A stretch of DNA of 64,000 nt from contig NZ_WQCA01000013.1 in assembly GCF_013032445.1 (NCBI RefSeq), positions 1 through 64,000 of the forward strand. The letters run 5' to 3'. Shown piece by piece: positions 1 through 64,000 of the stretch (positions are counted from its first letter, which is position 1; every line of letters starts with the position of its first letter). The position numbers and the translations under genes were made by a program. The stretch comes from Ruegeria arenilitoris. GTDB taxonomy: Bacteria > Pseudomonadota > Alphaproteobacteria > Rhodobacterales > Rhodobacteraceae. The notes under the pieces are model-generated. The model had not been told where the DNA came from. It was given only the letters and a program-made list of their open reading frames with translations, and did no database searches.

Positions 1-87
1 TCTCTCCGAGTGGCGCGGTCTTTGCGCGGAATAAGGGGCAGTCATCCTGTCCTTACAGAGACTGGTTCGCATTTGTCTGGCAGCACC
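1..87 (+). mobile_element. Right end of a decayed IS6-family element
   Basis: Bases 2-34 read LSEWRGLCAE-stop, matching the last codons of the IS6-type transposase copy at 56311-57018 (EWRKLGAA-stop). The following bases up to 87 match the 3' end of that copy, including the terminal repeat TTTGTCTGGCAGCACC (TTTGTCTGACAGCACC in the other copy). The rest of the element lies outside the window to the left. The orientation is the same as the relics at 46.9 kb and 56-57 kb. The match was made by eye, and divergence is clear, so this is an old remnant rather than an active end. Confidence 0.75.
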
Positions 88-245
88 GCAAACGGCAATC
101 TTATCCATAGGAAAAAATTATAACGTTGAAGGTATAATCGATTTTTCTTGAAGAGTTAATCTGTCAAACTGTCAGTACTAATCTGAATGAGAACGCCGCA
201 CGAGAATGGCGAACCAGTCTAACAAATCACCAACAGAGGATGACA

Positions 246-1265
246 ATGAGACACTCAACATCACTTCTAACCGCTCTCGCCATCGGCACGCTGATTGCAA
301 CGGCAGCGGCATCAGAGACAGAACTGACCGTTTACACAGCCGTCGAGGCCGAAGACCTGACCCGATATGCCGAGACGTTTAACCAAAGCAACCCTGATAT
401 CAAAATTAACTGGGTTCGCGACTCGACAGGGATCATTACCGCCAAATTGTTGGCGGAGCGAGACAACCCACAGGCAGACGTCGTTTGGGGGCTGGCGGCC
501 ACGTCGTTGCTGCTGTTGAAATCCGAAGGCATGCTGGAACCCTACGCTCCGGTTGGCGTTGAAGAACTTGATGTGAAGTTTGTTGACGGTGACAATCCTC
601 CGGCCTGGGTTGGCATGGATGCCTGGGTTGCGTCGGTTTGTTACAATACAGTCGAGGCCGAAAAGGCTGGGCTGACGCCGCCAACGTCATGGAAGGACCT
701 TACCGACCCAATGTACAAGGATCAGGTTATCATGCCGAACCCAAACTCATCGGGCACCGGATTCCTTGATGTTTCAAGCTGGCTGCAGTTGTTTGGCGAA
801 GATGGCGGCTGGGAGTATATGGATGCGCTGCACGAAAACATCGCGCGATATACCCATTCGGGTTCGAAGCCCTGCAAACTGGCGGCTGCGGGCGAAATCC
901 CGATCGGTATCTCGTTTGCCTTCCGCGGTGCCAAATCCAAAGCGGACGGCGCCCCGCTTGAAATCATCGTGCCTTCCGAGGGTGTAGGTTGGGACATGGA
1001 AGCAACTGCAATTGTTGCCGGCACCGCAAATCTGGAAGCCGCTCAGAAACTAGTTGATTTCTCGGTCTCCAAAGAGGCCAACGAGATGTACAACAGCGGT
1101 TATGCGGTCGTGGCCTATCCTGGCATCGCAAAGCCGGTCGAGCACTTCCCAGAGGGTCTTCTGGATGCCATGATCGAAAATGATTTTGAGTTTGCCGCCA
1201 ACAATCGCGCGGCGATCCTGAAGGAATGGCAGTCTCGCTATGACGGAAAGTCGGAAGCGAAGTAA
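246..1265 (+). CDS. phnS: 2-aminoethylphosphonate ABC transporter substrate-binding protein
   Basis: Periplasmic binding protein that would deliver 2-aminoethylphosphonate to the PhnT/PhnUV importer. The protein has a Sec signal peptide (MRHSTSLLTALAIGTLIATAAAS, cut near residue 24) and then the type 2 periplasmic fold of the iron/putrescine-like family (ELTVYTAVEAEDL..., WVRDSTGIITAKL). I take the ATG at 246 because GAGG at 236-239 sits six bases ahead of it; the ATG at 240 would have no spacing. The following phnT, fused permease and phnW-phnA-phnY set the substrate; on sequence alone it is one of many Fe/polyamine-type binding proteins. It is the first gene of the transport operon. Confidence 0.85.
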   Translation: MRHSTSLLTALAIGTLIATAAASETELTVYTAVEAEDLTRYAETFNQSNPDIKINWVRDSTGIITAKLLAERDNPQADVVWGLAATSLLLLKSEGMLEPYAPVGVEELDVKFVDGDNPPAWVGMDAWVASVCYNTVEAEKAGLTPPTSWKDLTDPMYKDQVIMPNPNSSGTGFLDVSSWLQLFGEDGGWEYMDALHENIARYTHSGSKPCKLAAAGEIPIGISFAFRGAKSKADGAPLEIIVPSEGVGWDMEATAIVAGTANLEAAQKLVDFSVSKEANEMYNSGYAVVAYPGIAKPVEHFPEGLLDAMIENDFEFAANNRAAILKEWQSRYDGKSEAK

Positions 1266-1382
1266 TCCCGTTAGCAGGAGGAGCGATCATGCCTCTCCTG
1301 CACGCCACACTCTTGTTCCCCAAGATACAACCTACTCACCCGGTTCAGACCGGCCAAGTAAGGCCGTACCCGAGGTGCAGAT

Positions 1383-2513
1383 ATGAGGACCTCTCCCGTG
1401 CTTCAGAAAACACCACCCGGTGAACTGTATCTTAGTATCCAAAACCTGTGGAAAGCCTTCGGCAGCTTTCTTGCACTCAAGGATATTTCGCTGGAAATCA
1501 ACGAAGGCGAGTTTGTCTGCTTTCTGGGCCCGTCAGGCTGTGGAAAAACAACTCTGCTGCGCGCCATTGCAGGTTTGGACCTGCAAACCAAGGGTACGGT
1601 CATGCAGGACGGTATGGACGTGTCCAACTTGCCCCCGTCCGAGCGTGATTTCGGGATTGTATTTCAATCCTATGCGCTGTTTCCCAACCTCACGATTGAA
1701 AAGAACATCGCCTTTGGCCTGGAAAACTCAGGCCACAGCAAGTCTGAAATTGCCGCCCGTGTGAACGAGTTGTTGCATCTGGTTGGCCTTCCCGATCAGG
1801 GTAAGAAATACCCAGCGCAGCTATCGGGTGGACAGCAGCAAAGGATTGCACTTGCGCGCGCGATCGCGTCCAAGCCCGGCTTGTTGCTGCTGGACGAGCC
1901 CCTGTCGGCTCTGGATGCCAAAGTACGTGTACATTTGCGGCACGAAATCAAGGAATTGCAGCGCAAGCTGGGCGTGACCACCGTTATGGTGACCCATGAT
2001 CAGGAAGAGGCGCTGGCCATGGCTGATCGAATCGTGGTCATGAATCACGGAGTTATCGAGCAGGTGGGTTCTCCCACAGAAATCTACCGGGATCCGGCTA
2101 ACCTTTTCGTGGCCGATTTTATCGGTGAAATGAACCAGATTAGGTCTCAAGTTACAAAGGGCGGGCGGTTGAGCGTGGGCGAAAAAACCTTTGCCTGCCT
2201 AAGTCATCAGTTCAACGACGGAACGTCGGTTGTCGCGGCAATTAGGCCGGAAGATGTGATTCCCCATGAAGCTGGGTATCTTGATACCGGTGGCAATCGA
2301 AACTGCATCGATGTCACTCTAGATGAGATGGAATTTCTGGGCTCGTTTTGGCGCTGCCGTTTAAGCAACGAACGGTTTGGGTCATCAGAACTGATTGCTG
2401 ACTTCTCGATCAATGCCGTGCGTCGCCTAGAACTTGAAGAAGGCCGGACCATGGTGATTGAGCTTCCCGAAAATCGCCTGATGGCATTTGATGTTCCGGA
2501 GGTAGAGGCATGA
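1383..2513 (+). CDS. phnT: 2-aminoethylphosphonate ABC transporter ATPase
   Basis: Energises the phosphonate importer. Visible are Walker A GPSGCGKTT (residues 49-57), signature LSGGQ (147-151), Walker B LLLLDEP (167-173) and the switch H in MVTHDQEEAL, followed by a C-terminal TOBE-like extension of about 130 residues that is usual for the Fe/spermidine/phosphonate ATPases. GAGG in GAGGTGCAGAT precedes the ATG. The stop overlaps the start of the permease gene by four bases (ATGA), so the two are translationally coupled. A gap of 117 bases separates it from phnS. Confidence 0.9.
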   Translation: MRTSPVLQKTPPGELYLSIQNLWKAFGSFLALKDISLEINEGEFVCFLGPSGCGKTTLLRAIAGLDLQTKGTVMQDGMDVSNLPPSERDFGIVFQSYALFPNLTIEKNIAFGLENSGHSKSEIAARVNELLHLVGLPDQGKKYPAQLSGGQQQRIALARAIASKPGLLLLDEPLSALDAKVRVHLRHEIKELQRKLGVTTVMVTHDQEEALAMADRIVVMNHGVIEQVGSPTEIYRDPANLFVADFIGEMNQIRSQVTKGGRLSVGEKTFACLSHQFNDGTSVVAAIRPEDVIPHEAGYLDTGGNRNCIDVTLDEMEFLGSFWRCRLSNERFGSSELIADFSINAVRRLELEEGRTMVIELPENRLMAFDVPEVEA

Positions 2514-4531
2514 GCTCGATCTCTACCAACAGCGATACCCTGCCCCCTGGTCCCAGCATCAAGCCAAAGCTCAGCCGCGATGACATCTTGATGCGCGGCA
2601 GCATGATGGTCATCGTGCTCTATCTAATCGTGACCTTGGCGCTGCCGCTTTACACAATGCTCTCCAAGTCATTTTCAACCTATCGGGTGGAGCTGTCCCA
2701 ATACGAGTTTCAGGTCAGCGATGAAGCAGGCGTTTATGACGGGTCGATCCTGTCTGGAGATGCGCTGAACCAGCAAACCGAGGTGTTCGCTGACACCGAT
2801 CTTGTGACTGGCTCGGATGGGCGTCTCCCGGTGACAGGATTGTTCCCGGAGTTCAGCTTCCGCAGCCCGGTCATGTACCAGATCCGCAACACAAGCGACA
2901 CTGGGCGCTTTCTGGTCGGATCAACTCTGCAGGACGACACCGACTGGATCGAGCTTGATTCCAACACGTTCCGTCGCGTTCAGCTGCGGCCCGTTCAATC
3001 ACGGGGTCTGGACAACTTTGTAAACTATTTCTCGACGCCTGCGCTGTTCAATTCGATCAAGAACTCGCTTTGGATATCTGTTGTAAGCACCATTGTGACG
3101 GTAACGCTGGCCTTTTGGTTCGCCTATGCGCTCAATCGCAGCTGTATGCGGTTCAAGGGTGTCTTTCGTCTGATTGCGATGGCACCGATCCTTGTCCCCT
3201 CGCTTTTGCCGGGTATCGCCTTGGTATACCTGTTCGGCAATCAGGGTATGATCAAGGAGCTGTTGTTCGGGGCTAGCATCTATGGCCCGATCGGTATTGT
3301 GATCGGATCGGTCTTTTTCACCTTTCCTCACGCCTTCCTGATTATTTCAACAGCGTTGGCAATCTCGGATGCGCGGCTTTACGAGGCTGCCGCAAGCCTG
3401 CGATCGACCCCATGGCGCACATTCTGGACGGTCACCGTTCCGGGTGCTCGCTACGGTCTGATTTCTGCTTCCTTTGTGGTTTTCAATCTGGTGATCACCG
3501 ATTTCGGCCTGCCCAAAGTCATCGGTGGTCAGTTCAACGTGCTTGCGGTGGATATCTACAAACAGGTGATCGGCCAGCAGAATTTTGAGATGGGCGCGGT
3601 TGTATCCGTGGTTCTGGTGATCCCTGCAATCCTAGCCTTTGCCATCGACCGGATGGTCCAGTCCAAACAGGTTGCGCTGCTGTCCGCGCGGTCAGTGCCG
3701 TATCAGGCAACCCCTAACCCGAAAGCAGACCGACTGTTCCTGATCTATTGCAGCCTGATCGGCCTTTTCATCGTCGGCCTTTTAGTGGTGTGCCAATTTG
3801 CGGCGCTGATCAAGTTCTGGCCCTATGACCTGAGCCTAAGCCTGCGGAACTATCAGTTCGACAAGATGGATGGCGGTGGATGGGGATCGTATTTCAATTC
3901 GATCCGGTTGGCCTTGCTGACCGCAGTAATAGGCACCACCGTTGTTTTCTTCGGTGCCTATTTGGTTGAAAAATCGCAAGGGTTCCGCACCGGAAGGTCG
4001 ATCTTTCAGATGTTCGCGATGTTGCCGATGGCAATTCCTGGTATGGTGCTGGGGCTTTCCTACATCTTCTTCTTCAACAACCCTTCAAACCCCTTGAACG
4101 GTATCTACGGCACCATGGCAATACTGGTGATCTGTACAGTGACGCACTTTTACACTGTATCGCACCTGACGGCGGTGACCGCGCTGAAACAAATGGACCG
4201 CGAATTCGAGTCAGTTTCGGCCTCGCTCAAACAGCCAACGATGAAACTGTTTGCGCGTGTTACGGTTCCAGTCTGTTTGCCAGCAGTTTTGGACATATCC
4301 ATTTATCTGTTCGTCAATGCAATGACGACTGTGTCAGCGGTCGTGTTCCTCTACTCGCCTAAAACGACGCTCGCGTCTATCGCAGTACTGAACATGGATG
4401 ATGCCGGGGATATTGCACCGGCTGCGGCGATGGGCATGATGATCTTTTACACCAATGCTGCGGCCCGGATCATTCACCTGATTGCGTCTAAAGGGATATT
4501 AAAACGCACTCAGGCCTGGCGCAGTCGCTGA
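2510..4531 (+). CDS. Fused 2-aminoethylphosphonate ABC transporter permease (PhnU-PhnV type)
   Basis: One polypeptide carries two BinT-type permease halves, each with about six membrane segments and its own ATPase-docking loop (ARLYEAAASLRSTPWRTF around residue 290; EFESVSASLKQPTMKLF around 565). Fused permeases are known for the PhnT-associated importer. At 673 residues this one looks longer than usual for the family (about 550-580 from memory). The extra length is a polar stretch between the first segment (about 31-50) and the next (about 185), probably a periplasmic domain. It closes the transport operon and is followed directly by a terminator hairpin. Confidence 0.85.
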   Translation: MSSISTNSDTLPPGPSIKPKLSRDDILMRGSMMVIVLYLIVTLALPLYTMLSKSFSTYRVELSQYEFQVSDEAGVYDGSILSGDALNQQTEVFADTDLVTGSDGRLPVTGLFPEFSFRSPVMYQIRNTSDTGRFLVGSTLQDDTDWIELDSNTFRRVQLRPVQSRGLDNFVNYFSTPALFNSIKNSLWISVVSTIVTVTLAFWFAYALNRSCMRFKGVFRLIAMAPILVPSLLPGIALVYLFGNQGMIKELLFGASIYGPIGIVIGSVFFTFPHAFLIISTALAISDARLYEAAASLRSTPWRTFWTVTVPGARYGLISASFVVFNLVITDFGLPKVIGGQFNVLAVDIYKQVIGQQNFEMGAVVSVVLVIPAILAFAIDRMVQSKQVALLSARSVPYQATPNPKADRLFLIYCSLIGLFIVGLLVVCQFAALIKFWPYDLSLSLRNYQFDKMDGGGWGSYFNSIRLALLTAVIGTTVVFFGAYLVEKSQGFRTGRSIFQMFAMLPMAIPGMVLGLSYIFFFNNPSNPLNGIYGTMAILVICTVTHFYTVSHLTAVTALKQMDREFESVSASLKQPTMKLFARVTVPVCLPAVLDISIYLFVNAMTTVSAVVFLYSPKTTLASIAVLNMDDAGDIAPAAAMGMMIFYTNAAARIIHLIASKGILKRTQAWRSR

Positions 4532-4554
4532 CGGCCACTCCTGCTGATACCAAG

Positions 4555-4584
4555 CCCCGCCAATCAATCGTTGGCGGGGTTTTC
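4555..4584 (+). terminator. Rho-independent terminator after the phosphonate importer operon
   Basis: CCCCGCCAA, a seven-base loop, TTGGCGGGG, then TTTTC. The stem contains the stop codon of the convergent lysR gene, so the last four codons of that gene form one arm. The T-run lies on the plus strand, so it ends the phnS-phnT-permease transcript; on the minus strand the hairpin is not followed by a good T-run. Confidence 0.8.
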
Positions 4585-5448
4585 TTCCAAGGTACGTTGC
4601 GCAAACTCTGTGAAGGCGCGGATGATTTTCACTTCGCGCCTCTGAGACAGCGATATAATGCTCTCGCCCATCTGCAGGTTGATGCCTTTAAGCTTGATTT
4701 GTCGGAGACGGTCATCATGACCATATTCCGCCTGCGAGACAAAACCAATACCTGCGCCCGAGGCCACAAGTTCCCGTATCGCTTCGCGCCCCTCAGCTAC
4801 AATCGCGGGTTTCAATGTTATCCCGTGTTTTTTGGCCTCGTCTTCAAGTTTCTGGCGCGTTTTTGATCCCGTCTCGCGGAAAATTAACGGTAGATTTGAC
4901 AGCTCTTCTAGAGACAGTGTCGGCTTCGACGCCAAAAGAACACCCTGTGCGGCAAAGGCCACGATCTCTGTGGAACCAAGACTTAAGACATCCATATCCT
5001 TGCCGGGAGACAGGCTGCCCACTACGCCAATTTCCGCGTTATAAGCCCTGAGTTCTTCCAGGATCTCTTCGCTATTCCCCGAGCGTACGGTGATCGTGAC
5101 ATTCGGGTTTTTCTTTTGAAAAGGTCCCAGAAAGGCTGTCATGTGGTATGCAGAGTCGGCGATGATGCGCAACTCTCCATCGACCACGGCCTTGGTCTCG
5201 GATAGGTAGTCTTCGATCTGACCTTCGATCTCGAAGTATTGCTTCGTATATCGATAAAGCTGCTCACCGTCGGGTGTCAAAGTTACACGTTTGCGCTCAC
5301 GTTGGAACAACAGCAGATCATGATCCTGTTCCAGCTTTCGCACCTGTTCCGAAATTGCCGGCTGCGTCAGAAAAAGAGCCTCTGCAGCACGCGAAAATCC
5401 CCCATGCTTGGCTACAAAATGAAAGGCTTTGAGCTGGCTGTGTCGCAT
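4564..5448 (-). CDS. LysR-family regulator of the phosphonate genes
   Basis: Complete 294-residue LysR regulator: winged helix-turn-helix at about residues 1-60 (FHFVAKHGGFSRAAEALFLTQPAISEQVRKLE) and a type 2 periplasmic-fold effector domain (ELRIIADSAYHMTAFLGPF...). It is divergent from phnW and convergent with the importer operon, so it sits between the two halves of the pathway and most likely controls both. Its effector would be expected to be 2-aminoethylphosphonate or a breakdown product; that is inference from position. Confidence 0.85.
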   Translation of the reverse strand: MRHSQLKAFHFVAKHGGFSRAAEALFLTQPAISEQVRKLEQDHDLLLFQRERKRVTLTPDGEQLYRYTKQYFEIEGQIEDYLSETKAVVDGELRIIADSAYHMTAFLGPFQKKNPNVTITVRSGNSEEILEELRAYNAEIGVVGSLSPGKDMDVLSLGSTEIVAFAAQGVLLASKPTLSLEELSNLPLIFRETGSKTRQKLEDEAKKHGITLKPAIVAEGREAIRELVASGAGIGFVSQAEYGHDDRLRQIKLKGINLQMGESIISLSQRREVKIIRAFTEFAQRTLEENPAND

Positions 5449-5491
5449 AGCAGTACTCCAAGATTAGATCATAGGCTGCGCTTATAATTGG

Positions 5492-5506
5492 ATTGATATT
5501 TGCAAT
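5492..5506. promoter_or_regulatory. Candidate LysR operator between lysR and phnW
   Basis: ATTGATATTTGCAAT is an imperfect dyad with the T-N11-A layout that LysR regulators bind. It lies in the 119-base gap between the divergent lysR (start 5448) and phnW (start 5568). The gap is AT-rich compared with the genes around it. The assignment rests on layout alone. Confidence 0.45.
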
Positions 5507-5567
5507 TTCACATATAGCAACACTTGCTGCAATTGTGTTCTTGAGAATACCTTTCTGGAGCTAGGTT

Positions 5568-6755
5568 ATGACACCTTCCAATCCCAAAATCGAACAACCG
5601 CGCCTCGGTGAACCTTACCTTCTGACACCCGGACCTTTGACGACATCACATGCGGTAAAAGAAGCTATGTTAAAGGATTGGGGCAGTTGGGATGATGACT
5701 TTCGCGCCATGACGCAAGAGGTGCGGACAAGCCTGCTGGCGCTATTGGGTGAGGGCGCCGATGATTTTGACTGCGTCCCGATGCAGGGCAGTGGTTCGTT
5801 TTCGGTTGAAGCGATGCTTGCATCATTCATTCCGCGCGATGGCAAAGCGCTGGTGCTGGCGAACGGAGCGTATGGCCAGCGTTCGGCGCAAACGCTGGTG
5901 TATCTGGGGCGCGATCATGTGGTGCTGGACAAGGGTGATTACCTGCCCCCCCGGGGAAACGAAGTGGCAGAAATTCTGGCTAAAGATCCTGCGATCACCC
6001 ATGTAATAGCGATCCATTGCGAAACCTCATCGGGCATTCTGAACCCCGTCGAAGAGATTTCCGAAGCGACCTATGCCGCCGGGCGTAAGCTTCTGATTGA
6101 CTCGATGTCAGCGTTCGGTGCGATCGAGTTAAAGCCAAGCGAGGTCAGGTATGAGGCGATGGTGTCCTCGGCCAACAAATGCATCGAAGGCGTGCCCGGA
6201 TTCGGTTTTATCGTCGCCCGAAAATCCGAGCTTGAGGCTGCGGAGGGCAACAGCCACTCGCTGAGCCTGGACGTGCACGCGCAATGGGTGCATATGAACA
6301 AGACAGGTCAGTGGCGGTTCACCCCTCCGACCCATGTGGTGGCGGCGTTCATCGAGGCACTCAGGGCGCATTCCGCCGAAGGAGGCGTTCTGGGCCGTGG
6401 CGAGCGCTATACCCGCAACCGTGATGTCATGGTCGCCGGAATGCGCGAACTGGGCTTTGAAACACTGCTCGACAATCGCTGGCTCAGCCCAATTATCGTC
6501 ACCTTTTTCTGCCCGGCGGACGAGAATTTCGTATTCGATCAGTTCTACACCCTTATGAAATCCAAGGGTTTCATCATCTACCCAGGTAAGCTGACGGTGG
6601 TCGACAGTTTTCGCGTCGGATGTATCGGTCAAATGGATGAACACGTCATGCGCAAAGTTGTAAACGCAGCAAAAGAATCACTGGAGGAGATGGGTGTCAC
6701 AAGCGCTGCCCCCCCCCTCCGGGCATTGGAAGAACGCGCCAAACTGGCAGCTTAA
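5568..6755 (+). CDS. phnW: 2-aminoethylphosphonate--pyruvate transaminase
   Basis: Pyridoxal-phosphate class V aminotransferase that moves the amino group of 2-aminoethylphosphonate to pyruvate, giving phosphonoacetaldehyde and alanine. The family opening LLTPGPLTTSHAVK, the motif DWGSWDDDF and the cofactor lysine in SSANKCIEG (Lys204) are present. It is about 25 residues longer than typical PhnW, with an N-terminal extension before EPYLLTPGP and a C-terminal tail. It is the first gene of a catabolic operon with phnA (20-base gap) and phnY, which together replace PhnX phosphonatase. Start supported by TGGAG ahead of the ATG. Confidence 0.93.
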   Translation: MTPSNPKIEQPRLGEPYLLTPGPLTTSHAVKEAMLKDWGSWDDDFRAMTQEVRTSLLALLGEGADDFDCVPMQGSGSFSVEAMLASFIPRDGKALVLANGAYGQRSAQTLVYLGRDHVVLDKGDYLPPRGNEVAEILAKDPAITHVIAIHCETSSGILNPVEEISEATYAAGRKLLIDSMSAFGAIELKPSEVRYEAMVSSANKCIEGVPGFGFIVARKSELEAAEGNSHSLSLDVHAQWVHMNKTGQWRFTPPTHVVAAFIEALRAHSAEGGVLGRGERYTRNRDVMVAGMRELGFETLLDNRWLSPIIVTFFCPADENFVFDQFYTLMKSKGFIIYPGKLTVVDSFRVGCIGQMDEHVMRKVVNAAKESLEEMGVTSAAPPLRALEERAKLAA

Positions 6756-6775
6756 CTATCAAGGAACAAAATAAG

Positions 6776-8020
6776 ATGACCATCCAAACACCAGTTGAAG
6801 CAAACGAACGCGTCTATCCGACGCCGAAAGTACCCGCAATCGCCATCTGCCTTGATGGATGCGAGCCGGAGTACCTGGAAGTCGCAATAGCCAAGGGTCT
6901 GATGCCCAACCTTAAGCGGATGCGCGAGACCGGTACCGACCGGTTGGCCCATTCCGTGATCCCCTCCTTCACCAATCCCAATAACCTGTCGATTGCCACC
7001 GGCCGCCCACCCATCGTGCATGGTATCTGCGGCAACTATCTGATCGACCCCGACAGCGGCGAAGAGGTCATGATGAACGACGTGCGTTTCCTGCGCGCGC
7101 CGACCATTTTCTCGCAATTCTACGATGCTGGTTTCCGCGTAGCCATGGTTACCGCCAAGGACAAGCTGCGCGCCTTGCTCGGTGCCGGCTTAAAATTTGA
7201 CGAAGGTCGAGCCGTTGCCTTTTCTTCGGAACGCTCAGGCGAGACGACTTTAGCCGAACACGGGATCGAAAATGCAAGCAAATGGCTGGGCATAGGCGTC
7301 CCTGAGGTCTATTCGGCCGAATTGTCTGAGTTTGTATTCGCCGCTGGCGTCAAGCTATTGAAAGAGTTCAAGCCCGACGTGATGTATCTTTCGACTACGG
7401 ACTATATTCAGCACAAGTTCGCCCCCGAACAGCAGGGTGCGCTTGATTTCTATGCCATGTTTGACCGGTATTTGGGCGAGCTTGACGAGCTGGGTGCCGC
7501 CATCGTTGTGACCGCCGATCATGGCATGAAGCCAAAACACCTGGCTGATGGTTCCCCCGCTGTTATCTACGTACAGGATCTGATGGACAAATGGCTTGGT
7601 AAGGACGCGGCGCGCGTCATCCTACCGATTACCGACCCGTACGTGGTGCATCACGGTGCGTTGGGCTCGTTCGCGACGGCCTATCTGCCCGAGGGCGCAG
7701 ATCAGAACGACATCATTACCAAACTCAGGGCAACCGAGGGAATAACCCATGTACTGACCAAGGCCGAAGCCATTGCGCAATTCGAGCTGCCGGGCGACCG
7801 GATTGGCGACATCGTGATGGTTTCTGGTGAGAATATCTGCATTGGCACATCCGAGCACCGCCATGATCTAGCGGCCCTGAAAGAACCGCTGCGCAGCCAT
7901 GGCGGTTTGACTGAACAAGAGGTTCCGTTCATCGTAAACCGTGTCATTGACCTGCCGAACCAGCCGGTTTTGCGCAACTTCGACGCCTTTTTCTACGCAA
8001 CCACAGCGGCGGCACAGTAA
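6776..8020 (+). CDS. phnA: Phosphonoacetate hydrolase
   Basis: Alkaline-phosphatase-superfamily enzyme that cleaves the C-P bond of phosphonoacetate to acetate and phosphate, using two zinc ions. The metal-binding opening ICLDGCEPEYLE, the nucleophile threonine in IPSFTNPNN (Thr66), TTDYIQHKF, TADHGMKPK and the late metal histidine in SHGGLTEQEVPF are all in place. Length of 414 residues is normal for the family. It is the last of the three carbon-phosphorus steps encoded here and sits only three bases ahead of phnY. No exported signal, so it acts in the cytoplasm. Confidence 0.93.
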   Translation: MTIQTPVEANERVYPTPKVPAIAICLDGCEPEYLEVAIAKGLMPNLKRMRETGTDRLAHSVIPSFTNPNNLSIATGRPPIVHGICGNYLIDPDSGEEVMMNDVRFLRAPTIFSQFYDAGFRVAMVTAKDKLRALLGAGLKFDEGRAVAFSSERSGETTLAEHGIENASKWLGIGVPEVYSAELSEFVFAAGVKLLKEFKPDVMYLSTTDYIQHKFAPEQQGALDFYAMFDRYLGELDELGAAIVVTADHGMKPKHLADGSPAVIYVQDLMDKWLGKDAARVILPITDPYVVHHGALGSFATAYLPEGADQNDIITKLRATEGITHVLTKAEAIAQFELPGDRIGDIVMVSGENICIGTSEHRHDLAALKEPLRSHGGLTEQEVPFIVNRVIDLPNQPVLRNFDAFFYATTAAAQ

Positions 8021-8023
8021 GTC

Positions 8024-9487
8024 ATGAAAAATCAAGCCATGTCGAACATCGAAATACGAAACGAAGGGATGCGGATCGGTGGTAAAGTTGTCTTCACTGA
8101 CGAAACCGTTCCGGTACTCTATCCCTATACCAATGAGGTGGTGGGTCATGTCCCGGCCGGAACCGCTGAACATGCACGCAGGGCCTTCGAGATTGCGGCA
8201 AACTACAAGCCGAAACTCACCCGGTACGAACGCAGCCAGATCCTGCAGCGCGCGGGAGAGCTGATCGGAGAAAAACGTGAGTATCTGGCCAAATGGCTGA
8301 CGCTGGAACTTGGCATCTGCCATCAGCACGCAATCTATGAAACCAAGCGCGCGCAGGACGTCTATCAGTTTGCCGCCGCAGAAGCGCTGAAAGACGACGG
8401 CGAGATATTTTCGTGCGATCTGACCCACAACGGCAAGGCCCGCAAAATCTTTACCAAGCGCGAGCCGGTGAACGCGATCAGCGCGATCACCCCGTTCAAC
8501 CACCCGCTGAACATGGTCAGCCACAAAATTGCTCCATCTATTGCGACCAACAATTGCATGGTCTGCAAACCGACGGAGCTGACTCCGCTGACGGCACTTA
8601 CGCTAGCTGACATTCTGTATGAGGCGGGATTGCCTCCTGAAATGTTCCAGGTTGTCACCGGCTGGCCCGGTGACATCGGTGATGAAATGATCACCAATGA
8701 CCACATCGATATCATCACATTCACCGGCGGTGTACCGGTCGGCAAGATGATTGCCGAAAAGGGCGTCTATAAGCGCCAGGCGCTGGAACTTGGCGGCAAC
8801 GATCCTCTGATTGTGCTTAACGACCTCAGCGACGCCGATCTGGACAAGGCGGCCACGATTGCAGTTGCAGGCGCGACTGGCAATTCCGGCCAGCGCTGCA
8901 CAGCGGTCAAGCGCATATTGGTGCAGGAAAGTGTGGCGGACAAGTTTGTGCCGCTGGTGCTGGAGAAAGCCAAAAAGATCAAGTTTGGCGATCCGCAGGA
9001 CCCGGAAACCGAACTGGGTTGTGTGATCCACGACAAGGCGGCGGAAGTTTTTGAGAACCGCGTCTATCAAGCTGAGAAAGAGGGGGCAGAAATCCTCTAC
9101 CACCCAGGTCGTCAGGGCGCGCTGCTGCCACCTATCGTGGTCGACAAAGTGCCCCATGACAGCGAATTGGTGATGGAGGAAACCTTTGGCCCGATCGTTC
9201 CCATCGTGCGTGTGCCCGACAATGATGAAGAGGTGATGGCGATCTCAAATTCGACCGAGTTTGGCCTTTCGTCGGGTGTATGTACCAATGATCTGAATCG
9301 CGCGATTGCTTATATCAACGGGCTGGACGTGGGCACCTGCAACATCTGGGAGCAACCGGGTTACCGAATCGAGATGTCCCCATTTGGCGGCATCAAGGAC
9401 AGCGGCAACGGCGTGAAAGAAGGTGTTATCGAAGCGATGAAATTCTTCACCAACGTCAAAACCTATTCACTTCCCTGGCCTGACTGA
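8024..9487 (+). CDS. phnY: Phosphonoacetaldehyde dehydrogenase
   Basis: NAD-dependent aldehyde dehydrogenase that oxidises phosphonoacetaldehyde to phosphonoacetate. Family features are the cofactor-loop asparagine in [22 protein letters not shown], the general base in LELGGNDP, catalytic Cys292 in [11 protein letters not shown] and [11 protein letters not shown]. Residue length 487 matches characterised PhnY. Its position between phnA and the PbfA-type gene gives the substrate; ALDH sequence alone would not. The start at 8024 has no strong Shine-Dalgarno sequence and may depend on coupling to phnA; an ATG at 8039 is possible. Confidence 0.92.
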
Positions 9488-9494
9488 AATTCCT

Positions 9495-9568
9495 GCTCTT
9501 CCCGTTAGCGGAAAGAGCTTCAGAAATCCTCACCGGAATTAGCGGACTTTTCGGGGTCCGCACCTTTT
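9495..9568 (+). terminator. Two hairpins between phnY and the PbfA-type gene
   Basis: Two stems lie in the 105-base gap: GCTCTT/AAGAGC (9495-9518) and GCGGAC/GTCCGC (9542-9561), the latter followed by ACCTTTT. The second resembles a weak intrinsic terminator. It may lower transcription into the downstream lyase gene, or separate it as its own unit. Confidence 0.5.
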
Positions 9569-9592
9569 AATAAGCGACAACGAGGAGCGGCA

Positions 9593-10945
9593 ATGCCACA
9601 GATTGTCCATACAGAAGGGGAATCGAACACCTCTGAAGCCCGTAAGGCCTGGCTGAAGAAGTCCATCGGGCCCAAATCGTCGCCACTGCTAAAACGCGAT
9701 GCGGGTGTGTTTCTGCATCAATCCTTGTCCAGCCCCTGCGTCAGCACGATTGCCAAGGCAGAAGGGATTTGGATAGAGGACTTGGATGGCCGCCGCTACA
9801 TGGACTTCCACGGAAATTCGGTCCATCACATCGGCTATGGCCACCCTCGGTTAGTGCAGGCGATCAAGGATCAACTGGACGACCTGCCATTTGCCCCGCG
9901 CCGCTTTACCAATGACCCGGCGGTGAAACTGGCCGAGAAACTGGTCGCCATCACCCCCGGCGATTTGGGCAAGGTGCTGTTCACCACCGGCGGTTCGGAC
10001 GCCAATGAAGTGGCCTTGAAAATCGCCCGCGCCGCGACAGGCCGATTCAAGACGCTCAGCTTCTGGGACGCCTTTCACGGTGCGGGCTTTGGCGCTGCAA
10101 GTGTTGGCGGCGAGGCCACGTTCCGCAGCCATATCGCCGGGCCGCTTTTGCCGGGAACTGAGCATGTGGCCCCCTTCCACCCCACCCGCTGCCCCTATGG
10201 GCACACAACGCTTGAGGCCAGCGCCGAAGCCTGCGCCAACATGATCGACTATGTGCTGGAGCGCGAAGGCGACATCTGCGCCGTGGTGGCCGAAGCGATG
10301 CGCGCCGTCCCCATTGTGCCGCCGCCGGGTTTCTGGAAACGGGTGCGCGAAACCTGCGATCGCCACGGTGCGTTGTTAATACTGGACGAGATTCCGACAG
10401 GACTGGGCAAGACCGGTCAGATGTTCTCGTTCCAGCATGACGAGATCGTTCCCGATATTGTCACTATTGGCAAGTCACTGGGCGGAGGTATCCTCCCCAT
10501 CGCTGCCTGTATCGCCCGCAATAAACTGGATGTTTGCGGTGATTTTGCTATCGGGCATTACACGCACGAAAAGAACCCTGTCACCGCTCGCGCCGCATTA
10601 ACTACGCTGCAGATTATCGAGGATGAGGGATTGGTCGAGCGTGCGTCAGAATTGGGCGAACACGCAATAGGCCGCCTGATGGACGCATTGCAAAATGTTC
10701 CTATCGTTGGCGACATCCGGGGCCGTGGCCTTATGTTCGGGATCGAGATCGTCGAAGAGCGTGTTACAAAGATACCGGGAAATACCCGCGCGGAACGGAT
10801 CTATTATGCCTGTCTCGAAGCCGGGCTGAGCTACAAGATCAGCCAGGGAAGCGTTCTGACGCTGTCGCCACCGCTGACAATTTCGAAAAGTGAACTAGAC
10901 CGGGCAATCGATATTGTAGTTGCAGCGATTGAAAACGAGGTCTGA
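9593..10945 (+). CDS. pbfA: (R)-1-hydroxy-2-aminoethylphosphonate ammonia-lyase (PbfA type)
   Basis: Class III aminotransferase fold, 450 residues, with the cofactor lysine in VTIGKSLGGG (Lys294), the DEIPTGLGKTG loop and FTTGGSDANEVALK. In phosphonate clusters this subgroup is known as PbfA, which is not a transaminase but eliminates ammonia from (R)-1-hydroxy-2-aminoethylphosphonate to give phosphonoacetaldehyde. The location directly after phnY, which consumes that product, supports the PbfA reading over a generic transaminase. Start ATG follows GAGGAG. Identity as PbfA is inferred from context plus length; an ordinary omega-transaminase is the alternative. Confidence 0.8.
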   Translation: MPQIVHTEGESNTSEARKAWLKKSIGPKSSPLLKRDAGVFLHQSLSSPCVSTIAKAEGIWIEDLDGRRYMDFHGNSVHHIGYGHPRLVQAIKDQLDDLPFAPRRFTNDPAVKLAEKLVAITPGDLGKVLFTTGGSDANEVALKIARAATGRFKTLSFWDAFHGAGFGAASVGGEATFRSHIAGPLLPGTEHVAPFHPTRCPYGHTTLEASAEACANMIDYVLEREGDICAVVAEAMRAVPIVPPPGFWKRVRETCDRHGALLILDEIPTGLGKTGQMFSFQHDEIVPDIVTIGKSLGGGILPIAACIARNKLDVCGDFAIGHYTHEKNPVTARAALTTLQIIEDEGLVERASELGEHAIGRLMDALQNVPIVGDIRGRGLMFGIEIVEERVTKIPGNTRAERIYYACLEAGLSYKISQGSVLTLSPPLTISKSELDRAIDIVVAAIENEV

Positions 10946-11159
10946 CCGGTCGGTCCCCATACTCCGTGCAGAACTTTAGCGCGGGGGAGCAGCTTCGAAA
11001 CCGATCAGAACCTGACGCGGATGACACGGCGCGGACGCTCATCGCGAAGTTGATTGAACCCGACGTCTCTAGCGCCGTGGTCAAAAAAGTAAAAGCTACT
11101 TGCAGATTATCGCTCAAGAACTGCGGTGAACTGAGCCTATATTGAAGTCGGAGTGAAGT

Positions 11160-12824
11160 ATGGCGATTGTCACCTTCCTGATCAGCCTGGCCGGGGCCAC
11201 CATGCTGCTGCTGTACGCGGTCCGCATGGTGCGTACCGGGATAGAACGCAGCTACGGCGCGTCGTTCCAGCGGGTGATGACGCAGCAACGCAGTTACGTG
11301 CAAGCTTCGCTGGTGGGCGTGGTGATGGCGATGGTGCTACAAAGCTCGGCCGCGGTAGCTCTGTTAAGCTCGGGTTTTGCTGCCAGCGGACTACTGAGCT
11401 TTCCGGCTGGGCTGGCCATTGTGCTGGGTGGCGATTTGGGCTCGGCACTGATTATTCAAATCCTTTCGTTCAAACTGGACTGGCTTGTTCCGTTGCTGCT
11501 GGCCGTTGGCGGCTATCTGTTCGTCAAGAACGAGGCTAAAAAAGCCCGACAGCTGGGGCGCATCCTGATGGGTGTTGCCTTTATCCTGATCTCGCTCAGG
11601 TTTCTGCGCGAAGCGATGGACCCGATTCGCGACAGCGCATTTCTACCCGCCGTAGCCGACTATTTGGCCCGCGACTATATTACCGCCTTCCTTGTCGGCG
11701 GTGCGTTGGCCTTTGTCATGCATTCTTCGGTCGCGGCCATCCTTATGTGCGTGACGCTTGTGCAGATTGGCGCAATCCCGTTTGCAGCCGGTATGTCATT
11801 GGTCTTTGGCGCGAATTTCGGCTCAGCCTTCATTCCGGTCTGGCTGACGCGAGGGATGCCTGTGACCGCCCAGCGTATACCCTATGCCAATCTGGCGCTA
11901 CGGGGCAGTTGGGCATTAGTGACATTGTTTGCGGCTAACTTCGCCTTGCGGACCGGGCTGTTGGGCGACCCGCAAGGGGGCCAGATGCTGGTTAACGTAC
12001 ATCTTGCGTTTAACCTGTCGCTTCTGGTTCTAGCTCTTCCGTTTTGCGGACACGTGGAGGGCTTGTTCGAAAGGCTCTTGCCCGACCAAAAGAAAGAAAA
12101 TGAACCCCGACCTGCGCGCCTGACCAGTGCACTGGACATGGAAAATGTAGCTAACCCGAGTCAGGCCATGCCGAGCCTCAAGCGTGAGCTTCTGCGGATG
12201 AGTGACTTTCTCGAAACCATGTTCCGTCCTGTCCTGGAACTGTACCGCAGCGGAGACAAGGAACAGATCCGCTCGGTTCAGGCTATTGACGAGGACGTAA
12301 ACAGATGCCTTTCGGATATTCGAGCCTTTGTCGCTGCGATGCCCTCAGAGCTATATAGAAAGCGGGATGCAAAAACCGCGCGCGATTTAATGGAATTTGC
12401 GATCCGGCTTGAAACGGCAGGGGATGTTGTCGCCAAACGCCTGACTGTTTTGGCTGGCGAAATGCGCGCAAAGGGATCAAGTTTTTCACAGGAAGGCTGG
12501 TCGGAACTTGTTCAAATGCACGAGGGTATTCTGGCCAATATGAAACTGGCATCGAATGTGCTGATTTCCGACGATCTGGAAAGCGCACGGCTTCTCAGCC
12601 TTGAAAAAACCGAAATCAAACGCGTGGAGCGGGACAGCCGTAAGCGGCACTTGCGCCGACTGCAGCACGGCACAACGGAAAGCTTCGAGACCAGTGACAT
12701 TCATCTGGAGACTTTACGTGCATTCCGGGAATTCAACAGCCACATCGCTTCGATCGCCTACCCGGTCCTGTACCGGAATGGTCAGTTGCTTGAGACACGG
12801 TTAATCACCGAGATTGCTGACTAA
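11160..12824 (+). CDS. Na/Pi cotransporter family protein with PhoU-like tail
   Basis: NptA/SLC34-type membrane protein: two inverted halves with the paired QSS motifs (LQSSAAVALLSSGF near residue 60 and MHSSVAAILMC near 188), each followed by a GDLGSA / GANFGSA helix break, about eight to ten membrane segments, then a PhoU-like helical domain from about residue 330 (KRELLRMSDFLETMFRPVLELY). At the end of a pathway that frees phosphate from carbon, it is well placed to move phosphate or a related anion; in bacteria some of these proteins act as exporters. It is separated from the lyase gene by 214 bases. Confidence 0.85.
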   Translation: MAIVTFLISLAGATMLLLYAVRMVRTGIERSYGASFQRVMTQQRSYVQASLVGVVMAMVLQSSAAVALLSSGFAASGLLSFPAGLAIVLGGDLGSALIIQILSFKLDWLVPLLLAVGGYLFVKNEAKKARQLGRILMGVAFILISLRFLREAMDPIRDSAFLPAVADYLARDYITAFLVGGALAFVMHSSVAAILMCVTLVQIGAIPFAAGMSLVFGANFGSAFIPVWLTRGMPVTAQRIPYANLALRGSWALVTLFAANFALRTGLLGDPQGGQMLVNVHLAFNLSLLVLALPFCGHVEGLFERLLPDQKKENEPRPARLTSALDMENVANPSQAMPSLKRELLRMSDFLETMFRPVLELYRSGDKEQIRSVQAIDEDVNRCLSDIRAFVAAMPSELYRKRDAKTARDLMEFAIRLETAGDVVAKRLTVLAGEMRAKGSSFSQEGWSELVQMHEGILANMKLASNVLISDDLESARLLSLEKTEIKRVERDSRKRHLRRLQHGTTESFETSDIHLETLRAFREFNSHIASIAYPVLYRNGQLLETRLITEIAD

Positions 12825-12983
12825 CGAGTTGCCGAATGGAGTACTTTATAAGGTTTTGTCGCAAATTTCTTCGAGAGTTGCATAGACGAAACTGGAGAGG
12901 CGAATATCCTGCCAGCTGGATAAACTGCTGAAACGGACAGAGACTGGCGTGAATTGACCGGTTGTGTCGCAAACTTTTTGAAC
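12825..12983. repeat. Two direct copies of an IS-end-like sequence
   Basis: GGTTTTGTCGCAAATTT at 12852 and GGTTGTGTCGCAAACTTT at 12960 are near-identical and lie 108 bases apart in the same orientation. They resemble the GGnnnTGTnGCAAA termini of IS6-type elements, but there is no transposase fragment between them. The second one abuts the terminase relic that starts at 12984, which is what an IS end inserted in that gene would look like. No gene is visible in this stretch. Confidence 0.45.
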
Positions 12984-13079
12984 GACCGGGGCTGGCGCTA
13001 TGCTAGGTGCAGCTATCATGCGATCTCAGCGAAAATCCAACGTCGGGAGCGCAATCGCGAAAGGGTCAGACGGCGATAG
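12984..13079 (+). pseudogene. Tail of a phage terminase large subunit gene
   Basis: The frame ending at TAG 13077-13079 reads ...IQRRERNRERVRRR-stop, matching the tail IERRERNRERIRRR-stop of the terminase relic ending at 57784. Only about 31 codons remain and the upstream part has been replaced by an IS-like end. The match is clear at the DNA level over the last 13 codons and on into the 3' flank. Confidence 0.65.
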
Positions 13080-13158
13080 ACAGAAAACAAAGTTCAAGGC
13101 CGATAGCCGGCCTTGCACCGCCTAGCGAAACCTCGGTCATTGGGCCCGAAAGGGCGGA
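13041..13158 (+). repeat. 118-bp direct repeat, copy 1
   Basis: This stretch is closely similar to 57746-57863: the same terminase-tail codons, then AACAAAGTT, an AAGGCC...GGCCTT stem, and TCATTGGGCCCGAA. Both copies are on the plus strand and of equal length by my alignment, with roughly nine in ten bases shared. The rest of the gap to 13480 contains nothing I can name. Confidence 0.75.
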
Positions 13159-13480
13159 AAGCGGTCATTCGCTGCGATGGAGAGTCGGCATTCTTGGAAC
13201 GGGAAAGCAGACCTTCAACATGATTTGTGAACTCGCACTTGCCGATGAAAACGCACTCCAACGTCGTCAATATTTTTGACGCGTTTTGAAGCGTGCGCTG
13301 TGATCCGCTGAAACCCAATATCAGAACGCTCGATCAATCTTTGCTATTCGGGAAGTCGAGAGCGACGTGCACGTAAACAGCCCAGTTCCACTTTGGGCCG
13401 CCCCAAGTCCAACTTAAGAGCTTAACAAACCCGATCTGCGCTGTGAATGAGACCGGTTGATTTCTATTCTGGAGAATATT

Positions 13481-15481
13481 CTATTGATGCGAAGCCTTCT
13501 CGGTTTTCACGTGATTGGCCTTAAGTGCCTCGACATCCTTCCCTGACGGCGGCAACCAACCGGATTCTGCTCGATCACCGTAAGCTTCGCCTTTCCCAAA
13601 AATCTGAGCGTCGCGTTCCTCCATCAGCGCCCGTGATTTCTCGATATAGGCAGCGTTTTCCTGCAACGGTATATTTGGATCATAGACTTCAGCCATGTCC
13701 TGAAGAATGTGCCGGTCATCCTCTGAAAATTGCCTTGCGAGCAGTTCGGCTTCAAATGGGTGCATGCCCAAGGTTTCAAATGCTGAACGCCCGGTTCGGA
13801 CAGAAGAGTCAAACGTCTCGCGGATGATCTCTTGAACGCCGGCCGCATAGAGGTCGTAGACATGCTGACGGTTTATCGCCCGCGCGATGATTTTTACACT
13901 CGGATAGTTATGGCGTACGTGGTGGACCAGAGAATTGATCTGCTCCTTTCCATCAATCGCGATCACCAGCAACCGTGCTTTAGATATTCCGGCCGCATGC
14001 AACAATTCAGGCCTGGTAGCATCACCGAAAAACACTTTAAAACCAAACGAACGGAGCAGTTCAAGATGTGACGCGCTGTAGTCGAGAACGGTTGTGGTAT
14101 ACCCCGCCGCTCGCAGCATTCGATTTACCACACCACCAAAACGCCCGTGACCGACAATGATCACTTCTCCTTCCTCATCAATTGCGTCTGCTTCTCGTTC
14201 CTGTTTCTGGGCTGAACGGGGTAGGATGAGTTTGTCGTAGATGATGAACAAAGCCGGAGTAAGCAGCATGGACAGCGCGACAACCAACAGCAGTTGATCT
14301 GCGATTGGTTTCGGGATGACGTGGCTTGCGACGGTGAAGGACAGCAAAACGAACCCGAATTCTCCAGCTTGAGCAAGCCCCAATCCAAAGAGCCACTTGT
14401 CGGCTCCTTTGATCCGGAAGATGTGAGCCAAAGCAAACAGAACCCCGGCTTTCAAAAGGATCACGCCAAGCGTCAATGCCAAGATGGTGACGAAGTTCTC
14501 GCCAAGCAGCGCAAAATCAATTCCTGCGCCAACTGTAATAAAGAACAACCCCAGGAGCAGCCCTCGGAATGGGTCGATGTTCGATTCCAACTCGTGTCTG
14601 TATTCGCTGTTCGCAAGAACCACACCGGCTAAGAATGTCCCAAGCGCTGGGGACAAACCGACAACGATCATCAAAAGCGCAATTCCGATAACGAAGAGAA
14701 GAGCGGTCGCCACAAAAAGCTCACGCAGGCCAGCCATCGCGATGAAGCGAAAGATCGGGCGGGTCAGGAATGTGCCACCGAGAACGATGGCGGCGACTGC
14801 TCCAATCGTGACGGATGCAACCTGCCAACCGGCCAAACCGTCCACGAGGCTTAGGCTTGCGTGATCATCGTCTCCGTGCCCATCGGATGCATGCGCGTCA
14901 CCAGTAAGTGCCACTTCAGCCCCGTGACCTGTGGTGGAGACGACACCGTGCGAAACATCTGTGAGTTCCGGCAATGCCAGAAGAGGGATAAATGCCAACA
15001 TCGGAATGACCGCGATGTCCTGAAAAAGCAGGACGGAGAAGCTTGACTGACCTCCCTCTGTTTTCATCAGCCCTTTTTCGTTCAGGGTCTGCAAGACAAT
15101 CGCCGTCGAGGACAAAGCGAGGACCATGCCGATAGCAAGAGAAACCGTCCAGGGCTGCCCAAAGAACAACGCGACGATCATCACAAGACCGGTTGTCGCA
15201 GCAACCTGAAGTCCGCCTAAACCAAGCAGCTTGGATCGCATGGCCCAGAGCATTTTTGGCTCAAGCTCCAACCCGACAAGGAACAGCATCATCACGACGC
15301 CAAATTCAGCGAAATGCTGGATCGAGATTACGTCCACGCCGAGTGCAGCCAGCAAAGGACTGATCGCAATGCCAGCGATCAGATAGCCCAAGACTGACCC
15401 CAGACCCAAACGTGTAGCAATGGGGACTGCGACAACACCAGCTGTTAGAAAGACGAACGCGAGAAGCAAAAAATCGTTCAT
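13481..15481 (-). CDS. Kef-type monovalent cation:proton antiporter (CPA2)
   Basis: Twelve-segment CPA2 antiporter (GLGSVLGYLIAGIAISPLL..., FLAGVVLANSEYRHELE) followed by a TrkA-N/RCK domain that starts near residue 415 (GEVIIVGHGRFGGVVNRML). The layout and 666-residue length fit KefB/KefC, which release potassium and acidify the cell under electrophile stress, gated by glutathione adducts. A loop around residue 195-210 is rich in His and Asp (GHGDDDHASL). The gene starts three bases after the stop of the flavodoxin-like partner, as in kef operons. Whether it is gated by glutathione cannot be read from sequence alone. Confidence 0.88.
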   Translation of the reverse strand: MNDFLLLAFVFLTAGVVAVPIATRLGLGSVLGYLIAGIAISPLLAALGVDVISIQHFAEFGVVMMLFLVGLELEPKMLWAMRSKLLGLGGLQVAATTGLVMIVALFFGQPWTVSLAIGMVLALSSTAIVLQTLNEKGLMKTEGGQSSFSVLLFQDIAVIPMLAFIPLLALPELTDVSHGVVSTTGHGAEVALTGDAHASDGHGDDDHASLSLVDGLAGWQVASVTIGAVAAIVLGGTFLTRPIFRFIAMAGLRELFVATALLFVIGIALLMIVVGLSPALGTFLAGVVLANSEYRHELESNIDPFRGLLLGLFFITVGAGIDFALLGENFVTILALTLGVILLKAGVLFALAHIFRIKGADKWLFGLGLAQAGEFGFVLLSFTVASHVIPKPIADQLLLVVALSMLLTPALFIIYDKLILPRSAQKQEREADAIDEEGEVIIVGHGRFGGVVNRMLRAAGYTTTVLDYSASHLELLRSFGFKVFFGDATRPELLHAAGISKARLLVIAIDGKEQINSLVHHVRHNYPSVKIIARAINRQHVYDLYAAGVQEIIRETFDSSVRTGRSAFETLGMHPFEAELLARQFSEDDRHILQDMAEVYDPNIPLQENAAYIEKSRALMEERDAQIFGKGEAYGDRAESGWLPPSGKDVEALKANHVKTEKASHQ

Positions 15482-15484
15482 GGG

Positions 15485-16093
15485 TCACGCCTTCTCTCGA
15501 ATGGGCAGATCGGAAAATGTCATCGTGGCTTGTTGCTCAGCCTTCGCGAAATCAAAGATTTCGTCCTGAAACGCGTTCAGCAGTTTCGTATAACCGTTTG
15601 TGTGGTTTACGATGGCACCTTCCTCGTCCGCCTGCAGAGCGGAATACAGCACATAAGGCGGTGCGAAAGTCATCCCGCACAGTCGGGCGGTTTGCTCAAG
15701 CGGGTATAGAAATGAGCGGAGAGGAAAGTTTTGATACCCCGTAGCGGTATAGGCTTCGTCGGACCCGCCAGTGGTAATCGCAAGCACCATCGACTTGCCT
15801 GTCAGCTTGTCGCCGCCGTGACCGTACGCAAACCCGTGTTGCAGAACGAGATCCTGCCACTCTTTCAGAAGGCTCGGCGTCGAGTACCAATACAGCGGAA
15901 ACTGAAACACGATCACGTCGTGATCCAGCAAGCGACGCTGTTCCCGTTCGACATCTATGTCGTGGCGAGGGTACTCGGCGTACAGATCGACAAAGGTTAT
16001 GCTTTCGACGGTCTTTGCAGCCTTTCCCATTGCCGAGTTTGCCCGGCTATGGCGCTGCCCGGGATGGGCGAAATACACGATCACTCTGGACAT
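15485..16093 (-). CDS. Kef ancillary flavodoxin-like NAD(P)H oxidoreductase (KefF/KefG type)
   Basis: Flavodoxin_2 family protein of 202 residues: FMN-binding opening VIVYFAHPGQRHSRANSAM, then FQFPLYWYSTPSLLKEWQD and TTGGSDEAY. In E. coli such proteins sit on the Kef channel, switch it on and reduce quinones. Coupling to the antiporter gene (three-base gap, same strand) supports that role here. The related MdaB/WrbA enzymes are the alternative. Confidence 0.87.
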   Translation of the reverse strand: MSRVIVYFAHPGQRHSRANSAMGKAAKTVESITFVDLYAEYPRHDIDVEREQRRLLDHDVIVFQFPLYWYSTPSLLKEWQDLVLQHGFAYGHGGDKLTGKSMVLAITTGGSDEAYTATGYQNFPLRSFLYPLEQTARLCGMTFAPPYVLYSALQADEEGAIVNHTNGYTKLLNAFQDEIFDFAKAEQQATMTFSDLPIREKA

Positions 16094-16256
16094 CTTAGCC
16101 CTCTCTTCGGTTGTGACTTCGGTGGATTAAACGGAGTCAATCCTGGTTGTCGCGGCTCGTCAGCTGCACCGCAACAAGGCACAATTTTGTAACCTGGTAA
16201 CGCTGTGCAGACTGACGAGACTTGTTTGCACCGATGAACTTGTTTCAACGACTCTG

Positions 16257-17165
16257 CTAAAACGGTGCAAAATTGTCGGACGAGGCCGCTGGCACAGTCC
16301 AACGCTGACGTGCGTCTATTTCCTTGTGCTCCGCCCCTTGAGTTGGGATCCGACCGTTTTCGCCGTAGAGCCAGAGCACAAAGTTGTAGCGCTCCCCGCT
16401 GGTGATCGGTTCGGACGCATGGGGGACACTGCCGTGGTGTATCAAAGCAGTCCCCGGCTCAAATGTAAGCTTGCTGACCTGACGCGTTTCATTGTCATAA
16501 AAGCTGACAGCAGAACCTGAAAAATCCTCGCCCGGCAGGTTCAGATTGATGTTGAGCGTCACAGCGGACGCGTCGGTATGCGGGCGCAGCGAGGTATCTT
16601 TGTTTTCTTGCCAGCGGATCGAGAACCCAAAGGTCTGTGTGTCATAGCCGACAACATCGGGGAACAGCAGACGAGAAACCGGCCTCATATAGCTGTCCAT
16701 CAGCTCTTTATAAAAAGCTTGGAAACTTGGGGCCGCAAGATACCCTTCCGAACGCGGATCAAGCAGCGCGCCGCCCCGGTTCAGCACGATCCCATAGGGC
16801 GGACGTAGTGGAATATCCGCGCTGGATACCTCGTCCAGGTAATCCCTGAGAGCGGCGAGCCGTTGCGGGTCGAAGAACTGTGTCGCGTAAACACCAGGAA
16901 ATACTTCCTTCCAAAGTTCTCGAACCGCTGCCTCTTTGGTTGGGTCATCCCATGCTTGCTCGACAGCTGATCGCAATTGTGGATCAAAAAGGGACGAGTC
17001 GAGCACGTGTTCTCGTCCTTCTGAACTTTCCCAATCAGTCCAGGCGTCTTTGAACAAGTCCCGGTTCTTGGTCCAGAATTGTTGAACAGAAGGCGCGCGT
17101 TGCAGCATTTCTTCTCGTGTAGGTCGCTCAATTGTACGAGCGCGTTCCAGTGAAGTGACTGACAT
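16257..17165 (-). CDS. 2-oxoglutarate/Fe(II) oxygenase
   Basis: Contains the facial triad of the cupin-type oxygenases: LRPHTDASAVTLNINL (HxD), the distal His in IHHGSVPHASEPI, and the 2-oxoglutarate Arg in SGERYNFVLWLYG. The N-terminal 100 residues are helical and polar. I chose the ATG at 17165 (MSVTSLERAR); GGAGA lies 12 bases ahead of it, which is longer than ideal, and an ATG at 17183 is possible. Substrate unknown. It sits in line with the two genes upstream (SnoaL-like, enoyl-CoA hydratase), so it may act on the same compound. Confidence 0.7.
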   Translation of the reverse strand: MSVTSLERARTIERPTREEMLQRAPSVQQFWTKNRDLFKDAWTDWESSEGREHVLDSSLFDPQLRSAVEQAWDDPTKEAAVRELWKEVFPGVYATQFFDPQRLAALRDYLDEVSSADIPLRPPYGIVLNRGGALLDPRSEGYLAAPSFQAFYKELMDSYMRPVSRLLFPDVVGYDTQTFGFSIRWQENKDTSLRPHTDASAVTLNINLNLPGEDFSGSAVSFYDNETRQVSKLTFEPGTALIHHGSVPHASEPITSGERYNFVLWLYGENGRIPTQGAEHKEIDARQRWTVPAASSDNFAPF

Positions 17166-17309
17166 GATTACATTAGTCTCCATCTGTGGGAGGCTGCGCC
17201 GCCTACAGCGCTGCAGCAGCAAGTGAAGTTGTCTTAAATCGCGGGCACCGAGTCCGGTGCCTAACGACGTCTGGATTTGGAAAACGCCCGTCAGTTGCGC
17301 AGATTTTGG

Positions 17310-17717
17310 TCAGATGTCGTCGATCAGGACCTGCTTGAGATGCAGCGTGTCCATGTATTCGCGGATTGCAGTGATCTTTCCGTCCTTCAACGACACCAAG
17401 AAATGGTAGAAGTTGTTGTAAACAGTTCCGTTCACTTTGGTCCCGTAGGACTCCATTTCCATCGCGACCCGATCACCCTCGACAGTCCAGCCTGTTGGCG
17501 TAAGCTGAAGGCCACTGGGCATTCTTTCACGCATCTTTTTGATAAGCTCGGCTATTCCTTCTCGATCCATCCGTGTATCCACAGGTGGGTTGCTTTTGAG
17601 GCCCATCGCTTGCCAAACGACTTCCGCGTCCAGCAAGGCCAGTGCCCCCTCCACATCGGTTTCAGAAAACCGCTCAAAAAAGCATTGAACGGTTTCTTTG
17701 TTCTGGGTGGCGGACAT
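17310..17717 (-). CDS. SnoaL-like / NTF2-fold protein
   Basis: 135-residue alpha-beta barrel of the SnoaL/NTF2 class: helical opening NKETVQCFFERFSETDVEGALALLDAEVVW (cut here by eye into its family pattern) and the sheet YNNFYHFLVSLKDGKITAIREYMD. Proteins of this fold are ketosteroid-isomerase-like enzymes or small-ligand binders, and the sequence does not separate these. Its ATG shares a base with the TGA of the enoyl-CoA hydratase gene (TGATG), so the two are translationally coupled. Confidence 0.75.
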   Translation of the reverse strand: MSATQNKETVQCFFERFSETDVEGALALLDAEVVWQAMGLKSNPPVDTRMDREGIAELIKKMRERMPSGLQLTPTGWTVEGDRVAMEMESYGTKVNGTVYNNFYHFLVSLKDGKITAIREYMDTLHLKQVLIDDI

Positions 17718-18562
17718 CAGCTGATGTCCTGAACCTTCATCACCAGTTCGCCCCAGTTGCGCTGGTTTTCGATGTCATGCTCAAGCCCCTGTTCATCTGC
17801 GATAGCAAAGCGTTTGACCGCAGGGGTTTTGCTGGTTGCCTGATACAGCCAATAGGCTTCTGCTTTCAGAGCTTCATCAATTGGCTTGTCGATGGACTCG
17901 TAGACCATTTGTTTGCAGGCATTGATCGACTCCGCCGGGAACTGTGCGATGCGTTTGGCCAGCGCGTCGACGAATGGTCCGATCTCGTCGGGTTCCAGCG
18001 CCTTGTTGATGGTGCCGAACCGTTCCGCGTCATCCGCATCATAGTCCTGCGCGCTGAGAATGATTTCCAGTGCGCGACCCAGACCCGTTTGACGGGCCAT
18101 GCGTGATGCACCGCCGCCGCAAGGCAGGATGCCCATGCCGACTTCCATTTGCATAAACTTGAACTTACCGCGTGCTGCAAATCGCATGTCCAGCGCCAGT
18201 GCCAACTCGTGACCGCCACCACGGGCGAAGCCTTCCAGTTTAGCGATGGTTGCCTGTGGTACGCGGCTGATCCTTTCGCAGACGGCTTGCAAGTCTAGCA
18301 ACTGGGCTTCATTGCGCGACACAGCCTCGGTCGACATGTCTTTCAAAAGTTCAGTGTCATAGTGGCAGACCCAGATTTCCGGATTGGCAGATTCAAAGAC
18401 CACAACTTTTACGCTGCTATCCCTCTCCAGCCGCATCGCGAGGCTGTTCAGATCAGCCAGCATTTCCTGACCCTGAACGTTGACGGACCCGAAATCAAAC
18501 GTGACGGTGGCGATTGCGTTCTCAACCTTCACGTTAAACGTGGTGAAGTTTTCATACTTCAT
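17717..18562 (-). CDS. Enoyl-CoA hydratase/isomerase family protein
   Basis: Crotonase fold, 281 residues. Oxyanion-hole regions are visible as ESANPEIWVCHYDTELL and KLEGFARGGGHELALALDMRFAA, followed by MEVGMGILPCGGGASRM. The first oxyanion region is unlike the usual AFCAGAD pattern, so the reaction may be other than hydration. First gene of a likely minus-strand operon with the SnoaL-like gene and perhaps the 2OG oxygenase. GAGGAACC precedes the ATG. Confidence 0.8.
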   Translation of the reverse strand: MKYENFTTFNVKVENAIATVTFDFGSVNVQGQEMLADLNSLAMRLERDSSVKVVVFESANPEIWVCHYDTELLKDMSTEAVSRNEAQLLDLQAVCERISRVPQATIAKLEGFARGGGHELALALDMRFAARGKFKFMQMEVGMGILPCGGGASRMARQTGLGRALEIILSAQDYDADDAERFGTINKALEPDEIGPFVDALAKRIAQFPAESINACKQMVYESIDKPIDEALKAEAYWLYQATSKTPAVKRFAIADEQGLEHDIENQRNWGELVMKVQDIS

Positions 18563-18700
18563 TTTGGTTCCTCATTTCCTGTTTCGAACCGTTCAGGCAA
18601 GAACGGTTTTGGAGGTTGGCGTTTCCCTAAAGTGAAGCGGTTCTTGAGAAGCACCTCACCCGTGGAGCAATCTAATGAATTGTTATTTCTTATAAACGCG

Positions 18701-18716
18701 CTGAAATGGATTTCAG
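18701..18716. promoter_or_regulatory. Perfect palindrome upstream of the enoyl-CoA hydratase operon
   Basis: CTGAAATGGATTTCAG is a perfect dyad with seven-base arms and a two-base centre. It sits 139 bases ahead of the minus-strand start at 18562 in an AT-rich stretch containing TTTATA and TTATATAAAAT. A third half site, CTGAAAT, follows at about 18744. It fits a repressor or activator operator. No regulator is encoded next to it. Confidence 0.45.
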
Positions 18717-18766
18717 TTTTTAGAAATTTTATATAAAATCCTCTGAAATGATGCCGGTACTAAGCT

Positions 18767-20068
18767 TCAAACCATCGAACGTATTGAAAAGAGTTGTTCT
18801 GGTTTGCTCATTCCTTTGAGGAATCGGCTGCCCAGAGACTCGACCTCATCAAGGAGAAGGCATGCAACCCCTGAAGAGAACAGCAGGTTCCGGTTCAGTA
18901 TTTTACAACACCCCTCAATTCGGCTTGCTACATTTACGGCCTCGCCAATGACGGTGAAGTCCAAGCGCTGCGCCGCACCGATGTTTCCAAAGAAGACTTC
19001 ACCCAAGTGCAAACCAATGCCCGCATGTAGCGGAGTCCAAGCCGTTTCACTACGCATGCGTTCGTTTAGCAAATACAGCTCGGACTGTGCTTGTCGCGCG
19101 GCTTCAACAGCTGCTTGAGCGGCGCTTTGAGGCGTTTCAAAAGAAGCAATTGGAAACACGGCGAGCATACCGTCACCAATGAATTTCAAGACGTCGCCGC
19201 CATGCCGGTTCACTGCATCTGCCATTGCTGAAAAGTAGTGATCGAGCACCGTAGCGACGGATTGATTGTCCATGTCTTCCGAGAGCGTAGAAAAACCACG
19301 CATATCAGAGCTCCATACAACTGCCCTGATCGGAACGCCCGTTCCCCGACGGATCGTCCCGCTTGCAACGCGCTCGCCTGCTTCCCATCCAAGATAGGTA
19401 TGGGAGATGTTCTTCGTAATCCGCTCCGCGACGTGTCGATCTACATGCAAACCGAACAGCTTGATCAGGAGGGTCAAACTTTCCAGTTGTTCCGTTTCGA
19501 ACCCGCCTTGCTGTCGCGTGGCCAGTGTGATGGCATTAAATCTACCGCAACTCGCAGACATCGGAAGCGCCACATATTCCGAGAAGCCCTCCTTACCAAG
19601 ACTCATCATGAGAGGGCTTGCCGCTTCGCCTTCATCATTTTCAAGAGGCACCCGAACCGTTCGGCCGTACTCCATCACGTTGAAAAGAGGGTTTTTTCTG
19701 TAGCCATCAGAATACAGGGCGTCCTCCCCAATTTGAATCTCATCGCAAAACCCGTCGGTTGTGCTCCAGTTCCACGCATATCCAAAGGCTTGCGGATGCA
19801 GCGTTCCAACATTGAGACTCAGACGACCAACCCCCAACCCAGCCTGCACCAACCGTTCCGCAAACTCCTTTGCGAGTTCGATGGTGTCCTTAGTTAGAAC
19901 TGCTGTGTTCAACAGCCAATCTCTGACGTCTTTCGGGGTGCATTGTCGATTAAGATTCAGGTCGAACCGGCTGCGCCTCAGCAGACTAACACCGGAAGCA
20001 TATGTCCGCGGTGCAGGATCCAGAAGGTTGAACTGAGCGTCAGAGTATTGCCTGGTAGCCGCATGCAT
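18767..20068 (-). CDS. Class III adenylate/guanylate cyclase with N-terminal sensor region
   Basis: 433 residues. The C-terminal half is a class III cyclase catalytic domain: VVWSSDMRGFSTLSE with the first metal Asp, GGDVLKFIGDGMLAVF with the second, and DFTVIGEAVNVASRIE with the transition-state region. The N-terminal ~240 residues have no membrane segment and look like a soluble sensor (VQAGLGVGRLSLNVGTLHPQ...; a GAF-like fold is likely). The protein resembles the cyclase at 57984-59156 in layout and length. Product (cAMP or cGMP) is not settled from sequence. Confidence 0.85.
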   Translation of the reverse strand: MHAATRQYSDAQFNLLDPAPRTYASGVSLLRRSRFDLNLNRQCTPKDVRDWLLNTAVLTKDTIELAKEFAERLVQAGLGVGRLSLNVGTLHPQAFGYAWNWSTTDGFCDEIQIGEDALYSDGYRKNPLFNVMEYGRTVRVPLENDEGEAASPLMMSLGKEGFSEYVALPMSASCGRFNAITLATRQQGGFETEQLESLTLLIKLFGLHVDRHVAERITKNISHTYLGWEAGERVASGTIRRGTGVPIRAVVWSSDMRGFSTLSEDMDNQSVATVLDHYFSAMADAVNRHGGDVLKFIGDGMLAVFPIASFETPQSAAQAAVEAARQAQSELYLLNERMRSETAWTPLHAGIGLHLGEVFFGNIGAAQRLDFTVIGEAVNVASRIEGCCKILNRNLLFSSGVACLLLDEVESLGSRFLKGMSKPEQLFSIRSMV

Positions 20069-20105
20069 CGCAAATTAGTTCCTTGAGTTCTCAAGCTGAA
20101 TTCGG

Positions 20106-20150
20106 AGAAAGAAAAGCGGGCAGCGACACATATCGAATGCGCGCTGCCCG
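20106..20150 (-). terminator. Intrinsic terminator of the MDR gene
   Basis: CGGGCAGC ... GCTGCCCG with an 18-base loop at 20117-20150. Read on the minus strand it is followed by GCTTTTCTTTC, a T-rich tail, so it ends the transcript of the minus-strand gene at 20175-21161. Confidence 0.75.
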
Positions 20151-20174
20151 ACAGGTTGGTTTTGGTGCAGTGCT

Positions 20175-21161
20175 TCAGAGTTCGACAACGACCTTGCCGA
20201 TGGCTTGGCCACTGGTCAGGCGATCATAGGCATCACCGACCTGTTCAAACCCGAAGCGCTGGTCATCAAGCAGTGGCCTCAATGCGCCTGCGTCTACGAT
20301 TTCGGCTAATTTAGCCAGGATCGCGCCATGCTCATCACGCTTGTGGTCGTGTATCATCGGGATCAGCATGAAGATGATGTGCAGTGACAGGCCTTTGAAA
20401 TGTGCTGGAGTAAGGTCCAGTTCGACCAAAGCGACGGTCGAGGCGATGTTCCCGTTCAGCGCTGCTGCCTCGAAGGAGTTGGTCATGTTTGGGCCGCCAA
20501 CCGAGTCAAAGATGGTCTCGAAACCTGCACCGGCAGTGTGTTCCTCGACATAGTCTGCGACCTTCTCCTTCATGAAATCGATTGCCGTCGCACCGTAGCT
20601 CTCGATCACTTCAAGTTGCGACGAACCGGTTCCGGTTGCGAAGACGTCTGCACCAATATGCTTGGCAAGTTGCACGGCTAAGTGACCGACTCCACCGGCA
20701 CCACCTTGCACCAGAACCTTCTGACCTTCTTGAGCACCTGCGCGGGTCAGCCCCTCATAGGCAGTAATGCCGACCAGCGGGATCGCAGCAGCTTCTCGCA
20801 TCAAAAGGGACTTGGGTTTGTGTGCAATAAGACGCGCATCAGCGACCATGTATTCAGCCAGTGCGCCCTGTAGCTCCAGTAGACCGCCAGCACATCCGTA
20901 AACCTCGTCGCCTACCTTGAAGCCACTCACGCCGTCCCCAACGGCCTCGACAGTTCCGGCAAAGTCCATACCCAGAACAGCGGGTAGTTCTGGCGAGAGA
21001 GGGAGATCCGTGCCCATCGCGCGGATCATAGTATCCACTGTGTTCACGCTGGTGGCTGCAACGCGCACGACAACATGGCCGGGCTTGGCAGTCGGCGTTT
21101 CAATTTCGGCAAGTTCGAACTTTGCGTTCTCGCCGTATTCAACAAGGGTCATTGCTTTCAT
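20175..21161 (-). CDS. Zinc-free MDR oxidoreductase (quinone oxidoreductase-like)
   Basis: Medium-chain dehydrogenase/reductase with the NADPH motif VQGGAGGVGHLAVQLAKHIG and the family segments GMDFAGTVEAVGDGVSGFKVGDEV and AIPLVGITAYEGL. The cysteines that bind structural or catalytic zinc in alcohol dehydrogenases are absent, so it fits quinone oxidoreductase or enoyl reductase types. The ATG at 21161 is chosen because CGGAGATGCCC lies ahead of it; longer starts have no such site. It is divergent from the dehydrogenase operon at 21486 and may share its control region. Confidence 0.85.
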   Translation of the reverse strand: MKAMTLVEYGENAKFELAEIETPTAKPGHVVVRVAATSVNTVDTMIRAMGTDLPLSPELPAVLGMDFAGTVEAVGDGVSGFKVGDEVYGCAGGLLELQGALAEYMVADARLIAHKPKSLLMREAAAIPLVGITAYEGLTRAGAQEGQKVLVQGGAGGVGHLAVQLAKHIGADVFATGTGSSQLEVIESYGATAIDFMKEKVADYVEEHTAGAGFETIFDSVGGPNMTNSFEAAALNGNIASTVALVELDLTPAHFKGLSLHIIFMLIPMIHDHKRDEHGAILAKLAEIVDAGALRPLLDDQRFGFEQVGDAYDRLTSGQAIGKVVVEL

Positions 21162-21340
21162 TGGGCATCTCCGGATGGATGTTTGACGGCTCATACGTAG
21201 ATTGAACACACAGCAGGATAAATTGACCCAAATCGGAGTTCAGTTTTCCGATTCTGAGAATAATCTGAATGAATCTCCAATATCGATTTTGGTAAGCGAC
21301 CTCATGTGGTGGTCGTGGTTGCTTGAGGGCTATCGTCTCA

Positions 21341-21373
21341 AACTGTCTCAAACTGTCTCGGGGTGAGACAGTT
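21341..21373. promoter_or_regulatory. Triple TGTCTC-type operator ahead of the dehydrogenase operon
   Basis: AACTGTCTC occurs twice in a row (21341-21349 and 21351-21359) and is followed five bases later by its exact reverse complement GAGACAGTT (21365-21373). The second and third form a perfect nine-base dyad. It lies about 115 bases ahead of the first dehydrogenase gene and in the gap to the divergent MDR gene. The likely binder is the AcoR-like activator encoded at 31427-33310; this is inference from position and from the dyad sites used by such activators. The remaining 200 bases of the gap show no further clear element. Confidence 0.55.
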
Positions 21374-21485
21374 AAGCAATTGGCGAGATGTAGGGCTAAC
21401 GAGTTCCTTGCCGCATTCAGCACTTCTCGCCAGCCTTCCCAACGAAACATGAGCGACATCATGATCGCATGCTTGGGAGGAGCGC

Positions 21486-22472
21486 ATGACACCAACTCGC
21501 GAAGAACAGCATTGGATGTATCGCAATATGGTCACGAGCCGCCGGTTCGAAGAAACCATTGCGGGCATCTATTTCGAGGGTAAAACGCCCGTTTTTAATA
21601 TGGCTAACGGACCAATACCTGGGGAAATGCATCTCAGCGACGGTCAGGAGCCGGTCGCCGTTGGCGTATGTGCGCACCTAAATTCCGATGACGTCGTAAC
21701 AGCGACGCATCGCCCTCACCATCAAGCGATCGCCAAGGGTGTCGACCTCGACAAAATGGCAGCCGAAATCTTTGGGAAAAAGACGGGCCTGTCCGGTGGA
21801 CGCGGCGGTCACATGCACATCTTTGATGCCGACGTGAACTTTGCCTGCTCCGGGATCATCGCCCAAGGCATGGGGCCAGCTATAGGCGCGGCTCTTTCCC
21901 GGAAGATGCAAAACAAACCCGGAGTTGCGGTCGCGTTTGTTGGCGAAGGCGCAGTCAACCAGGGCGGATGGCATGAAGCCATGAACTTGGCCGCCGTTTG
22001 GAATCTGCCCTTTGTCTGCGTGATCGAAGACAATGCATGGGGCATCTCCGTTTCCAAAGAAGCCTCAACAGCAGTAACGAACAATGCAGATCGCGCTGCG
22101 GCTTACGGCATCCCCGGAAAACGCATCGAAGGTAATGATCCATTCGCGATCTATGACGCAGCCGGAGAAGCCATATCGCGCGCACGCGCTGGCGAAGGTC
22201 CAACCCTTCTGGAAATCGAGACATATCGCCTGGCAGGGCATTTCATGGGAGATGCCGAAGGCTATCGGCCAGAAGGCGAAAAGGACGCGCTTTTCGAAAA
22301 GGATCCTATTCCGAAGATGCGGGCCAAAATGCTTGCCGATGACGCAGCCACCGAAGCTGAGCTCGACGCAATCGAAGCCGAAAGCGCGGCACGCGTCGAG
22401 GCCGCAATCAAATTCGCCCGGGAAAGCGAAGAGCCAGCACCTGAAGATGCGCTGACAGCAGTCTTTGCCTGA
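21486..22472 (+). CDS. Acetoin-type 2-oxo acid dehydrogenase E1 alpha
   Basis: Thiamine-diphosphate E1 alpha subunit, 328 residues. The cofactor motif runs from VGEGAVNQGGWHEAMNLA to VIEDNAWGISV, and GGRGGHMHIFD with RLAGHFMGD are family hallmarks. Start ATG is preceded by GGGAGGAGCGC. The closest known type is the E1 alpha of acetoin dehydrogenase, though branched-chain and pyruvate enzymes are related. First gene of the eleven-gene plus-strand run; its stop lies 16 bases before the E1 beta start. Confidence 0.85.
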   Translation: MTPTREEQHWMYRNMVTSRRFEETIAGIYFEGKTPVFNMANGPIPGEMHLSDGQEPVAVGVCAHLNSDDVVTATHRPHHQAIAKGVDLDKMAAEIFGKKTGLSGGRGGHMHIFDADVNFACSGIIAQGMGPAIGAALSRKMQNKPGVAVAFVGEGAVNQGGWHEAMNLAAVWNLPFVCVIEDNAWGISVSKEASTAVTNNADRAAAYGIPGKRIEGNDPFAIYDAAGEAISRARAGEGPTLLEIETYRLAGHFMGDAEGYRPEGEKDALFEKDPIPKMRAKMLADDAATEAELDAIEAESAARVEAAIKFARESEEPAPEDALTAVFA

Positions 22473-22488
22473 GCTGGAGGGAGGAAAA

Positions 22489-23508
22489 ATGAACAAACCA
22501 AACGAAAGAAAGCTGACGATAGCCCGAGCTATGGCCGAGGCGATGCAGCAGGAAATGAAGATTGACCCTTCCGTTTTCGTGATGGGTGAAGATATCGGTG
22601 CACTGGGCGGGGTTTACGGCAATACGCGCGGCCTCTTGGACGAGTTTGGCTCCGAACGGGTTCGCGACACTCCAATCTCGGAAACAGCGTTTATTGGTGC
22701 CGCAGTTGGTGCAGCCCAGGACGGGATGCGACCGGTCGTAGAATTGATGTTCGTGGACTTCTTCGGCGTTTGCTTTGACGCGATCTACAATCTAATGGCC
22801 AAGAACATCTACTTCTCGGGCGGCAACTTCAAAGTACCGATGGTGCTGATGACTTCGACCGGCGGCGGCTACTCGGACGCTGGTCAGCACTCGCAATGTG
22901 TCTACGGCACCTTTGCCCATTTACCGGGCATGAAAGTCGTGGCTCCTTCTAACGCTTACGACGCCAAAGGGCTGATGACGGCAGCAATGCGTGACGATAG
23001 CCCCGTGGTCTACATGTACCACAAAAGCCTTCAAGGCATGGGGTGGTTAGGTACCGAGGCCGGAGCAACAGTTCATGTTCCCGAGGAAAGTTACACCGTT
23101 GAAATCGGCAAGGCCAAAGTGGTTCGCGAAGGTTCAGATGTCACCATTGTTAGCCTTGGAATGGGCGTTCACAACGCATTGAAGGCGGCTGCCAAGCTGG
23201 AAGCGCAAGGCGTCAGTGCCGAAGTTGTGGACCTCGTCAGCCTCGTGCCGCTGGACCGAGAATCGATTCGCGCCTCGGTGGCCAAGACCGGCCGACTGAT
23301 CGTCGTTGACGAAGACTACATGAGTTATGGCGTCTCCGGTGAAATCATCGCGACAGTTACAGAGCATGACATCTCGGTGCTGAAAGCTGCGCCCAAGCGG
23401 ATCGCGTTCCCGGATGTGCCGATCCCGTTCTCTCGCGTCATGGAGCAACACTGCTTGCCGAACCCGGACAAGATCGTCGCAGCCTGGAACGACATAAAAG
23501 CCGCCTGA
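22489..23508 (+). CDS. Acetoin-type 2-oxo acid dehydrogenase E1 beta
   Basis: E1 beta subunit, 339 residues: VFVMGEDIGALGGVYGNT, the cofactor-side ETAFIGAAVGAAQDGMRP, and DLVSLVPLDRESI with DEDYMSYGVSGEI in the transketolase C-terminal domain. The ATG at 22489 is chosen for the GGGAGG seven bases ahead. Together with the E1 alpha gene it would decarboxylate a 2-oxo acid or cleave an alpha-diketone/acetoin-like substrate and pass the acyl group to the free lipoyl protein encoded next. Confidence 0.87.
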   Translation: MNKPNERKLTIARAMAEAMQQEMKIDPSVFVMGEDIGALGGVYGNTRGLLDEFGSERVRDTPISETAFIGAAVGAAQDGMRPVVELMFVDFFGVCFDAIYNLMAKNIYFSGGNFKVPMVLMTSTGGGYSDAGQHSQCVYGTFAHLPGMKVVAPSNAYDAKGLMTAAMRDDSPVVYMYHKSLQGMGWLGTEAGATVHVPEESYTVEIGKAKVVREGSDVTIVSLGMGVHNALKAAAKLEAQGVSAEVVDLVSLVPLDRESIRASVAKTGRLIVVDEDYMSYGVSGEIIATVTEHDISVLKAAPKRIAFPDVPIPFSRVMEQHCLPNPDKIVAAWNDIKAA

Positions 23509-23579
23509 TCCACACACCATTGGAAACCATCAAGCACGGGGCAGCACATTGCGGCCCCGAACAAGGAAGGAGTGCCTAA

Positions 23580-23813
23580 ATGGCAACTGATATCACTATC
23601 CCTTCGGATCTATGGGACGAGGACGAGGAAACCGTCATCACAAGCTGGCTGGTTGATGATGGATCTACCGTCGAAGAAGGTGCCCTGATCGCCGAAATTA
23701 TGACGGCCAAGGTTCAGTATGAAATCCTTGCCCCGGCATCTGGGACCGTAAGCATCAAAGAAGAGGCCGATGCTGTCGTCGCCAAAGGCGCCGTGATCGG
23801 ATCGATAGAATGA
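23580..23813 (+). CDS. Stand-alone lipoyl-domain protein
   Basis: Only 77 residues: a single lipoyl/biotinyl domain with the modified lysine in IMTAKVQYE (Lys44) and the paired half-sheets around it. In ordinary 2-oxo acid dehydrogenases this domain is fused to E2. Here it is a separate acyl carrier, and its stop overlaps the start of the E2 catalytic gene by four bases (ATGA), so equimolar translation is likely. AAGGAAGGAG precedes the ATG. Confidence 0.9.
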   Translation: MATDITIPSDLWDEDEETVITSWLVDDGSTVEEGALIAEIMTAKVQYEILAPASGTVSIKEEADAVVAKGAVIGSIE

Positions 23814-24490
23814 GCGGCGAAGTGAAAACTGTCCCGCTCAAGGGTGTGCGCGGGATGATCGCTGACGCGATGGTGAAAAGCCTGCAGACAGCTGCTCAGC
23901 TGACGCATCAGGGCAGCGCCGACGCGACCGCTCTTTTGGCGGAAAAGGCCCGGTTGGCCGAGGCAGGAACCAAGGCTTCGGTTGAGGATCTTTTGATGTC
24001 AGCGGTCATCCGCGCTTTGAAAAAGAACCCAGACGCCAATGGCAGAGTAGAGGGAAAAGACGTCAAAGTTTTTAGCGCAATCGATCTGTCGGTTGCGATT
24101 GCCTTGCCAGGCAACTTGTTGGTCGCACCAGCGATCTTTGGTGCGGGTGAGATGGATGTTTCTGAACTTAGGGCGGCGCGACAAGACCTTGCCGCTCGGG
24201 CAAAGACCAACAAGCTCAGCGTTACAGAAATGACTGGCGGCACGTTCACTGTCAGTAATCTTGGATTGACCAGGGTCGAGCACTTCACACCAATCATCAA
24301 TGCCCCGCAAATCTGCATTTTGGGTATTGGGCGCCTTACTGACAGGGCGGTTCGAAGCGAAGATGCCGGCATCGAGCTGCGTCCGCATGTGGGCCTGTCA
24401 TTGACTTTTGACCATCGTGCCCTCGACGGGGGCCCGGCGGGCGACCTTCTGACTTCGATATGTGAAGAAATTGAAGGAATGGGCAAATGA
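23810..24490 (+). CDS. E2 acyltransferase catalytic domain without lipoyl or binding domains
   Basis: 226 residues that correspond to the C-terminal catalytic part of dihydrolipoamide acyltransferase: the acyl-CoA region GGTFTVSNLGLTRVEHFTPIIN (shown in part) and the catalytic pair in FDHRALDGG (His202, Asp206). It lacks both the lipoyl domain and the ~40-residue peripheral subunit-binding domain that tethers E1 and E3. It transfers an acyl group from the free lipoyl protein to CoA. Its stop overlaps the ligase start by four bases. The missing tether is the odd feature of this complex. Confidence 0.88.
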   Translation: MSGEVKTVPLKGVRGMIADAMVKSLQTAAQLTHQGSADATALLAEKARLAEAGTKASVEDLLMSAVIRALKKNPDANGRVEGKDVKVFSAIDLSVAIALPGNLLVAPAIFGAGEMDVSELRAARQDLAARAKTNKLSVTEMTGGTFTVSNLGLTRVEHFTPIINAPQICILGIGRLTDRAVRSEDAGIELRPHVGLSLTFDHRALDGGPAGDLLTSICEEIEGMGK

Positions 24491-25197
24491 CCGGCCTTCT
24501 ACGGCAGTTTTCCAGCCCGGCCGAGGGTTTGGCTTTTGAAGCCAAGCTTTTTTCCGCACGGGAATCTGCCGTGGGCCTCTGGGCCAGCGAAAACGATGCA
24601 CTGGTCTGTCCGGCTTCGTATCGTAAATACTACGGTCTCAAGGATGCTTCATCGCATTCGCTGAAGCGCGGTTGGCCGGTCTTTACTCGGCCAACCGGGG
24701 GCGGCGCTGTTCCGCAAGGGTCGGGGGTTGTCAATTTGGCAATCGCTTTCACCGCGCCGCGCGGTTTCACGATCAATGATGGCTATAGGCTGATTACTGG
24801 CATCATCCGCAACGGGCTGGGTTCCACAGGAGTTAGGCTGGCCACAGGTCCAACGCCCACCAGTTTCTGCGACGGCGACTGGAATCTCTCCATTCAGGGG
24901 AAAAAGGTCGTGGGTACGGCGCAGCGCTGGAAGCCGCTTGGTGAAACCAACACCCGGGTTTTGGCGCATGCTCTGATCCTGACCCGAGGCTCAGTTGAAC
25001 CCGGCGCACGGGCAGTAGACGCCTTCAATGCCGACCTTGGATTAGGCGCGGTCTCTTGTGCCGCTCACACGAGTTTGGAGCGTGCCATCGAAAAGAACAT
25101 GCGGGCTCCTCGCGCCCTCGTTCAAGAACTGCACGCAGCTTCAGTTTCAGCTCTGCGATCCATTCAATTCGAGGCACAGAACTGTGTCGCGGCATGA
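24487..25197 (+). CDS. Lipoate--protein ligase A family protein
   Basis: Biotin/lipoate ligase fold, 236 residues, with the substrate loop RPTGGGAVPQGSGVVNLAI and the active-site lysine in QGKKVVGTAQRW. It would lipoylate the free lipoyl protein encoded two genes upstream, and coupling to the E2 gene (ATGA) supports a dedicated enzyme. From sequence I cannot tell ligase (lipoate plus ATP) from octanoyl or amido transfer activity. Confidence 0.83.
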   Translation: MTGLLRQFSSPAEGLAFEAKLFSARESAVGLWASENDALVCPASYRKYYGLKDASSHSLKRGWPVFTRPTGGGAVPQGSGVVNLAIAFTAPRGFTINDGYRLITGIIRNGLGSTGVRLATGPTPTSFCDGDWNLSIQGKKVVGTAQRWKPLGETNTRVLAHALILTRGSVEPGARAVDAFNADLGLGAVSCAAHTSLERAIEKNMRAPRALVQELHAASVSALRSIQFEAQNCVAA

Positions 25198-25250
25198 GCA
25201 AAGACATGAGCCGCAAGAGAAGAGCGGCTTTTGAGAAAAGGGAGGAAAAT

Positions 25251-25613
25251 ATGTCTAACGAAACGATCCACGTTCACCTGAAAGTTGGTGTGCCCACAGA
25301 AAACGGCAGCAAGTTCGAAGACCTCATGACTGAGCTCGTCGCGAGAACTGAAAACGAACCGGGCACTCTGGTTTACGAATGGTATCGAAGCAACGACGGC
25401 AACACTTGGCACATCATAGAAAGATATGCGGACGCTGAGAATGGCGATCTGCATGTGAAAGGGTTTGCCGAAAACTACGCCGGTCGGTTTTTCGAGTTGA
25501 TCGACGGGTGCGAAGCCATCGTATCGGAAAATGCGACGCCATACATCCGCGGCATTCTGGAGGGTATCGCGCCCCTCTACGTCTCTCAGAAAGGCGGGTT
25601 TCACCGCTTCTGA
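25251..25613 (+). CDS. Antibiotic biosynthesis monooxygenase (YgiN-like) domain protein
   Basis: 120-residue ferredoxin-like fold of the ABM/YgiN class: LKVGVPTENGSKFEDLMTEL, EPGTLVYEWYRSNDG and WHIIERYADAEN. The start follows GGGAGGAAAA. Members are quinol monooxygenases, haem-degrading enzymes or small-molecule binders, and some are not enzymes. It sits between the lipoate ligase and the GMC/Tat pair, so it may act on the product of the oxidoreductase. No signal peptide. Confidence 0.78.
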   Translation: MSNETIHVHLKVGVPTENGSKFEDLMTELVARTENEPGTLVYEWYRSNDGNTWHIIERYADAENGDLHVKGFAENYAGRFFELIDGCEAIVSENATPYIRGILEGIAPLYVSQKGGFHRF

Positions 25614-25710
25614 TCCGCGAAGGATCACCTCGATGGAACCTCATCCAGACATCGTCATACCGCTTAGCAGGTCCGAAAGAACGGGCTCAAAATCCAATAT
25701 GGAGGAGAAT

Positions 25711-26304
25711 ATGGATTTCGAAACCAACAATCTCAAAACACCAAAGGCGCAAAAAGTTCAGCTAAGTCGCCGCAGCTTTCTGGTTAAATCAATCTTGGCT
25801 GGGGTGAGTGCAACAGCGGTTGTAGGGACTGCGGGCAACGCCTTTGCTGCAACGCTGAACGAAGATCAGGCAATCACCTTGCTTCAGATCGTTCAAGATA
25901 TCTTCCCACACCCGGACTTTCTGCCGCTGAGCATCTATCAAGATGTTTTGACGGGCGTTCTGACTGAGGCTGATACTTCGGAGGAAACGGCGAAACTCCT
26001 ATCCGACGGTTTGCAGGATCTTAATGCGCGATCTGCCGATCTCCATGGCACTGCCTATGCAGATGTGGATGCTTACGTAAAACGGGAAGCGCTGTTGCGC
26101 ATCATTCAGGACAGCGATTTTTTCCAGAAACTCCGGTGGGCCACCTGGAGCGGCATCTACATCAATCCCGAAGCTTGGCCGCAATTCGGCTATGAGGGCT
26201 CTTCTTGGGAAGAAGGCGGCTACATCGACCGTGGCTACAGCGATGCGACTTGGATTCCGCCCGGCCCGACGCTCGAGGAGCGTTTGAAGGCTGTTGGCAG
26301 GTAA
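25711..26304 (+). CDS. Tat-exported small subunit of a GMC dehydrogenase (gluconate 2-dehydrogenase subunit 3 type)
   Basis: 197 residues. The twin-arginine signal LSRRSFLVKSILAG is at residues 18-31, after a 17-residue polar lead, followed by a hydrophobic stretch and an AFAA cleavage region. The mature part (EDQAITLLQIVQDIFPHPDFLP) fits the gamma subunit of gluconate 2-dehydrogenase and related sorbitol or fructose dehydrogenases, which carries the folded FAD subunit through Tat. The ATG at 25711 is chosen for GGAGGAG ahead of it. It lies 19 bases before the GMC gene. Confidence 0.82.
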   Translation: MDFETNNLKTPKAQKVQLSRRSFLVKSILAGVSATAVVGTAGNAFAATLNEDQAITLLQIVQDIFPHPDFLPLSIYQDVLTGVLTEADTSEETAKLLSDGLQDLNARSADLHGTAYADVDAYVKREALLRIIQDSDFFQKLRWATWSGIYINPEAWPQFGYEGSSWEEGGYIDRGYSDATWIPPGPTLEERLKAVGR

Positions 26305-26323
26305 GAAAGCAGGAGGAAGCACA

Positions 26324-27904
26324 ATGGCTACCCAATTTGAATTGGACGACGACAGCGTGGTCGTCATCGTTGGTTCCGGGGCTGGCGGCGGAACGCTGGC
26401 CAATGAACTTGCTCAAAAAGGCATCTCTTCGGTTGTTCTGGAAGCTGGAGGCGTTTTCGAGTTTGACGACATCGAAAACGATGAATGGGGCATGTTCCTC
26501 AAGCTGACCGATTTCGACAAGCGATATTCGTCAGGGGGCTGGCACGGGGCTCAGAACCACCCGACCTTGCCGAACTGGCTGGTCAAGGGGCTTGGTGGCT
26601 CGACGGTTCATTGGGCGGGTGTTTCGCTGCGCTTCTATGAGCACGAGTTCAAAATGCGCACCGTGAACGGCGCCATACAAAACGCCAATGTAGAAGACTG
26701 GCCGATCACATTGGAAGAGCTGGAACCGTACTACGATCGCGCCGAAATCAAGATGGGCGTAACAGGCAAGGCGACCGGCATGCCGCATCTTCCCTGGAAC
26801 AACGACTTCCGTGTTCTTGCCGAAGGCGCACGCCGTGTTGGTTATACGAAAATCCAATCCGGGCCGATGGCGATTAACTCAGAAGACTATGATGGCCGAC
26901 CGGCCTGTCAACAAATTGGGTTTTGTATGCAGGGCTGCAAGATCGGCGCGAAATGGTCGACCGACATCACGGAAATTCCGGCCGCCGAGGAAACGGGAAA
27001 ATGTGAAGTTCGAACCAATTGTATGGTGTTGAAGATCGAGCACGACGACACCGGCAAAGCCACAGGTGTGGTTTATGCTGATAAAGACGGCAATCACCAT
27101 GTTCAAAAGGCCCGTATCGTCGCTGTCGCTGGCAACTCGATTGAGACCCCACGCCTGCTTTTGAACTCGGCATCGCCAATGTTCCCGGACGGCATGGCAA
27201 ACTCTTCCGGTCAGGTAGGAAAAAACTACATGGTTCACGTTAATGGTGGCGTCTACAGCGAGATGCCGGAACGTGTACATATCCACCGCGGGACCCAGGT
27301 GGCTGGTATCGTTGCCGACGAAGTCCTCAACAATCCCGATCGTGGTTTCACAGGAGGTTATCACCTCGAGAAACTGACTCTTGGCCTTCCGGTTATGTCG
27401 CTATTTCTGAAACGCGGGAACGGAGCCTGGGGCAAGGATTTGGCTGAAGCCTTGGAGAAATATGACTATCTGTCCGGCGTGTACATTGTGGGTGAAGATT
27501 TGGCACAGGAGCAGAACCGCATCACGCTGCATGACACTGAAAAAGACCAGCATGGTCTTCCGGTGCCAATTGTAAGCCGCACGCCACATAACAACGACGA
27601 ACGTATGCTGAAACATGCTTATGGAGTGATGGATAAAATCCATGATGCCGTTGGCGCGAAGGTGACACACCATTTGGCCAAATACCCGGCAAGCCACAAC
27701 ATGGGCACGGCCCGGATGCATGAGGACCCTGACAAGGGTGTCGTGAACAAGTGGGGTCAGGCCCACGATGTTCCGAACCTATTTATTTCGGACGGCAGCG
27801 TATTCACCTCATCCGGTGCGGCCAACCCCACATTGACCATCGTCGCACTGGTCATCCGCCAGGCAGAGTACATCGCGCAAGAGATGAACGCCCAAAACAT
27901 CTGA
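26324..27904 (+). CDS. GMC-family FAD oxidoreductase
   Basis: 526 residues with the FAD motif VIVGSGAGGGTLANELAQKG, the GMC loop LGGSTVHWAGVS, and the C-terminal SHNMGTARM with the catalytic His and NPTLTIVAL with the catalytic Asn. There is no signal peptide; it probably leaves the cell with the Tat subunit encoded just upstream. A cytochrome c subunit, the usual electron acceptor of such dehydrogenases, is not in the cluster. AGGAGGAAGCACA precedes the ATG. It oxidises an alcohol or polyol; the substrate cannot be read from sequence. Confidence 0.87.
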   Translation: MATQFELDDDSVVVIVGSGAGGGTLANELAQKGISSVVLEAGGVFEFDDIENDEWGMFLKLTDFDKRYSSGGWHGAQNHPTLPNWLVKGLGGSTVHWAGVSLRFYEHEFKMRTVNGAIQNANVEDWPITLEELEPYYDRAEIKMGVTGKATGMPHLPWNNDFRVLAEGARRVGYTKIQSGPMAINSEDYDGRPACQQIGFCMQGCKIGAKWSTDITEIPAAEETGKCEVRTNCMVLKIEHDDTGKATGVVYADKDGNHHVQKARIVAVAGNSIETPRLLLNSASPMFPDGMANSSGQVGKNYMVHVNGGVYSEMPERVHIHRGTQVAGIVADEVLNNPDRGFTGGYHLEKLTLGLPVMSLFLKRGNGAWGKDLAEALEKYDYLSGVYIVGEDLAQEQNRITLHDTEKDQHGLPVPIVSRTPHNNDERMLKHAYGVMDKIHDAVGAKVTHHLAKYPASHNMGTARMHEDPDKGVVNKWGQAHDVPNLFISDGSVFTSSGAANPTLTIVALVIRQAEYIAQEMNAQNI

Positions 27905-28027
27905 CGCCACAAGCGCCTCTCCCCGGTGCGGTCAGGCTTTCGGGCCTGGCTGCATTGGAGGCGCTCGGTCTTGCGCGGAAACGGGGTTCGCTTGCCCCGA
28001 AACAGCATCAATCCAAAGGAGGAGAAT

Positions 28028-28618
28028 ATGTTCAAGAAACTCAGTAAACTCGCGTGTGCCACAGCACTGGCACTTGGCCTACCCGCAGTCGCACTTGCCG
28101 AACTGCCAGGCATGCGCGGAACTCAACACATCGGGATCACCGTGCCCGATGTGGACGAAGCCGTCGAATTCTTGGTCGACATCGTGGGGTGCGAGGCGTT
28201 TTTTTCGTTCGGTCCGTTTGGTCCGTTCGAAGATGACTGGATGACAAAAAACCTGAACGTGAACCCGCGCGCGGTCATTGAAGTCATCACAATGGTTCGT
28301 TGCGGAAACGGTCCGGCTTTTGAAGTGTTCAAATACACATCGCCGGACCAGAACCCGAACCCGCCAAAGAACAGCGACATCGGTGGGTATCACATCGCTT
28401 TCTACGTTGATGATATCAACGAAGCGACCCAGTACCTGCGTGACAACGGTGTACAGGTCTTGGAAAGCCCCCACCCGCTGACGGGGACTCTGCTGGAGGG
28501 GATGGACTGGGTCTATTTTCTGACACCTTGGGGCATGCAGATGGAAATCGTCAGCGCGCCCGACGGCATTCTGGACGAAAAGCAAAACAACCGGAATTTC
28601 TGGGACCCGCGCTCCTGA
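28028..28618 (+). CDS. Exported VOC (glyoxalase-fold) protein
   Basis: Sec signal peptide (FKKLSKLACATALALG, cut near ALAE at residue 24), then one vicinal oxygen chelate module pair: MRGTQHIGITVPDVDEAVEFL and DIGGYHIAFYVDDINEATQYL, ending in MDWVYFLTPWGMQMEIV with the metal Glu. The His-His-Glu type metal site looks intact. Periplasmic VOC proteins are unusual; with the exported GMC enzyme next to it, both may act on the same compound outside the cytoplasm. The start follows AAAGGAGGAG. A terminator hairpin comes after it. Confidence 0.82.
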   Translation: MFKKLSKLACATALALGLPAVALAELPGMRGTQHIGITVPDVDEAVEFLVDIVGCEAFFSFGPFGPFEDDWMTKNLNVNPRAVIEVITMVRCGNGPAFEVFKYTSPDQNPNPPKNSDIGGYHIAFYVDDINEATQYLRDNGVQVLESPHPLTGTLLEGMDWVYFLTPWGMQMEIVSAPDGILDEKQNNRNFWDPRS

Positions 28619-28639
28619 AAATAACCCAAAAACGAAAAC

Positions 28640-28672
28640 GGGCTGCGGCATCCCAAGCCGCAACCCTTCTTT
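28640..28672 (+). terminator. Terminator-like hairpin after the VOC gene
   Basis: GGGCTGCGGC, seven-base loop, GCCGCAACCC (one mismatch) followed by TTCTTT. It lies between the VOC gene and the HupE-like gene, so the last two genes of the run may be made at a lower level or partly from readthrough. Confidence 0.7.
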
Positions 28673-28683
28673 AGGAGGCGAAC

Positions 28684-29958
28684 ATGGCTTGGTTGAGCTC
28701 CCCAAAATATACGCGACACCTGCCTATCCCAATGGGTGTTGTAGTTCTCTTACTGGCGCTCTGCTGGTGGCCGCATCGAGGATACGCTCACTTCAGCTAT
28801 TCCGACCCGCGGATCATCCACATTGTTGACGACGGCGGAGACCAAGCACGCGTTCTCATTCGGATGCCCGCTCCGTTGGCTCTGCTTCCGGACGATTGGC
28901 AAGGACAGAACGAAACTCGCTTACCTCCGTTTGGCATCAACAACGGCCCTGACATTTTTCTGGACGCGCATGCGATCGAAAACAACACGTCTGAGCTTTT
29001 GGACATATTGAACCGGTCGGCGTCCATTTGGATTGATGGGCATAGATCAGATACGAAAGTTGAGCAATTTCGGTTCTGGGCCGATACTGAGAGGCCCTCA
29101 TTTGGAACTGTCAAATCTGCGACGGCAGCGTTTCAAGAGGCCGCCCAAACAGATCTGGCAGCATTATCATATTTCAACCTCACAGTAGATGTCGCGCTCT
29201 CGGTCCCATCCGGATCTCTTAATCAGGATCTGCGCGTTACTTCAGATCTTGGTAAGAACTTTCAGGTGATGGACAGGTTTGGAACTGTCGTGAAGCTGCA
29301 TCGCAGCGACACAGTCGAGACACAAGCGATGATTGGAGTGCTGGATGTCTCGTATCCGGCGACTTCAAACAAATGGATCGTTATGCGCGATGCGGCACTA
29401 ATCGGCGCAGAACACATTTACTTTGGGCTTGATCACCTGGCCATAATTGTCCTTATCGCCATTGCCGCACAAAGCTGGCGCCAAGCTCTGGGGATGGCTT
29501 CGGCCTTCACCATCGGACATATGATCACGCTTGCTGCCGGCCTCTACGGCATCGCGCCCGCAACGATCTGGTTCATACCGTTGGTGGAATTTAGCATTGC
29601 ACTCTCGATCGTTGTCGCTGGCGCATTTATTTGCTTTCAGATCAGGCATCCGCTGAATTGGTTGGCGTTGTTCGTCATTGGACTGGTCCATGGCTACGGG
29701 TTTGCCGCCTCTGCGTCTCAGGCGATGTTTGCAGGTCAGTTTGATTTTCTCGACCTGTTAGCATTCGCCTTTGGGTTGGAAGCTTGCCAATTCGCGATCT
29801 ACGCCATGATCTTGCCGATCATCCTTCTGGCAGATCGCCAATTCCCATTGGTGCACGATACGTGGCGCAGAGGTGTGGCTCTGCTCATCGCGGTGTTTGC
29901 CGCGTCGGCTACATTCACCCGCTTTACCGAATCTACAGGTGCTTTTGGCCTAGTTTAG
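28684..29958 (+). CDS. HupE/UreJ-type membrane protein
   Basis: 424 residues: an N-terminal hydrophobic signal (PIPMGVVVLLLALCWW), an extracytoplasmic stretch of about 200 residues, then six or seven membrane segments that carry the HupE/UreJ_2 pattern YFGLDHLAIIVLIAIAAQSW and FTIGHMITLAAGL. Members of this group are poorly understood; some are thought to move metals such as nickel. Nothing in the operon obviously needs nickel. AGGAGG precedes the ATG, inside the tail of the terminator, 24 bases before the E3 gene starts after its stop. Confidence 0.78.
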   Translation: MAWLSSPKYTRHLPIPMGVVVLLLALCWWPHRGYAHFSYSDPRIIHIVDDGGDQARVLIRMPAPLALLPDDWQGQNETRLPPFGINNGPDIFLDAHAIENNTSELLDILNRSASIWIDGHRSDTKVEQFRFWADTERPSFGTVKSATAAFQEAAQTDLAALSYFNLTVDVALSVPSGSLNQDLRVTSDLGKNFQVMDRFGTVVKLHRSDTVETQAMIGVLDVSYPATSNKWIVMRDAALIGAEHIYFGLDHLAIIVLIAIAAQSWRQALGMASAFTIGHMITLAAGLYGIAPATIWFIPLVEFSIALSIVVAGAFICFQIRHPLNWLALFVIGLVHGYGFAASASQAMFAGQFDFLDLLAFAFGLEACQFAIYAMILPIILLADRQFPLVHDTWRRGVALLIAVFAASATFTRFTESTGAFGLV

Positions 29959-29981
29959 GCCGTTCATCACGGAGATCCAAA

Positions 29982-31376
29982 ATGACTGAATCAAAATTCG
30001 ATATGATCGTGATCGGAGCAGGCCCGGGCGGTTATGTTGCTGCAATCCGTGCAGCCCAACTGGGGTTGGATGTCGTTTGTATCGAGCGTGAACACCTCGG
30101 TGGTATTTGCCTGAACTGGGGCTGCATTCCCACAAAAGCACTGCTCCGCTCAAGCGAAGTGCTACACTTGGCGCAAAATGCAAAAGACTTTGGCCTGAAG
30201 ATTGAAGACCCGGAACACGATCTCGAAGCAATTGTCGCGCGGTCGCGGAGGGTCGCCAAACAGCTTTCAAACGGCGTCGGCTATTTGTTCAAGAAGAACA
30301 AGGTGTCGTCCATTATGGGGGAAGCGCGCTTGACCGGAAATGGCGAAGTTATTGTGAAATCCAAAGAAGGAGAGCAGACACTGCGATCGGACAATATCGT
30401 TCTGGCAACCGGTGCACGCGCCAGAGAACTTCCTGGGCTTGAAGCGGATGGGAACCGCGTCTGGTCCTATAAACATGCTCTGCAACCCCCTCACGAACCA
30501 AACAAGCTGCTGGTCATCGGTTCCGGTGCGATCGGCATTGAATTTGCAAGTTTTTACAACGCTATCGGAGCAGAAACGACCGTAGTGGAAGTAATGGATC
30601 GTATTTTGCCTGTCGAAGACGCCGAGATATCGACCTATGCCAAGAAAAGCTTCAGCAAACAGGGCATGAAGTTTTTCGAGGGCTCGAAAGTTACGCAGCT
30701 TGAACGCCACAGCGACCGAGTTGTCGCTCATATCGAAAAAGACGGCGAGGTAACGGTTCAGGAATTTGACACTGTGATTTCAGCTGTTGGCATCACCGGC
30801 AACGTTGAGAACCTTGGCCTCGAAGAGATGGGTGTTGAGATCGACCGAAATCATGTCGTCACAGACGAGTATTGCCGTACCAACATACCCGGCCTCTATG
30901 CGATCGGAGATGTCGCGGGGGCTCCTTGGCTTGCTCACAAGGCAAGTCACGAGGGCGTCATGGTCGCGGAACTCATCGCCGGGCTTGAGGGCCACCCCAT
31001 CAAGCCGGAGAGTATTGCAGGTTGCACGTATTGCCACCCTCAGATCGCGAGCGTTGGTATGACCGAAGCGCAAGCTATTGAAGCCGGATTTGAAATAAAA
31101 GTCGGGCGGTTTCCTTACCAGGGCAATGGCAAAGCCATTGCCCTGGGCGACGCGCAGGGGATGATCAAAACCGTCTTTGATGCCAAAACCGAGCGACTGC
31201 TTGGCGCGCATATGGTCGGGGCCGAAGTGACCGAACTGATTCAAGGATACGTCGTCGGGCAAAAGCTCAATGCAACAGGTCCAGACTTGATGGAAACTGT
31301 ATTTCCGCACCCTACGCTTAGCGAAATGATGCATGAAAGCGCTCTCGACGCTTTCGGTAGAGTCATCCACAAATAG
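29982..31376 (+). CDS. lpdA: Dihydrolipoyl dehydrogenase (E3)
   Basis: 464 residues with FAD motif VIGAGPGGYVAA, redox pair GGICLNWGCIPTK (Cys43, Cys48), NAD motif VIGSGAIGIEFASF and the catalytic His-Glu in HPTLSEMMHE. It reoxidises the lipoyl protein with NAD and completes the complex set out by the E1, lipoyl and E2 genes. I chose the ATG at 29982; the longer frame runs back into the HupE-like gene. Weak Shine-Dalgarno GGAGATCCAAA. Confidence 0.93.
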   Translation: MTESKFDMIVIGAGPGGYVAAIRAAQLGLDVVCIEREHLGGICLNWGCIPTKALLRSSEVLHLAQNAKDFGLKIEDPEHDLEAIVARSRRVAKQLSNGVGYLFKKNKVSSIMGEARLTGNGEVIVKSKEGEQTLRSDNIVLATGARARELPGLEADGNRVWSYKHALQPPHEPNKLLVIGSGAIGIEFASFYNAIGAETTVVEVMDRILPVEDAEISTYAKKSFSKQGMKFFEGSKVTQLERHSDRVVAHIEKDGEVTVQEFDTVISAVGITGNVENLGLEEMGVEIDRNHVVTDEYCRTNIPGLYAIGDVAGAPWLAHKASHEGVMVAELIAGLEGHPIKPESIAGCTYCHPQIASVGMTEAQAIEAGFEIKVGRFPYQGNGKAIALGDAQGMIKTVFDAKTERLLGAHMVGAEVTELIQGYVVGQKLNATGPDLMETVFPHPTLSEMMHESALDAFGRVIHK

Positions 31377-31426
31377 TTCGCTCAACCGCTTGTCGGCAAC
31401 ATTACTTGTTACCGACCTTGCTCATG

Positions 31427-33310
31427 CTAACGGGGTCGCGCGATGCCATATTGTTTCATCTTTCGATGAATGGTTGCGCGGCCCATTCCTATGTTGCGCG
31501 CTGCTCTCGAGACGTTCCATCGGGCACCGATCAGCGCATCCTGAATGAGTGTCTGCTCATCATAGGTCGAATTTGACCGGTCGGAATAACTCTGTCTTGT
31601 CTCTAAGGCCTTGTGTGTTTCTGACACAGATATGGTGCGTTCCGGCAGGTCCAGCCGGGAGATACGACGACCGTCCCCTTCCATAAGCGCTTGCTGCAGG
31701 GCGTTTTTTAGCTCTCGGACATTGCCTGGCCAATCAGAACAGGAGATCAAACTTTTTGCTTCTTCTGTTATTTGAACTGCCTCTCCTGCCAACTGCCGAG
31801 CGATCTCGCCAGCCAAGGTTTCGATGCGTTCACGGTGTCGAAGAGGAGGAAGTTGAACAATCGTATTTGCCAGCAGGAAATAGAGATCATCACGGAACAA
31901 CCCGTCCTGGACGGCAACGCGAAGCGGTTGACGGCACGTTGCTATTATTCTGGGTGTCGGTTCCGAATTCTGCTCTTCGAGTAGCAACCCGTCTGTCTCA
32001 ATTTCACCCATCAGCATCCTGAGTCGAGCCTGCGCCAACTCTGGCAGTTCGTCTACGTTCTCAAAAACCAGAACAATATGTTCCTGGTCTGCTACTCCAA
32101 AGGAACCCGCAATACGCGCTTGCTCAAGCAAGGTCTGAAAGTAAAGTTTGTCCTGTTCAGATTCCCCCAGGGACGCGCAATCCACGGTCGTTACACGTGT
32201 CGTGTCGAACTTGTTAGCTTCAAGGATCGCCGCAATGAGGGCAGTCTTGCCGGTACCGGACTCACCTTCGATTAAGAACGGTAATCCCTTTCTGAAGTGT
32301 GCTTGGGCCCTCGTACAGAGCGCGGACATCCGATCGCTTCCAATCGAAAGCTGGCGTAACGAAGCGGCCAATCGGATACGTTTTGGTCTTTGCGAAGCTG
32401 TAGTCTTTGGGTTTTTCCATGACACTGGAGAAGTGCGCTTATCTCTCTTAGTCAGCGCCGAGAAATTTAGAACTGGCCCATTCATGGACCGAACACTCAT
32501 AACTCTTTCGGGGACGGTTTCCATAGCCTTTGAATCAGTACCGAACACCAATTCAAAGGCCTTCCCTCTTAGTGCCGCGGGAGTCTTTTCACCTACGAGG
32601 CGGTGTGTCCCCGCGGTAGCGCCCAAGATGATCCCGGCTTCGTTCAACGCCACAAGTTCATCCCGCTTCAGCAAGTCGCGCCCATCAGCTGAGGAAACAG
32701 ATATGATTAAACTATCAGCAAACTGTTTTTCGAATAGTACGCGCTGGATTCTGTCTGCTGCGGTGCCCAAAAGCTGAGACGCAAATAGGTAATCTGACGA
32801 GTTATTGCGATCCAGCATAGCCAAGCTGATTGCACCGAGTGTGTGATTTTCGGCGTCAAAAATAGGGGCAGCTGTGCAGGCGAATGGACGCAACGAAGAA
32901 AAGTAGTGGTTTCCTCCGCTAATAGTGAAGGCATCTCTCTCAGATAACGCCATGCTAACACCATTAGTTCCTGCAATGCGCTCATCCCAACAGGAACCGA
33001 CGGCGATGCCGTTTTCTTCAAAAACGGATCGGCCTTGGTCGGCGCCTTCCAGACGAACCGAAACTCCATCGGTATCTGTGACAACAAGGCAATGACCGGC
33101 ATTGGCGGCTATTTGAGCGAGTTGGCTTATTATACCTTGGCGACCGCCGGAACGTTCTACCAATTCCTCTAACCGAGGAGCCACTTCAGATGATTGTAGG
33201 CGAAGGATGGGGCGAGCGGCATCCCGAACAAGCTTGTATTTTAGCTCACAGCGCTCCCAAGATTCACTGATGGCACTTCCAAATTGTAAGGAATTATTGG
33301 TTTCCACCAT
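31427..33310 (-). CDS. AcoR-like transcriptional activator with altered AAA+ domain
   Basis: 627 residues. The N-terminal ~200 are a GAF-like sensor of the AcoR type (GTNGVSMALSERDAFTISGGNHY). The AAA+ domain has Walker A GESGTGKT at about 349-356. The GAFTGA loop needed to contact sigma-54 is missing, and the Walker B Asp-Glu pair is replaced (VLVFENVDEL, about 412-422). The C-terminal Fis helix-turn-helix is intact (NVSRAARNIGMGRATIHRKM). It probably works with the main sigma factor. GGGAGGA precedes the ATG at 33310. It is convergent with the dehydrogenase operon and is its likely regulator. Confidence 0.85.
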   Translation of the reverse strand: MVETNNSLQFGSAISESWERCELKYKLVRDAARPILRLQSSEVAPRLEELVERSGGRQGIISQLAQIAANAGHCLVVTDTDGVSVRLEGADQGRSVFEENGIAVGSCWDERIAGTNGVSMALSERDAFTISGGNHYFSSLRPFACTAAPIFDAENHTLGAISLAMLDRNNSSDYLFASQLLGTAADRIQRVLFEKQFADSLIISVSSADGRDLLKRDELVALNEAGIILGATAGTHRLVGEKTPAALRGKAFELVFGTDSKAMETVPERVMSVRSMNGPVLNFSALTKRDKRTSPVSWKNPKTTASQRPKRIRLAASLRQLSIGSDRMSALCTRAQAHFRKGLPFLIEGESGTGKTALIAAILEANKFDTTRVTTVDCASLGESEQDKLYFQTLLEQARIAGSFGVADQEHIVLVFENVDELPELAQARLRMLMGEIETDGLLLEEQNSEPTPRIIATCRQPLRVAVQDGLFRDDLYFLLANTIVQLPPLRHRERIETLAGEIARQLAGEAVQITEEAKSLISCSDWPGNVRELKNALQQALMEGDGRRISRLDLPERTISVSETHKALETRQSYSDRSNSTYDEQTLIQDALIGARWNVSRAARNIGMGRATIHRKMKQYGIARPR

Positions 33311-33403
33311 GTGTCCTCCCCGTGCCACGAGCTTACAACATTGAGAGCTACTTCGACAAAAAAAACGTCGATGCTCCCGCGGTTTTCCCGCCTGTCCGAG
33401 ATT

Positions 33404-34192
33404 TTACCGCAAGTTGGCTGTGGCCTCTTGGATAGCTTTCATCACAGATATTCTATGGTCTTCATCCATTGCTGCTGCATGGGGTCTGGCCAACTGTCCC
33501 GAGTCGTTGTCGAAGTACTTGCCGGAAGCCTCGGCAAACTCGGGGTCCAGTGCGGCACGGCATAGGATGTCCGCGCCTATGCTCATATCATTTCCTGCGA
33601 CGCCAAACCCCTCTTTCACCATCTTGGAGGCAAGCAGTGAGCCGGGATTCACTGCAATGACAGACGGGCCATTTGGCAGCACTCTTGCTAATTCCTGAGA
33701 CCAAATGGTGATCGCCAGTTTGCTTTGGGCATAGGCCCCAAAATCGTCCAGCGAACCATGACCGACCATAGCCTTTGCATCGACTGGAGCTTGTGCGGCA
33801 GACGAAAGGTTAACAATACGGCCATCTTGCGGGATGATCGACAGCAGCCGTTGCGTCAGCACCCACGGCGCGAACGTATTGACCACAAAGCGAACGTCGA
33901 AGCCATCCGGTGTTCGTGTGATAGGAGTCCTGTAGACGCCAGCATTGTTGATCAGGATATCGATGCGGTCATGTCGCTCAAGAATCTCCGTCGACATCGC
34001 TTCTACATCATTCAGCTTTGAAAAGTCGGCGACATAGCTTTCTGTATGGCCGCCAACTTCTGTTGCAGCCACCTCAAGTTTTGCTTGGTTTCGACCATGC
34101 AACAGAATTCTATGCCCTTGGGCCGAGAGGGTTTTGGCAGTCAAGAGACCGAGGCCGTCGGTCGATCCGGTGATAAGAACTGTCTTAGACAT
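33404..34192 (-). CDS. Short-chain dehydrogenase/reductase
   Basis: Classical SDR, 262 residues: cofactor motif TGSTDGLGLLTAK, NNAGVYRTP, and the catalytic segment with Ser in VNLSSAAQAP and Tyr-Lys in YAQSKLAIT. The Gly-rich motif lacks an obvious NADP-selecting Arg, but this is not decisive. It sits 93 bases ahead of the acoR-like gene on the same strand and could be cotranscribed with it. Substrate unknown. Confidence 0.85.
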   Translation of the reverse strand: MSKTVLITGSTDGLGLLTAKTLSAQGHRILLHGRNQAKLEVAATEVGGHTESYVADFSKLNDVEAMSTEILERHDRIDILINNAGVYRTPITRTPDGFDVRFVVNTFAPWVLTQRLLSIIPQDGRIVNLSSAAQAPVDAKAMVGHGSLDDFGAYAQSKLAITIWSQELARVLPNGPSVIAVNPGSLLASKMVKEGFGVAGNDMSIGADILCRAALDPEFAEASGKYFDNDSGQLARPHAAAMDEDHRISVMKAIQEATANLR

Positions 34193-34331
34193 GGTTCATT
34201 CCTTTGTTCGTAAGCCGGGCTTCGGATGGTTGAGGATGGACTGCCCTTTGAAGTTAGCATTCATCCGGCCTCAAATAACCGAACAATCCCGAAGCTCGCT
34301 TTAGCTATGTGCCTGGCTTTTCCGTAGCTTA

Positions 34332-35111
34332 TCAGAAGCGAATAACAGTTCGGCTCTCGAGGCTCTTTCGAATTGAATGGATGCTTGGATCCTCGACCAA
34401 ATCGACTGCACTGTGACCCACTGAAGGCAGCCCTTGGTTGTCGTAGATATTGAACAGGACAATCTCATCCGAGGTCATTCGTGATTGATAAACCCATTCA
34501 TGTGCGTCGCTCGCCGCCAGCCCCATGATGTGACCGCGCCGATCAGGGTAAATCAGATCGATCAGAATCCAGTCTTCATTCGTGACGCTGGATGGGCGAA
34601 CAAAACCAAGCGGCGCGCTATTGATCGGGCTTTCTACCGGGCGCCAGATATTGACGAAGGCGTAGTGCCCTTTGCTCCATTCTGCGGCTTTGTCTGGCCC
34701 CAGAATGTCCACAAGCCGCTTCTCCGCCCCTTCGGTGCTGTAGTCGCTATGCACATTCCGGGCAGGTTTACGGTCGGAGGCAGGGTCATCGACTCTCAAT
34801 GTGTGGTCGAAGACAACGACCTCTTTGGCACCCAGATGCTGGGCAAGCAGCTCGTTCAGTTCATGGTCATAAACCCGTTGCCAATCGTTTCCATTGTCAA
34901 ATGAGGTGACTTTGCTGGGTGATGTGACAAACGAGACACCGTCCATTGCAAAAGAAATTGCATCCTCCGAACCCCGAAGATCTCGGAGTGGAATTTCCGT
35001 TGCAACAAGCTCTGGTGAAATCAGATTTCCTGCGACACCTCCGGCATCGATTTGAAACGCCTGCCTCGACGCACTGTGGACGTGATAATTGACGATTGCA
35101 GTACCCGGCAT
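34332..35111 (-). CDS. CmcJ/NvfI-family oxidoreductase
   Basis: 259 residues with the family pattern NVHSDYSTEGAEKRL and AFVNIWRPVESPI, VFDHTLR and DAHEWVYQSRMTSDE. Proteins of this group are related to 2OG/Fe(II) oxygenases such as CmcJ and the fungal NvfI and asaB-type enzymes. AAAAGGAGAACGCC lies ahead of the ATG at 35111; a longer frame to 35237 would overlap the divergent regulator. It is controlled most likely by the LysR gene that diverges 113 bases away. Confidence 0.78.
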   Translation of the reverse strand: MPGTAIVNYHVHSASRQAFQIDAGGVAGNLISPELVATEIPLRDLRGSEDAISFAMDGVSFVTSPSKVTSFDNGNDWQRVYDHELNELLAQHLGAKEVVVFDHTLRVDDPASDRKPARNVHSDYSTEGAEKRLVDILGPDKAAEWSKGHYAFVNIWRPVESPINSAPLGFVRPSSVTNEDWILIDLIYPDRRGHIMGLAASDAHEWVYQSRMTSDEIVLFNIYDNQGLPSVGHSAVDLVEDPSIHSIRKSLESRTVIRF

Positions 35112-35224
35112 GGCGTTCTCCTTTTTTACAACAATTTCGATCCGCGACCTGGCAGGCGATTTGCGTTCGCGTCGCGACCCTGTTGAGGCTTGCCTTGAAG
35201 ATACGCATTGAAGAAGGAATAAAA

Positions 35225-36178
35225 ATGAGACATTCAAAGATAGATAATTCGGATTTAGGATATAATGCGATGGATACAGAAAGCCTTCGCCTGTTTGTTC
35301 TTGCAGCTGAAAAGCTCAATATTAGCGCAGCAGGGCGCGAACTCGGTTTTGCACCGGCTGTAGCAAGCGCCCGGCTTGCCAAGCTCGAACACACATTGGG
35401 TGCCGACTTGCTGCACCGCTCGACCCGTAAAGTTGCTTTATCGTTGGAAGGCGCTGAATTTCTGCCCTACGCCCGCGAAATCCTGGCGCAAGAGAGTGCT
35501 GGACGCGCCGCACTGGGTCAGGGAAAAACTCAGCCCACAGGAACACTGCGCTTTACCGCGCCCAGCACTTTTGCCCAGCTATACATCGCGCCTATCCTGC
35601 CGGAATTCGTCGCGCAATACCCCGGGATTAACCTCGACCTTCGTCTGTCCGACAGCCAATTCAACCTGATTGAGGGTAGCTACGATTTGGCCATTCGGAA
35701 CTCAGCGCTCGAAGATACCAGTCTCAAAGGCCGCAAGCTCGCTGACGACAATCGCGTACTTTGTGCATCCCCTCGATATTTGGCCGAGCGTGGGGAACCG
35801 GCATTGCCATCCGATCTGGTGGATCACGATTTGATCGCATTCAGAGATCAGGAGCCGCGTCCTCTCACCAGTACTGATGGCTCATCCGGGGAATTTGATC
35901 CCCGCGCGGCCCGCTGTCAGCTAACTTTTGACGATGGGCTCAGCCAAAAACTCGCCACTATGGCTGGAGCAGGTATTTCTATGAATTCGCTCTGGAGCGT
36001 CCACCATGAACTGGCGGAAGGCAGTCTTGTTCAAGTCTTGCCAAACTATCGAGTGACTGACGCATCTGTATTGTGGCTTGTTTATCCGAAAGCAAACGTC
36101 TTGTCCGCTAAGGTTCGGGTTCTCATTGATTTCTTGTTGGACCGGATCGGAAAGCAGCCAAGTTGGGAAATGTCCTGA
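35225..36178 (+). CDS. LysR-family transcriptional regulator
   Basis: 317 residues. Helix-turn-helix at about residues 18-70 (LRLFVLAAEKLNISAAGRELG) and an effector domain of the CrgA-like subgroup (GTLRFTAPSTFAQLYIAPIL). AAGGAATAAAA precedes the ATG at 35225; an ATG at 35270 is the alternative, giving a standard N-terminus. Divergent from the CmcJ-type gene, which it most likely controls. Confidence 0.83.
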   Translation: MRHSKIDNSDLGYNAMDTESLRLFVLAAEKLNISAAGRELGFAPAVASARLAKLEHTLGADLLHRSTRKVALSLEGAEFLPYAREILAQESAGRAALGQGKTQPTGTLRFTAPSTFAQLYIAPILPEFVAQYPGINLDLRLSDSQFNLIEGSYDLAIRNSALEDTSLKGRKLADDNRVLCASPRYLAERGEPALPSDLVDHDLIAFRDQEPRPLTSTDGSSGEFDPRAARCQLTFDDGLSQKLATMAGAGISMNSLWSVHHELAEGSLVQVLPNYRVTDASVLWLVYPKANVLSAKVRVLIDFLLDRIGKQPSWEMS

Positions 36179-36656
36179 GTTTTGGATTAGTATCTTGTCT
36201 GACCTGGAAGTTGAACTCGGGTTGCCGATCGGCGAAATCGCCACCATTGCCCTGATCTAAACTCAGGGAGATTGATTAATGCCCGCGGCATATCCTGCTC
36301 CTATCCTTGGTGGCCGCATGATCGATGCTCCTCTGCTTAGAAGAGCGCGGAACACTCTTCGTCTCGCCGGTAGGAGCTTCTGAAGTCGGTTGTGTTCGCG
36401 TTTTGGCGGTGCGAACAACGTTCAATTTGGGGTAACTCAATGTCCGCTTCGGGGAAGCTGCATAGTGGCGATGAAGGTTATGATGAATGGCAGGTTTGGG
36501 CCGACAGCCGTCAATCGCTCGGATACAGTGTTTGTCAGTATTGTTCCCGATGCAGTCGACTATTCACTCAAATGCTTAGGCCTTCTATTTTAATGGTAGC
36601 ATTGAACAAATGCGGGCGCGCACCTTTGGACTTGCTCGCAAAATGGAGGTGGGAAA
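36179..36656. other. Gene-free stretch with a dispersed repeat
   Basis: No convincing gene in 478 bases. It holds a 23-base sequence at 36439-36461 (AATGTCCGCTTC then GGGGAAGCTGC) that recurs with one change at 46447-46469, and a second motif, GAATGGCAGGTTTGGGC, at about 36484 that resembles 38055. A Shine-Dalgarno GGAGGTGGG for the next gene is at its end. Confidence 0.6.
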
Positions 36657-37934
36657 ATGTTGGCTGATCGATACGGACTTACTCTGACAACCAACGATCC
36701 TAAAGCGCGGGACGCCTATGTCACGGGGCTTGATCACATTCTTGCAGCCACTTTTGGCGCGAGCGACGCCTTTTCCGCTGCCATTGAGGCCGATCCCTGT
36801 TTTGCTCTTGGTTACGTTGGGCTTGCTCGGGCTCGAATGTATGAAAACGATATGCCGGGCGCTCAAGAGGCGATGGCGTCGGCCCACGCCTGCGCGTCCG
36901 GACTCACCGAACGCGAGGAAGGGCATCTCGCGGCCCTGGATCTCTTGCTTCAGGGACGTGTTTCCGAGGCGCGAAGCGCAGTTCAGGAACACGCTGCACG
37001 TCACCCGGGTGATGTTCTTGTCGCACAAATCTGTACCAACATTTTCGGTTTGATCGGGACATCTGGCGAACCCGGTCGGGAAAGCGCGCAACTTGCCTAC
37101 ACGACCAACCTCTATGATGCCTTGGGCGAGGATTGGTGGATCATGAGCGTGCATGGTCAGGCGCTGTGCGAGGTTGGACGACTTGATGAGGCCATGTCCA
37201 TGATGGACAGATCGCTCTCCTTGAACAATGCCAACGCAAACGCGTCACACTTCAAAGCACACACGCTGTACGAACAGGGTTCTGGGGAAGCTGGTCGCAT
37301 CTACCTTGCCGACTGGATCGCGGACTATGATGCGCGCTCTGTGTTGCACGGCCACCTAAGTTGGCATCGCGCTCTGTGGGCCTTGGAGCAGGAGGATGAA
37401 GCGGAGCTGTGGGCGATTTACGAAGGCGCTATCGCACCCGCCGTGTCCTATTCATTGCCAATAAATGTTCTAACCGATGCTGCTGCACTTCTGTACCGCT
37501 CCGAGATTGCGGGTCACAAGGTGGCGCCCGCGCTTTGGCGTGACCTCAGCGACTACGCATCGCGGTTTTTTCCGAACCCGGGCATGAGTTTTGCGGACAT
37601 TCACAGCGCGCTGGCCCATTCTATGGCTGGAGACGGAGAACGCCTCGCGGTCCTGACTGAAACACAATCGGGTTTTGCGGCAGACCTCGTACGTCCAGTG
37701 GCAAGAGCTTGGGGTGCGATCGCACGGCAGGATTGGACGGTTGCATTGCAACAGCTCACACCGGTCATGGCGGATCACGCGCGCCTGGGCGGCAGCCGTG
37801 CGCAACGCGACCTATTGGAACTGACATATCTGAACCTGCTGTTGAAATCGGGACATATCCAAGAAGCCTATCGAACGATTACAGCGCGGCGCCCGATCTT
37901 CAGCCAGGCAGCGCCCGTTGCTGGCTTTGTTTGA
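36657..37934 (+). CDS. TTC38-like tetratricopeptide protein
   Basis: 425 residues of helical hairpins without signal peptide or membrane segment. The pattern (AFSAAIEADPCFALGYVGLARARM, LDEAMSMMDRSLSLNNANANA cut here to family repeats) fits the TTC38 group, which has a conserved central segment SWHRALWALEQ. The start follows GGAGGTGGG. Bacterial TTC38 relatives have no settled role. It stands alone: the neighbours are the LysR gene and a recombinase on the other strand. Confidence 0.75.
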   Translation: MLADRYGLTLTTNDPKARDAYVTGLDHILAATFGASDAFSAAIEADPCFALGYVGLARARMYENDMPGAQEAMASAHACASGLTEREEGHLAALDLLLQGRVSEARSAVQEHAARHPGDVLVAQICTNIFGLIGTSGEPGRESAQLAYTTNLYDALGEDWWIMSVHGQALCEVGRLDEAMSMMDRSLSLNNANANASHFKAHTLYEQGSGEAGRIYLADWIADYDARSVLHGHLSWHRALWALEQEDEAELWAIYEGAIAPAVSYSLPINVLTDAAALLYRSEIAGHKVAPALWRDLSDYASRFFPNPGMSFADIHSALAHSMAGDGERLAVLTETQSGFAADLVRPVARAWGAIARQDWTVALQQLTPVMADHARLGGSRAQRDLLELTYLNLLLKSGHIQEAYRTITARRPIFSQAAPVAGFV

Positions 37935-38143
37935 ATTCGCAGAGCTTCAGTTGATTAGCTCTTCTAACAAGGCCCCCTTGAGCTGAGCTGCGAACGACTA
38001 CTTAGTTCCCGCGATCTGTGAATTTGCCCACCGAGCAAATTTCGGTATTGCAACGAATGGCAGCTTTGTGGGCTGCGGGCGCAGAAGTTTCGCGTGTCGC
38101 CGCGTGACCGGAATGGGCCGCCTGCGAAAGCGACCCAACTGCA

Positions 38144-38776
38144 CTAGATTTCAATGGCTTCGGCGATCGCTAGAGCGTCTTCAAGTTCGACGCCCAGATA
38201 TCTAACTGTGCTGTCCATCTTGGTATGTCCAAGTAGCAACTGTACCGCGCGCAGGTTGCCAGTCTTCTTGTAGATCTGGGTTACTTTGGTACGCCGCATT
38301 GAATGCGTTCCGTATGCGCTTACCTCAAGGCCGATGGATGTGACCCACTCACGGACGATCCGTGCATACTGGCGAGTTGAAATGTGCAAGCGCTCATGGA
38401 AGCGGCCAGGCCAAAGATACTCCGAGCCAACCATAAGTTCATCCTCCATCCACTTCTCGACTGAAGCTCGCGTGCCCTCGGAAATCTCGAAGCGGACTGG
38501 TTTCTGAGTTTTGCTTTGCAGGACGGAGGCACGCTCTTTGATCTGTCCCGATGCCATCACGTCGACGACCTTCATCTTCACAAGATCACAGCCGCGAAGT
38601 TTGCTGTCGATTGCCATATTGAACAGCGCGAGGTCGCGATGGTTCTCGGCCAGTTCAAGTCGAACTCGGATCGCCCAGACGTGCTTTGGCTTCAGCGGTC
38701 TTTTCTGGCCAACGATACGTCCTTTGTTCCAAGCTGGGCGAAGCGCGCGAATGGCTGGTAAATTTGGTGTTTCCAT
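38144..38776 (-). CDS. Tyrosine recombinase / integrase
   Basis: 210 residues, mostly the catalytic domain. Arg61 (KLRGCDL), His158-x-x-Arg161 (GTHSMRRTKV), His184 (LLGHTKMDST) and Tyr193 are all present, so it could be active. The N-terminal core-binding domain of phage integrases is very short or missing. No tRNA, att repeat or cargo gene can be seen beside it. It resembles small stand-alone recombinases found scattered in proteobacteria; it is not tied to the IS relics. Confidence 0.82.
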   Translation of the reverse strand: METPNLPAIRALRPAWNKGRIVGQKRPLKPKHVWAIRVRLELAENHRDLALFNMAIDSKLRGCDLVKMKVVDVMASGQIKERASVLQSKTQKPVRFEISEGTRASVEKWMEDELMVGSEYLWPGRFHERLHISTRQYARIVREWVTSIGLEVSAYGTHSMRRTKVTQIYKKTGNLRAVQLLLGHTKMDSTVRYLGVELEDALAIAEAIEI

Positions 38777-39007
38777 GACTGATCCTCCGATCCGCCATGC
38801 CCTCCCAAAGCGACAACCCGACGTTGACGAGGCACCATATCAGAGGATTTCTGCGCTGCCTCCGAGGTCTGCAGAGAGCCCACTTCTACCGATGCTGCGC
38901 GTTGCTCGAACGTCAGCTTTGCGTTGAGCATTCTAGGTGCGTTGTCAGGCTCATAGATTAAATCCAGAAACTGGTTCTAATGGTTCTGACCCACTGGAGT
39001 CCCAGTA
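38777..39007. other. Gap upstream of the recombinase
   Basis: 231 bases between the recombinase start and the end of the lipoprotein hydrolase gene. I see no gene, repeat or terminator with a clear T-run. Confidence 0.5.
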
Positions 39008-40426
39008 CTAGCTGCCATTTCGAAAGCGTTGCAGTGTCTGCGGATAATTCGATGGAAAACTCCAGACAGCTTCGCCCGGAGCACGCACAAGCCCGCGCGC
39101 TTGAGGATCTCGGTCTGTAAGCAGAGAAATGAACAGGTCACTGCTGGCCCAGGGCGAAGACCGAAAGTACCAATGCCCGTTTCCTGTATCGGCTGCTTCG
39201 GCCTCGGTCACATCGATGATATGTAGGGTTTTCATCTCAGACAGTCGGCGCTGGAACAGAGACCCATTTATTGCTTCATCGGAAACTTGACCCAGACGGT
39301 CGCGGCCGAAGACCAACCGTGACATCGCCAGCGCTGAATCGGTCTGCGATTGATAGAGTGTCACACCTATAACGGCATCCAGAAGGCCGTCTTCAATTGA
39401 TTGCAAGAAATAGCTTCGATCAAGATCGCTGCTGATCAGGATCAACTGCCCCAGCCGCGGCTTTGGCCCAGGCCGCAAAGCAATCTGATAGGCGGCTTCA
39501 AATGCGAGCCTTGAGCCTGCGCTGTATCCTATAAGGTGAATGCGCCGGGCGTTGGTGTTTGCCGACAAGTATTCGACAAGAGACCGCAAATTGCGGCGCG
39601 TCGCCAATGCAGATTCCTGATCCCGAAAATACGCCAAGCGATTGGGTGTAGCGGGCCAGTTGTAGCTGATGAAGGCGCCCTGATAGCCCAGAAAGTGTTG
39701 CAACTCTTTGGAGACAAGGGTCGAGTAATCAAAATCGACATTGTAGCCATGGACATAGATGAAAATGTCTTTGTTGCGAGAGGCTGCAAGGTGATCGTCA
39801 ATCCATTGGGCAAACCGAAGTCCGGCTGCCTTCATCTCCTTTTGCGAAGGTGGATCGTTCATGTAGCGCGTGACACTGAACGGCATGACACCAATCTCTT
39901 GTACGTCAGACAAGCTGAGCGTGTAGTCCTTAGCGCGGTCGCGCGTCATGGTAACGTGGCGAAGCTTTTTCAACGTCGCCAATGGGGGGTTGCTTTGCAC
40001 TTCGGCAATGCCGGTACGCAGAATGTGACCGCGCTCATTGTTGTAATAGGCTTGTGGGTCGCCGGGAACCGCGGGCAGCCGATCTGTAGCGTAGAATAGC
40101 TGCGAACGCTGCACGAAATTGTCTTCCGTGATGTCCTTGTAAGGGTCAAAAGCAGCCTCGGCATAGACCGTTGGGGAGGGCATCAGTTCAATTTCGTCAT
40201 AGATGTTTGGCCCGCAGGCAGCGAGGACACAGAACGAACACACGGTTGCCGCAGGCAAAGCTCTGGCAATCAGTCGCCTCGTCGTTCCTTTTCTGAATTG
40301 CCTTTGTCCGACTGTTCGCATCCGGCTGCAATTGTCGGTCCCAAGCATGTCGGCACCGCTGCTCGCGCCTTGGCGCAACTTCGATACTACAGACCTGTTT
40401 GTGTTCGGCATGGCCGCCTTTCGCAT
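39008..40426 (-). CDS. Alpha/beta hydrolase lipoprotein (DUF900 type)
   Basis: 472 residues. A lipobox (LAACG, Cys about residue 70) follows a hydrophobic stretch, but the lead before it is long (over 50 residues), so the true start may be further in (ATG at 40321). The catalytic part has IFIYVHGYNVDFDYS, the nucleophile elbow LIGYSAGSRLA and a late His (LHIIDVTEAEA region). DUF900 proteins are esterase-like hydrolases. It starts 11 bases after the beta-barrel gene and is probably cotranscribed with it. Confidence 0.75.
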   Translation of the reverse strand: MRKAAMPNTNRSVVSKLRQGASSGADMLGTDNCSRMRTVGQRQFRKGTTRRLIARALPAATVCSFCVLAACGPNIYDEIELMPSPTVYAEAAFDPYKDITEDNFVQRSQLFYATDRLPAVPGDPQAYYNNERGHILRTGIAEVQSNPPLATLKKLRHVTMTRDRAKDYTLSLSDVQEIGVMPFSVTRYMNDPPSQKEMKAAGLRFAQWIDDHLAASRNKDIFIYVHGYNVDFDYSTLVSKELQHFLGYQGAFISYNWPATPNRLAYFRDQESALATRRNLRSLVEYLSANTNARRIHLIGYSAGSRLAFEAAYQIALRPGPKPRLGQLILISSDLDRSYFLQSIEDGLLDAVIGVTLYQSQTDSALAMSRLVFGRDRLGQVSDEAINGSLFQRRLSEMKTLHIIDVTEAEAADTGNGHWYFRSSPWASSDLFISLLTDRDPQARGLVRAPGEAVWSFPSNYPQTLQRFRNGS

Positions 40427-40437
40427 AATGCCCTTAC

Positions 40438-41184
40438 TCAGAAGCTGTAGGTCACACCCAACACGGGTCCGAATTGTGAGAGCTTGAACCTGCTGTCAAC
40501 TTCACCTTTGTCGACCATGATGTAGCGATAACCTGCGCGCAAATTCCACTTTGGAGCGATCGCATAACCTACCGTTGCCAAAAACTGTGCGGTTTCGCGA
40601 TCTGAGCGAAATCCACCATAGTCGGCCAAGGCAACGGCCGACCATCGGTCATTGATCTGATACCGGATACGGGCCGCAATCAGAGGGTCTATCCAATCGT
40701 CGCTGGCACTGGAACTTGGTGCCGGGGTGGGGCCGCCGACCAGAGTGATCGTGCTGCTCGTCTCAAACCAGCGAAACCCGCCACCGAGATCGACGGCCAG
40801 GTTTTGGTCTTGATAGGCCGTGTAAGCGGCATATCCACTTAAAAACTGCGTCTTCAGACTGGTTTCAGCGCCACTGAACACCGGGCCGGGAGTGTCATTG
40901 TCAAAGGACAGGTCTGTGCGCATGTAGTCCGCGATCAGCGACCACCGGCCACTTCGCGCTTCAAGTGTACCCATGAATGCCAGATCAAGGTTTTCAACCG
41001 CTTCACTGAAGCTGAGTTCCGACTCCAGCGATCCAATGGTTGTCTTGGTGTCCGCCGCGTAGATGTAGAAGCTGCCGGAAAAACTCCAGTCGGAGTCCTG
41101 TGCCACTGCTGTTGATCCGCCGGGCAGCATCGTCGCCGCAACCAGAAAACTGCTTGCGATACACCGTATTTTTAAGCACGCCAT
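40438..41184 (-). CDS. Outer-membrane beta-barrel protein
   Basis: 248 residues: signal peptide ending near TAVAQ (residue 29), then alternating amphipathic strands rich in aromatic girdle residues (SGSFYIYAADTKTTIGS, DLGGGFRWFE, PKWNLRAGYRYIMVDKGEV) and a terminal Phe (VTYSF), the signature of BAM-inserted barrels. The family looks like the OmpW/opacity-type eight-strand barrels. First gene of a two-gene minus-strand unit with the hydrolase. Confidence 0.75.
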   Translation of the reverse strand: MACLKIRCIASSFLVAATMLPGGSTAVAQDSDWSFSGSFYIYAADTKTTIGSLESELSFSEAVENLDLAFMGTLEARSGRWSLIADYMRTDLSFDNDTPGPVFSGAETSLKTQFLSGYAAYTAYQDQNLAVDLGGGFRWFETSSTITLVGGPTPAPSSSASDDWIDPLIAARIRYQINDRWSAVALADYGGFRSDRETAQFLATVGYAIAPKWNLRAGYRYIMVDKGEVDSRFKLSQFGPVLGVTYSF

Positions 41185-41252
41185 GGCCCGCTCCCCCCTT
41201 TGCCTATCCCGAGTTCGAGGCGCGGCAAAAGATGGGCCGCGCCGTTGTCCTG

Positions 41253-42329
41253 TTACGTTTCACAATCGCATTCGACCGGGTCGAGTATCGGAACAGATGC
41301 CTTAACGCTATTCATTTCACGGGCGCGAAACTCTGACGGTGTTTGACCCGTCCATTTCTTGAAGGCCCGTGTCATGGCCGTCGCGTCAGAGTATCCCAAA
41401 TGATCAGCGATTTCGCCCACCGACAATTCAGACTTGGAAAGCAGATGTTTCGCCTGGTCACATTTGGCTTCGATGACGATGCGCGACAGTGATGTCCCAT
41501 AGGCAGCAAGCCGTCGGTTGAGAACCGCGCCTCGAAAACCGCATGCCTTGGCGAGCGCCGTAGCCGACAAGTCCGTGCGCCCGACCCTTGAGTTGGCAAC
41601 GCTTTGGATCGAACTCAACAAGTCTGTAGGTACAGGGTTTTTTTCGTCCTGAGTGGTCAACACGTACTCGGTCGCGGTTCGGTTAACCAGTTCAAACAAA
41701 AGCCAGGCACTTGGGAAGCGGATGGAATACCCGTCTGAGCCCGCACCTACCGCCCGGATACCGTAGAAGTAAGACGGGAGCAGATCAGGACGGTTCACAC
41801 GCACAAGAACCTTATTTGCTTCCCAACGCTGACCTGCGGTTTCATGCAGCAACGTAGCCCATCGGCTGATCTGAAACGCATCCATATAGGCGGGCGAACA
41901 GCATGGCGTGAACCTGCGTTTGGCGGACAGCACGGCGAACTCTCCAGAGACATCGAGTGTCATGGTGACCGCGTTTGTGTTGTTTCCCGCATGAACGCAA
42001 AACCTGGCAATGAAATCGGCCAGCGACTTTGCTACGCGAAAGGCCTGTCCGAATGGGGATGCAACGGTCGGATCTGAAGTTTGACCAACAAGTGCTGGAA
42101 AGTCTGGGGATGTCTTTTGTGCGACGGCTTCAAACACGGCATAGACAGTGTCGTGCGGAATGAAACAACTCGGAGCGTTCAATTCCGAGAAGGATAGATC
42201 GAATTCCGCTAGGAGACTTTCTACAGATTGACCGGATTCTTGAAACGCAAGCAAAAGCGGCACGATAACCCGCCCGCGTGTAAGCGGCGGTGTTCTGTGT
42301 TGAGCATGTGCGTCATGCCCTGTCATCAT
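41253..42329 (-). CDS. AraC-family regulator
   Basis: 358 residues: an N-terminal domain of the OruR/ArgR-like arabinose-binding type (PLLLAFQESGQSVESLLAEF) and a C-terminal double helix-turn-helix (DLSATALAKACGFRGAVLNRRLAAYG and LSVGEIADHLGYSDATAMTRAF in part). GGAGCT precedes the two start codons; 42326 would have the better spacing. Divergent from the DUF1254 operon 476 bases away and co-oriented with the barrel/hydrolase pair, so it may control either. Confidence 0.85.
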   Translation of the reverse strand: MMTGHDAHAQHRTPPLTRGRVIVPLLLAFQESGQSVESLLAEFDLSFSELNAPSCFIPHDTVYAVFEAVAQKTSPDFPALVGQTSDPTVASPFGQAFRVAKSLADFIARFCVHAGNNTNAVTMTLDVSGEFAVLSAKRRFTPCCSPAYMDAFQISRWATLLHETAGQRWEANKVLVRVNRPDLLPSYFYGIRAVGAGSDGYSIRFPSAWLLFELVNRTATEYVLTTQDEKNPVPTDLLSSIQSVANSRVGRTDLSATALAKACGFRGAVLNRRLAAYGTSLSRIVIEAKCDQAKHLLSKSELSVGEIADHLGYSDATAMTRAFKKWTGQTPSEFRAREMNSVKASVPILDPVECDCET

Positions 42330-42805
42330 AGCTCCTTAAGACCCCGCAATTGAAAGGTCGGGCACGTCAAGCATAGACCAGCGCGGCTCTGTGTCCCTGA
42401 CCTGCGTCAAAGCGGAAGTCACTTTTTGAGGTAAAAAAGTCAGGTGCCCGCTGGTAGGGGCTCAATCGAATTGAACCACGCTACCCGCAGAGAGTGCGCT
42501 CTAAGAGATTGACATCACCACACGAATAATAGGACCGCCGTCGGGTCAATATGCAAAGAGAGTTTCTAGTTGTTGGCCGAAACGCTATCGCTACCTGTCA
42601 TTTTTAACCAGTTTTCGGAAGCGGTCGCTCCAATCTGTCAGGGCATACATTCGAACTTTGTGGTTTGTTGGAGAGAGATGGCCAAGGCTCCAATTGTAGC
42701 ATTTTAAAAAACAACAAAATGAGAGGCGTGAGAATGCGCTTTTGATCAGGTGCCGGGACCATCAAGCAATGCATTTCTGTAATTGGCTAGTGGAGCGGGC
42801 AAACT
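42330..42805. other. Long gap with a possible tRNA remnant
   Basis: Between the AraC gene and the DUF1254 operon. Read on the minus strand, 42452-42515 resembles the 3' two thirds of a tRNA: D-arm-like GAGCGCAC, then a T-arm-like TTCAATTC and an acceptor-like end GAGCCCCTACCA. The matching 5' acceptor strand is absent and the T stem does not pair well. I rate it a weak relic at best. Nothing else is visible. Confidence 0.3.
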
Positions 42806-43861
42806 ATGAATCTCACGCACAAACGCTGGAAACTTGCTGCTTTAGCTGTCCTGATTGGAAGCACAGCGACCGCTCAGAGCTTTGATACCACGGTCGATGC
42901 ACTTGCTGAGACATATGAAGTGCCCATTACCATAAACAACTTTGTTCGGGCTGCTACAGACAATGAACTGAAGACGTACAATGGCCTGGCCGGAGGCGTA
43001 AATCAGTTCTTTCACTTCAAAGAACCCACCCCCATCGACAATCAGCCCACCATTCGGATGAATCGCGACACACTCTACAGCGTTGCGGTTATTGATATCA
43101 GCCAAGGCGCAACCTTGACTCTGCCCGATGTGGGCGACCGATACATGACGACGATGGTGGTCAATCAGGATCATTTCATCAATGAAGTGTTCGACGGTGG
43201 CGGTGTGTTCCAGCTTGACATGGGTACATTCCATACCCCCTACGTACTTGTTTTCATGAGAATACTGGTGGATGCCGAGAACCCCAAGGATGTTGCGGCG
43301 GTCAATGCAATTCAGGACGGGTTCACCATTGATGCTGCCTCCGCAACGCCCTTCGAAATGCCCAATTACGACGCGGAGAGCTTTGAGGCGCTGCGCCAAG
43401 CCGCAATTGAGCTGGGCAGGTTCGCCACAGACAGCGTCCGGACTTTTGGTAAGGCAGATCATGTAGACCCATTACGCCATTTCCTTGGCACAGCAGTCGG
43501 CTTTGGTGGGCTGCCAGAAGACGAGGCCTTTTATCTTAATATCGAGCCCGGCCTGCCGCTTGGGGAATACAAAATCCAGGTCCCGGCGGATGTGCCAGTG
43601 AACGCATTCTGGTCCGTGAGCCTTTATAATGCAGACGGGTTTTTTGAACTCAATTCCCTCGACACGTATGTGGTCAACTCGGTCTCAGGCACCAAGAATG
43701 ACGATGGCAGTGTGACCGTGCACTTCGGCGGTTGCAACGACGGACGTGTGAACTGTCTCCCGATCATGGATGGCTGGAACTATGCCGTGCGCCTTTATCA
43801 GCCGGGCCCAGAGGTCATCGACGGAAGCTGGGTCTTCCCCTCCGTAGAACCCGCAAACTGA
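42806..43861 (+). CDS. DUF1254/DUF1214 protein, first of a tandem pair
   Basis: 351 residues with a signal peptide (WKLAALAVLIGSTATAQS) and the two family regions: DNQPTIRMNRDTLYSVAVID near residue 80 and the C-terminal FGGCNDGRVNCLPIMDGWNY. Such proteins are exported; their role is not established. The neighbour that follows is a clear relative, 17 bases downstream, so they were likely duplicated. The start lies after GGAGCGGGC. Probably under the divergent AraC regulator. Confidence 0.82.
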   Translation: MNLTHKRWKLAALAVLIGSTATAQSFDTTVDALAETYEVPITINNFVRAATDNELKTYNGLAGGVNQFFHFKEPTPIDNQPTIRMNRDTLYSVAVIDISQGATLTLPDVGDRYMTTMVVNQDHFINEVFDGGGVFQLDMGTFHTPYVLVFMRILVDAENPKDVAAVNAIQDGFTIDAASATPFEMPNYDAESFEALRQAAIELGRFATDSVRTFGKADHVDPLRHFLGTAVGFGGLPEDEAFYLNIEPGLPLGEYKIQVPADVPVNAFWSVSLYNADGFFELNSLDTYVVNSVSGTKNDDGSVTVHFGGCNDGRVNCLPIMDGWNYAVRLYQPGPEVIDGSWVFPSVEPAN

Positions 43862-43878
43862 ACAACAGGATGCTTACG

Positions 43879-44889
43879 ATGAAAAAGCTTCTTCTGACAG
43901 TCGCGCTTACACTCCCGACAGGCGTTTGGGCCGAAGACATGGTCGATGTGACCGTCGACACCCTTGTGCGCGCCGAGACAGATCACATGTTTCGGACCAA
44001 CATGGCCAATCTCGGCCTCGCTGTTGGCGAATTGGGGCATATGCGCGAAGCCACCACACCGGATAACCAGCCCGTCATCCGCATGAACCAGGACACGCTC
44101 TACTCCGGCATTCTGCTGGATTTGAGCGAACCCGTCGAAGTGACACTGCCTAAAGCGGATGGCCGCTATATCTCGATGCATGTCATCAATCAGGACCACT
44201 TCATGTATGCCGAGGCAGAGCCCGGCACGTATCAAATCACACAGGAAGACCTTGGTACGCGCTTTGGTTTCATCGCGTTTCGCACATTCGTCGATGTGAC
44301 TGACCCGGATGATATTGCCGCCGCGCAAGCGGCACAGGATGGAATTGTCGTCAGCGGCGGTGGAACGGGCCCGTTTGACGCGCCCAACTGGAACACCGAA
44401 CAACTTGCCACTGCGCGTCAGGCGATAAACGATTTATCCTTGCTGGGCACCGATTCAGCCCGCGCCTTTGGCAGAACAAAGGACGAGATTGATCCGGTTC
44501 AGTTTCTGGTCGGTGCGTTCTCGGGTTGGGGCGGTCTTCCGCCTGAGGCCGCGATCTATCTGTTGGACGCGGTCGATCAGAATGACGGCGAAACACCGCA
44601 TGCGGTAACCGTCAAGGATGTGCCGGTTCGGGCGTTCTGGTCGGTGACTGTCTATAACGGTGACGGCTTTCTGCAAGCCAATGATCTGGGCGTAAACAGC
44701 TACAACGGTTACACAGCCGAAGCAGCAGAAGACGGCTCGGTCACGTTGCATTTCGGTGGGTGCGACGATGGCCGCGTGAACTGTCTGCCGATCACTTCGG
44801 GCTGGAACTATGCGATCCGCCTTTATGAGCCGGAGGATGCAATCCTGAACGGCAATTGGACCTTCCCGAAGTTGGAGCCGATCAACTAG
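43879..44889 (+). CDS. DUF1254/DUF1214 protein, second of a tandem pair
   Basis: 336 residues with signal peptide KKLLLTVALTLPTGVWAE and the same motifs as the previous gene: DNQPVIRMNQDTLYSGILLD and FGGCDDGRVNCLPITSGWNY. The start at 43879 is chosen because AGGAT lies nine bases ahead; a longer frame begins inside the first gene. The two proteins differ enough in the middle to suggest different partners or substrates. Confidence 0.82.
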   Translation: MKKLLLTVALTLPTGVWAEDMVDVTVDTLVRAETDHMFRTNMANLGLAVGELGHMREATTPDNQPVIRMNQDTLYSGILLDLSEPVEVTLPKADGRYISMHVINQDHFMYAEAEPGTYQITQEDLGTRFGFIAFRTFVDVTDPDDIAAAQAAQDGIVVSGGGTGPFDAPNWNTEQLATARQAINDLSLLGTDSARAFGRTKDEIDPVQFLVGAFSGWGGLPPEAAIYLLDAVDQNDGETPHAVTVKDVPVRAFWSVTVYNGDGFLQANDLGVNSYNGYTAEAAEDGSVTLHFGGCDDGRVNCLPITSGWNYAIRLYEPEDAILNGNWTFPKLEPIN

Positions 44890-44929
44890 GCCACTCGCCC
44901 AACCTGCATTTCAAAAGGAGTACACGGCT

Positions 44930-45718
44930 ATGCGTCGATCCCATACTCTTATGGGGCTGCTTTTTGCAGCCAGTGCCGGAACCACAACCGTTGCAGACGA
45001 GGCATCCGATCTGGCCCAGGAACTGGCCAACCCGCTTGCGGCAATCGTCTCGGTTCCGTTTCAATTGAACCATGATGAAAATCTGGGCGTCTCTGATCAG
45101 GGCTCGCGCACCACGCTGAACTTTCAACCAGTCGTGCCCTTTCAACTGAACGATGACCTTAACCTGATCACCCGAACTATCATTCCTTACATCTGGCAGG
45201 AAGACGTTGTGCCGGGCACACGCCAGGAGGGGTTCGGAGATATCCTTTTCTCTGCGTGGTTCTCGCCAATCGGAACCGGGGACATAACGTGGGGCGTGGG
45301 TCCCGTTGTGCGCTTTCCAACCTTTAGCAACGTATCGAGTGATACATGGGCTGCTGGGATCACCGGCATTGCACTGCGACAGACCGGTCCGTGGACCTAT
45401 GGTGCGCTGGCCAATCATCTGTGGGATCTAGAAAGCAACCCCGACACCCCCACGAATGTGAGTTTTGTCCAGCCCTTTCTTGCTTATTCCACCGAAGGCG
45501 CGTGGACCTATTCGCTGCAAAGCGAAAGCGCCTATGACTGGGAAACTGATGCCTGGGCTGTGCCTATAAACGCTTCGGTCTCCAAGCTGGTCCAATGGGG
45601 GGCGCTGCCGGTCAATCTGCAAGCGGGGGCGGGCTATTGGCTCGAAGCGCCCGAAGTGGGTGCCGAAGGCGTTCGCTTGCGTTTGCAGGCTCAGGTCGTC
45701 TTGCCCAGAGGGCGCTGA
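44930..45718 (+). CDS. Exported barrel-like protein (phenol-pathway transporter type)
   Basis: 262 residues: signal peptide (LLFAASAGTTTVAD), then NPLAAIVSVPFQLNHDENLG, a strand-rich core (FGDILFSAWFSPIGTGDIT, TYSLQSESAYDWETDAWAVP) and a short basic end. The pattern fits the MetA-pathway-of-phenol-degradation transporters, a loose group of outer-membrane barrels. AAAAGGAG precedes the ATG. In line with the two DUF1254 genes; a role in uptake or efflux of the same compound is plausible but not shown. Confidence 0.7.
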   Translation: MRRSHTLMGLLFAASAGTTTVADEASDLAQELANPLAAIVSVPFQLNHDENLGVSDQGSRTTLNFQPVVPFQLNDDLNLITRTIIPYIWQEDVVPGTRQEGFGDILFSAWFSPIGTGDITWGVGPVVRFPTFSNVSSDTWAAGITGIALRQTGPWTYGALANHLWDLESNPDTPTNVSFVQPFLAYSTEGAWTYSLQSESAYDWETDAWAVPINASVSKLVQWGALPVNLQAGAGYWLEAPEVGAEGVRLRLQAQVVLPRGR

Positions 45719-45767
45719 CGTTTGGCTGAAGAACTTTTTATGAAACGTCGAAAATAGGGAGGTCTTG

Positions 45768-46232
45768 ATGGCCGATCAGATGCAACGCAATGCGCAAGCG
45801 CATGTCGAGCTTGACCCTGACCATTAGGATCTGATTGTCAGAAGCTGCAATCGGCTCATTCGACACGCCGTTCGGGTGATGTCTTTGTTCATGGTCGTTG
45901 TGATCGGATTTGCCGTCATCGACGCCGGTTACTCGTTCTACATCAAGCTTGTAAGTCCACCGGTCCTGATTCTTGACGTCAGTGTTCTGTTGGAGGTTTT
46001 TGCGGCCGCGCTTGTTGTGCTGATCGCTATCGAGATTTACACGAATGTCACGCTCTACCTGACGGCCGATGTCATACATGTGAAGCTGGTAGTTGCAACT
46101 GCCCTGATGGCCGTTGCCAGAAAGGTCATTACACTCGATACGACGGACCTGGAGCCGCTTTATTTCGTTGGGTATTCTGGACTCGGTCTGGCGTTTGGTG
46201 TCACGTATTGGTTGCTGTGGCGTGGCAAGTAG
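45768..46232 (+). pseudogene. PsiE-like membrane protein gene with in-frame amber codon
   Basis: From ATG 45768 (GGGAGG ahead) the frame reads MADQMQRNAQAHVELDPDH then TAG at 45825-45827, and continues in the same frame as DLIVRSCNRLIRHAVRVMSL into four membrane segments (VVVIGFAVIDAGYSFYIKL, LEVFAAALVVLIAIEIY and others) of the phosphate-starvation-inducible PsiE type. The membrane part is undamaged, so a restart (for example at ATG 45876) may yield a product. A single base change to CAG or GAG would restore the full protein. A sequencing error is possible. Confidence 0.7.
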
Positions 46233-46446
46233 ATATTTCAAAGGACGCCTGTATCGACGCTGGCATAAGCGAGATCGCCGACATTAGTGTTTTTTTGAAG
46301 CCGCAATCGCCTCCTTATTCAGCCAAAGAAGAAACGCTCGAAAATCTTAAAGAAATCCGGAAGCAGACCTTGGCACCTGCCCGGTGAAAGTTCCCTTTGT
46401 CCGCTGTTCAGACCTCTGGAAACGCGTCGATATCGCTGGCGCAGCG

Positions 46447-46469
46447 AATGTCCGGTTCGGGGAAGCTGC
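46447..46469 (+). repeat. 23-base dispersed repeat, second copy
   Basis: Differs at one base (G for C at position 9) from 36439-36461: AATGTCCGGTTC then GGGGAAGCTGC. Both copies lie in gene-free stretches about 10 kb apart in the same orientation. Confidence 0.65.
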
Positions 46470-46914
46470 GCTGCAGCGCCTCACTAAGCCACGAAGGTCC
46501 GGTATGGGCCGCGGGCTGCCTTTTCCAACCCGAAGCGGACTTCGCGAACCATCTTCTGCGTGAAAAGGGAAAACTGGAAGCCGACTCGCAGCCGATTTGT
46601 CAGCACTATGCTTCAACAAGGAAATTCCCCTATCTGATGGCAGGCTGAGGCACAACCTGGGATCTGGACAAAATGGCACGTGCGACGGGTCGCAAGGCGA
46701 TATAGTGATCAGAAGATGGACAGTGTATTCGCGCAGTGTTCAAACACGTTCGCGCCTATTTGGTCACGAAACCTTCGGGCAATCTGGATCTTTGTTCCGG
46801 TCTGGCCCGTACTCTACATCGTGATCGCCTGGATAGGTCGGTAGCAGTAGGAGGCAGGCAAAATGTCTGTAGCGGTGAAGCTTGCTTGGACGCAACTTGA
46901 ATGGAATGTCCAGT

Positions 46915-47090
46915 AAATGCCACCTTTCATGTCTAGATCCGCAACCACGTTTACTAAGAGCGATCCCTCTCTAGCCAGGACACCCTTGTGCAGACGCGTT
47001 CCGCCGCTGCTGCCGAATGGCGCGAACTCGGTGCCGGACACAGGACGGCTTTGCTAGCCTCGCTGAGACAGCTTTGAATTCCTCAGAGCG
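46915..47090 (+). mobile_element. Right-end relic of an IS6-type transposase
   Basis: The DNA matches 56918-57060 of the better-preserved IS copy: ATCCGCAACCACGTTTACT pairs with ATCTACAACCACTTCAACC, then CTAGCCaGGACACC, CCGCTGCTGCCGAATGGCGC and CTCGCTGAGACAGCTTTGAATT. Frames no longer agree throughout, so it is decayed. Same orientation as the relics at 1-87 and 56-57 kb. It lies immediately upstream of the CO dehydrogenase locus. Confidence 0.65.
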
Positions 47091-47178
47091 TGATGCTGCA
47101 GTCCGGTCAGAGTAGATTGTGCCGGGAATTTCAGTTTGCTAACGTCAGACACGCGCTGGGGAGGGCGTATACACCTAT

Positions 47179-48261
47179 ATGCTGGACTATTCGCACAACG
47201 CCTGGCTTGTGGCGGCCTCTTTGGCGGTGGCGCTGATGGCCGGATTCACCGGCCTTTATCTGACGCATGGCGCGTCCCGCCTGGATAGCCAACGCCGCAA
47301 GTTTGTCGTTGCTCTGGCTGCGGTCATTCTGGGTGGCGGTATCTGGTCGATGCATTTCGTTGCCATGCTGGGCCTGCAGCTGCCGATACTGTTTTACTAC
47401 GACGCCCTGATCACTCTGATCTCTGCGCTTGTAGCGATCCTGATGGTTGGGCTGGCGCTGCTGTTGCTGCATTTCCGTCCGCGTACGCCTCAGACGATGA
47501 TCGGATCGGGGGTGATCGTTGGGCTGGGTATCGTGGTGATGCATTACATTGGCATGGCCGGAATGCAGTTATGCCGCCCCGTGTACAGTGTTTTGGACGT
47601 GGCTCTGGCGACTTTGGCGTCGGTGATCCTGTCGGTCGCGGCCATTTGGGTTGCTTACGGTAACCGTACGCAACGCAATATTCTATTGGGCACAGTTTGC
47701 TTTGGGTTGGCCGTGTTTACTATGCACTTTGTGGCTACCGGTCTGACCGACTTTGTGGCAATCGACACCGCCGGCGGCGCGGGGCCCGCGCTGGACAATC
47801 AGGTTTTGGCGATGGGAGTCACAGTCTCTGTTTTCTTGATCTGCGGAGCTTTTCTGCTGACCGGGATCTCGTTCATCGAACCGAAGGAAAAGCTGGTACC
47901 CGAAAACACGCTGGAACCCACAACCCTGCGCGCCGGAGTTCCGTTCGAGCGTGAAGGCCAGACATATTTCACGGAACCCGCCAGCATTGCCGCCATCCGG
48001 GCCGAGGGGCATTATACTGTTCTCTATATGGGTGCTGAAAAACTATTCTGTCCATGGTCGATCACCGAGGCTGAAAACCGCCTGAAACCGGACGGTTTTT
48101 TGCGCGCCCATCGCAGCTATCTGGTGAATCCCAAACACGTCTCTAGCTTTGAACGTCACAAGGACAACGGTACCTGTTATTTTGACGGTGTCGACGCGTT
48201 GGCCAAAGTGCCAGTCAGCCGGTCCCGACTGACGGATATTCGCGAGGCTTTAGGCCTCTGA
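47179..48261 (+). CDS. coxC: MHYT-LytTR membrane regulator of CO oxidation
   Basis: 360 residues: seven membrane segments with the three MHYT repeats WSMHFVAM (58-60 MHF), VVMHYIGM (121-123) and FTMHFVATG (182-184), proposed copper or gas sensing sites, then a LytTR DNA-binding domain from about residue 250 to the end (GFLRAHRSYLVNPKHV). CoxC and CoxH of Oligotropha have this layout. Direct position ahead of coxMSL fits a CO-responsive regulator of that operon, binding DNA while in the membrane. The start is preceded by GGGGAGGGCG at a long spacing. Confidence 0.87.
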   Translation: MLDYSHNAWLVAASLAVALMAGFTGLYLTHGASRLDSQRRKFVVALAAVILGGGIWSMHFVAMLGLQLPILFYYDALITLISALVAILMVGLALLLLHFRPRTPQTMIGSGVIVGLGIVVMHYIGMAGMQLCRPVYSVLDVALATLASVILSVAAIWVAYGNRTQRNILLGTVCFGLAVFTMHFVATGLTDFVAIDTAGGAGPALDNQVLAMGVTVSVFLICGAFLLTGISFIEPKEKLVPENTLEPTTLRAGVPFEREGQTYFTEPASIAAIRAEGHYTVLYMGAEKLFCPWSITEAENRLKPDGFLRAHRSYLVNPKHVSSFERHKDNGTCYFDGVDALAKVPVSRSRLTDIREALGL

Positions 48262-48399
48262 TCGCAGTTCGTGCAGCCTATTCGCATTTCGTGAATCAAG
48301 CCGCGCGACCTGTTCCCGATCGCTGGAAGCCTTAAGTCACACATTCTTTCCTTACCTCAGGTCCCCCAAGGCATAACGCTCGGACCCAGGGAGGAAAAA

Positions 48400-49233
48400 A
48401 TGATACCAGCCGGTTTTGAGTATCACCGGCCAGGCGATATCGCCTCGGCCATCGGCATTCTGCAAGAACATGGAGACGAGGCGCGCGTGATCGCAGGTGG
48501 GCACAGTCTGATCCCGATGATGAAGCTGCGTATGGCTGAGATGGGCCATCTGGTTGACTTGCAGGCGATAGACGAACTGAAGGGCGTCGAGATCGGGACT
48601 GACACAGTGTCCTTGGGTGCGATGGTCACTCAACACGAACTTATCACGCATGACGGTTTGGCCACCACTATTCCGTTGATCCGCGAAGCTGCTTTGCAGA
48701 TCGCTGATCCGCAGGTGCGCTATGTGGGTACAGTCGGTGGCAATGTTGCCAATGGCGATCCGGGCAACGATATGCCGGGGCTGATGCAATGCCTGAATGC
48801 GACGTTTGAGTTGTCCGGTCCCGATGGTAATCGCAACGTTGCGGCGCGTGATTTCTATGAGGCCGCTTACTTCACCGCCCGCGAAGATGAGGAAATCCTG
48901 ACGCGTATCTCGATTCCGGTCCCCGGATCTGGCGTAGGGCAGGCTTACGAAAAGCAAAAACGTAAGATAGGCGACTACGCGACCGCTGCCGCTGCAGTGA
49001 TGGTTGGAAATGGCATGGCGTCAGTTGCGATGACCAATCTGGCCGACACACCCGTCTGGTCCGAAAGTGCGAGTAGTGCTTTGGCGGGTGGTGATGTCGA
49101 AGGCTGCGTGTCGGCAATGCTCGACGCGATCGACCCAGTGGCTGACAACCGCGGCCCCGTCGAATTCAAAAAACACGTGGCCGCCGTGATGCTGCGCCGC
49201 GCCATCGAACGTGCGCAAAGCCGCGCGGGCTGA
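48400..49233 (+). CDS. coxM: CO dehydrogenase medium subunit (FAD)
   Basis: 277 residues, molybdenum-hydroxylase FAD subunit: [13 protein letters not shown] near residue 32 and [17 protein letters not shown] near residue 111 bind FAD, and [14 protein letters not shown] is in the C-terminal domain. Passes electrons from the CoxS clusters to the quinone pool or CoxG. GGGAGGAAAAA precedes the ATG. First structural gene of the coxMSL operon. Confidence 0.95.
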
Positions 49234-49246
49234 GGGAGGAACACTC

Positions 49247-49741
49247 ATGTCGAAGATGCACGTAAAACTCACCGTGAACGGCAAGCAGGTCGAAGGTCTG
49301 GCCGAGCCGCGCACGCTGTTGATCCACTTCCTGCGGGAAGATCTTAAAATTACCGGTCCTCATATTGGGTGCGAGACCAGCCATTGTGGCGCCTGCACCG
49401 TGGATATCGACGGTAAATCTGTCAAATCCTGCACAACTTTCGTAGCGCAAGTAAACGGTGCTGATATCACCACCGTCGAGGGGTTGACCAATGACGATGG
49501 CAGTCTCGGTGTGTTGCAAGAAATGTTCCGCGAGCATCACGGGCTGCAATGCGGCTTCTGCACGCCGGGCATGATCACCCGCGCGCATCGCCTGCTGCAG
49601 GAAAACCCGAACCCGACCGAGGAAGAAATCCGCTTTGGCATGGCCGGCAACCTGTGCCGCTGTACTGGGTATCAGAACATCGTCAAGGCGATCTCGGCCT
49701 CGGCTGACATGCTGAACGCTCAGAAGGAGGCCGCGGAATGA
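49247..49741 (+). CDS. coxS: CO dehydrogenase small subunit (two [2Fe-2S] clusters)
   Basis: 164 residues. One plant-type cluster is held by Cys42, 47, 50 and 62 ([10 protein letters not shown] ... C) and the second by Cys102, 105, 137 and 139 (QCGFCTPGM and CRCTG); these positions equal those in the Oligotropha enzyme. The ATG at 49247 is chosen for GAGGGAGGA ahead. The stop overlaps coxL by four bases. Confidence 0.95.
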
Positions 49742-52155
49742 ACGATCAAACCATGACCCCCGAAGAACGCGCCGCCAATCTCAAAGGGATGGGAAGCTCG
49801 CGCAAACGCGTCGAGGATGTACGCTTTACCCAAGGCAAGGGCAACTATGTCGACGACATCAAGCTGGACGGGATGCTGTTCGGTGCCTTTGTCCGCTCGC
49901 CCTATGCCCATGCCCGCGTTGTCAGTGTAAACAAGGATGCCGCGTTGGCTGTGCCCGGCGTTGTTGCTGTGTTGACAGCCGAGGATCTGGCTCCGCTGGG
50001 TTTGCATTGGATGCCGACGCTGGCCGGTGACAAGCAAATGGTGCTGGCTGATGGCAAGGTTCTGTTTCAGGGCCAGGAAGTCGCTTATGTCGTCGCCGAA
50101 AATCGATACATCGCAGCGGATGCGGCTGAGATGGTCGAGGTTGAGTACGAGGAACTGCCCGTCCTGACCGACCCGTTCGAAGCGCTGAAATCGGACGTTG
50201 TCCTGCGTGAAGACCTTGCGGGTCAGACCGAGGGCGCACACGGGCCGCGCAAGCATCACAACCACATCTTCACGTGGGAACAGGGCGACAAGGATGCAAC
50301 CGAGGCCGTTCTGGGTGAGGCCGATGTCGTGGCAGAAGAAATGGTCTATTACCATCGGACCCACCCGTGTCCGCTGGAGACCTGTGGCTGTGTGGCTTCG
50401 ATGGATAAGGTGACCGGTAAGCTTACGCTTTATGGTACATTCCAGGCCCCGCACGCGATCCGAACCGTTGTGTCGCTGATCTCTGGTCTCGCCGAGCACA
50501 ATATCCGGGTGATCAGCCCTGATATCGGTGGCGGCTTCGGTAACAAAGTTGGTGCTTATGCGGGCTATGTTTGCTCGGTTGTAGCCTCTATTGTCACCGG
50601 CCAACCGGTGAAATGGGTCGAGAACCGGATGGAAAACCTTATGTCCACCGCCTTTGCCCGGGACTACTGGATGCAGGGCAAGATCGCTGCGACCAAGGAT
50701 GGCAAGATCACTGGTCTCTGGTGCCATACCACAGCAGATCATGGTGGATTTGACGCGTGTGCCGACCCGACGAAGTTCCCGGCCGGGTTCATGAACATCT
50801 GCACCGGGTCGTATGACATCCCCACCGCTTATCTGGCTGTGGATGGGGTTTACACCAACAAGGCACCGGGCGGTGTCGCCTATCGGTGCTCGTTCAGGGT
50901 GACCGAGGCTGCGTATTTCATCGAGCGGATGATCGAGGTTCTGGCCATCAAGCTGAACATGGACGCGGCCGAGCTACGCCGGATCAACTTTATCCGCAAG
51001 GATCAGTTCCCATATCAGTCTGCGCTGGGATGGGAATATGACTCGGGCGACTATCACACTGCGTGGGATAAGGCGTTGAAGGCCGTGGACTATGACGGTC
51101 TGCGGGGAGAGCAGGCGCAGCGGATCGAGGACTTCAAAGCCGGAAAGACCCGTAAACTGCTGGGAATCGGCCTGACGCATTTCACCGAAATCGTCGGGGC
51201 TGGGCCGGTCAAGAACTGCGATATCCTAGGGTTGGGAATGTTCGACTCGTGCGAAATCCGGATTCATCCAACCGGTTCCGCCATCGCACGGCTGGGGACG
51301 ATCAGCCAAGGTCAGGGCCATGCTACGACTTTTGCCCAGATCATTGCTAGCGAGATCGGCCTGCCTGCCGATGACATCACGCTGGAAGAAGGCGACACTG
51401 ATACCGCGCCTTATGGGCTTGGCACCTACGGGTCTCGGTCGACACCCGTTGCCGGCGCGGCAACGGCGATGGCTGCACGCAAAATCCGCGCCAAGGCGCA
51501 GATGATCGCAGCTTACTTGCTTGAAGTCCACGACGACGACGTCGAATGGGACGTTGATCGGTTCTCAGTTAAAGGCGCGCCCGAGCGGTTCAAGACCATG
51601 AAGGAAATCGCCTATGCCGCCTATAATCAGGCGATCCCGGGGCTGGAACCCGGTCTGGAGGCGGTCAGCTACTATGACCCGCCGAACATGACCTATCCGT
51701 TCGGGGCCTATATCTGTGTCATGGAGATCGACGTGGATACCGGCGAATGGGACGTCCGGCAGTTCTATGCGCTGGACGACTGCGGTACCCGGATCAACCC
51801 GATGATCATCGAAGGGCAGGTCCATGGCGGCGTGACCGAGGCGCTGGCCATCGCGATGGGTCAGGAAATCGCCTATGATGAGATGGGCAACGTGAAGACT
51901 GGCACTCTGATGGACTTTTTCCTGCCCACGGCATGGGAGACGCCCAACTACACCACTGATCACACGGTGACGCCATCTCCGCATCACCCGATCGGTGCCA
52001 AGGGCGTGGGCGAGAGCCCGAATGTCGGCGGCGTGCCTGCGTTCTCGAACGCAGTGCATGATGCATTCCGCCCATTTGGCGTTGTTCAGAGCCATATGCC
52101 GCACGACCACTGGCGCATCTGGAAGATCGCCAACGGTCTGGGAATGCACGGCTAA
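49738..52155 (+). CDS. coxL: CO dehydrogenase large subunit, form I (Mo-Cu active site)
   Basis: 805 residues; oxidises CO to CO2 at a molybdopterin-Mo centre bridged by sulfur to copper. The diagnostic loop reads AYRCSFR with the copper-ligand Cys384 (residues 381-387), the form I signature AYxCSFR, and the base Glu759 is in [10 protein letters not shown]. Form II proteins carry AYRGAGR instead, so this is a genuine CO-oxidising type by motif. Length and positions are offset by only four residues from the Oligotropha enzyme. Confidence 0.96.
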
Positions 52156-52163
52156 CAGGAAAA

Positions 52164-52192
52164 GCCGCCGCGCTTAAATACGGCGCGGCGGC
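52164..52192 (+). other. GC-rich hairpin between coxL and coxD
   Basis: GCCGCCGCGC, nine-base loop, GCGCGGCGGC: a perfect ten-base-pair stem in the 53-base gap between coxL and coxD. There is no T-run, so it is not a classic terminator. It could protect the coxMSL message or lower expression of the maturation genes downstream. Confidence 0.7.
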
Positions 52193-52208
52193 AATCCAGG
52201 AGAATTGC

Positions 52209-53075
52209 ATGAGCTTGCAGGACATACAGCAAGGCCTCGCCGAGGTGGGCTATGTTGCCGACGACCGATTGGCGATGGCGCTTCATCTGGCACAGATTCT
52301 TGGGCGTCCGCTGCTGTTGGAAGGGCCAGCAGGGGTCGGAAAAACCGAGGTCGCAAAGGCGTTGGCGGCACAGCGCGCGGCGCGGTTGATCCGGTTGCAA
52401 TGCTACGAAGGGCTGGATGCCAGCCACGCGATATATGAATGGAATTACCAGCGCCAGTTGCTGGCTATTCGTGCAAGCGAGGCACAGGGTGGCACCAGCG
52501 AGGCCCAGCTATTTACTGATGACTATCTGCTGAAGCGACCTTTACTGGAAGCAATCAGCGAAGAAGAACCGCCTGTTCTGCTGATTGATGAAATCGACAG
52601 GGCGGATGAGGAGTTTGAGGCCTATCTGCTCGAAATTTTGTCGGACTTTCAGATCACCATTCCCGAACTTGGAACCATCAAGGCGCGTTCGCGGCCCATC
52701 GTGATCCTGACGGCGAATGGGACGCGGGACCTTTCGGACGCGCTGCGGCGTCGGTGCCTGTACAGTTTCCTTGACTACCCATCGCGTGAAACGGAGATGG
52801 CGATCCTGAAAGCCCGCATGCCCGAAGTTGAAGGGCTGTTGGCGCGCCAGATTGTTGGCGTTGTGCAGGCGCTGCGCAAAGAAGACTTGGAGAAGACCCC
52901 TGGCATTGCCGAAATGTTGGACTGGGCAGCGGCCCTTTCGGGGCTGGGTGTAAACGACATGGCGCAGTCCAGCGAAGAGGTTCAGGCAACCCTTGTTTGT
53001 CTTCTAAAAACTGCAACCGACTATGACGCTGCCCCGCCCGAAGTGATGGATCGCCTGATCGGAAAGGTGGCGTGA
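52209..53075 (+). CDS. coxD: MoxR-type AAA+ chaperone for CO dehydrogenase maturation
   Basis: 288 residues with Walker A GPAGVGKT (39-46), Walker B LLIDEID (124-130) and sensor TANGTRDLSDALRRRC. CoxD is needed to insert sulfur and copper into the CoxL active site. Its stop overlaps the coxE start by four bases, so it is made together with its VWA partner. Confidence 0.93.
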   Translation: MSLQDIQQGLAEVGYVADDRLAMALHLAQILGRPLLLEGPAGVGKTEVAKALAAQRAARLIRLQCYEGLDASHAIYEWNYQRQLLAIRASEAQGGTSEAQLFTDDYLLKRPLLEAISEEEPPVLLIDEIDRADEEFEAYLLEILSDFQITIPELGTIKARSRPIVILTANGTRDLSDALRRRCLYSFLDYPSRETEMAILKARMPEVEGLLARQIVGVVQALRKEDLEKTPGIAEMLDWAAALSGLGVNDMAQSSEEVQATLVCLLKTATDYDAAPPEVMDRLIGKVA

Positions 53076-54262
53076 TGCAGGTCACCCGATTCCCCTCTCG
53101 CGCGTCTGGTTTGGCGGATCGCATGTCCGGCTTCATCGCACATCTGCGTATGAACGGAATGCGTGTGGGACCGGCTGAAACGGCGGATGCGTTGGCCGCG
53201 CTGGCGGCGGTTGAGGCGACGGATGTCAGACAGGCCCAGCAAGCGCTTTGCGTGTTGTTGGCAGGCGACGCTGACGATTGGCGGCGTTTCGATGATCTGT
53301 TTGAAGCCTATTGGTTCAACGCTGGCAAGCAACGCGCGGGAACCGCCCAAACGGCGCATGTGCGGGTTCAATCCGCAAAACCGATGATCTGGCAGCAAGA
53401 GAGCCAAGATGCTCAAGAAACCGAGACCGGTACGGATCAGGCCGCCGCACCTGATACCGGCGATGGGGAGGCCGTGGGGAGAGACGGGAAGCTGATTGCG
53501 ACCCGTTCGGCCAACCTGTCGCGCCGGGATTTGCGCGAGTTGATGGATGAAGACGCGCTGCGGCAGGCCGAACAAGCCGCAACGGCCATCGCGCGCGCTA
53601 TCCGCGATCGGCGCTCGCGTCGGCGCAAACAGGCGCTGCGAGGACCAGCTCTGGATATGCGCCGGATACAACGCGCCAGCCTCGCAAGAGGTGGAGAGCC
53701 CATGGATCTGTATCGCCGTGCTCGCCCACCGCGCCCGATGCGGATCGTAGCTTTGTGTGACGTAAGCGGTTCGATGACGGTCTATTCGCGGGTTTTTCTG
53801 GCATTCCTCAAAGGTCTGATTGGCAGTGGAACAGAGGCGGATGCCTATCTCTTTCACACCCGTCTGATGCGTGTGACTGATGCACTGCGCGATCATGACA
53901 CGCTGCGCGCGGCTGGACGGTTATCACTCATGGCCGAAGGGTTTGGCGGTGGGACCGACATCTCGGGAAGCCTTGAGAGGTTTCTGAACGGATACGGTGC
54001 CCGCGCATTGAACGGGCGGACGATCGTATTGATCCTCTCGGACGGCTATTGCAGCGCGTCGCCTGAGGCCCTGGGAGATGCTCTTGCTCGGATTCGGCGC
54101 AAGGCGCGGCGGATTGTTTGGCTGAATCCTCTTAAAGGATGGAAAGACTATCAGCCAATTGCCGCCGCTATACAGGCTGCGGAGCCGTATCTGGATGCGC
54201 ACCTACCGGCCAACACGCTCAACGCGCTGGCGGCATTAGAACCCGAATTCCGAAAACTGTGA
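53072..54262 (+). CDS. coxE: VWA-domain protein for CO dehydrogenase maturation
   Basis: 396 residues. N-terminal helical half, a polar acidic linker (about 125-155), and a C-terminal von Willebrand A domain with the metal-ion site DVSGS (Asp230, Ser232, Ser234) and ILSDGYCSASPE. Partner of CoxD as in other MoxR-VWA pairs; implicated in copper delivery to the active site. Confidence 0.92.
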   Translation: MMQVTRFPSRASGLADRMSGFIAHLRMNGMRVGPAETADALAALAAVEATDVRQAQQALCVLLAGDADDWRRFDDLFEAYWFNAGKQRAGTAQTAHVRVQSAKPMIWQQESQDAQETETGTDQAAAPDTGDGEAVGRDGKLIATRSANLSRRDLRELMDEDALRQAEQAATAIARAIRDRRSRRRKQALRGPALDMRRIQRASLARGGEPMDLYRRARPPRPMRIVALCDVSGSMTVYSRVFLAFLKGLIGSGTEADAYLFHTRLMRVTDALRDHDTLRAAGRLSLMAEGFGGGTDISGSLERFLNGYGARALNGRTIVLILSDGYCSASPEALGDALARIRRKARRIVWLNPLKGWKDYQPIAAAIQAAEPYLDAHLPANTLNALAALEPEFRKL

Positions 54263-54274
54263 AAGGACACGGCG

Positions 54275-55087
54275 ATGGCAGGTTTCGACATTTTCGACAC
54301 GATTGAGGAGTTGCGCCAAAAGGGCGAAGCCTTTTGCGTGGCAACGGTCCTTCGCACTGCCGACGCAACCTCGGCCAAGGCAGGTGGCAAGGCCGTGATC
54401 ATGCGGGACGGGTGTATTTTGGGGCATCTGGGCGGAGCGTGTGTGCAGCGCGTCGTACGCGCGTCGGCGCAGGAGGCCCTTGCGTGTGGTGCTCCGAAAA
54501 TGATCCGCGTGAAACCTTCGGACAAGGTAGTTTCGATGACAGACCCGGATGGTGTTGAGACCTTCAAAAGCGGTTGTCCTTCGGGCGGAACGGTCGATTT
54601 GCTGATCGAACCCTATCAGCACGCCCCGCGCCTGGTCATTTTCGGAGAGTCTCCGATTGCACACGCGCTTGCCGCGCACGCGGCGCTGACCGGGTTGCGT
54701 GTTTGCTTGCCTGAAGGTTCAGAATGCTCGGTGGAATTCATAGGTTTTGATCCGAAGGACCTAAGCACATTGGGGGTTGAACCACGCGATTTCGCGGTAG
54801 TTGCCTCACAGGGGAAGGACGATGGTGCAGTGCTGAAATCTGCGCTTGAATCACCAGCACGACGCGTTTCGATGGTCGCGAGCCACCGCAAGGCCAAGGT
54901 GTTGTGCGAGAGGTTGGAAGCTCAGGGAATGACCGCCGAGCAGACCAGTCGGCTCAAGTCACCGGCCGGTCTGGATATCCATGCAATCGACCCGCACGAA
55001 ATCGCCCTGTCGATCCTCGCCGAGATCATCCTTTGGCGGAATTCAGACAATTCCGAGGAGACGTCGCATGATGAAAAAATGGCTTAA
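54275..55087 (+). CDS. coxF: XdhC/CoxF-type molybdenum cofactor maturation protein
   Basis: 270 residues: the N-terminal XdhC-CoxI domain (GCILGHLGGACVQRVV) and a C-terminal Rossmann domain (LVIFGESPIAHALAAHAAL). XdhC proteins bind molybdenum cofactor and present it for sulfuration before insertion in the apoenzyme. Starts 12 bases after coxE. Its end overlaps a small frame that starts at 55068. Confidence 0.9.
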   Translation: MAGFDIFDTIEELRQKGEAFCVATVLRTADATSAKAGGKAVIMRDGCILGHLGGACVQRVVRASAQEALACGAPKMIRVKPSDKVVSMTDPDGVETFKSGCPSGGTVDLLIEPYQHAPRLVIFGESPIAHALAAHAALTGLRVCLPEGSECSVEFIGFDPKDLSTLGVEPRDFAVVASQGKDDGAVLKSALESPARRVSMVASHRKAKVLCERLEAQGMTAEQTSRLKSPAGLDIHAIDPHEIALSILAEIILWRNSDNSEETSHDEKMA

Positions 55088-55178
55088 ATGGTTGCAGTCC
55101 TTTCGGACTGTGAAGCCGGAACAAACCCCTGAAGAGGCGACCGAGACCGCACTTCGCGTTTTCCCAAGATGCTGTTGA
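55068..55178 (+). CDS. Candidate 36-residue protein between coxF and coxG
   Basis: MMKKWLKWLQSFRTVKPEQ... starts within the end of coxF with GAGGAG seven bases ahead, and ends with stop TGA 15 bases before coxG. It has a basic amphipathic start (KKWLKWLQSF) that could bind a membrane face, and a polar tail ending in RCC. No family is recognised. It could be a real small subunit, or the head of a lost gene. Spacing and Shine-Dalgarno support translation; nothing supports a function. Confidence 0.45.
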   Translation: MMKKWLKWLQSFRTVKPEQTPEEATETALRVFPRCC

Positions 55179-55193
55179 GTAAAGGACTCTCAA

Positions 55194-55646
55194 ATGGAAC
55201 TAAATGACGAAATCCGAATCTCTGCTCCGCGTGACGTCGTGTACCGAGCGCTAAATGATCCGGATGTGTTGCGTGAGTGCATTCCCGGTTGCGAGGAATT
55301 GATCCAGCATTCTCCCGAGCACTTGGAGGCTAAAGTTGTGCTCAAAATCGGCCCCGTCAAGGCTCGGTTCAGCGGCGAAGTAACGTTGGATAACTCCAAA
55401 GCTCCGGATGAGTTTTCCCTGACTGGTGAAGGAAAAGGAGGCGCTGCGGGCTTTGCCAAAGGGGGTGCGGATGTCAATCTTAGCACGGAGGGCCAGGAAA
55501 CAGTTTTATCCTATACTGCCAAGGTCACAATCGGCGGAAAAATAGCGCAATTGGGCAGCCGGTTGATTTCAGGGACTGCAAAAAAACTTTCAGCCAAGTT
55601 TTTCGACAGGTTTGGGGAAATCGTCGCCGAGCAACACGTCGGCTAG
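55194..55646 (+). CDS. coxG: CO dehydrogenase membrane-recruitment protein (SRPBCC)
   Basis: 150 residues of the CoxG SRPBCC fold (ELNDEIRISAPRDVVYRALNDPDVL, EVTLDNSKAPDEFSLTGEG in part, AQLGSRLISGTAKKLSAKFFDRF). CoxG family members tie CO dehydrogenase to the membrane and to quinones. The hydrophobic C-terminal tail found in longer CoxG proteins is absent here; many alphaproteobacterial versions are this short. Last recognisable cox gene; no coxH, coxI or coxK follows, and an IS relic begins 172 bases later. Confidence 0.88.
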   Translation: MELNDEIRISAPRDVVYRALNDPDVLRECIPGCEELIQHSPEHLEAKVVLKIGPVKARFSGEVTLDNSKAPDEFSLTGEGKGGAAGFAKGGADVNLSTEGQETVLSYTAKVTIGGKIAQLGSRLISGTAKKLSAKFFDRFGEIVAEQHVG

Positions 55647-55817
55647 GGTCAGGACTTCGGTGCCGAGGCTTTCCAAGTCAAACGGTTTGGCGCAAAATTA
55701 TTGATCCGTCGAAGCGGTGTTGTCAGGCCTGTACTTGTCTGCCCTGCTATGGGAGTCGATCATTGGTACTTTGAACCAAAGCGGAGCCGTTCCTCACAAC
55801 TTGCAAATGATTGACAG

Positions 55818-56253
55818 GGTCCTGTCAGAAGAACTTGGGTTGAGGCGGGCAGGGTGCTCTCGTAGCCTTCGCGCATGATTAAACAATCGCCATTCAGGTA
55901 CTTCAGGACTAGTCCAGAGGTCATTCTTTTGGCTGCAATGCTGTACGTTTGTTTCCCATTGTCCCTTCGAGACGTGGAAGACCTATTGCACGAACGGGGA
56001 ATTGAGGTGAGCCACTAAACTGTCCGATATTGGTGGAACAGGTTTGGCCCGATGTTTGCTGCTGAGATAAGGCGGAAGCGTGTTCAGCAATTGTGCGCGT
56101 TCTCCAAATGGCAGGGGCACGGGGACGAGGTTATCGTGAAGGTGAATGGCAAGTTGCATTATCTGTGGCGCGCAGTAGATCATGAAGGCGAGGTGCTTGA
56201 AACCGTGGACATCAAACGTCGAAACAAGCCGGCGGCATTGAAATTCCTCAGGA
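55818..56253 (+). mobile_element. Truncated IS6-family element, copy A
   Basis: Starts with the terminal repeat GGTCCTGTCAGAAG, then the transposase start MIKQSPFRYFRTSPEV at ATG 55875. The frame has a stop at 56016-56018 (after EVSH) and reads on as TVRYWWNRFGPMFAAEIRRKRV up to LKFLRR, where it is cut by copy B at 56254. The DDE segments HGDEVIVKV and YLWRAVDHEGEV are there, the third acidic region is lost. Clearly inactive. Confidence 0.85.
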
Positions 56254-57071
56254 GGCCTTGTCATAAGAACTTTGCTTGAGGCGGGCAGGATGCTCTCGTA
56301 GCCTTCAAGCAAGAATAAACGGTCGCCCTTCAAGTACTTCAAGACCAGTCCCGCGATTATTCGTTTGGCGGTGATGCTTTATGTTCGGTTCCCACTATCG
56401 CTTCGAAACGTGGAAGATCTGTTGCATGAGCGCGGCATTGAAGTGAGCCACGAGACAGTGCGGTATTGGTGGAACCGTTTCGGTCCGATGTTCGCGGCGG
56501 AGATCCGGAGAAAACGGGTCCAGCAGCTGCGGGCATACTCAAAATCGAAATGGCATGTCGACGAAGTCTTCGTAAAGGTAGACGGTCGGCGGCACTACCT
56601 GTGGCGCGCCGTTGATCACGAAGGCGAAGTGCTGGAAGCCAATGTCACCAAACGTCAAAACAAGCAGGCGGCATTGAAATTCCTCAAGAAATTGATGCGA
56701 CGACACGGTGCTGCGGATGAAGTTGCCACCGATCGCTTCGCGTTATACCCAGCCGCGCTCAGAGAACTCGGTGTGACGGAAAAGCAAAAGACGGGCAGGT
56801 GGCTCAATAACCGGATTGAGAACTCACACCTCGCGTTTCGACGACGAGAACGCGCAATGAGGCGTTTCAGGCGGATGCGAATTTTATAGAAGTTCGCCGC
56901 CGTCCATTCCTTTATCTACAACCACTTCAACCAGGAAAGATCTCTCACTAGCCGAGACACCTTCAAGCTGACACGCACCGCTGCTCTCGCCGAGTGGCGC
57001 AAGCTTGGTGCGGCATAAAGGGCAGCGATATTGGCCTTGCTGAGGCTAGTTCGAATTTGTCTGACAGCACC
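56254..57071 (+). mobile_element. IS6-family element, copy B
   Basis: 818 bases from GGCCTTGTCATAAG to TTTGTCTGACAGCACC, the two ends being imperfect inverted repeats (GGnnnTGTCA). This is the normal size for IS6-type elements. It is inserted in copy A on the left and abuts the terminase relic on the right. It encodes one transposase, itself broken. Confidence 0.85.
56311..57018 (+). pseudogene. IS6-family transposase with lost start and internal amber
   Basis: The frame carries RSPFKYFKTSPAIIRLAVMLY, the helix-turn-helix LLHERGIEVSHETVRYWW and the DDE catalytic set (KWHVDEVFVKV; TDRFALYPAALREL with the second Asp; NNRIENSHLAFRRRERAM with the Glu). The codon that is ATG in copy A is AAG here (56311). 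A TAG at 56887-56889 interrupts the C-terminus, after which the frame continues as KFAAVHSFIYNHFNQERSL to the stop at 57018. Both changes are single-base, so the decay is recent compared with the other relics. Confidence 0.85.
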
Positions 57072-57784
57072 ATCTTTTGTGTCCGTCGCGCATGGATCAG
57101 CAAACGTTGGATACGAAGCGTCTCGAAATGGGCGCGGCCGTGTTCAATTGCCAGTATCAGCAGAACCCAATTGCGCCGGATGGATCACCCTTGCGCTGGG
57201 AGTGGTTCGGTACTTACGAAACCATCGATGATCGTCGCTGGTTCCAACTGGTTGTTCAAAGCTGGGATACGGGCATGTCTACGGATCCCCGGTCCGACTT
57301 CTCTGCCTGTACGACTTGGGGCTTCCGCGAAAACGCGTGGTTCCTTCTTGACGTCTGGCGAGGGCAGGTGGACTACACGGCCCTGAAGTCCAAGGCATTG
57401 AATCTTGTCAACCGCTGGGATCCCGACCGCGTTCTCATCGAAGATGCGGCAAGCGGAAAACCACTCTTTGACGAGTTGTTCTTTGACGATCGCCGACGGT
57501 TCGAACGCATTAAACCTGACAAGGATAAGGAAACCCGGTTCCAGTCAGCCTGCAGTCCGGTCGAAGAGGGCAAGGTGTACCTACCAACCGAGGCTCCCTG
57601 GCTGGCGGCATTCAAACGCGAGCTGCAGTTCTTTCCGCGCGGGTGTAACGACGATCAGGTCGGCAGCTTCTCTCAGTTCCTGAACTAGACCAAAGGGCTG
57701 GGATTCTACCGGGCACTGGGTCGCGATCACCAGATCAATATCGAACGCCGGGAGCGCAATCGCGAGCGGATCAGACGGCGATAA
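57072..57784 (+). pseudogene. Phage terminase large subunit, C-terminal relic
   Basis: Directly follows the IS right end. MDQQTLDTKRLEMGAAVFNC, then QYQQNPIAPDGSPLRWEWF, the nuclease start VVQSWDTGMSTDPRSDFSAC and LIEDAASGKPLFDEL fit the nuclease half of TerL. The ATPase half is missing on the left. A TAG at 57686-57688 sits where a Trp or Gln is expected, and the frame continues as TKGLGFYRALGRDHQINIER to the stop at 57784. A prophage or gene transfer agent origin is likely; no other phage gene is nearby. Confidence 0.8.
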
Positions 57785-57863
57785 AACAGAAAACAAAGTT
57801 CGAGGCCGATAGTCGGCCTTGAATTGCCCAGTGAAGCCTTGGTCATTGGGCCCGAAGGGCGGA
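57746..57863 (+). repeat. 118-bp direct repeat, copy 2
   Basis: The partner of 13041-13158: terminase tail codons, then AACAAAGTT, AGGCCGATAG, CGGCCTTG and TCATTGGGCCCGAA. It is in the same orientation about 44.7 kb away. Confidence 0.75.
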
Positions 57864-57983
57864 CAGAGGAACTTCGGGCACTCGGCATGAAGGTCTGCTT
57901 TGCGGACAAACCTGCCTTTTAACACTTGGCGCCAAAAATCCGGTTCCTGCTTTTGCGGTGCAGAAAGAAAATGCAACACTGAA

Positions 57984-59156
57984 TCAAAGCTCTCCTTCGA
58001 CGAGAGAAAACAATTCGATTGGACGGACAAGGCCACGAACTTCGTTAAACCCACAAGAGGAAAACATATCAGGGGAGGCATCAGCAATCGCTGATGTGGC
58101 CAGTACTCTACGGCCAATAGATTTGGTTAAACCCTCAATTCGACTGGCCACGTTCACTGCGCCCCCGAGAACTGTAAAATCAAGCCTTCCTGGGCTGCCG
58201 ATGTTGCCATAGCTGACTTGCCCAACATTGATCCCGATTCCAACATCCAAAGACGGCTTTTTAGCCTCGGCGCGGCGACGGTTGAGCATCGTCAAACCGG
58301 TCAATACACTTTGTGCGGCTTGCGCTGCCTTTCGGCATCGTTCGGCGTGATCAGCCTGAGTTGCGATGGTGAAGATCGAAAGAATTCCATCACCCATAAA
58401 CTTGAGAACATCGCCACCGTTATCCTCCACAGACTGAACAACCAAATCAAAGTAACCACTCAGCGCGTCAAAAACATCTTCCGCGGGTGCGACTTCTGAA
58501 AGCGCCGTGAAACCTCGTAAATCAGAAAACATGACGACCGCATCAACTGTCGTTCGTTCACCTCGCTTGATCCGCCCGTTCCACACGGCATCGGAGGGCC
58601 CATCGCCAAGATATGTTCGTAATAGACCCTTGGCGGACTTGCGCATCGTAACAGGTTCCAAAGCGCAAGACAGAGCAGGCAGTGCGGCCTCAATCAATTC
58701 CAGATGTCGTGGTGAAAAGCCTTCTCGTTCTTGCGTGACAAACGTGCAGCCGTGCAGAGATTCATCGCCATAATACATCAGAGTCGCATAGTAATCTGTG
58801 CCACCTAACCCAGCGAATTCAAGGTACGATGAATGCTCAGTCTTTGGATTCAGTTGTCGCAGACTTTTGTGAAGAGGCTTTCTGTGCTTCAGAATGTACT
58901 CAAATGAGCTGCCAACATACCCTTCTGTCAACATCGTTTCATGAGTTACGTCGTAGCTGTCGGTACCATCAGGTGTCCAAACGACCCCCCATGCAATGAG
59001 TAGCGGATTGGCGAAGCGCTGACCGATATTGACCCGCCATAGCGGCACACCCTCGTCAATTAAGGAGGAGCAGAAATGAGAAACTACTTTCACGGGGTCG
59101 CCTGAGCGGCGTCCTTCGGTAATCATCCAGTCGGTTAGTTGTGCTACTGAGACCAT
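57984..59156 (-). CDS. Class III adenylate/guanylate cyclase, second copy in the window
   Basis: 390 residues. Catalytic domain in the C-terminal half: VVMFSDLRGFTALSE (first metal Asp), GGDVLKFMGDGILSIF (second), DFTVLGGAVNVASRIE. The N-terminal ~190 residues are soluble and hold EYILKHRKPLHKSLRQL and YLEFAGLGGTDYYATLMYYG, similar in layout to the cyclase at 18767-20068 (DEIQIGEDALYS, YVALPMS). The gene ends 120 bases after the repeat copy 2. Upstream 59157-59560 contains no gene. Confidence 0.84.
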   Translation of the reverse strand: MVSVAQLTDWMITEGRRSGDPVKVVSHFCSSLIDEGVPLWRVNIGQRFANPLLIAWGVVWTPDGTDSYDVTHETMLTEGYVGSSFEYILKHRKPLHKSLRQLNPKTEHSSYLEFAGLGGTDYYATLMYYGDESLHGCTFVTQEREGFSPRHLELIEAALPALSCALEPVTMRKSAKGLLRTYLGDGPSDAVWNGRIKRGERTTVDAVVMFSDLRGFTALSEVAPAEDVFDALSGYFDLVVQSVEDNGGDVLKFMGDGILSIFTIATQADHAERCRKAAQAAQSVLTGLTMLNRRRAEAKKPSLDVGIGINVGQVSYGNIGSPGRLDFTVLGGAVNVASRIEGLTKSIGRRVLATSAIADASPDMFSSCGFNEVRGLVRPIELFSLVEGEL

Positions 59157-59560
59157 GTTCTCAAACTAATCGCTTGGACAAGATGATCAAAGAACCTTGG
59201 CTCCATTCTGAGCTGTATTATTCCAACTTATTTCTCAACGCGCCTACCCGCCGTTCGCCGCAGCCACAAAATTCGGGATGATTCGAGCTTACCGATCGCG
59301 GACTTTACAGCAATTGGAGTTTCAGCCTTCGCTGACGCCGTATGAACTTGCAGTTGAGGCAAGCCCTTCGTTGCAATGCAGCGTATTCACCGAAGTAGTT
59401 GTTCGACGACGTCGAAATTGCGCGCAGCAAGACCATGCTTTTGCCACAACCTGTTCCGATAAAGCATACGCGGACCAAGCTGGCGAAGGTTCACTGGTTG
59501 CGGATGACCGGTTTCAGCCTAAAACAAAGCTTCGTTTCTCGATGCCCTAGCCTCTGCGAG
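59157..59560. other. Gene-free stretch
   Basis: 404 bases between the cyclase start and the end of the amidohydrolase gene. Frames of about 90-100 codons run through it, but none has a Shine-Dalgarno sequence, a family pattern or codon use like the neighbours. I see no repeat or terminator. Confidence 0.5.
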
Positions 59561-61444
59561 TCAGTTTGCTCTGCGTTGTTCCGACTGACTAGGTCTAGAC
59601 CTGCCCGTTTTGGACATCATGGCCCTCGCATAGTCGCGTTTTGCTGTCGCAGGGTCTTCGAAGCGAGCATGCACGACGCAAAAGAACAGGGCACCGTCAT
59701 CTAGACCGTTGCGAGGCGTAAACCAATCTATGGGGTCGGTCGGCTCTACCGATGCAGTCTGATTGGTTGGTGGAGCGGTAGGTGCGACTTTGGCTTCACT
59801 ATTTGTGATGTCATCGAGCAGTGTTGGACGGGCAGTGCCAGTATCCGGCGTGAGAATACCCATGATCTGCTCGCGACCAGCCGGAACGAAACGCCCTTGT
59901 TCTTCGACCGGAAACCGGATCGGCTGTCCCGCATAAACATCGCGCTGCACTTCACTGTTTTTTACAACGATGGTTCCGTTAACGAGCACATACGGAATGC
60001 TTTCTGACGGAAGACCTTGCTGACCGAGAGTATAGTTCGCCTTTTCGGTCACAGTCTCCGGATCAAAAATAGTGATGTCCGCGACCATGCCTTCTTGCAT
60101 ACGCCCACGCACCTGCATTGCTCGCAACCCTGTGTCACCTAATCGCTTCGCATGGATGTAACTTAGCTGAGTGAGTGTGAGCATAAGCGGCACATTTGCT
60201 TCGCGAGCCAGTCGTAAGACAAGCGCGTGGCTGCCTGCTGACCGAGGGTGCCCAGCATAGTCTTCGTAAGGGACATCCCAACTCATCAAGTTGCCCTCGA
60301 TGTCTAGCCCGGCCATACCGTCGCCCGAGATGCCATAGCCTGCAATGGTGATCCAATCATTCAGCCATTGCTCCCTTGGCGGGCTGAAAACAATTGCCGT
60401 CCATGCCGGTTCATTCTCAGCGAAGTTCAAAAACTCTTCTTTTGTCACGAAGCGATCGAGCTGGGGATCAAAGATGGTGTCTTCGTATTTGTACCCCATC
60501 GAACCTTCCCAGTTTTCGGGGGCGATGATCGAGGCTCCGTAGTTTCCCGATCCGGCAGTCCAAGGATAGTAGCTGGACCAGACGTTGTAGCCTTGGTCGC
60601 GGGCCATCTGGAGCTTTTCCTGATTTTCCCACCAGCCATAGTCATTGTCATGGTGTATGTGGAGCGGGGCACCAAGCACCATCGCATTGACCAAGATTTC
60701 ATTCACACCCGTCTGTGTTTCTGTCGGTGTCGAAGCACTGGGATGAAATCGGTGATGGACAGAGGTCAATCTACCGTAACGCGCCGCAGCCCGTTGCGCT
60801 TCGAACATCTCGTAGGTCGTAATACCCTCTCGGGCATACCCGATGGTCGATCCCACGCCGAGTGCACCAAGACGTAGCCCCTCATCAGTTTGGGCAGTGA
60901 TTTCGTTCATCTGCTCACGGTTGCTTGGAACCGAAGACCATCCTTCAACACCGTCCTCCACGGATTGTGCCCTCAATGCGAAAAAGTTCCGGAAGTCTAT
61001 GTCCCCACCTTCAAGCACGAGGCCGTCATGAACCCGCATCCGTGCGAATTCTTGTCCAACGACCGTACCATAGTTTGCCTGTGTCACGCCTTCTCGCGCA
61101 CTGTACCAGTCGTCGATATTCGCGGCCCCAACCTCAAAATCCATTTGCGTTGTAACGCCATCGCGAAGGTTTACTTTGATGCCCCAAGGGTCCAGCCCGT
61201 GTTGCTCAAGATCGATAAAGCCGGGCGCCACAACGCGTCCTGTCGCGTCGATGGACTCACTACCGCTAATGTCTTCGTCAGTAATCGCAGTGATCCAACC
61301 GTTGCTTATTCCCACGTTTGCGATCTGATCGAACCCGGTTTCCGGATCCATCACCCGACCATTGAGAATGACAATGTCGTACGTTTGCGCGACACACAAA
61401 GTCGAACACACAGACAACATGCCTGCAAGAAACAAGGTGCGCAT
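59561..61444 (-). CDS. Exported D-aminoacylase-like amidohydrolase
   Basis: 627 residues with signal peptide (RTLFLAGMLSVCSTLCVAQ). Fold of N-acyl-D-amino-acid deacylases: YDIVILNGRVMDPETGFD, GFIDLEQHGLD near residue 80, SVHHRFHPSA, PLHIHHDND, and the closing VRGRMQEGMVADITIFDPETV. In most relatives the first metal motif is HxH; here the first His is replaced by Glu80 (E-Q-H82). A ~60-residue tail (TAPPTNQTASVEPTDPIDWF ...) follows the usual end. It lies downstream of the porin and DUF3299 genes on the same strand. Confidence 0.8.
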   Translation of the reverse strand: MRTLFLAGMLSVCSTLCVAQTYDIVILNGRVMDPETGFDQIANVGISNGWITAITDEDISGSESIDATGRVVAPGFIDLEQHGLDPWGIKVNLRDGVTTQMDFEVGAANIDDWYSAREGVTQANYGTVVGQEFARMRVHDGLVLEGGDIDFRNFFALRAQSVEDGVEGWSSVPSNREQMNEITAQTDEGLRLGALGVGSTIGYAREGITTYEMFEAQRAAARYGRLTSVHHRFHPSASTPTETQTGVNEILVNAMVLGAPLHIHHDNDYGWWENQEKLQMARDQGYNVWSSYYPWTAGSGNYGASIIAPENWEGSMGYKYEDTIFDPQLDRFVTKEEFLNFAENEPAWTAIVFSPPREQWLNDWITIAGYGISGDGMAGLDIEGNLMSWDVPYEDYAGHPRSAGSHALVLRLAREANVPLMLTLTQLSYIHAKRLGDTGLRAMQVRGRMQEGMVADITIFDPETVTEKANYTLGQQGLPSESIPYVLVNGTIVVKNSEVQRDVYAGQPIRFPVEEQGRFVPAGREQIMGILTPDTGTARPTLLDDITNSEAKVAPTAPPTNQTASVEPTDPIDWFTPRNGLDDGALFFCVVHARFEDPATAKRDYARAMMSKTGRSRPSQSEQRRAN

Positions 61445-61513
61445 GGATAGATCCTCCCTTTGATGGACAAAACTGAATGTTTCGTTATTTTTGGCGTCTA
61501 CCTTCGAACCACC

Positions 61514-62692
61514 TCAGAAAACGATCCGGGTCCTTAGGCCGAACAGCGTAATGCTATCCTGCGTGGGGTTCAGCAGCGGGTCAGAAATGAACTGGACCGA
61601 TGGCGTGATCTGCAGTCCGGGTGAAATTGAAAAACGGTAGAATGCTTCTAGAGTGAACTGATCGCCATCTATGCCTCTTGCCTCGGCCCAGTTCAGGCCC
61701 AGACCGGCCAGATCGGTATTGCGGCCATAGTACCCCAGACCCGCAGAAACCGACCGATCATACAGAGCTGCAGTCCCCTTCGAAGCTCCAGCCCGAAAGA
61801 ACGGCATCCACTTATTGTCAACAAACCACGCGGCTGAAAACGCGGCGCCGTAGTCTTCCGGACGGCTACCATCGTCAGCCGCATCCGCATGCCAGAGGGT
61901 CAGATGGATATTGTCGAAGTAGATGCGATCAAAGCCGGAGGTGTACCCAAGTTCGAGTGATTTGAAGAGATTACCGTCGCTAAACACATCAAAGTTTGGA
62001 TCAGACGGGTCGGCGTTTGCGTCTGAGAGGCTCGCAACAGCGTAAAAGTTTTCGCTCAGCTTTATCCCACCGGCAATGCCAAGGCCTTGGTTAGGCGTAT
62101 TAATTGTCGGGTTGGTATTAAAAAACAGGTTTTGGAAACCACTGTAGGGGCTTACCAATCCATAGATATCCACAAAGTCTGTTACATCAATCTGGCCGAC
62201 TTGCAGTGTCCACGAACCGTTCTCGGCCCTTTGGGTCCAGAACAAGTTGGTCAATAGCAAACCATTATCGTTGAAGGCTGTTCCCGTGATCGAAAGCGCT
62301 CCGCCATCCAGCCCAAGGAACTGCGGGGCCACATCAGTATAGCTGTGCCGGTCTTCGATCTTGAATGTCACGGAGCCCCGTTCAGTCGCCTGCCAATTCC
62401 CGTAGAAACGCGCAATTCCGCTGGCTGCTTCGCCGGTTCCCAGATCAGCATTCGTGGTTTGGCCCAGTGCCAGGTAGTCAATATTGAACCGAAACCCACC
62501 CTCAGCCAGTTGGTCTTTCCACTGAAACCAACCCGGTGCGACATTGCGTGGAAAATCGGAACGATATTGCGGATCAGTTAGACCATCTCCGGGCTCTAGA
62601 TCCGCTTCGACAGAAGAAGGCCCAGACAGACCTTGAGCCGACGCTGCGCCAGCGAAGGCAATGCTCAATGCGGCAAACAGAAGTCTTATCAT
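61514..62692 (-). CDS. Carbohydrate-selective porin, OprB type
   Basis: 392 residues: signal peptide IRLLFAALSIAFAGAASAQ, then the OprB pattern (GSVTFKIEDRHSYTDVAPQF, GLVSPYSGFQNLFFNTNPT in part, FYAVASLSDANADPSDP) and a terminal Phe. It would let a polar compound into the periplasm. The ATG at 62692 overlaps the stop of the upstream DUF3299 gene (ATGA), so they are coupled. Set beside two exported amidohydrolases, the substrate may be theirs rather than sugar. Confidence 0.85.
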   Translation of the reverse strand: MIRLLFAALSIAFAGAASAQGLSGPSSVEADLEPGDGLTDPQYRSDFPRNVAPGWFQWKDQLAEGGFRFNIDYLALGQTTNADLGTGEAASGIARFYGNWQATERGSVTFKIEDRHSYTDVAPQFLGLDGGALSITGTAFNDNGLLLTNLFWTQRAENGSWTLQVGQIDVTDFVDIYGLVSPYSGFQNLFFNTNPTINTPNQGLGIAGGIKLSENFYAVASLSDANADPSDPNFDVFSDGNLFKSLELGYTSGFDRIYFDNIHLTLWHADAADDGSRPEDYGAAFSAAWFVDNKWMPFFRAGASKGTAALYDRSVSAGLGYYGRNTDLAGLGLNWAEARGIDGDQFTLEAFYRFSISPGLQITPSVQFISDPLLNPTQDSITLFGLRTRIVF

Positions 62693-63453
62693 TCGGACGC
62701 CTTTGCCCCGCCGGTCTTGCGATTTCCCGCCGCCCGGATGCGATCGGCGGCACTCAGCTTCCATTCCAGCCTGTTTGCCTCGGTTTCCAGAGTTTCGACA
62801 CGTTCCGTCTCGAGCTGGAAAGTCGCATTCATAGGCATGAGGCCGTCCACAACCATCATGTTCTGAACAGTAGGATCGATGGTCAGCATGCCCGTCAGCC
62901 GAACGGGTTCATGGAAATAGCTGGGCGCCCAGTCCCCGTTCAACCGCACACGGATCATCTGGTTGGGTGGAGGAGGAGGCATGTGGCTGCACATCCCGCG
63001 TTCTGGCACTAGATATGCCACCGATCGCCCGTCCGGATCACTCGGAGCAGGAATGGCAAAGCCCGCCAGTGTGATTGTTTGACCATCGACTTGTGGATTT
63101 CCGTTCGTCCCAGCCTTTCTTCGACGTTCCATGACAACCTCGCGCTGATCGAGCAGCCAGTCGACATCAATTCCATCAGCTGCCAAGACATCCTCAGTCT
63201 CGGTCAAAAGCGCTTGCCATTTCTGCCTCTCTTCTCCGCTGACACTGTCATGCTGCAGCCTGCCGCGCAGCCGCACAACGTAAAGGACATCGTCGAATTC
63301 TTCGGGCCTGAGATCACGGTAGGGGTCTTCAAAGACCTGCGCGGATGGGTCCGGTAGGTCTGCCCAGTCCAACTCGGTATCGGGCGTCGCCATGGCAGAT
63401 TGTCCACACCAAACCAACCCTGCGAATACTACGGAGCGAAACAAATGGTGCAT
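62689..63453 (-). CDS. DUF3299 exported protein
   Basis: 254 residues: signal peptide (HHLFRSVVFAGLVWCGQSAMA), then the DUF3299 segment TITLAGFAIPAPSDPDG, FLVPxxG-like YLVPERGMCSHMPPPPPNQM and VRLTGMLTIDP. The family is of unknown function and often near lipoprotein or metal transport genes; the Cys-Ser-His-Met site with prolines is conserved and may bind metal. GGAGAGC precedes the ATG at 63453. The C-terminus is helical (ETERVETLETEANRLEWKLS). Confidence 0.77.
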   Translation of the reverse strand: MHHLFRSVVFAGLVWCGQSAMATPDTELDWADLPDPSAQVFEDPYRDLRPEEFDDVLYVVRLRGRLQHDSVSGEERQKWQALLTETEDVLAADGIDVDWLLDQREVVMERRRKAGTNGNPQVDGQTITLAGFAIPAPSDPDGRSVAYLVPERGMCSHMPPPPPNQMIRVRLNGDWAPSYFHEPVRLTGMLTIDPTVQNMMVVDGLMPMNATFQLETERVETLETEANRLEWKLSAADRIRAAGNRKTGGAKASE

Positions 63454-63479
63454 AAATGCTCTCCGGCTCTTTATACGGG

Positions 63480-64000
63480 TCAATCCAGTGTGTTTTTGTA
63501 GATGACGCCGTCCTTCATGATCAGGCGGATCGTATCTGGACTTTCAGGCCTCGGGTCGGCGCCGAACCACTGATCACCCGTACCAACCACCGAGAAGTCT
63601 TCAAGTGGGTTACCGTCGATTAGTAGGATATCCGCATAGGCTCCTTCCTCGATAACGCCCAGTTTTCCAGCGGTGTACGGGTTCCTAAAGTCACCTGACA
63701 AAGCGACTACCTCGCCACCCGTCGATGTCAGCGTGACCATCGACGTGTAAGGTCCAAAGAATTCATTGTTCAGGTGTTTCTCGTAGGCAATCTGGATATT
63801 GCAAGCCTCGACCGAACCAACGCAGTCGGTCTGGAACCCCCGCTTCACCGGGCATTCCTTCATATTGTCGATGTAGCCCGCAAATGTGGCCGAAGCGGAC
63901 TTTGCTTTAGCAAGGCTCGACGGGACGTTTGCCACTGCAGGAATATCGAGCAACCCGGGATCGAAGGCCGTCAGGTTGGTCGTAATGTACGCCCCTTTTT
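63480..64000 (-). CDS. Amidohydrolase family protein, C-terminal part (runs off the window)
   Basis: The frame is open to the edge: KGAYITTNLTAFDPG before LLDIPAVANVPSSLA, so the gene starts outside. The end has the metal-dependent amidohydrolase closing pattern GKLGVIEEGAYADILLIDGN and IRLIMKDGVIYKNTLD. The sequence NNEFFGPYTSMVTLTSTGG is the usual loop before it. It is 26 bases upstream of the DUF3299 gene on the same strand, so it heads the four-gene set amidohydrolase, DUF3299, porin, D-aminoacylase-like enzyme. Confidence 0.8.
   Translation of the reverse strand, partial: KGAYITTNLTAFDPGLLDIPAVANVPSSLAKAKSASATFAGYIDNMKECPVKRGFQTDCVGSVEACNIQIAYEKHLNNEFFGPYTSMVTLTSTGGEVVALSGDFRNPYTAGKLGVIEEGAYADILLIDGNPLEDFSVVGTGDQWFGADPRPESPDTIRLIMKDGVIYKNTLD

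Follow-up and report, generated by a model that had tools for sequence, protein, structure and literature searches.

A GMC dehydrogenase module within an acetoin-type dehydrogenase operon of Ruegeria arenilitoris, possibly serving the oxidation and cleavage of short hydroxyketones

In Methylocella silvestris, a mutant without the GMC dehydrogenase Msil_1641 builds up acetol and fails to grow on acetone or 2-propanol; in the accessible part of that report, the assignment of Msil_1641 as an acetol dehydrogenase comes from the mutant and not from an enzyme assay (PMC7364539). The acetoin cluster of Pelobacter, as far as the available portion of its description goes, also contains the lipoyl-forming acoS and a protein of the methylmalonyl-CoA-epimerase family (PMC3543383). 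According to the text available on anglerases, such a domain from Rhodobacteraceae (Ang-1, fused to HupE/UreJ-2) binds Cu and Ni (PMC12537917).

The window, the whole stretch of 64,000 nucleotides analysed here, comes from the marine bacterium Ruegeria arenilitoris (contig NZ_WQCA01000013.1). As read from its sequence, a single same-strand run carries the genes for an E1-E2-E3 complex of the acetoin type, whose E2 is divided over two proteins and which has a dedicated gene for lipoyl attachment, as well as for a gamma-GMC pair, a VOC protein and a HupE protein. The + strand carries E1 alpha, a TPP-dependent dehydrogenase (21486..22472; PF00676, E 1.7e-71; TIGR03182, 302 bits, under the cut-off of 393.85), E1 beta (22489..23508; PF02779/PF02780; nearest PDB entry 3duf_B, a PDH E1 beta), a stand-alone lipoyl domain protein (23580..23813; PF00364, E 8.2e-11), an E2 catalytic core without a lipoyl domain (23810..24490; PF00198, E 1.3e-57) and an LplA/LipL-like lipoyl transferase or ligase (24487..25197; PF21948, E 6.3e-12), with the E3 dihydrolipoyl dehydrogenase at the far end (29982..31376, +; TIGR01350, 559 bits, cut-off 409). 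Between ligase and E3 lies a block of five complete genes (25251-29958), all on the + strand: a small ABM (YgiN-like) protein (25251..25613; PF03992, E 6.8e-11), the Tat-signal gamma subunit (25711..26304) and catalytic subunit (26324..27904; PF00732/PF05199) of a GMC dehydrogenase, a predicted exported VOC metalloprotein (28028..28618; PF13669/PF00903; Sec-type signal peptide identified by eye) and a HupE/UreJ-2 permease with a periplasmic N-terminal domain (28684..29958; PF13795, E 2.5e-23). ORF and Pfam evidence thus finds all five genes where an earlier note on this DNA had placed them. Adjacent genes at the locus overlap slightly or lie up to 123 bp apart, the widest gaps in the block being GMC-VOC (123 bp) and ABM-gamma (97 bp). 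A gene outside the module (34332-35111) matched no Pfam family; the name 'CmcJ-like' was dropped and the gene left unnamed.

A palindrome, CTGTCTC-N5-GAGACAG (21353..21371, no strand assigned), lies 114 bp 5' of E1 alpha. It is the single site in the window, and 21 of 100 shuffled sequences also had one at two mismatches; in the genome it again occurs once, as does the backward control pattern, so that its rarity by itself is little evidence. Relatives with GMC (loci L032, L033, L035 and L053) and without it (L157-L161) carry the same palindrome 5' of E1 alpha, and this repeated position, rather than rarity, is what speaks for a possible operator. The GMC-VOC gap (27905..28027, +) is predicted to form an RNA hairpin with a minimum free energy of -58.5 kcal/mol (z -3.19; none of 200 shuffles equally low). 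Scans of 21000-31700 for sigma-70 promoters (four sites versus 6.2 in shuffles) and terminators (15 versus 11.9) were not clearly above chance, and the sigma-54 -24/-12 pattern was uninformative in the window (122 matches versus 120.5 expected).

Conservation of the arrangement was assessed in 80 loci picked by likeness to the window GMC, from Alpha-, Beta- and Gammaproteobacteria; genes of the relatives were taken from a codon-usage gene caller, with approximate starts. The search for neighbouring genes that the earlier note had proposed found E1 within 10 kb of GMC in 63 of these GMC-selected loci and within 5 kb in 58 of the 63, and 52 of 64 GMC-labelled genes share a same-strand run (gaps <300 bp) with E1 or E2. 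The pairing is more than chance, as counted in these GMC-seeded loci. Its recurrence over three proteobacterial classes bears out the link between module and dehydrogenase and makes a single pathway likely. That note had named, as grounds against its reading, dehydrogenase genes never accompanied by the GMC and VOC set; this was seen in part within the same order (Rhodobacterales), where the stretches retrieved from 15 of 21 E1-bearing genomes have no GMC, gamma, VOC or HupE gene by E1. Since the dehydrogenase also occurs without GMC, the module appears to be an optional feeder, and the substrate of the complex is not always GMC-derived. VOC and HupE accompany 32 and 18 of the 63 E1-linked loci, respectively, so neither is needed everywhere; the ABM gene is present in five of the 63 (GTDB loci). 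A PQQ alcohol dehydrogenase occurs in 16 of the 63 and a butanediol-dehydrogenase-like enzyme in 15, mostly Pseudomonadaceae, 11 of these lying between E1 alpha and E1 beta; the best PDB match of one such member is (R,R)-butanediol dehydrogenase 6ie0. Some E1-GMC loci include a lipoyl synthase gene.

The best PDB match of the GMC protein is an FAD-glucose dehydrogenase (6a2u; E 2.6e-52). His458 and Asn501, corresponding to the catalytic residues of GMC enzymes, are conserved in all 106 aligned rows. Cys195, Cys201 and Cys205 are present in 105 rows (65/65 E1-linked, 31/31 cassette and 9/10 other) and align with three cysteines of 6a2u, which we take to be Fe-S ligands. The gamma subunit matches PF13618 (Gluconate_2-dh3) with E 0.0012 and 19.6 bits, under the 23.4 cut-off, and its start is better placed at 25711 than at the long-ORF start, 25531. 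A Tat-type RR motif (SRRSF, Tat-like, in the window) is found in 75 of 79 gamma subunits, and exported oxidation, as proposed by the earlier note, would fit this motif. No PDB entry matched the gamma subunit by sequence; the top fold match of its AF2 model was the FDH small subunit 8jej_B (Z 5.3, r.m.s.d. 3.5, 84 aligned), which is weak for a helical protein, and Foldseek returned nothing at E <=0.001, with a fructose dehydrogenase small subunit first (E 1.9). The absence of a cytochrome c subunit from the module, noticed earlier, was borne out by domain searches, which found none among the eleven genes in 21486-31376, and a cassette-type cytochrome c query found none in the 63 E1 loci. A different small cytochrome c occurs in eight of the 80 loci, beside a PQQ enzyme in seven of the eight. 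Gluconate or glucose oxidation was considered and dropped: the operon has no sugar-pathway genes, and the GMC is ~50-60% identical to cassette GMCs, the PDB sugar enzymes being distant.

In a quick tree that excluded rows of fewer than 480 residues, a branch with SH-aLRT 100 parts GMCs with E1/E2 alongside from those of an RHH-VOC2-gamma-GMC cassette. The window GMC lies on the opposite side of this branch from a Methylocella tundrae GMC, 56.5% identical to it and found in a gene setting similar to the described acetol clusters, so an acetol substrate transfers by family only. VOC2, which is glyoxalase-I-like, flanks the cassette GMC in 17 of the 18 loci retrieved from the order; among the 80 loci it occurs in none of the 63 with E1 versus eight of the 17 without. 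The RHH gene is likewise absent from the 63 loci with E1, and the RHH-VOC2-gamma-GMC order is not found at the window. One cassette GMC, on a plasmid, also has a D-lactate dehydrogenase beside it. Propane use by the window operon was considered and dropped, a propane-monooxygenase query having found nothing in the 63 E1-linked loci; on a Gemmobacter plasmid, a propane monooxygenase lies ~7.4 kb from GMC.

E1 alpha and E1 beta are 43 and 47% identical to those of one curated acetoin locus, compared with 37 and 41% for the genome's own PDH and 27 and 38% for its BCKDH. The E1 tree, which has long branches and into which two aco loci were entered twice under two locus ids, agrees in placing them closest to acetoin E1 and far from both of these enzymes; no E1 substrate can be read from the NCBIfam and Pfam family names. 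With the acetoin E2 model NF011457 the lipoyl protein scored 34.8 bits against a cut-off of 307 and the E2 core was not listed, and in a search of 41 genomes one protein scored above the cut-off, the others being lower-scoring and mostly partial. The regulator gene (31427..33328, - strand; PF00158 and PF02954; best NCBIfam match DhaR, under cut-off) encodes an AcoR/DhaR-like protein; the GAFTGA pattern, expected of a sigma-54 activator such as AcoR, is absent from it and present in 20 of 64 related regulators. AcoR-like regulators accompany 58 of the 63 loci with E1.

His34, Glu99, His122 and Glu173 of the VOC protein are conserved in 37 of 37 sequences, matching the His/Glu/His/Glu metal ligands of glyoxalase I. 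Its AF2 model (pLDDT 82.7) adopts the VOC fold and superposes on Ni-glyoxalase I (PDB code 1f9z; Z 12.4, r.m.s.d. 3.2, 125 aligned), and because this match ties with those to VOC proteins whose functions differ, the fold is uninformative as to function. Methylmalonyl-CoA epimerase also has a VOC-type fold. Relatives from Pseudomonas and Stutzerimonas are apparently without a signal peptide; other loci have a VOC relative but no GMC, and in some of these the neighbours are an aromatic FAD monooxygenase and an intradiol dioxygenase. HupE is adjacent to VOC in 20 of 20 loci, and VOC lacks HupE in 16 of 36. In its N-terminal domain a histidine comes first after the likely signal peptide (cleavage site by eye), with Ala35-His36 in 21 of 23 sequences, the remaining two having been called from later starts. 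A PDB sequence search with HupE gave no match, to the solved Ang-1 domain or any other entry, at E 0.01. HupE of Rhizobium is a nickel transporter.

We favour, tentatively and with somewhat less than even confidence, an oxidise-then-cleave catabolism of a short hydroxyketone. The gamma-GMC pair would act at the periplasmic face on acetol, acetoin or both, producing methylglyoxal, diacetyl or both, with an Fe-S cluster relaying the electrons to the respiratory chain. Once the dicarbonyl had entered the cytoplasm, E1-E2-E3 would attack the ketone carbon and split off its hydrated neighbour, giving acetyl-CoA, formate and NADH from methylglyoxal, or acetyl-CoA, acetate and NADH from diacetyl (both hand-balanced); the complex would thereby replace the glyoxalase/lactate route that accompanies related GMCs. 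The VOC protein probably acts on the same hydroxyketone or dicarbonyl, as a racemase, ketol isomerase or glyoxalase-like enzyme, and HupE may supply its metal, perhaps nickel. That the complex is specifically a dehydrogenase cleaving methylglyoxal to acetyl-CoA and formate, or diacetyl to acetyl-CoA and acetate, and fed by a periplasmic acetol/acetoin dehydrogenase, we regard as doubtful. In favour of the scheme are the linkage of E1 to GMC, the acetol phenotype of the Methylocella silvestris mutant, the absence of VOC2 from loci with E1, the closeness of E1 to acetoin E1 and, for the metal, the conserved VOC ligands and the adjacent HupE; against it count the E1 complexes and VOC relatives found without GMC and the place of the Methylocella-type GMC across the tree split. 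The hydratase-like, SDR and other flanking genes shared by E1 operons of the order lie outside this scheme. The route sketched in the earlier note, from periplasmic alcohol oxidation to cleavage by the complex, survives in its exported oxidation and linked dehydrogenase, while its oxidation step is revised: for the GMC, conversion of hydroxyketone to dicarbonyl seems more likely than that of diol to hydroxyketone, because the sole genetic evidence seen for this GMC family, in the part of the literature available, is acetol oxidation. For the preceding oxidation, other members have a butanediol-dehydrogenase-like or PQQ enzyme of their own.

In a different and rather unlikely arrangement, the periplasmic GMC would make acetoin or acetol from a diol, either 2,3-butanediol or 1,2-propanediol, and the complex would split this hydroxyketone directly into acetyl-CoA and an aldehyde, as in classical acetoin catabolism. 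The affinity of E1 to acetoin E1, the AcoR-like regulators in 58 of the 63 loci, the butanediol-dehydrogenase-like genes within the operon, mostly in Pseudomonadaceae, and the acoS and methylmalonyl-CoA-epimerase-family genes of the Pelobacter cluster (PMC3543383, from the portion available) all suit it. However, the genetic evidence on the GMC relative, in the accessible part of its report, points to acetol oxidation (PMC7364539), and GMC is retained even where a dedicated butanediol dehydrogenase or PQQ enzyme is present. An aldehyde dehydrogenase, expected if acetaldehyde is released, was found by one query in only one of the 63 E1-linked loci, although it could sit elsewhere in the genome.

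The flanking genes suggest a further reading, which we consider improbable, in which the complex would cleave an intermediate from the nearby 2OG-oxygenase-like, hydratase-like, ADH and SDR genes while GMC acts on another alcohol within that catabolism. Several flanking genes are kept by the E1 operon in the order, GMC present or absent, as is the palindrome 5' of E1 alpha, but most loci of Beta- and Gammaproteobacteria that share the E1-GMC core have not kept them; an exception is found in Cocleimonas (L075), where the ADH, the LysR gene and one more flanking gene are retained. Least probable of all would be a GMC product that ends as pyruvate or another 2-oxo acid, with the complex a dedicated 2-oxo acid dehydrogenase. 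Against the full-length alignment of E1 beta with PDH E1 beta, and the 302 bits of E1 alpha on the PDH model, under its cut-off, stand the distance of E1 from the genome's own PDH and BCKDH and the failure of a D-lactate dehydrogenase query, as of VOC2, to find any gene in the 63 E1-linked loci.

If the complex does cleave the dicarbonyl, the operon would allow glyoxalase-independent growth on methylglyoxal, a compound generally regarded as toxic, as the last stage in breaking down acetol, 1,2-propanediol or butanediol, and would constitute a new branch of short-chain alcohol and ketone metabolism. Genes that so far bear no more than the annotations 'GMC family oxidoreductase', 'alpha-ketoacid dehydrogenase', 'VOC family protein' and 'HupE/UreJ' would then be joined, in bacteria of the sea, soil and fresh water, into a single pathway that can be tested. 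The recurrent pairing of GMC and dehydrogenase hints at an as yet undescribed means of using small alcohols or ketones as food, the substrate being putative. All of the families are known, and no description of their combination was found among open-licence PMC papers; the earlier statement that no known pathway has this set therefore holds there for the whole set, but not for the GMC step, which the acetol pathway of Methylocella and Methylacidiphilum, as described in the available text, shares.

Compared with known systems, the FAD-glucose, fructose and gluconate 2-dehydrogenase complexes share with the window a GMC catalytic subunit, a Tat small subunit and the three aligned cysteines; unlike them, the window operon has no cytochrome c subunit gene, and its small subunit is only distant kin. 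The aco operons have in common with it E1 alpha, E1 beta, E2, E3 and an AcoR-like regulator, and with some E1-GMC loci the lipoyl synthase and butanediol-dehydrogenase-like genes. In contrast, the window has, in place of a single E2, a lone lipoyl protein and a separate core, neither reaching NF011457, and GMC, gamma and HupE are all missing from one curated aco locus (L209, a contig of 6.2 kb). As in the Ang-1 anglerase (Nat Commun 2025, PMC12537917; available text), a HupE/UreJ-2 permease follows a periplasmic domain with an N-terminal histidine after the signal peptide; the window type differs in having VOC as a steady partner, the words 'VOC' and 'glyoxalase' being absent from the main text of that paper. 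The published 'anglerase' layout thereby gains a steady enzyme neighbour (VOC, in 20 of 20 loci), which makes the metal question testable. Msil_1641 and the GmcAB of the Methylacidiphilum C3 cluster likewise pair a GMC dehydrogenase with a small subunit (PMC7364539, PMC8630023 and PMC12235487, in the parts available); they are set beside the window by description, the Methylocella tundrae GMC, which has the catalytic His and Asn and the cysteines, serving as a stand-in. Their clusters, as there described, include a VOC2 resembling lactoylglutathione lyase, along with genes for a monooxygenase or a lactate dehydrogenase, whereas the window GMC is joined to an E1-E2-E3 complex. If the favoured scheme is true, a like first oxidation would have two rival finishes, glyoxalase with lactate and cleavage by E1-E2-E3, one for each kind of GMC.

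The eleven plus-strand genes at 21486–31376 encode, in order, E1 alpha and E1 beta, a stand-alone lipoyl domain, an E2 core lacking such a domain, an LplA-like protein (Lpl), ABM, the gamma subunit, GMC, VOC, HupE and E3, and an AcoR/DhaR-like regulator (31427–33328) is convergent to this operon. The genes and coordinates listed in the earlier note are correct, and 25711 is a better start for the Tat-signal gamma gene. The genome is 5.24 Mb in size and its closest named relatives are Ruegeria. The flanks of the operon (16257–21161 and 33404–36178) contain 2OG-oxygenase-like, SnoaL, enoyl-CoA-hydratase-like, ADH, SDR and LysR genes and a gene of an unnamed family (34332–35111), for which a Pfam search gave no match; several of these genes remain with the operon in GMC-free loci of the order.

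A search with the window GMC protein, using one genome per species, gave 102 relatives, the best 80 of which were retained. An E1 gene (alpha or beta) was found at 63 of the 80, a fraction biased upwards by selection for likeness to the window GMC. The observation in the earlier note of a GMC module embedded in a dehydrogenase operon is confirmed. The GMC–E1 distance is at most 5 kb in 58 of the 63 E1-linked loci (maximum 9.7 kb), which also contain E2 (62/63), an AcoR-kind regulator (58/63), VOC (32/63) and HupE (18/63), and 52 of the 64 GMC-labelled genes at E1 loci lie in a single same-strand run with E1 or E2. Among the 17 loci without E1, eight carry VOC2, a different, glyoxalase-I-like gene; in five GMC is near a contig end (L043, L046, L074, L082 and L087; E2 or Lpl is still present in three); in two (L052 and L062) VOC, HupE and the regulator remain; and two (L105 and L108) fit none of these groups. 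Judging by name, we take the hosts of the 80 loci to be Alpha-, Beta- and Gammaproteobacteria. The association of GMC with E1 is real and wide but optional. On plasmid p2 of Gemmobacter fulvus (L113), an alkene/propane-type monooxygenase gene lies ∼7.4 kb from the E1–GMC operon.

A less biased view came from the order of the window (Rhodobacterales, judged from the named relatives), in which 21 of 390 genomes have E1 alpha (E 1e-90) and 90 have GMC (E 1e-100; 91 places). GMC adjoins E1 in six of the 21; these six places are 68–100% identical to the window GMC, and the other 85 are 49–59% identical. No GMC, gamma subunit, VOC, HupE or VOC2 was found in 16 stretches (two of them short contigs) fetched from the other 15 E1 genomes. 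One of these (G034) has a 56% identical GMC elsewhere, and the other 14 have none anywhere at E 1e-100, two of them having a 38% GMC at E 1e-40. In seven E1-only loci (L157–L163), the genes E1 through Lpl are kept and the next one encodes a DUF1330 protein; most of these loci retain the flanking ADH, hydratase-like and SDR genes of the window. The DUF1330 protein, in the place of ABM after Lpl, was assigned by clustering in L157–L163 and by Pfam in L158 and L203, all of them without GMC; it likewise follows Lpl in L051, a locus with GMC. In 398 genomes sampled evenly across the phylum, E1 beta was found in six, with GMC adjacent in three (G000, the window's own genome, G024 and G776). With the E1 complex lacking an adjacent GMC in 15 of 21 genomes of the order and having one in three of six across the phylum, the GMC module accompanies it frequently without being obligatory. 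Dehydrogenase genes without the GMC/VOC set, which the earlier note held would refute its proposal, do occur in those 15 genomes but not in the other six, a partial refutation. A haloarchaeal plasmid (Halobaculum limi; L204, 10976–14025) carries E1a–E1b–lipoyl–E2 with the same split E2 and a 61% identical E1 beta, close to an ABC transporter and an AMP-binding enzyme.

The GMC proteins are of two kinds. A tree of 106 GMC rows was built with a quick IQ-TREE search, rooted at the midpoint and assessed by SH-aLRT alone; four long branches were flagged. One branch, with a support of 100, separates all 65 rows adjoining E1 or E2 and eight of ten 'other' rows from all 31 VOC2-adjoining rows and the two remaining 'other' rows. 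The second kind lies mostly within an RHH–VOC2–gamma–GMC cassette, and VOC2 adjoins GMC in 17 of 18 fetched loci of the 49–59% class (L173–L187, L189 and L190). This cassette, which resembles that of the Methylocella acetol dehydrogenase, is widespread in the order, where the class occupies 85 places in the 390 genomes; one genome (G255) has a second, cassette-type GMC. The cassette adjoins a propane-type monooxygenase on a Methylocella tundrae plasmid and on two Azospirillum plasmids, and a D-lactate dehydrogenase on a Paracoccus plasmid. The M. tundrae VOC2 closely resembles lactoylglutathione lyase (118.8 bits with the GloA model, under the cut-off of 165).

The nearest solved structures to GMC are the large subunits of FAD-glucose dehydrogenase and fructose dehydrogenase (PDB code 6a2u, E 2.6e-52). 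Of the 106 GMC rows, 105 retain three cysteines that align with those in the Fe–S cluster region of 6a2u, and 75 of 79 gamma subunits bear a Tat-type RR motif; GMC–gamma is therefore likely to be exported and to contain a cluster. The gamma model (pLDDT 76.7) best matched the fructose dehydrogenase small subunit (Z-scores of 5.3 and 4.9, r.m.s.d. 3.5 and 4.2), although unrelated helical proteins can reach such scores. Cytochrome c is missing from the module, as noted earlier; a small cytochrome c gene occurs in eight of the 80 loci, adjoining a PQQ enzyme in seven, and the electron acceptor may be a quinone or a cytochrome whose gene lies elsewhere.

The predicted structure of VOC (28028–28618; pLDDT 82.7) has the VOC fold, with Ni-glyoxalase I among its best matches (Z-score 12.4, r.m.s.d. 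3.2, 125 aligned residues), tied with other VOC proteins. Residues H34, E99, H122 and E173 are kept in 37 of 37 rows, and a signal peptide was seen by eye in most loci, but not in Pseudomonas and Stutzerimonas. HupE is present in 20 of the 80 loci, always directly adjoining VOC, and 16 of 36 VOC loci lack it. A histidine comes first after the likely HupE signal peptide in 21 of 23 rows (the other two are called from later starts), the layout of the Ang-1 'anglerase' permeases. A Rhodobacteraceae anglerase binds Cu (73.6 nM) and Ni (220 nM) (PMC12537917), and a natural guess is that HupE supplies metal to VOC. Four further, distant HupE-like matches (26–33% identity) lie on contigs C9, C26 and C27 of the window's own genome. 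VOC relatives in the order lie inside a GMC operon in three of 17 places; one adjoins a TPP-enzyme gene and at least three adjoin an aromatic FAD monooxygenase, with an intradiol dioxygenase too in one tested case. In a Ruegeria relative (L234, 7181–11174), a VOC protein lies between a fused E1 (722 residues; PF00676, PF02779 and PF02780) and E2, with transporter-like and ADH/SDR genes close by. The VOC–TPP enzyme link is thus recurrent but not exclusive.

E1 alpha is preceded, at a distance of 114 bp, by a palindrome, CTGTCTC-N5-GAGACAG. This palindrome is single in the genome at up to one mismatch, as is a backward control pattern, and occurs in 19 of 228 loci, several of them overlapping. 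The same palindrome precedes E1 alpha in relatives with GMC (L032, L033, L035 and L053) and without it (L157–L161), and this repeated position, not rarity, speaks for a putative operator. No second site was found near GMC, a result that fits transcription from the E1 promoter. The GMC–VOC gap (27905–28027) is filled by a strong, GC-rich hairpin (about 23 pairs, z −3.19), which could give the downstream genes a different expression level, perhaps as an mRNA processing or stability element. Some annotated relatives of the regulator are labelled sigma-54 interacting; sigma-54 control of the operon seems doubtful, since a simple pattern search found no GAFTGA motif in the window regulator or in 44 of 64 related regulators.

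The function of related GMCs suggests a pathway. A Methylocella silvestris mutant lacking the GMC gene Msil_1641 grew more slowly on propane, did not grow on 2-propanol or acetone and released acetol, and its authors assign the oxidation of acetol to 2-oxopropanal to this enzyme (PMC7364539); the M. tundrae protein stood in for Msil_1641 in our comparisons. In Methylacidiphilum, a GMC pair, lactoylglutathione lyase and lactate dehydrogenase are described as co-induced on C3 compounds (PMC8630023, PMC12235487). On this evidence, the cassette can be read as a route from acetol through methylglyoxal and lactate to pyruvate. VOC2 was found in none of the 63 E1-linked loci, against eight of the 17 without E1, and the acetoin-type E1–E2–E3 complex takes its place beside the window kind of GMC. 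In the simplest pathway, a like oxidation of acetoin or acetol, both candidate substrates, by the window GMC would yield a dicarbonyl, which the complex would cleave, converting methylglyoxal, H2O, CoA and NAD to acetyl-CoA, formate and NADH, or diacetyl to acetyl-CoA and acetate. Dicarbonyl cleavage could proceed without an aldehyde dehydrogenase, a gene that a single query located in one E1-linked locus of 63. In other members, the hydroxyketone could be formed from a diol by a butanediol-dehydrogenase-like enzyme (15/63 E1-linked loci, between E1a and E1b in 11; the best PDB match of the one tested was (R,R)-butanediol dehydrogenase) or by a PQQ alcohol dehydrogenase (16/63). The overall mechanism is plausible: the first step is backed by the mutant in a related organism, and we infer the entire second step. 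Compared with known systems, the window E1a/E1b are 43/47% identical to a curated acetoin locus, 37/41% to PDH and 27/38% to BCKDH of the window's own genome, and the E1 beta tree, subject to a long-branch warning, agrees with the nearness to acetoin enzymes; what is new here is the combination of proteins, not the protein families.
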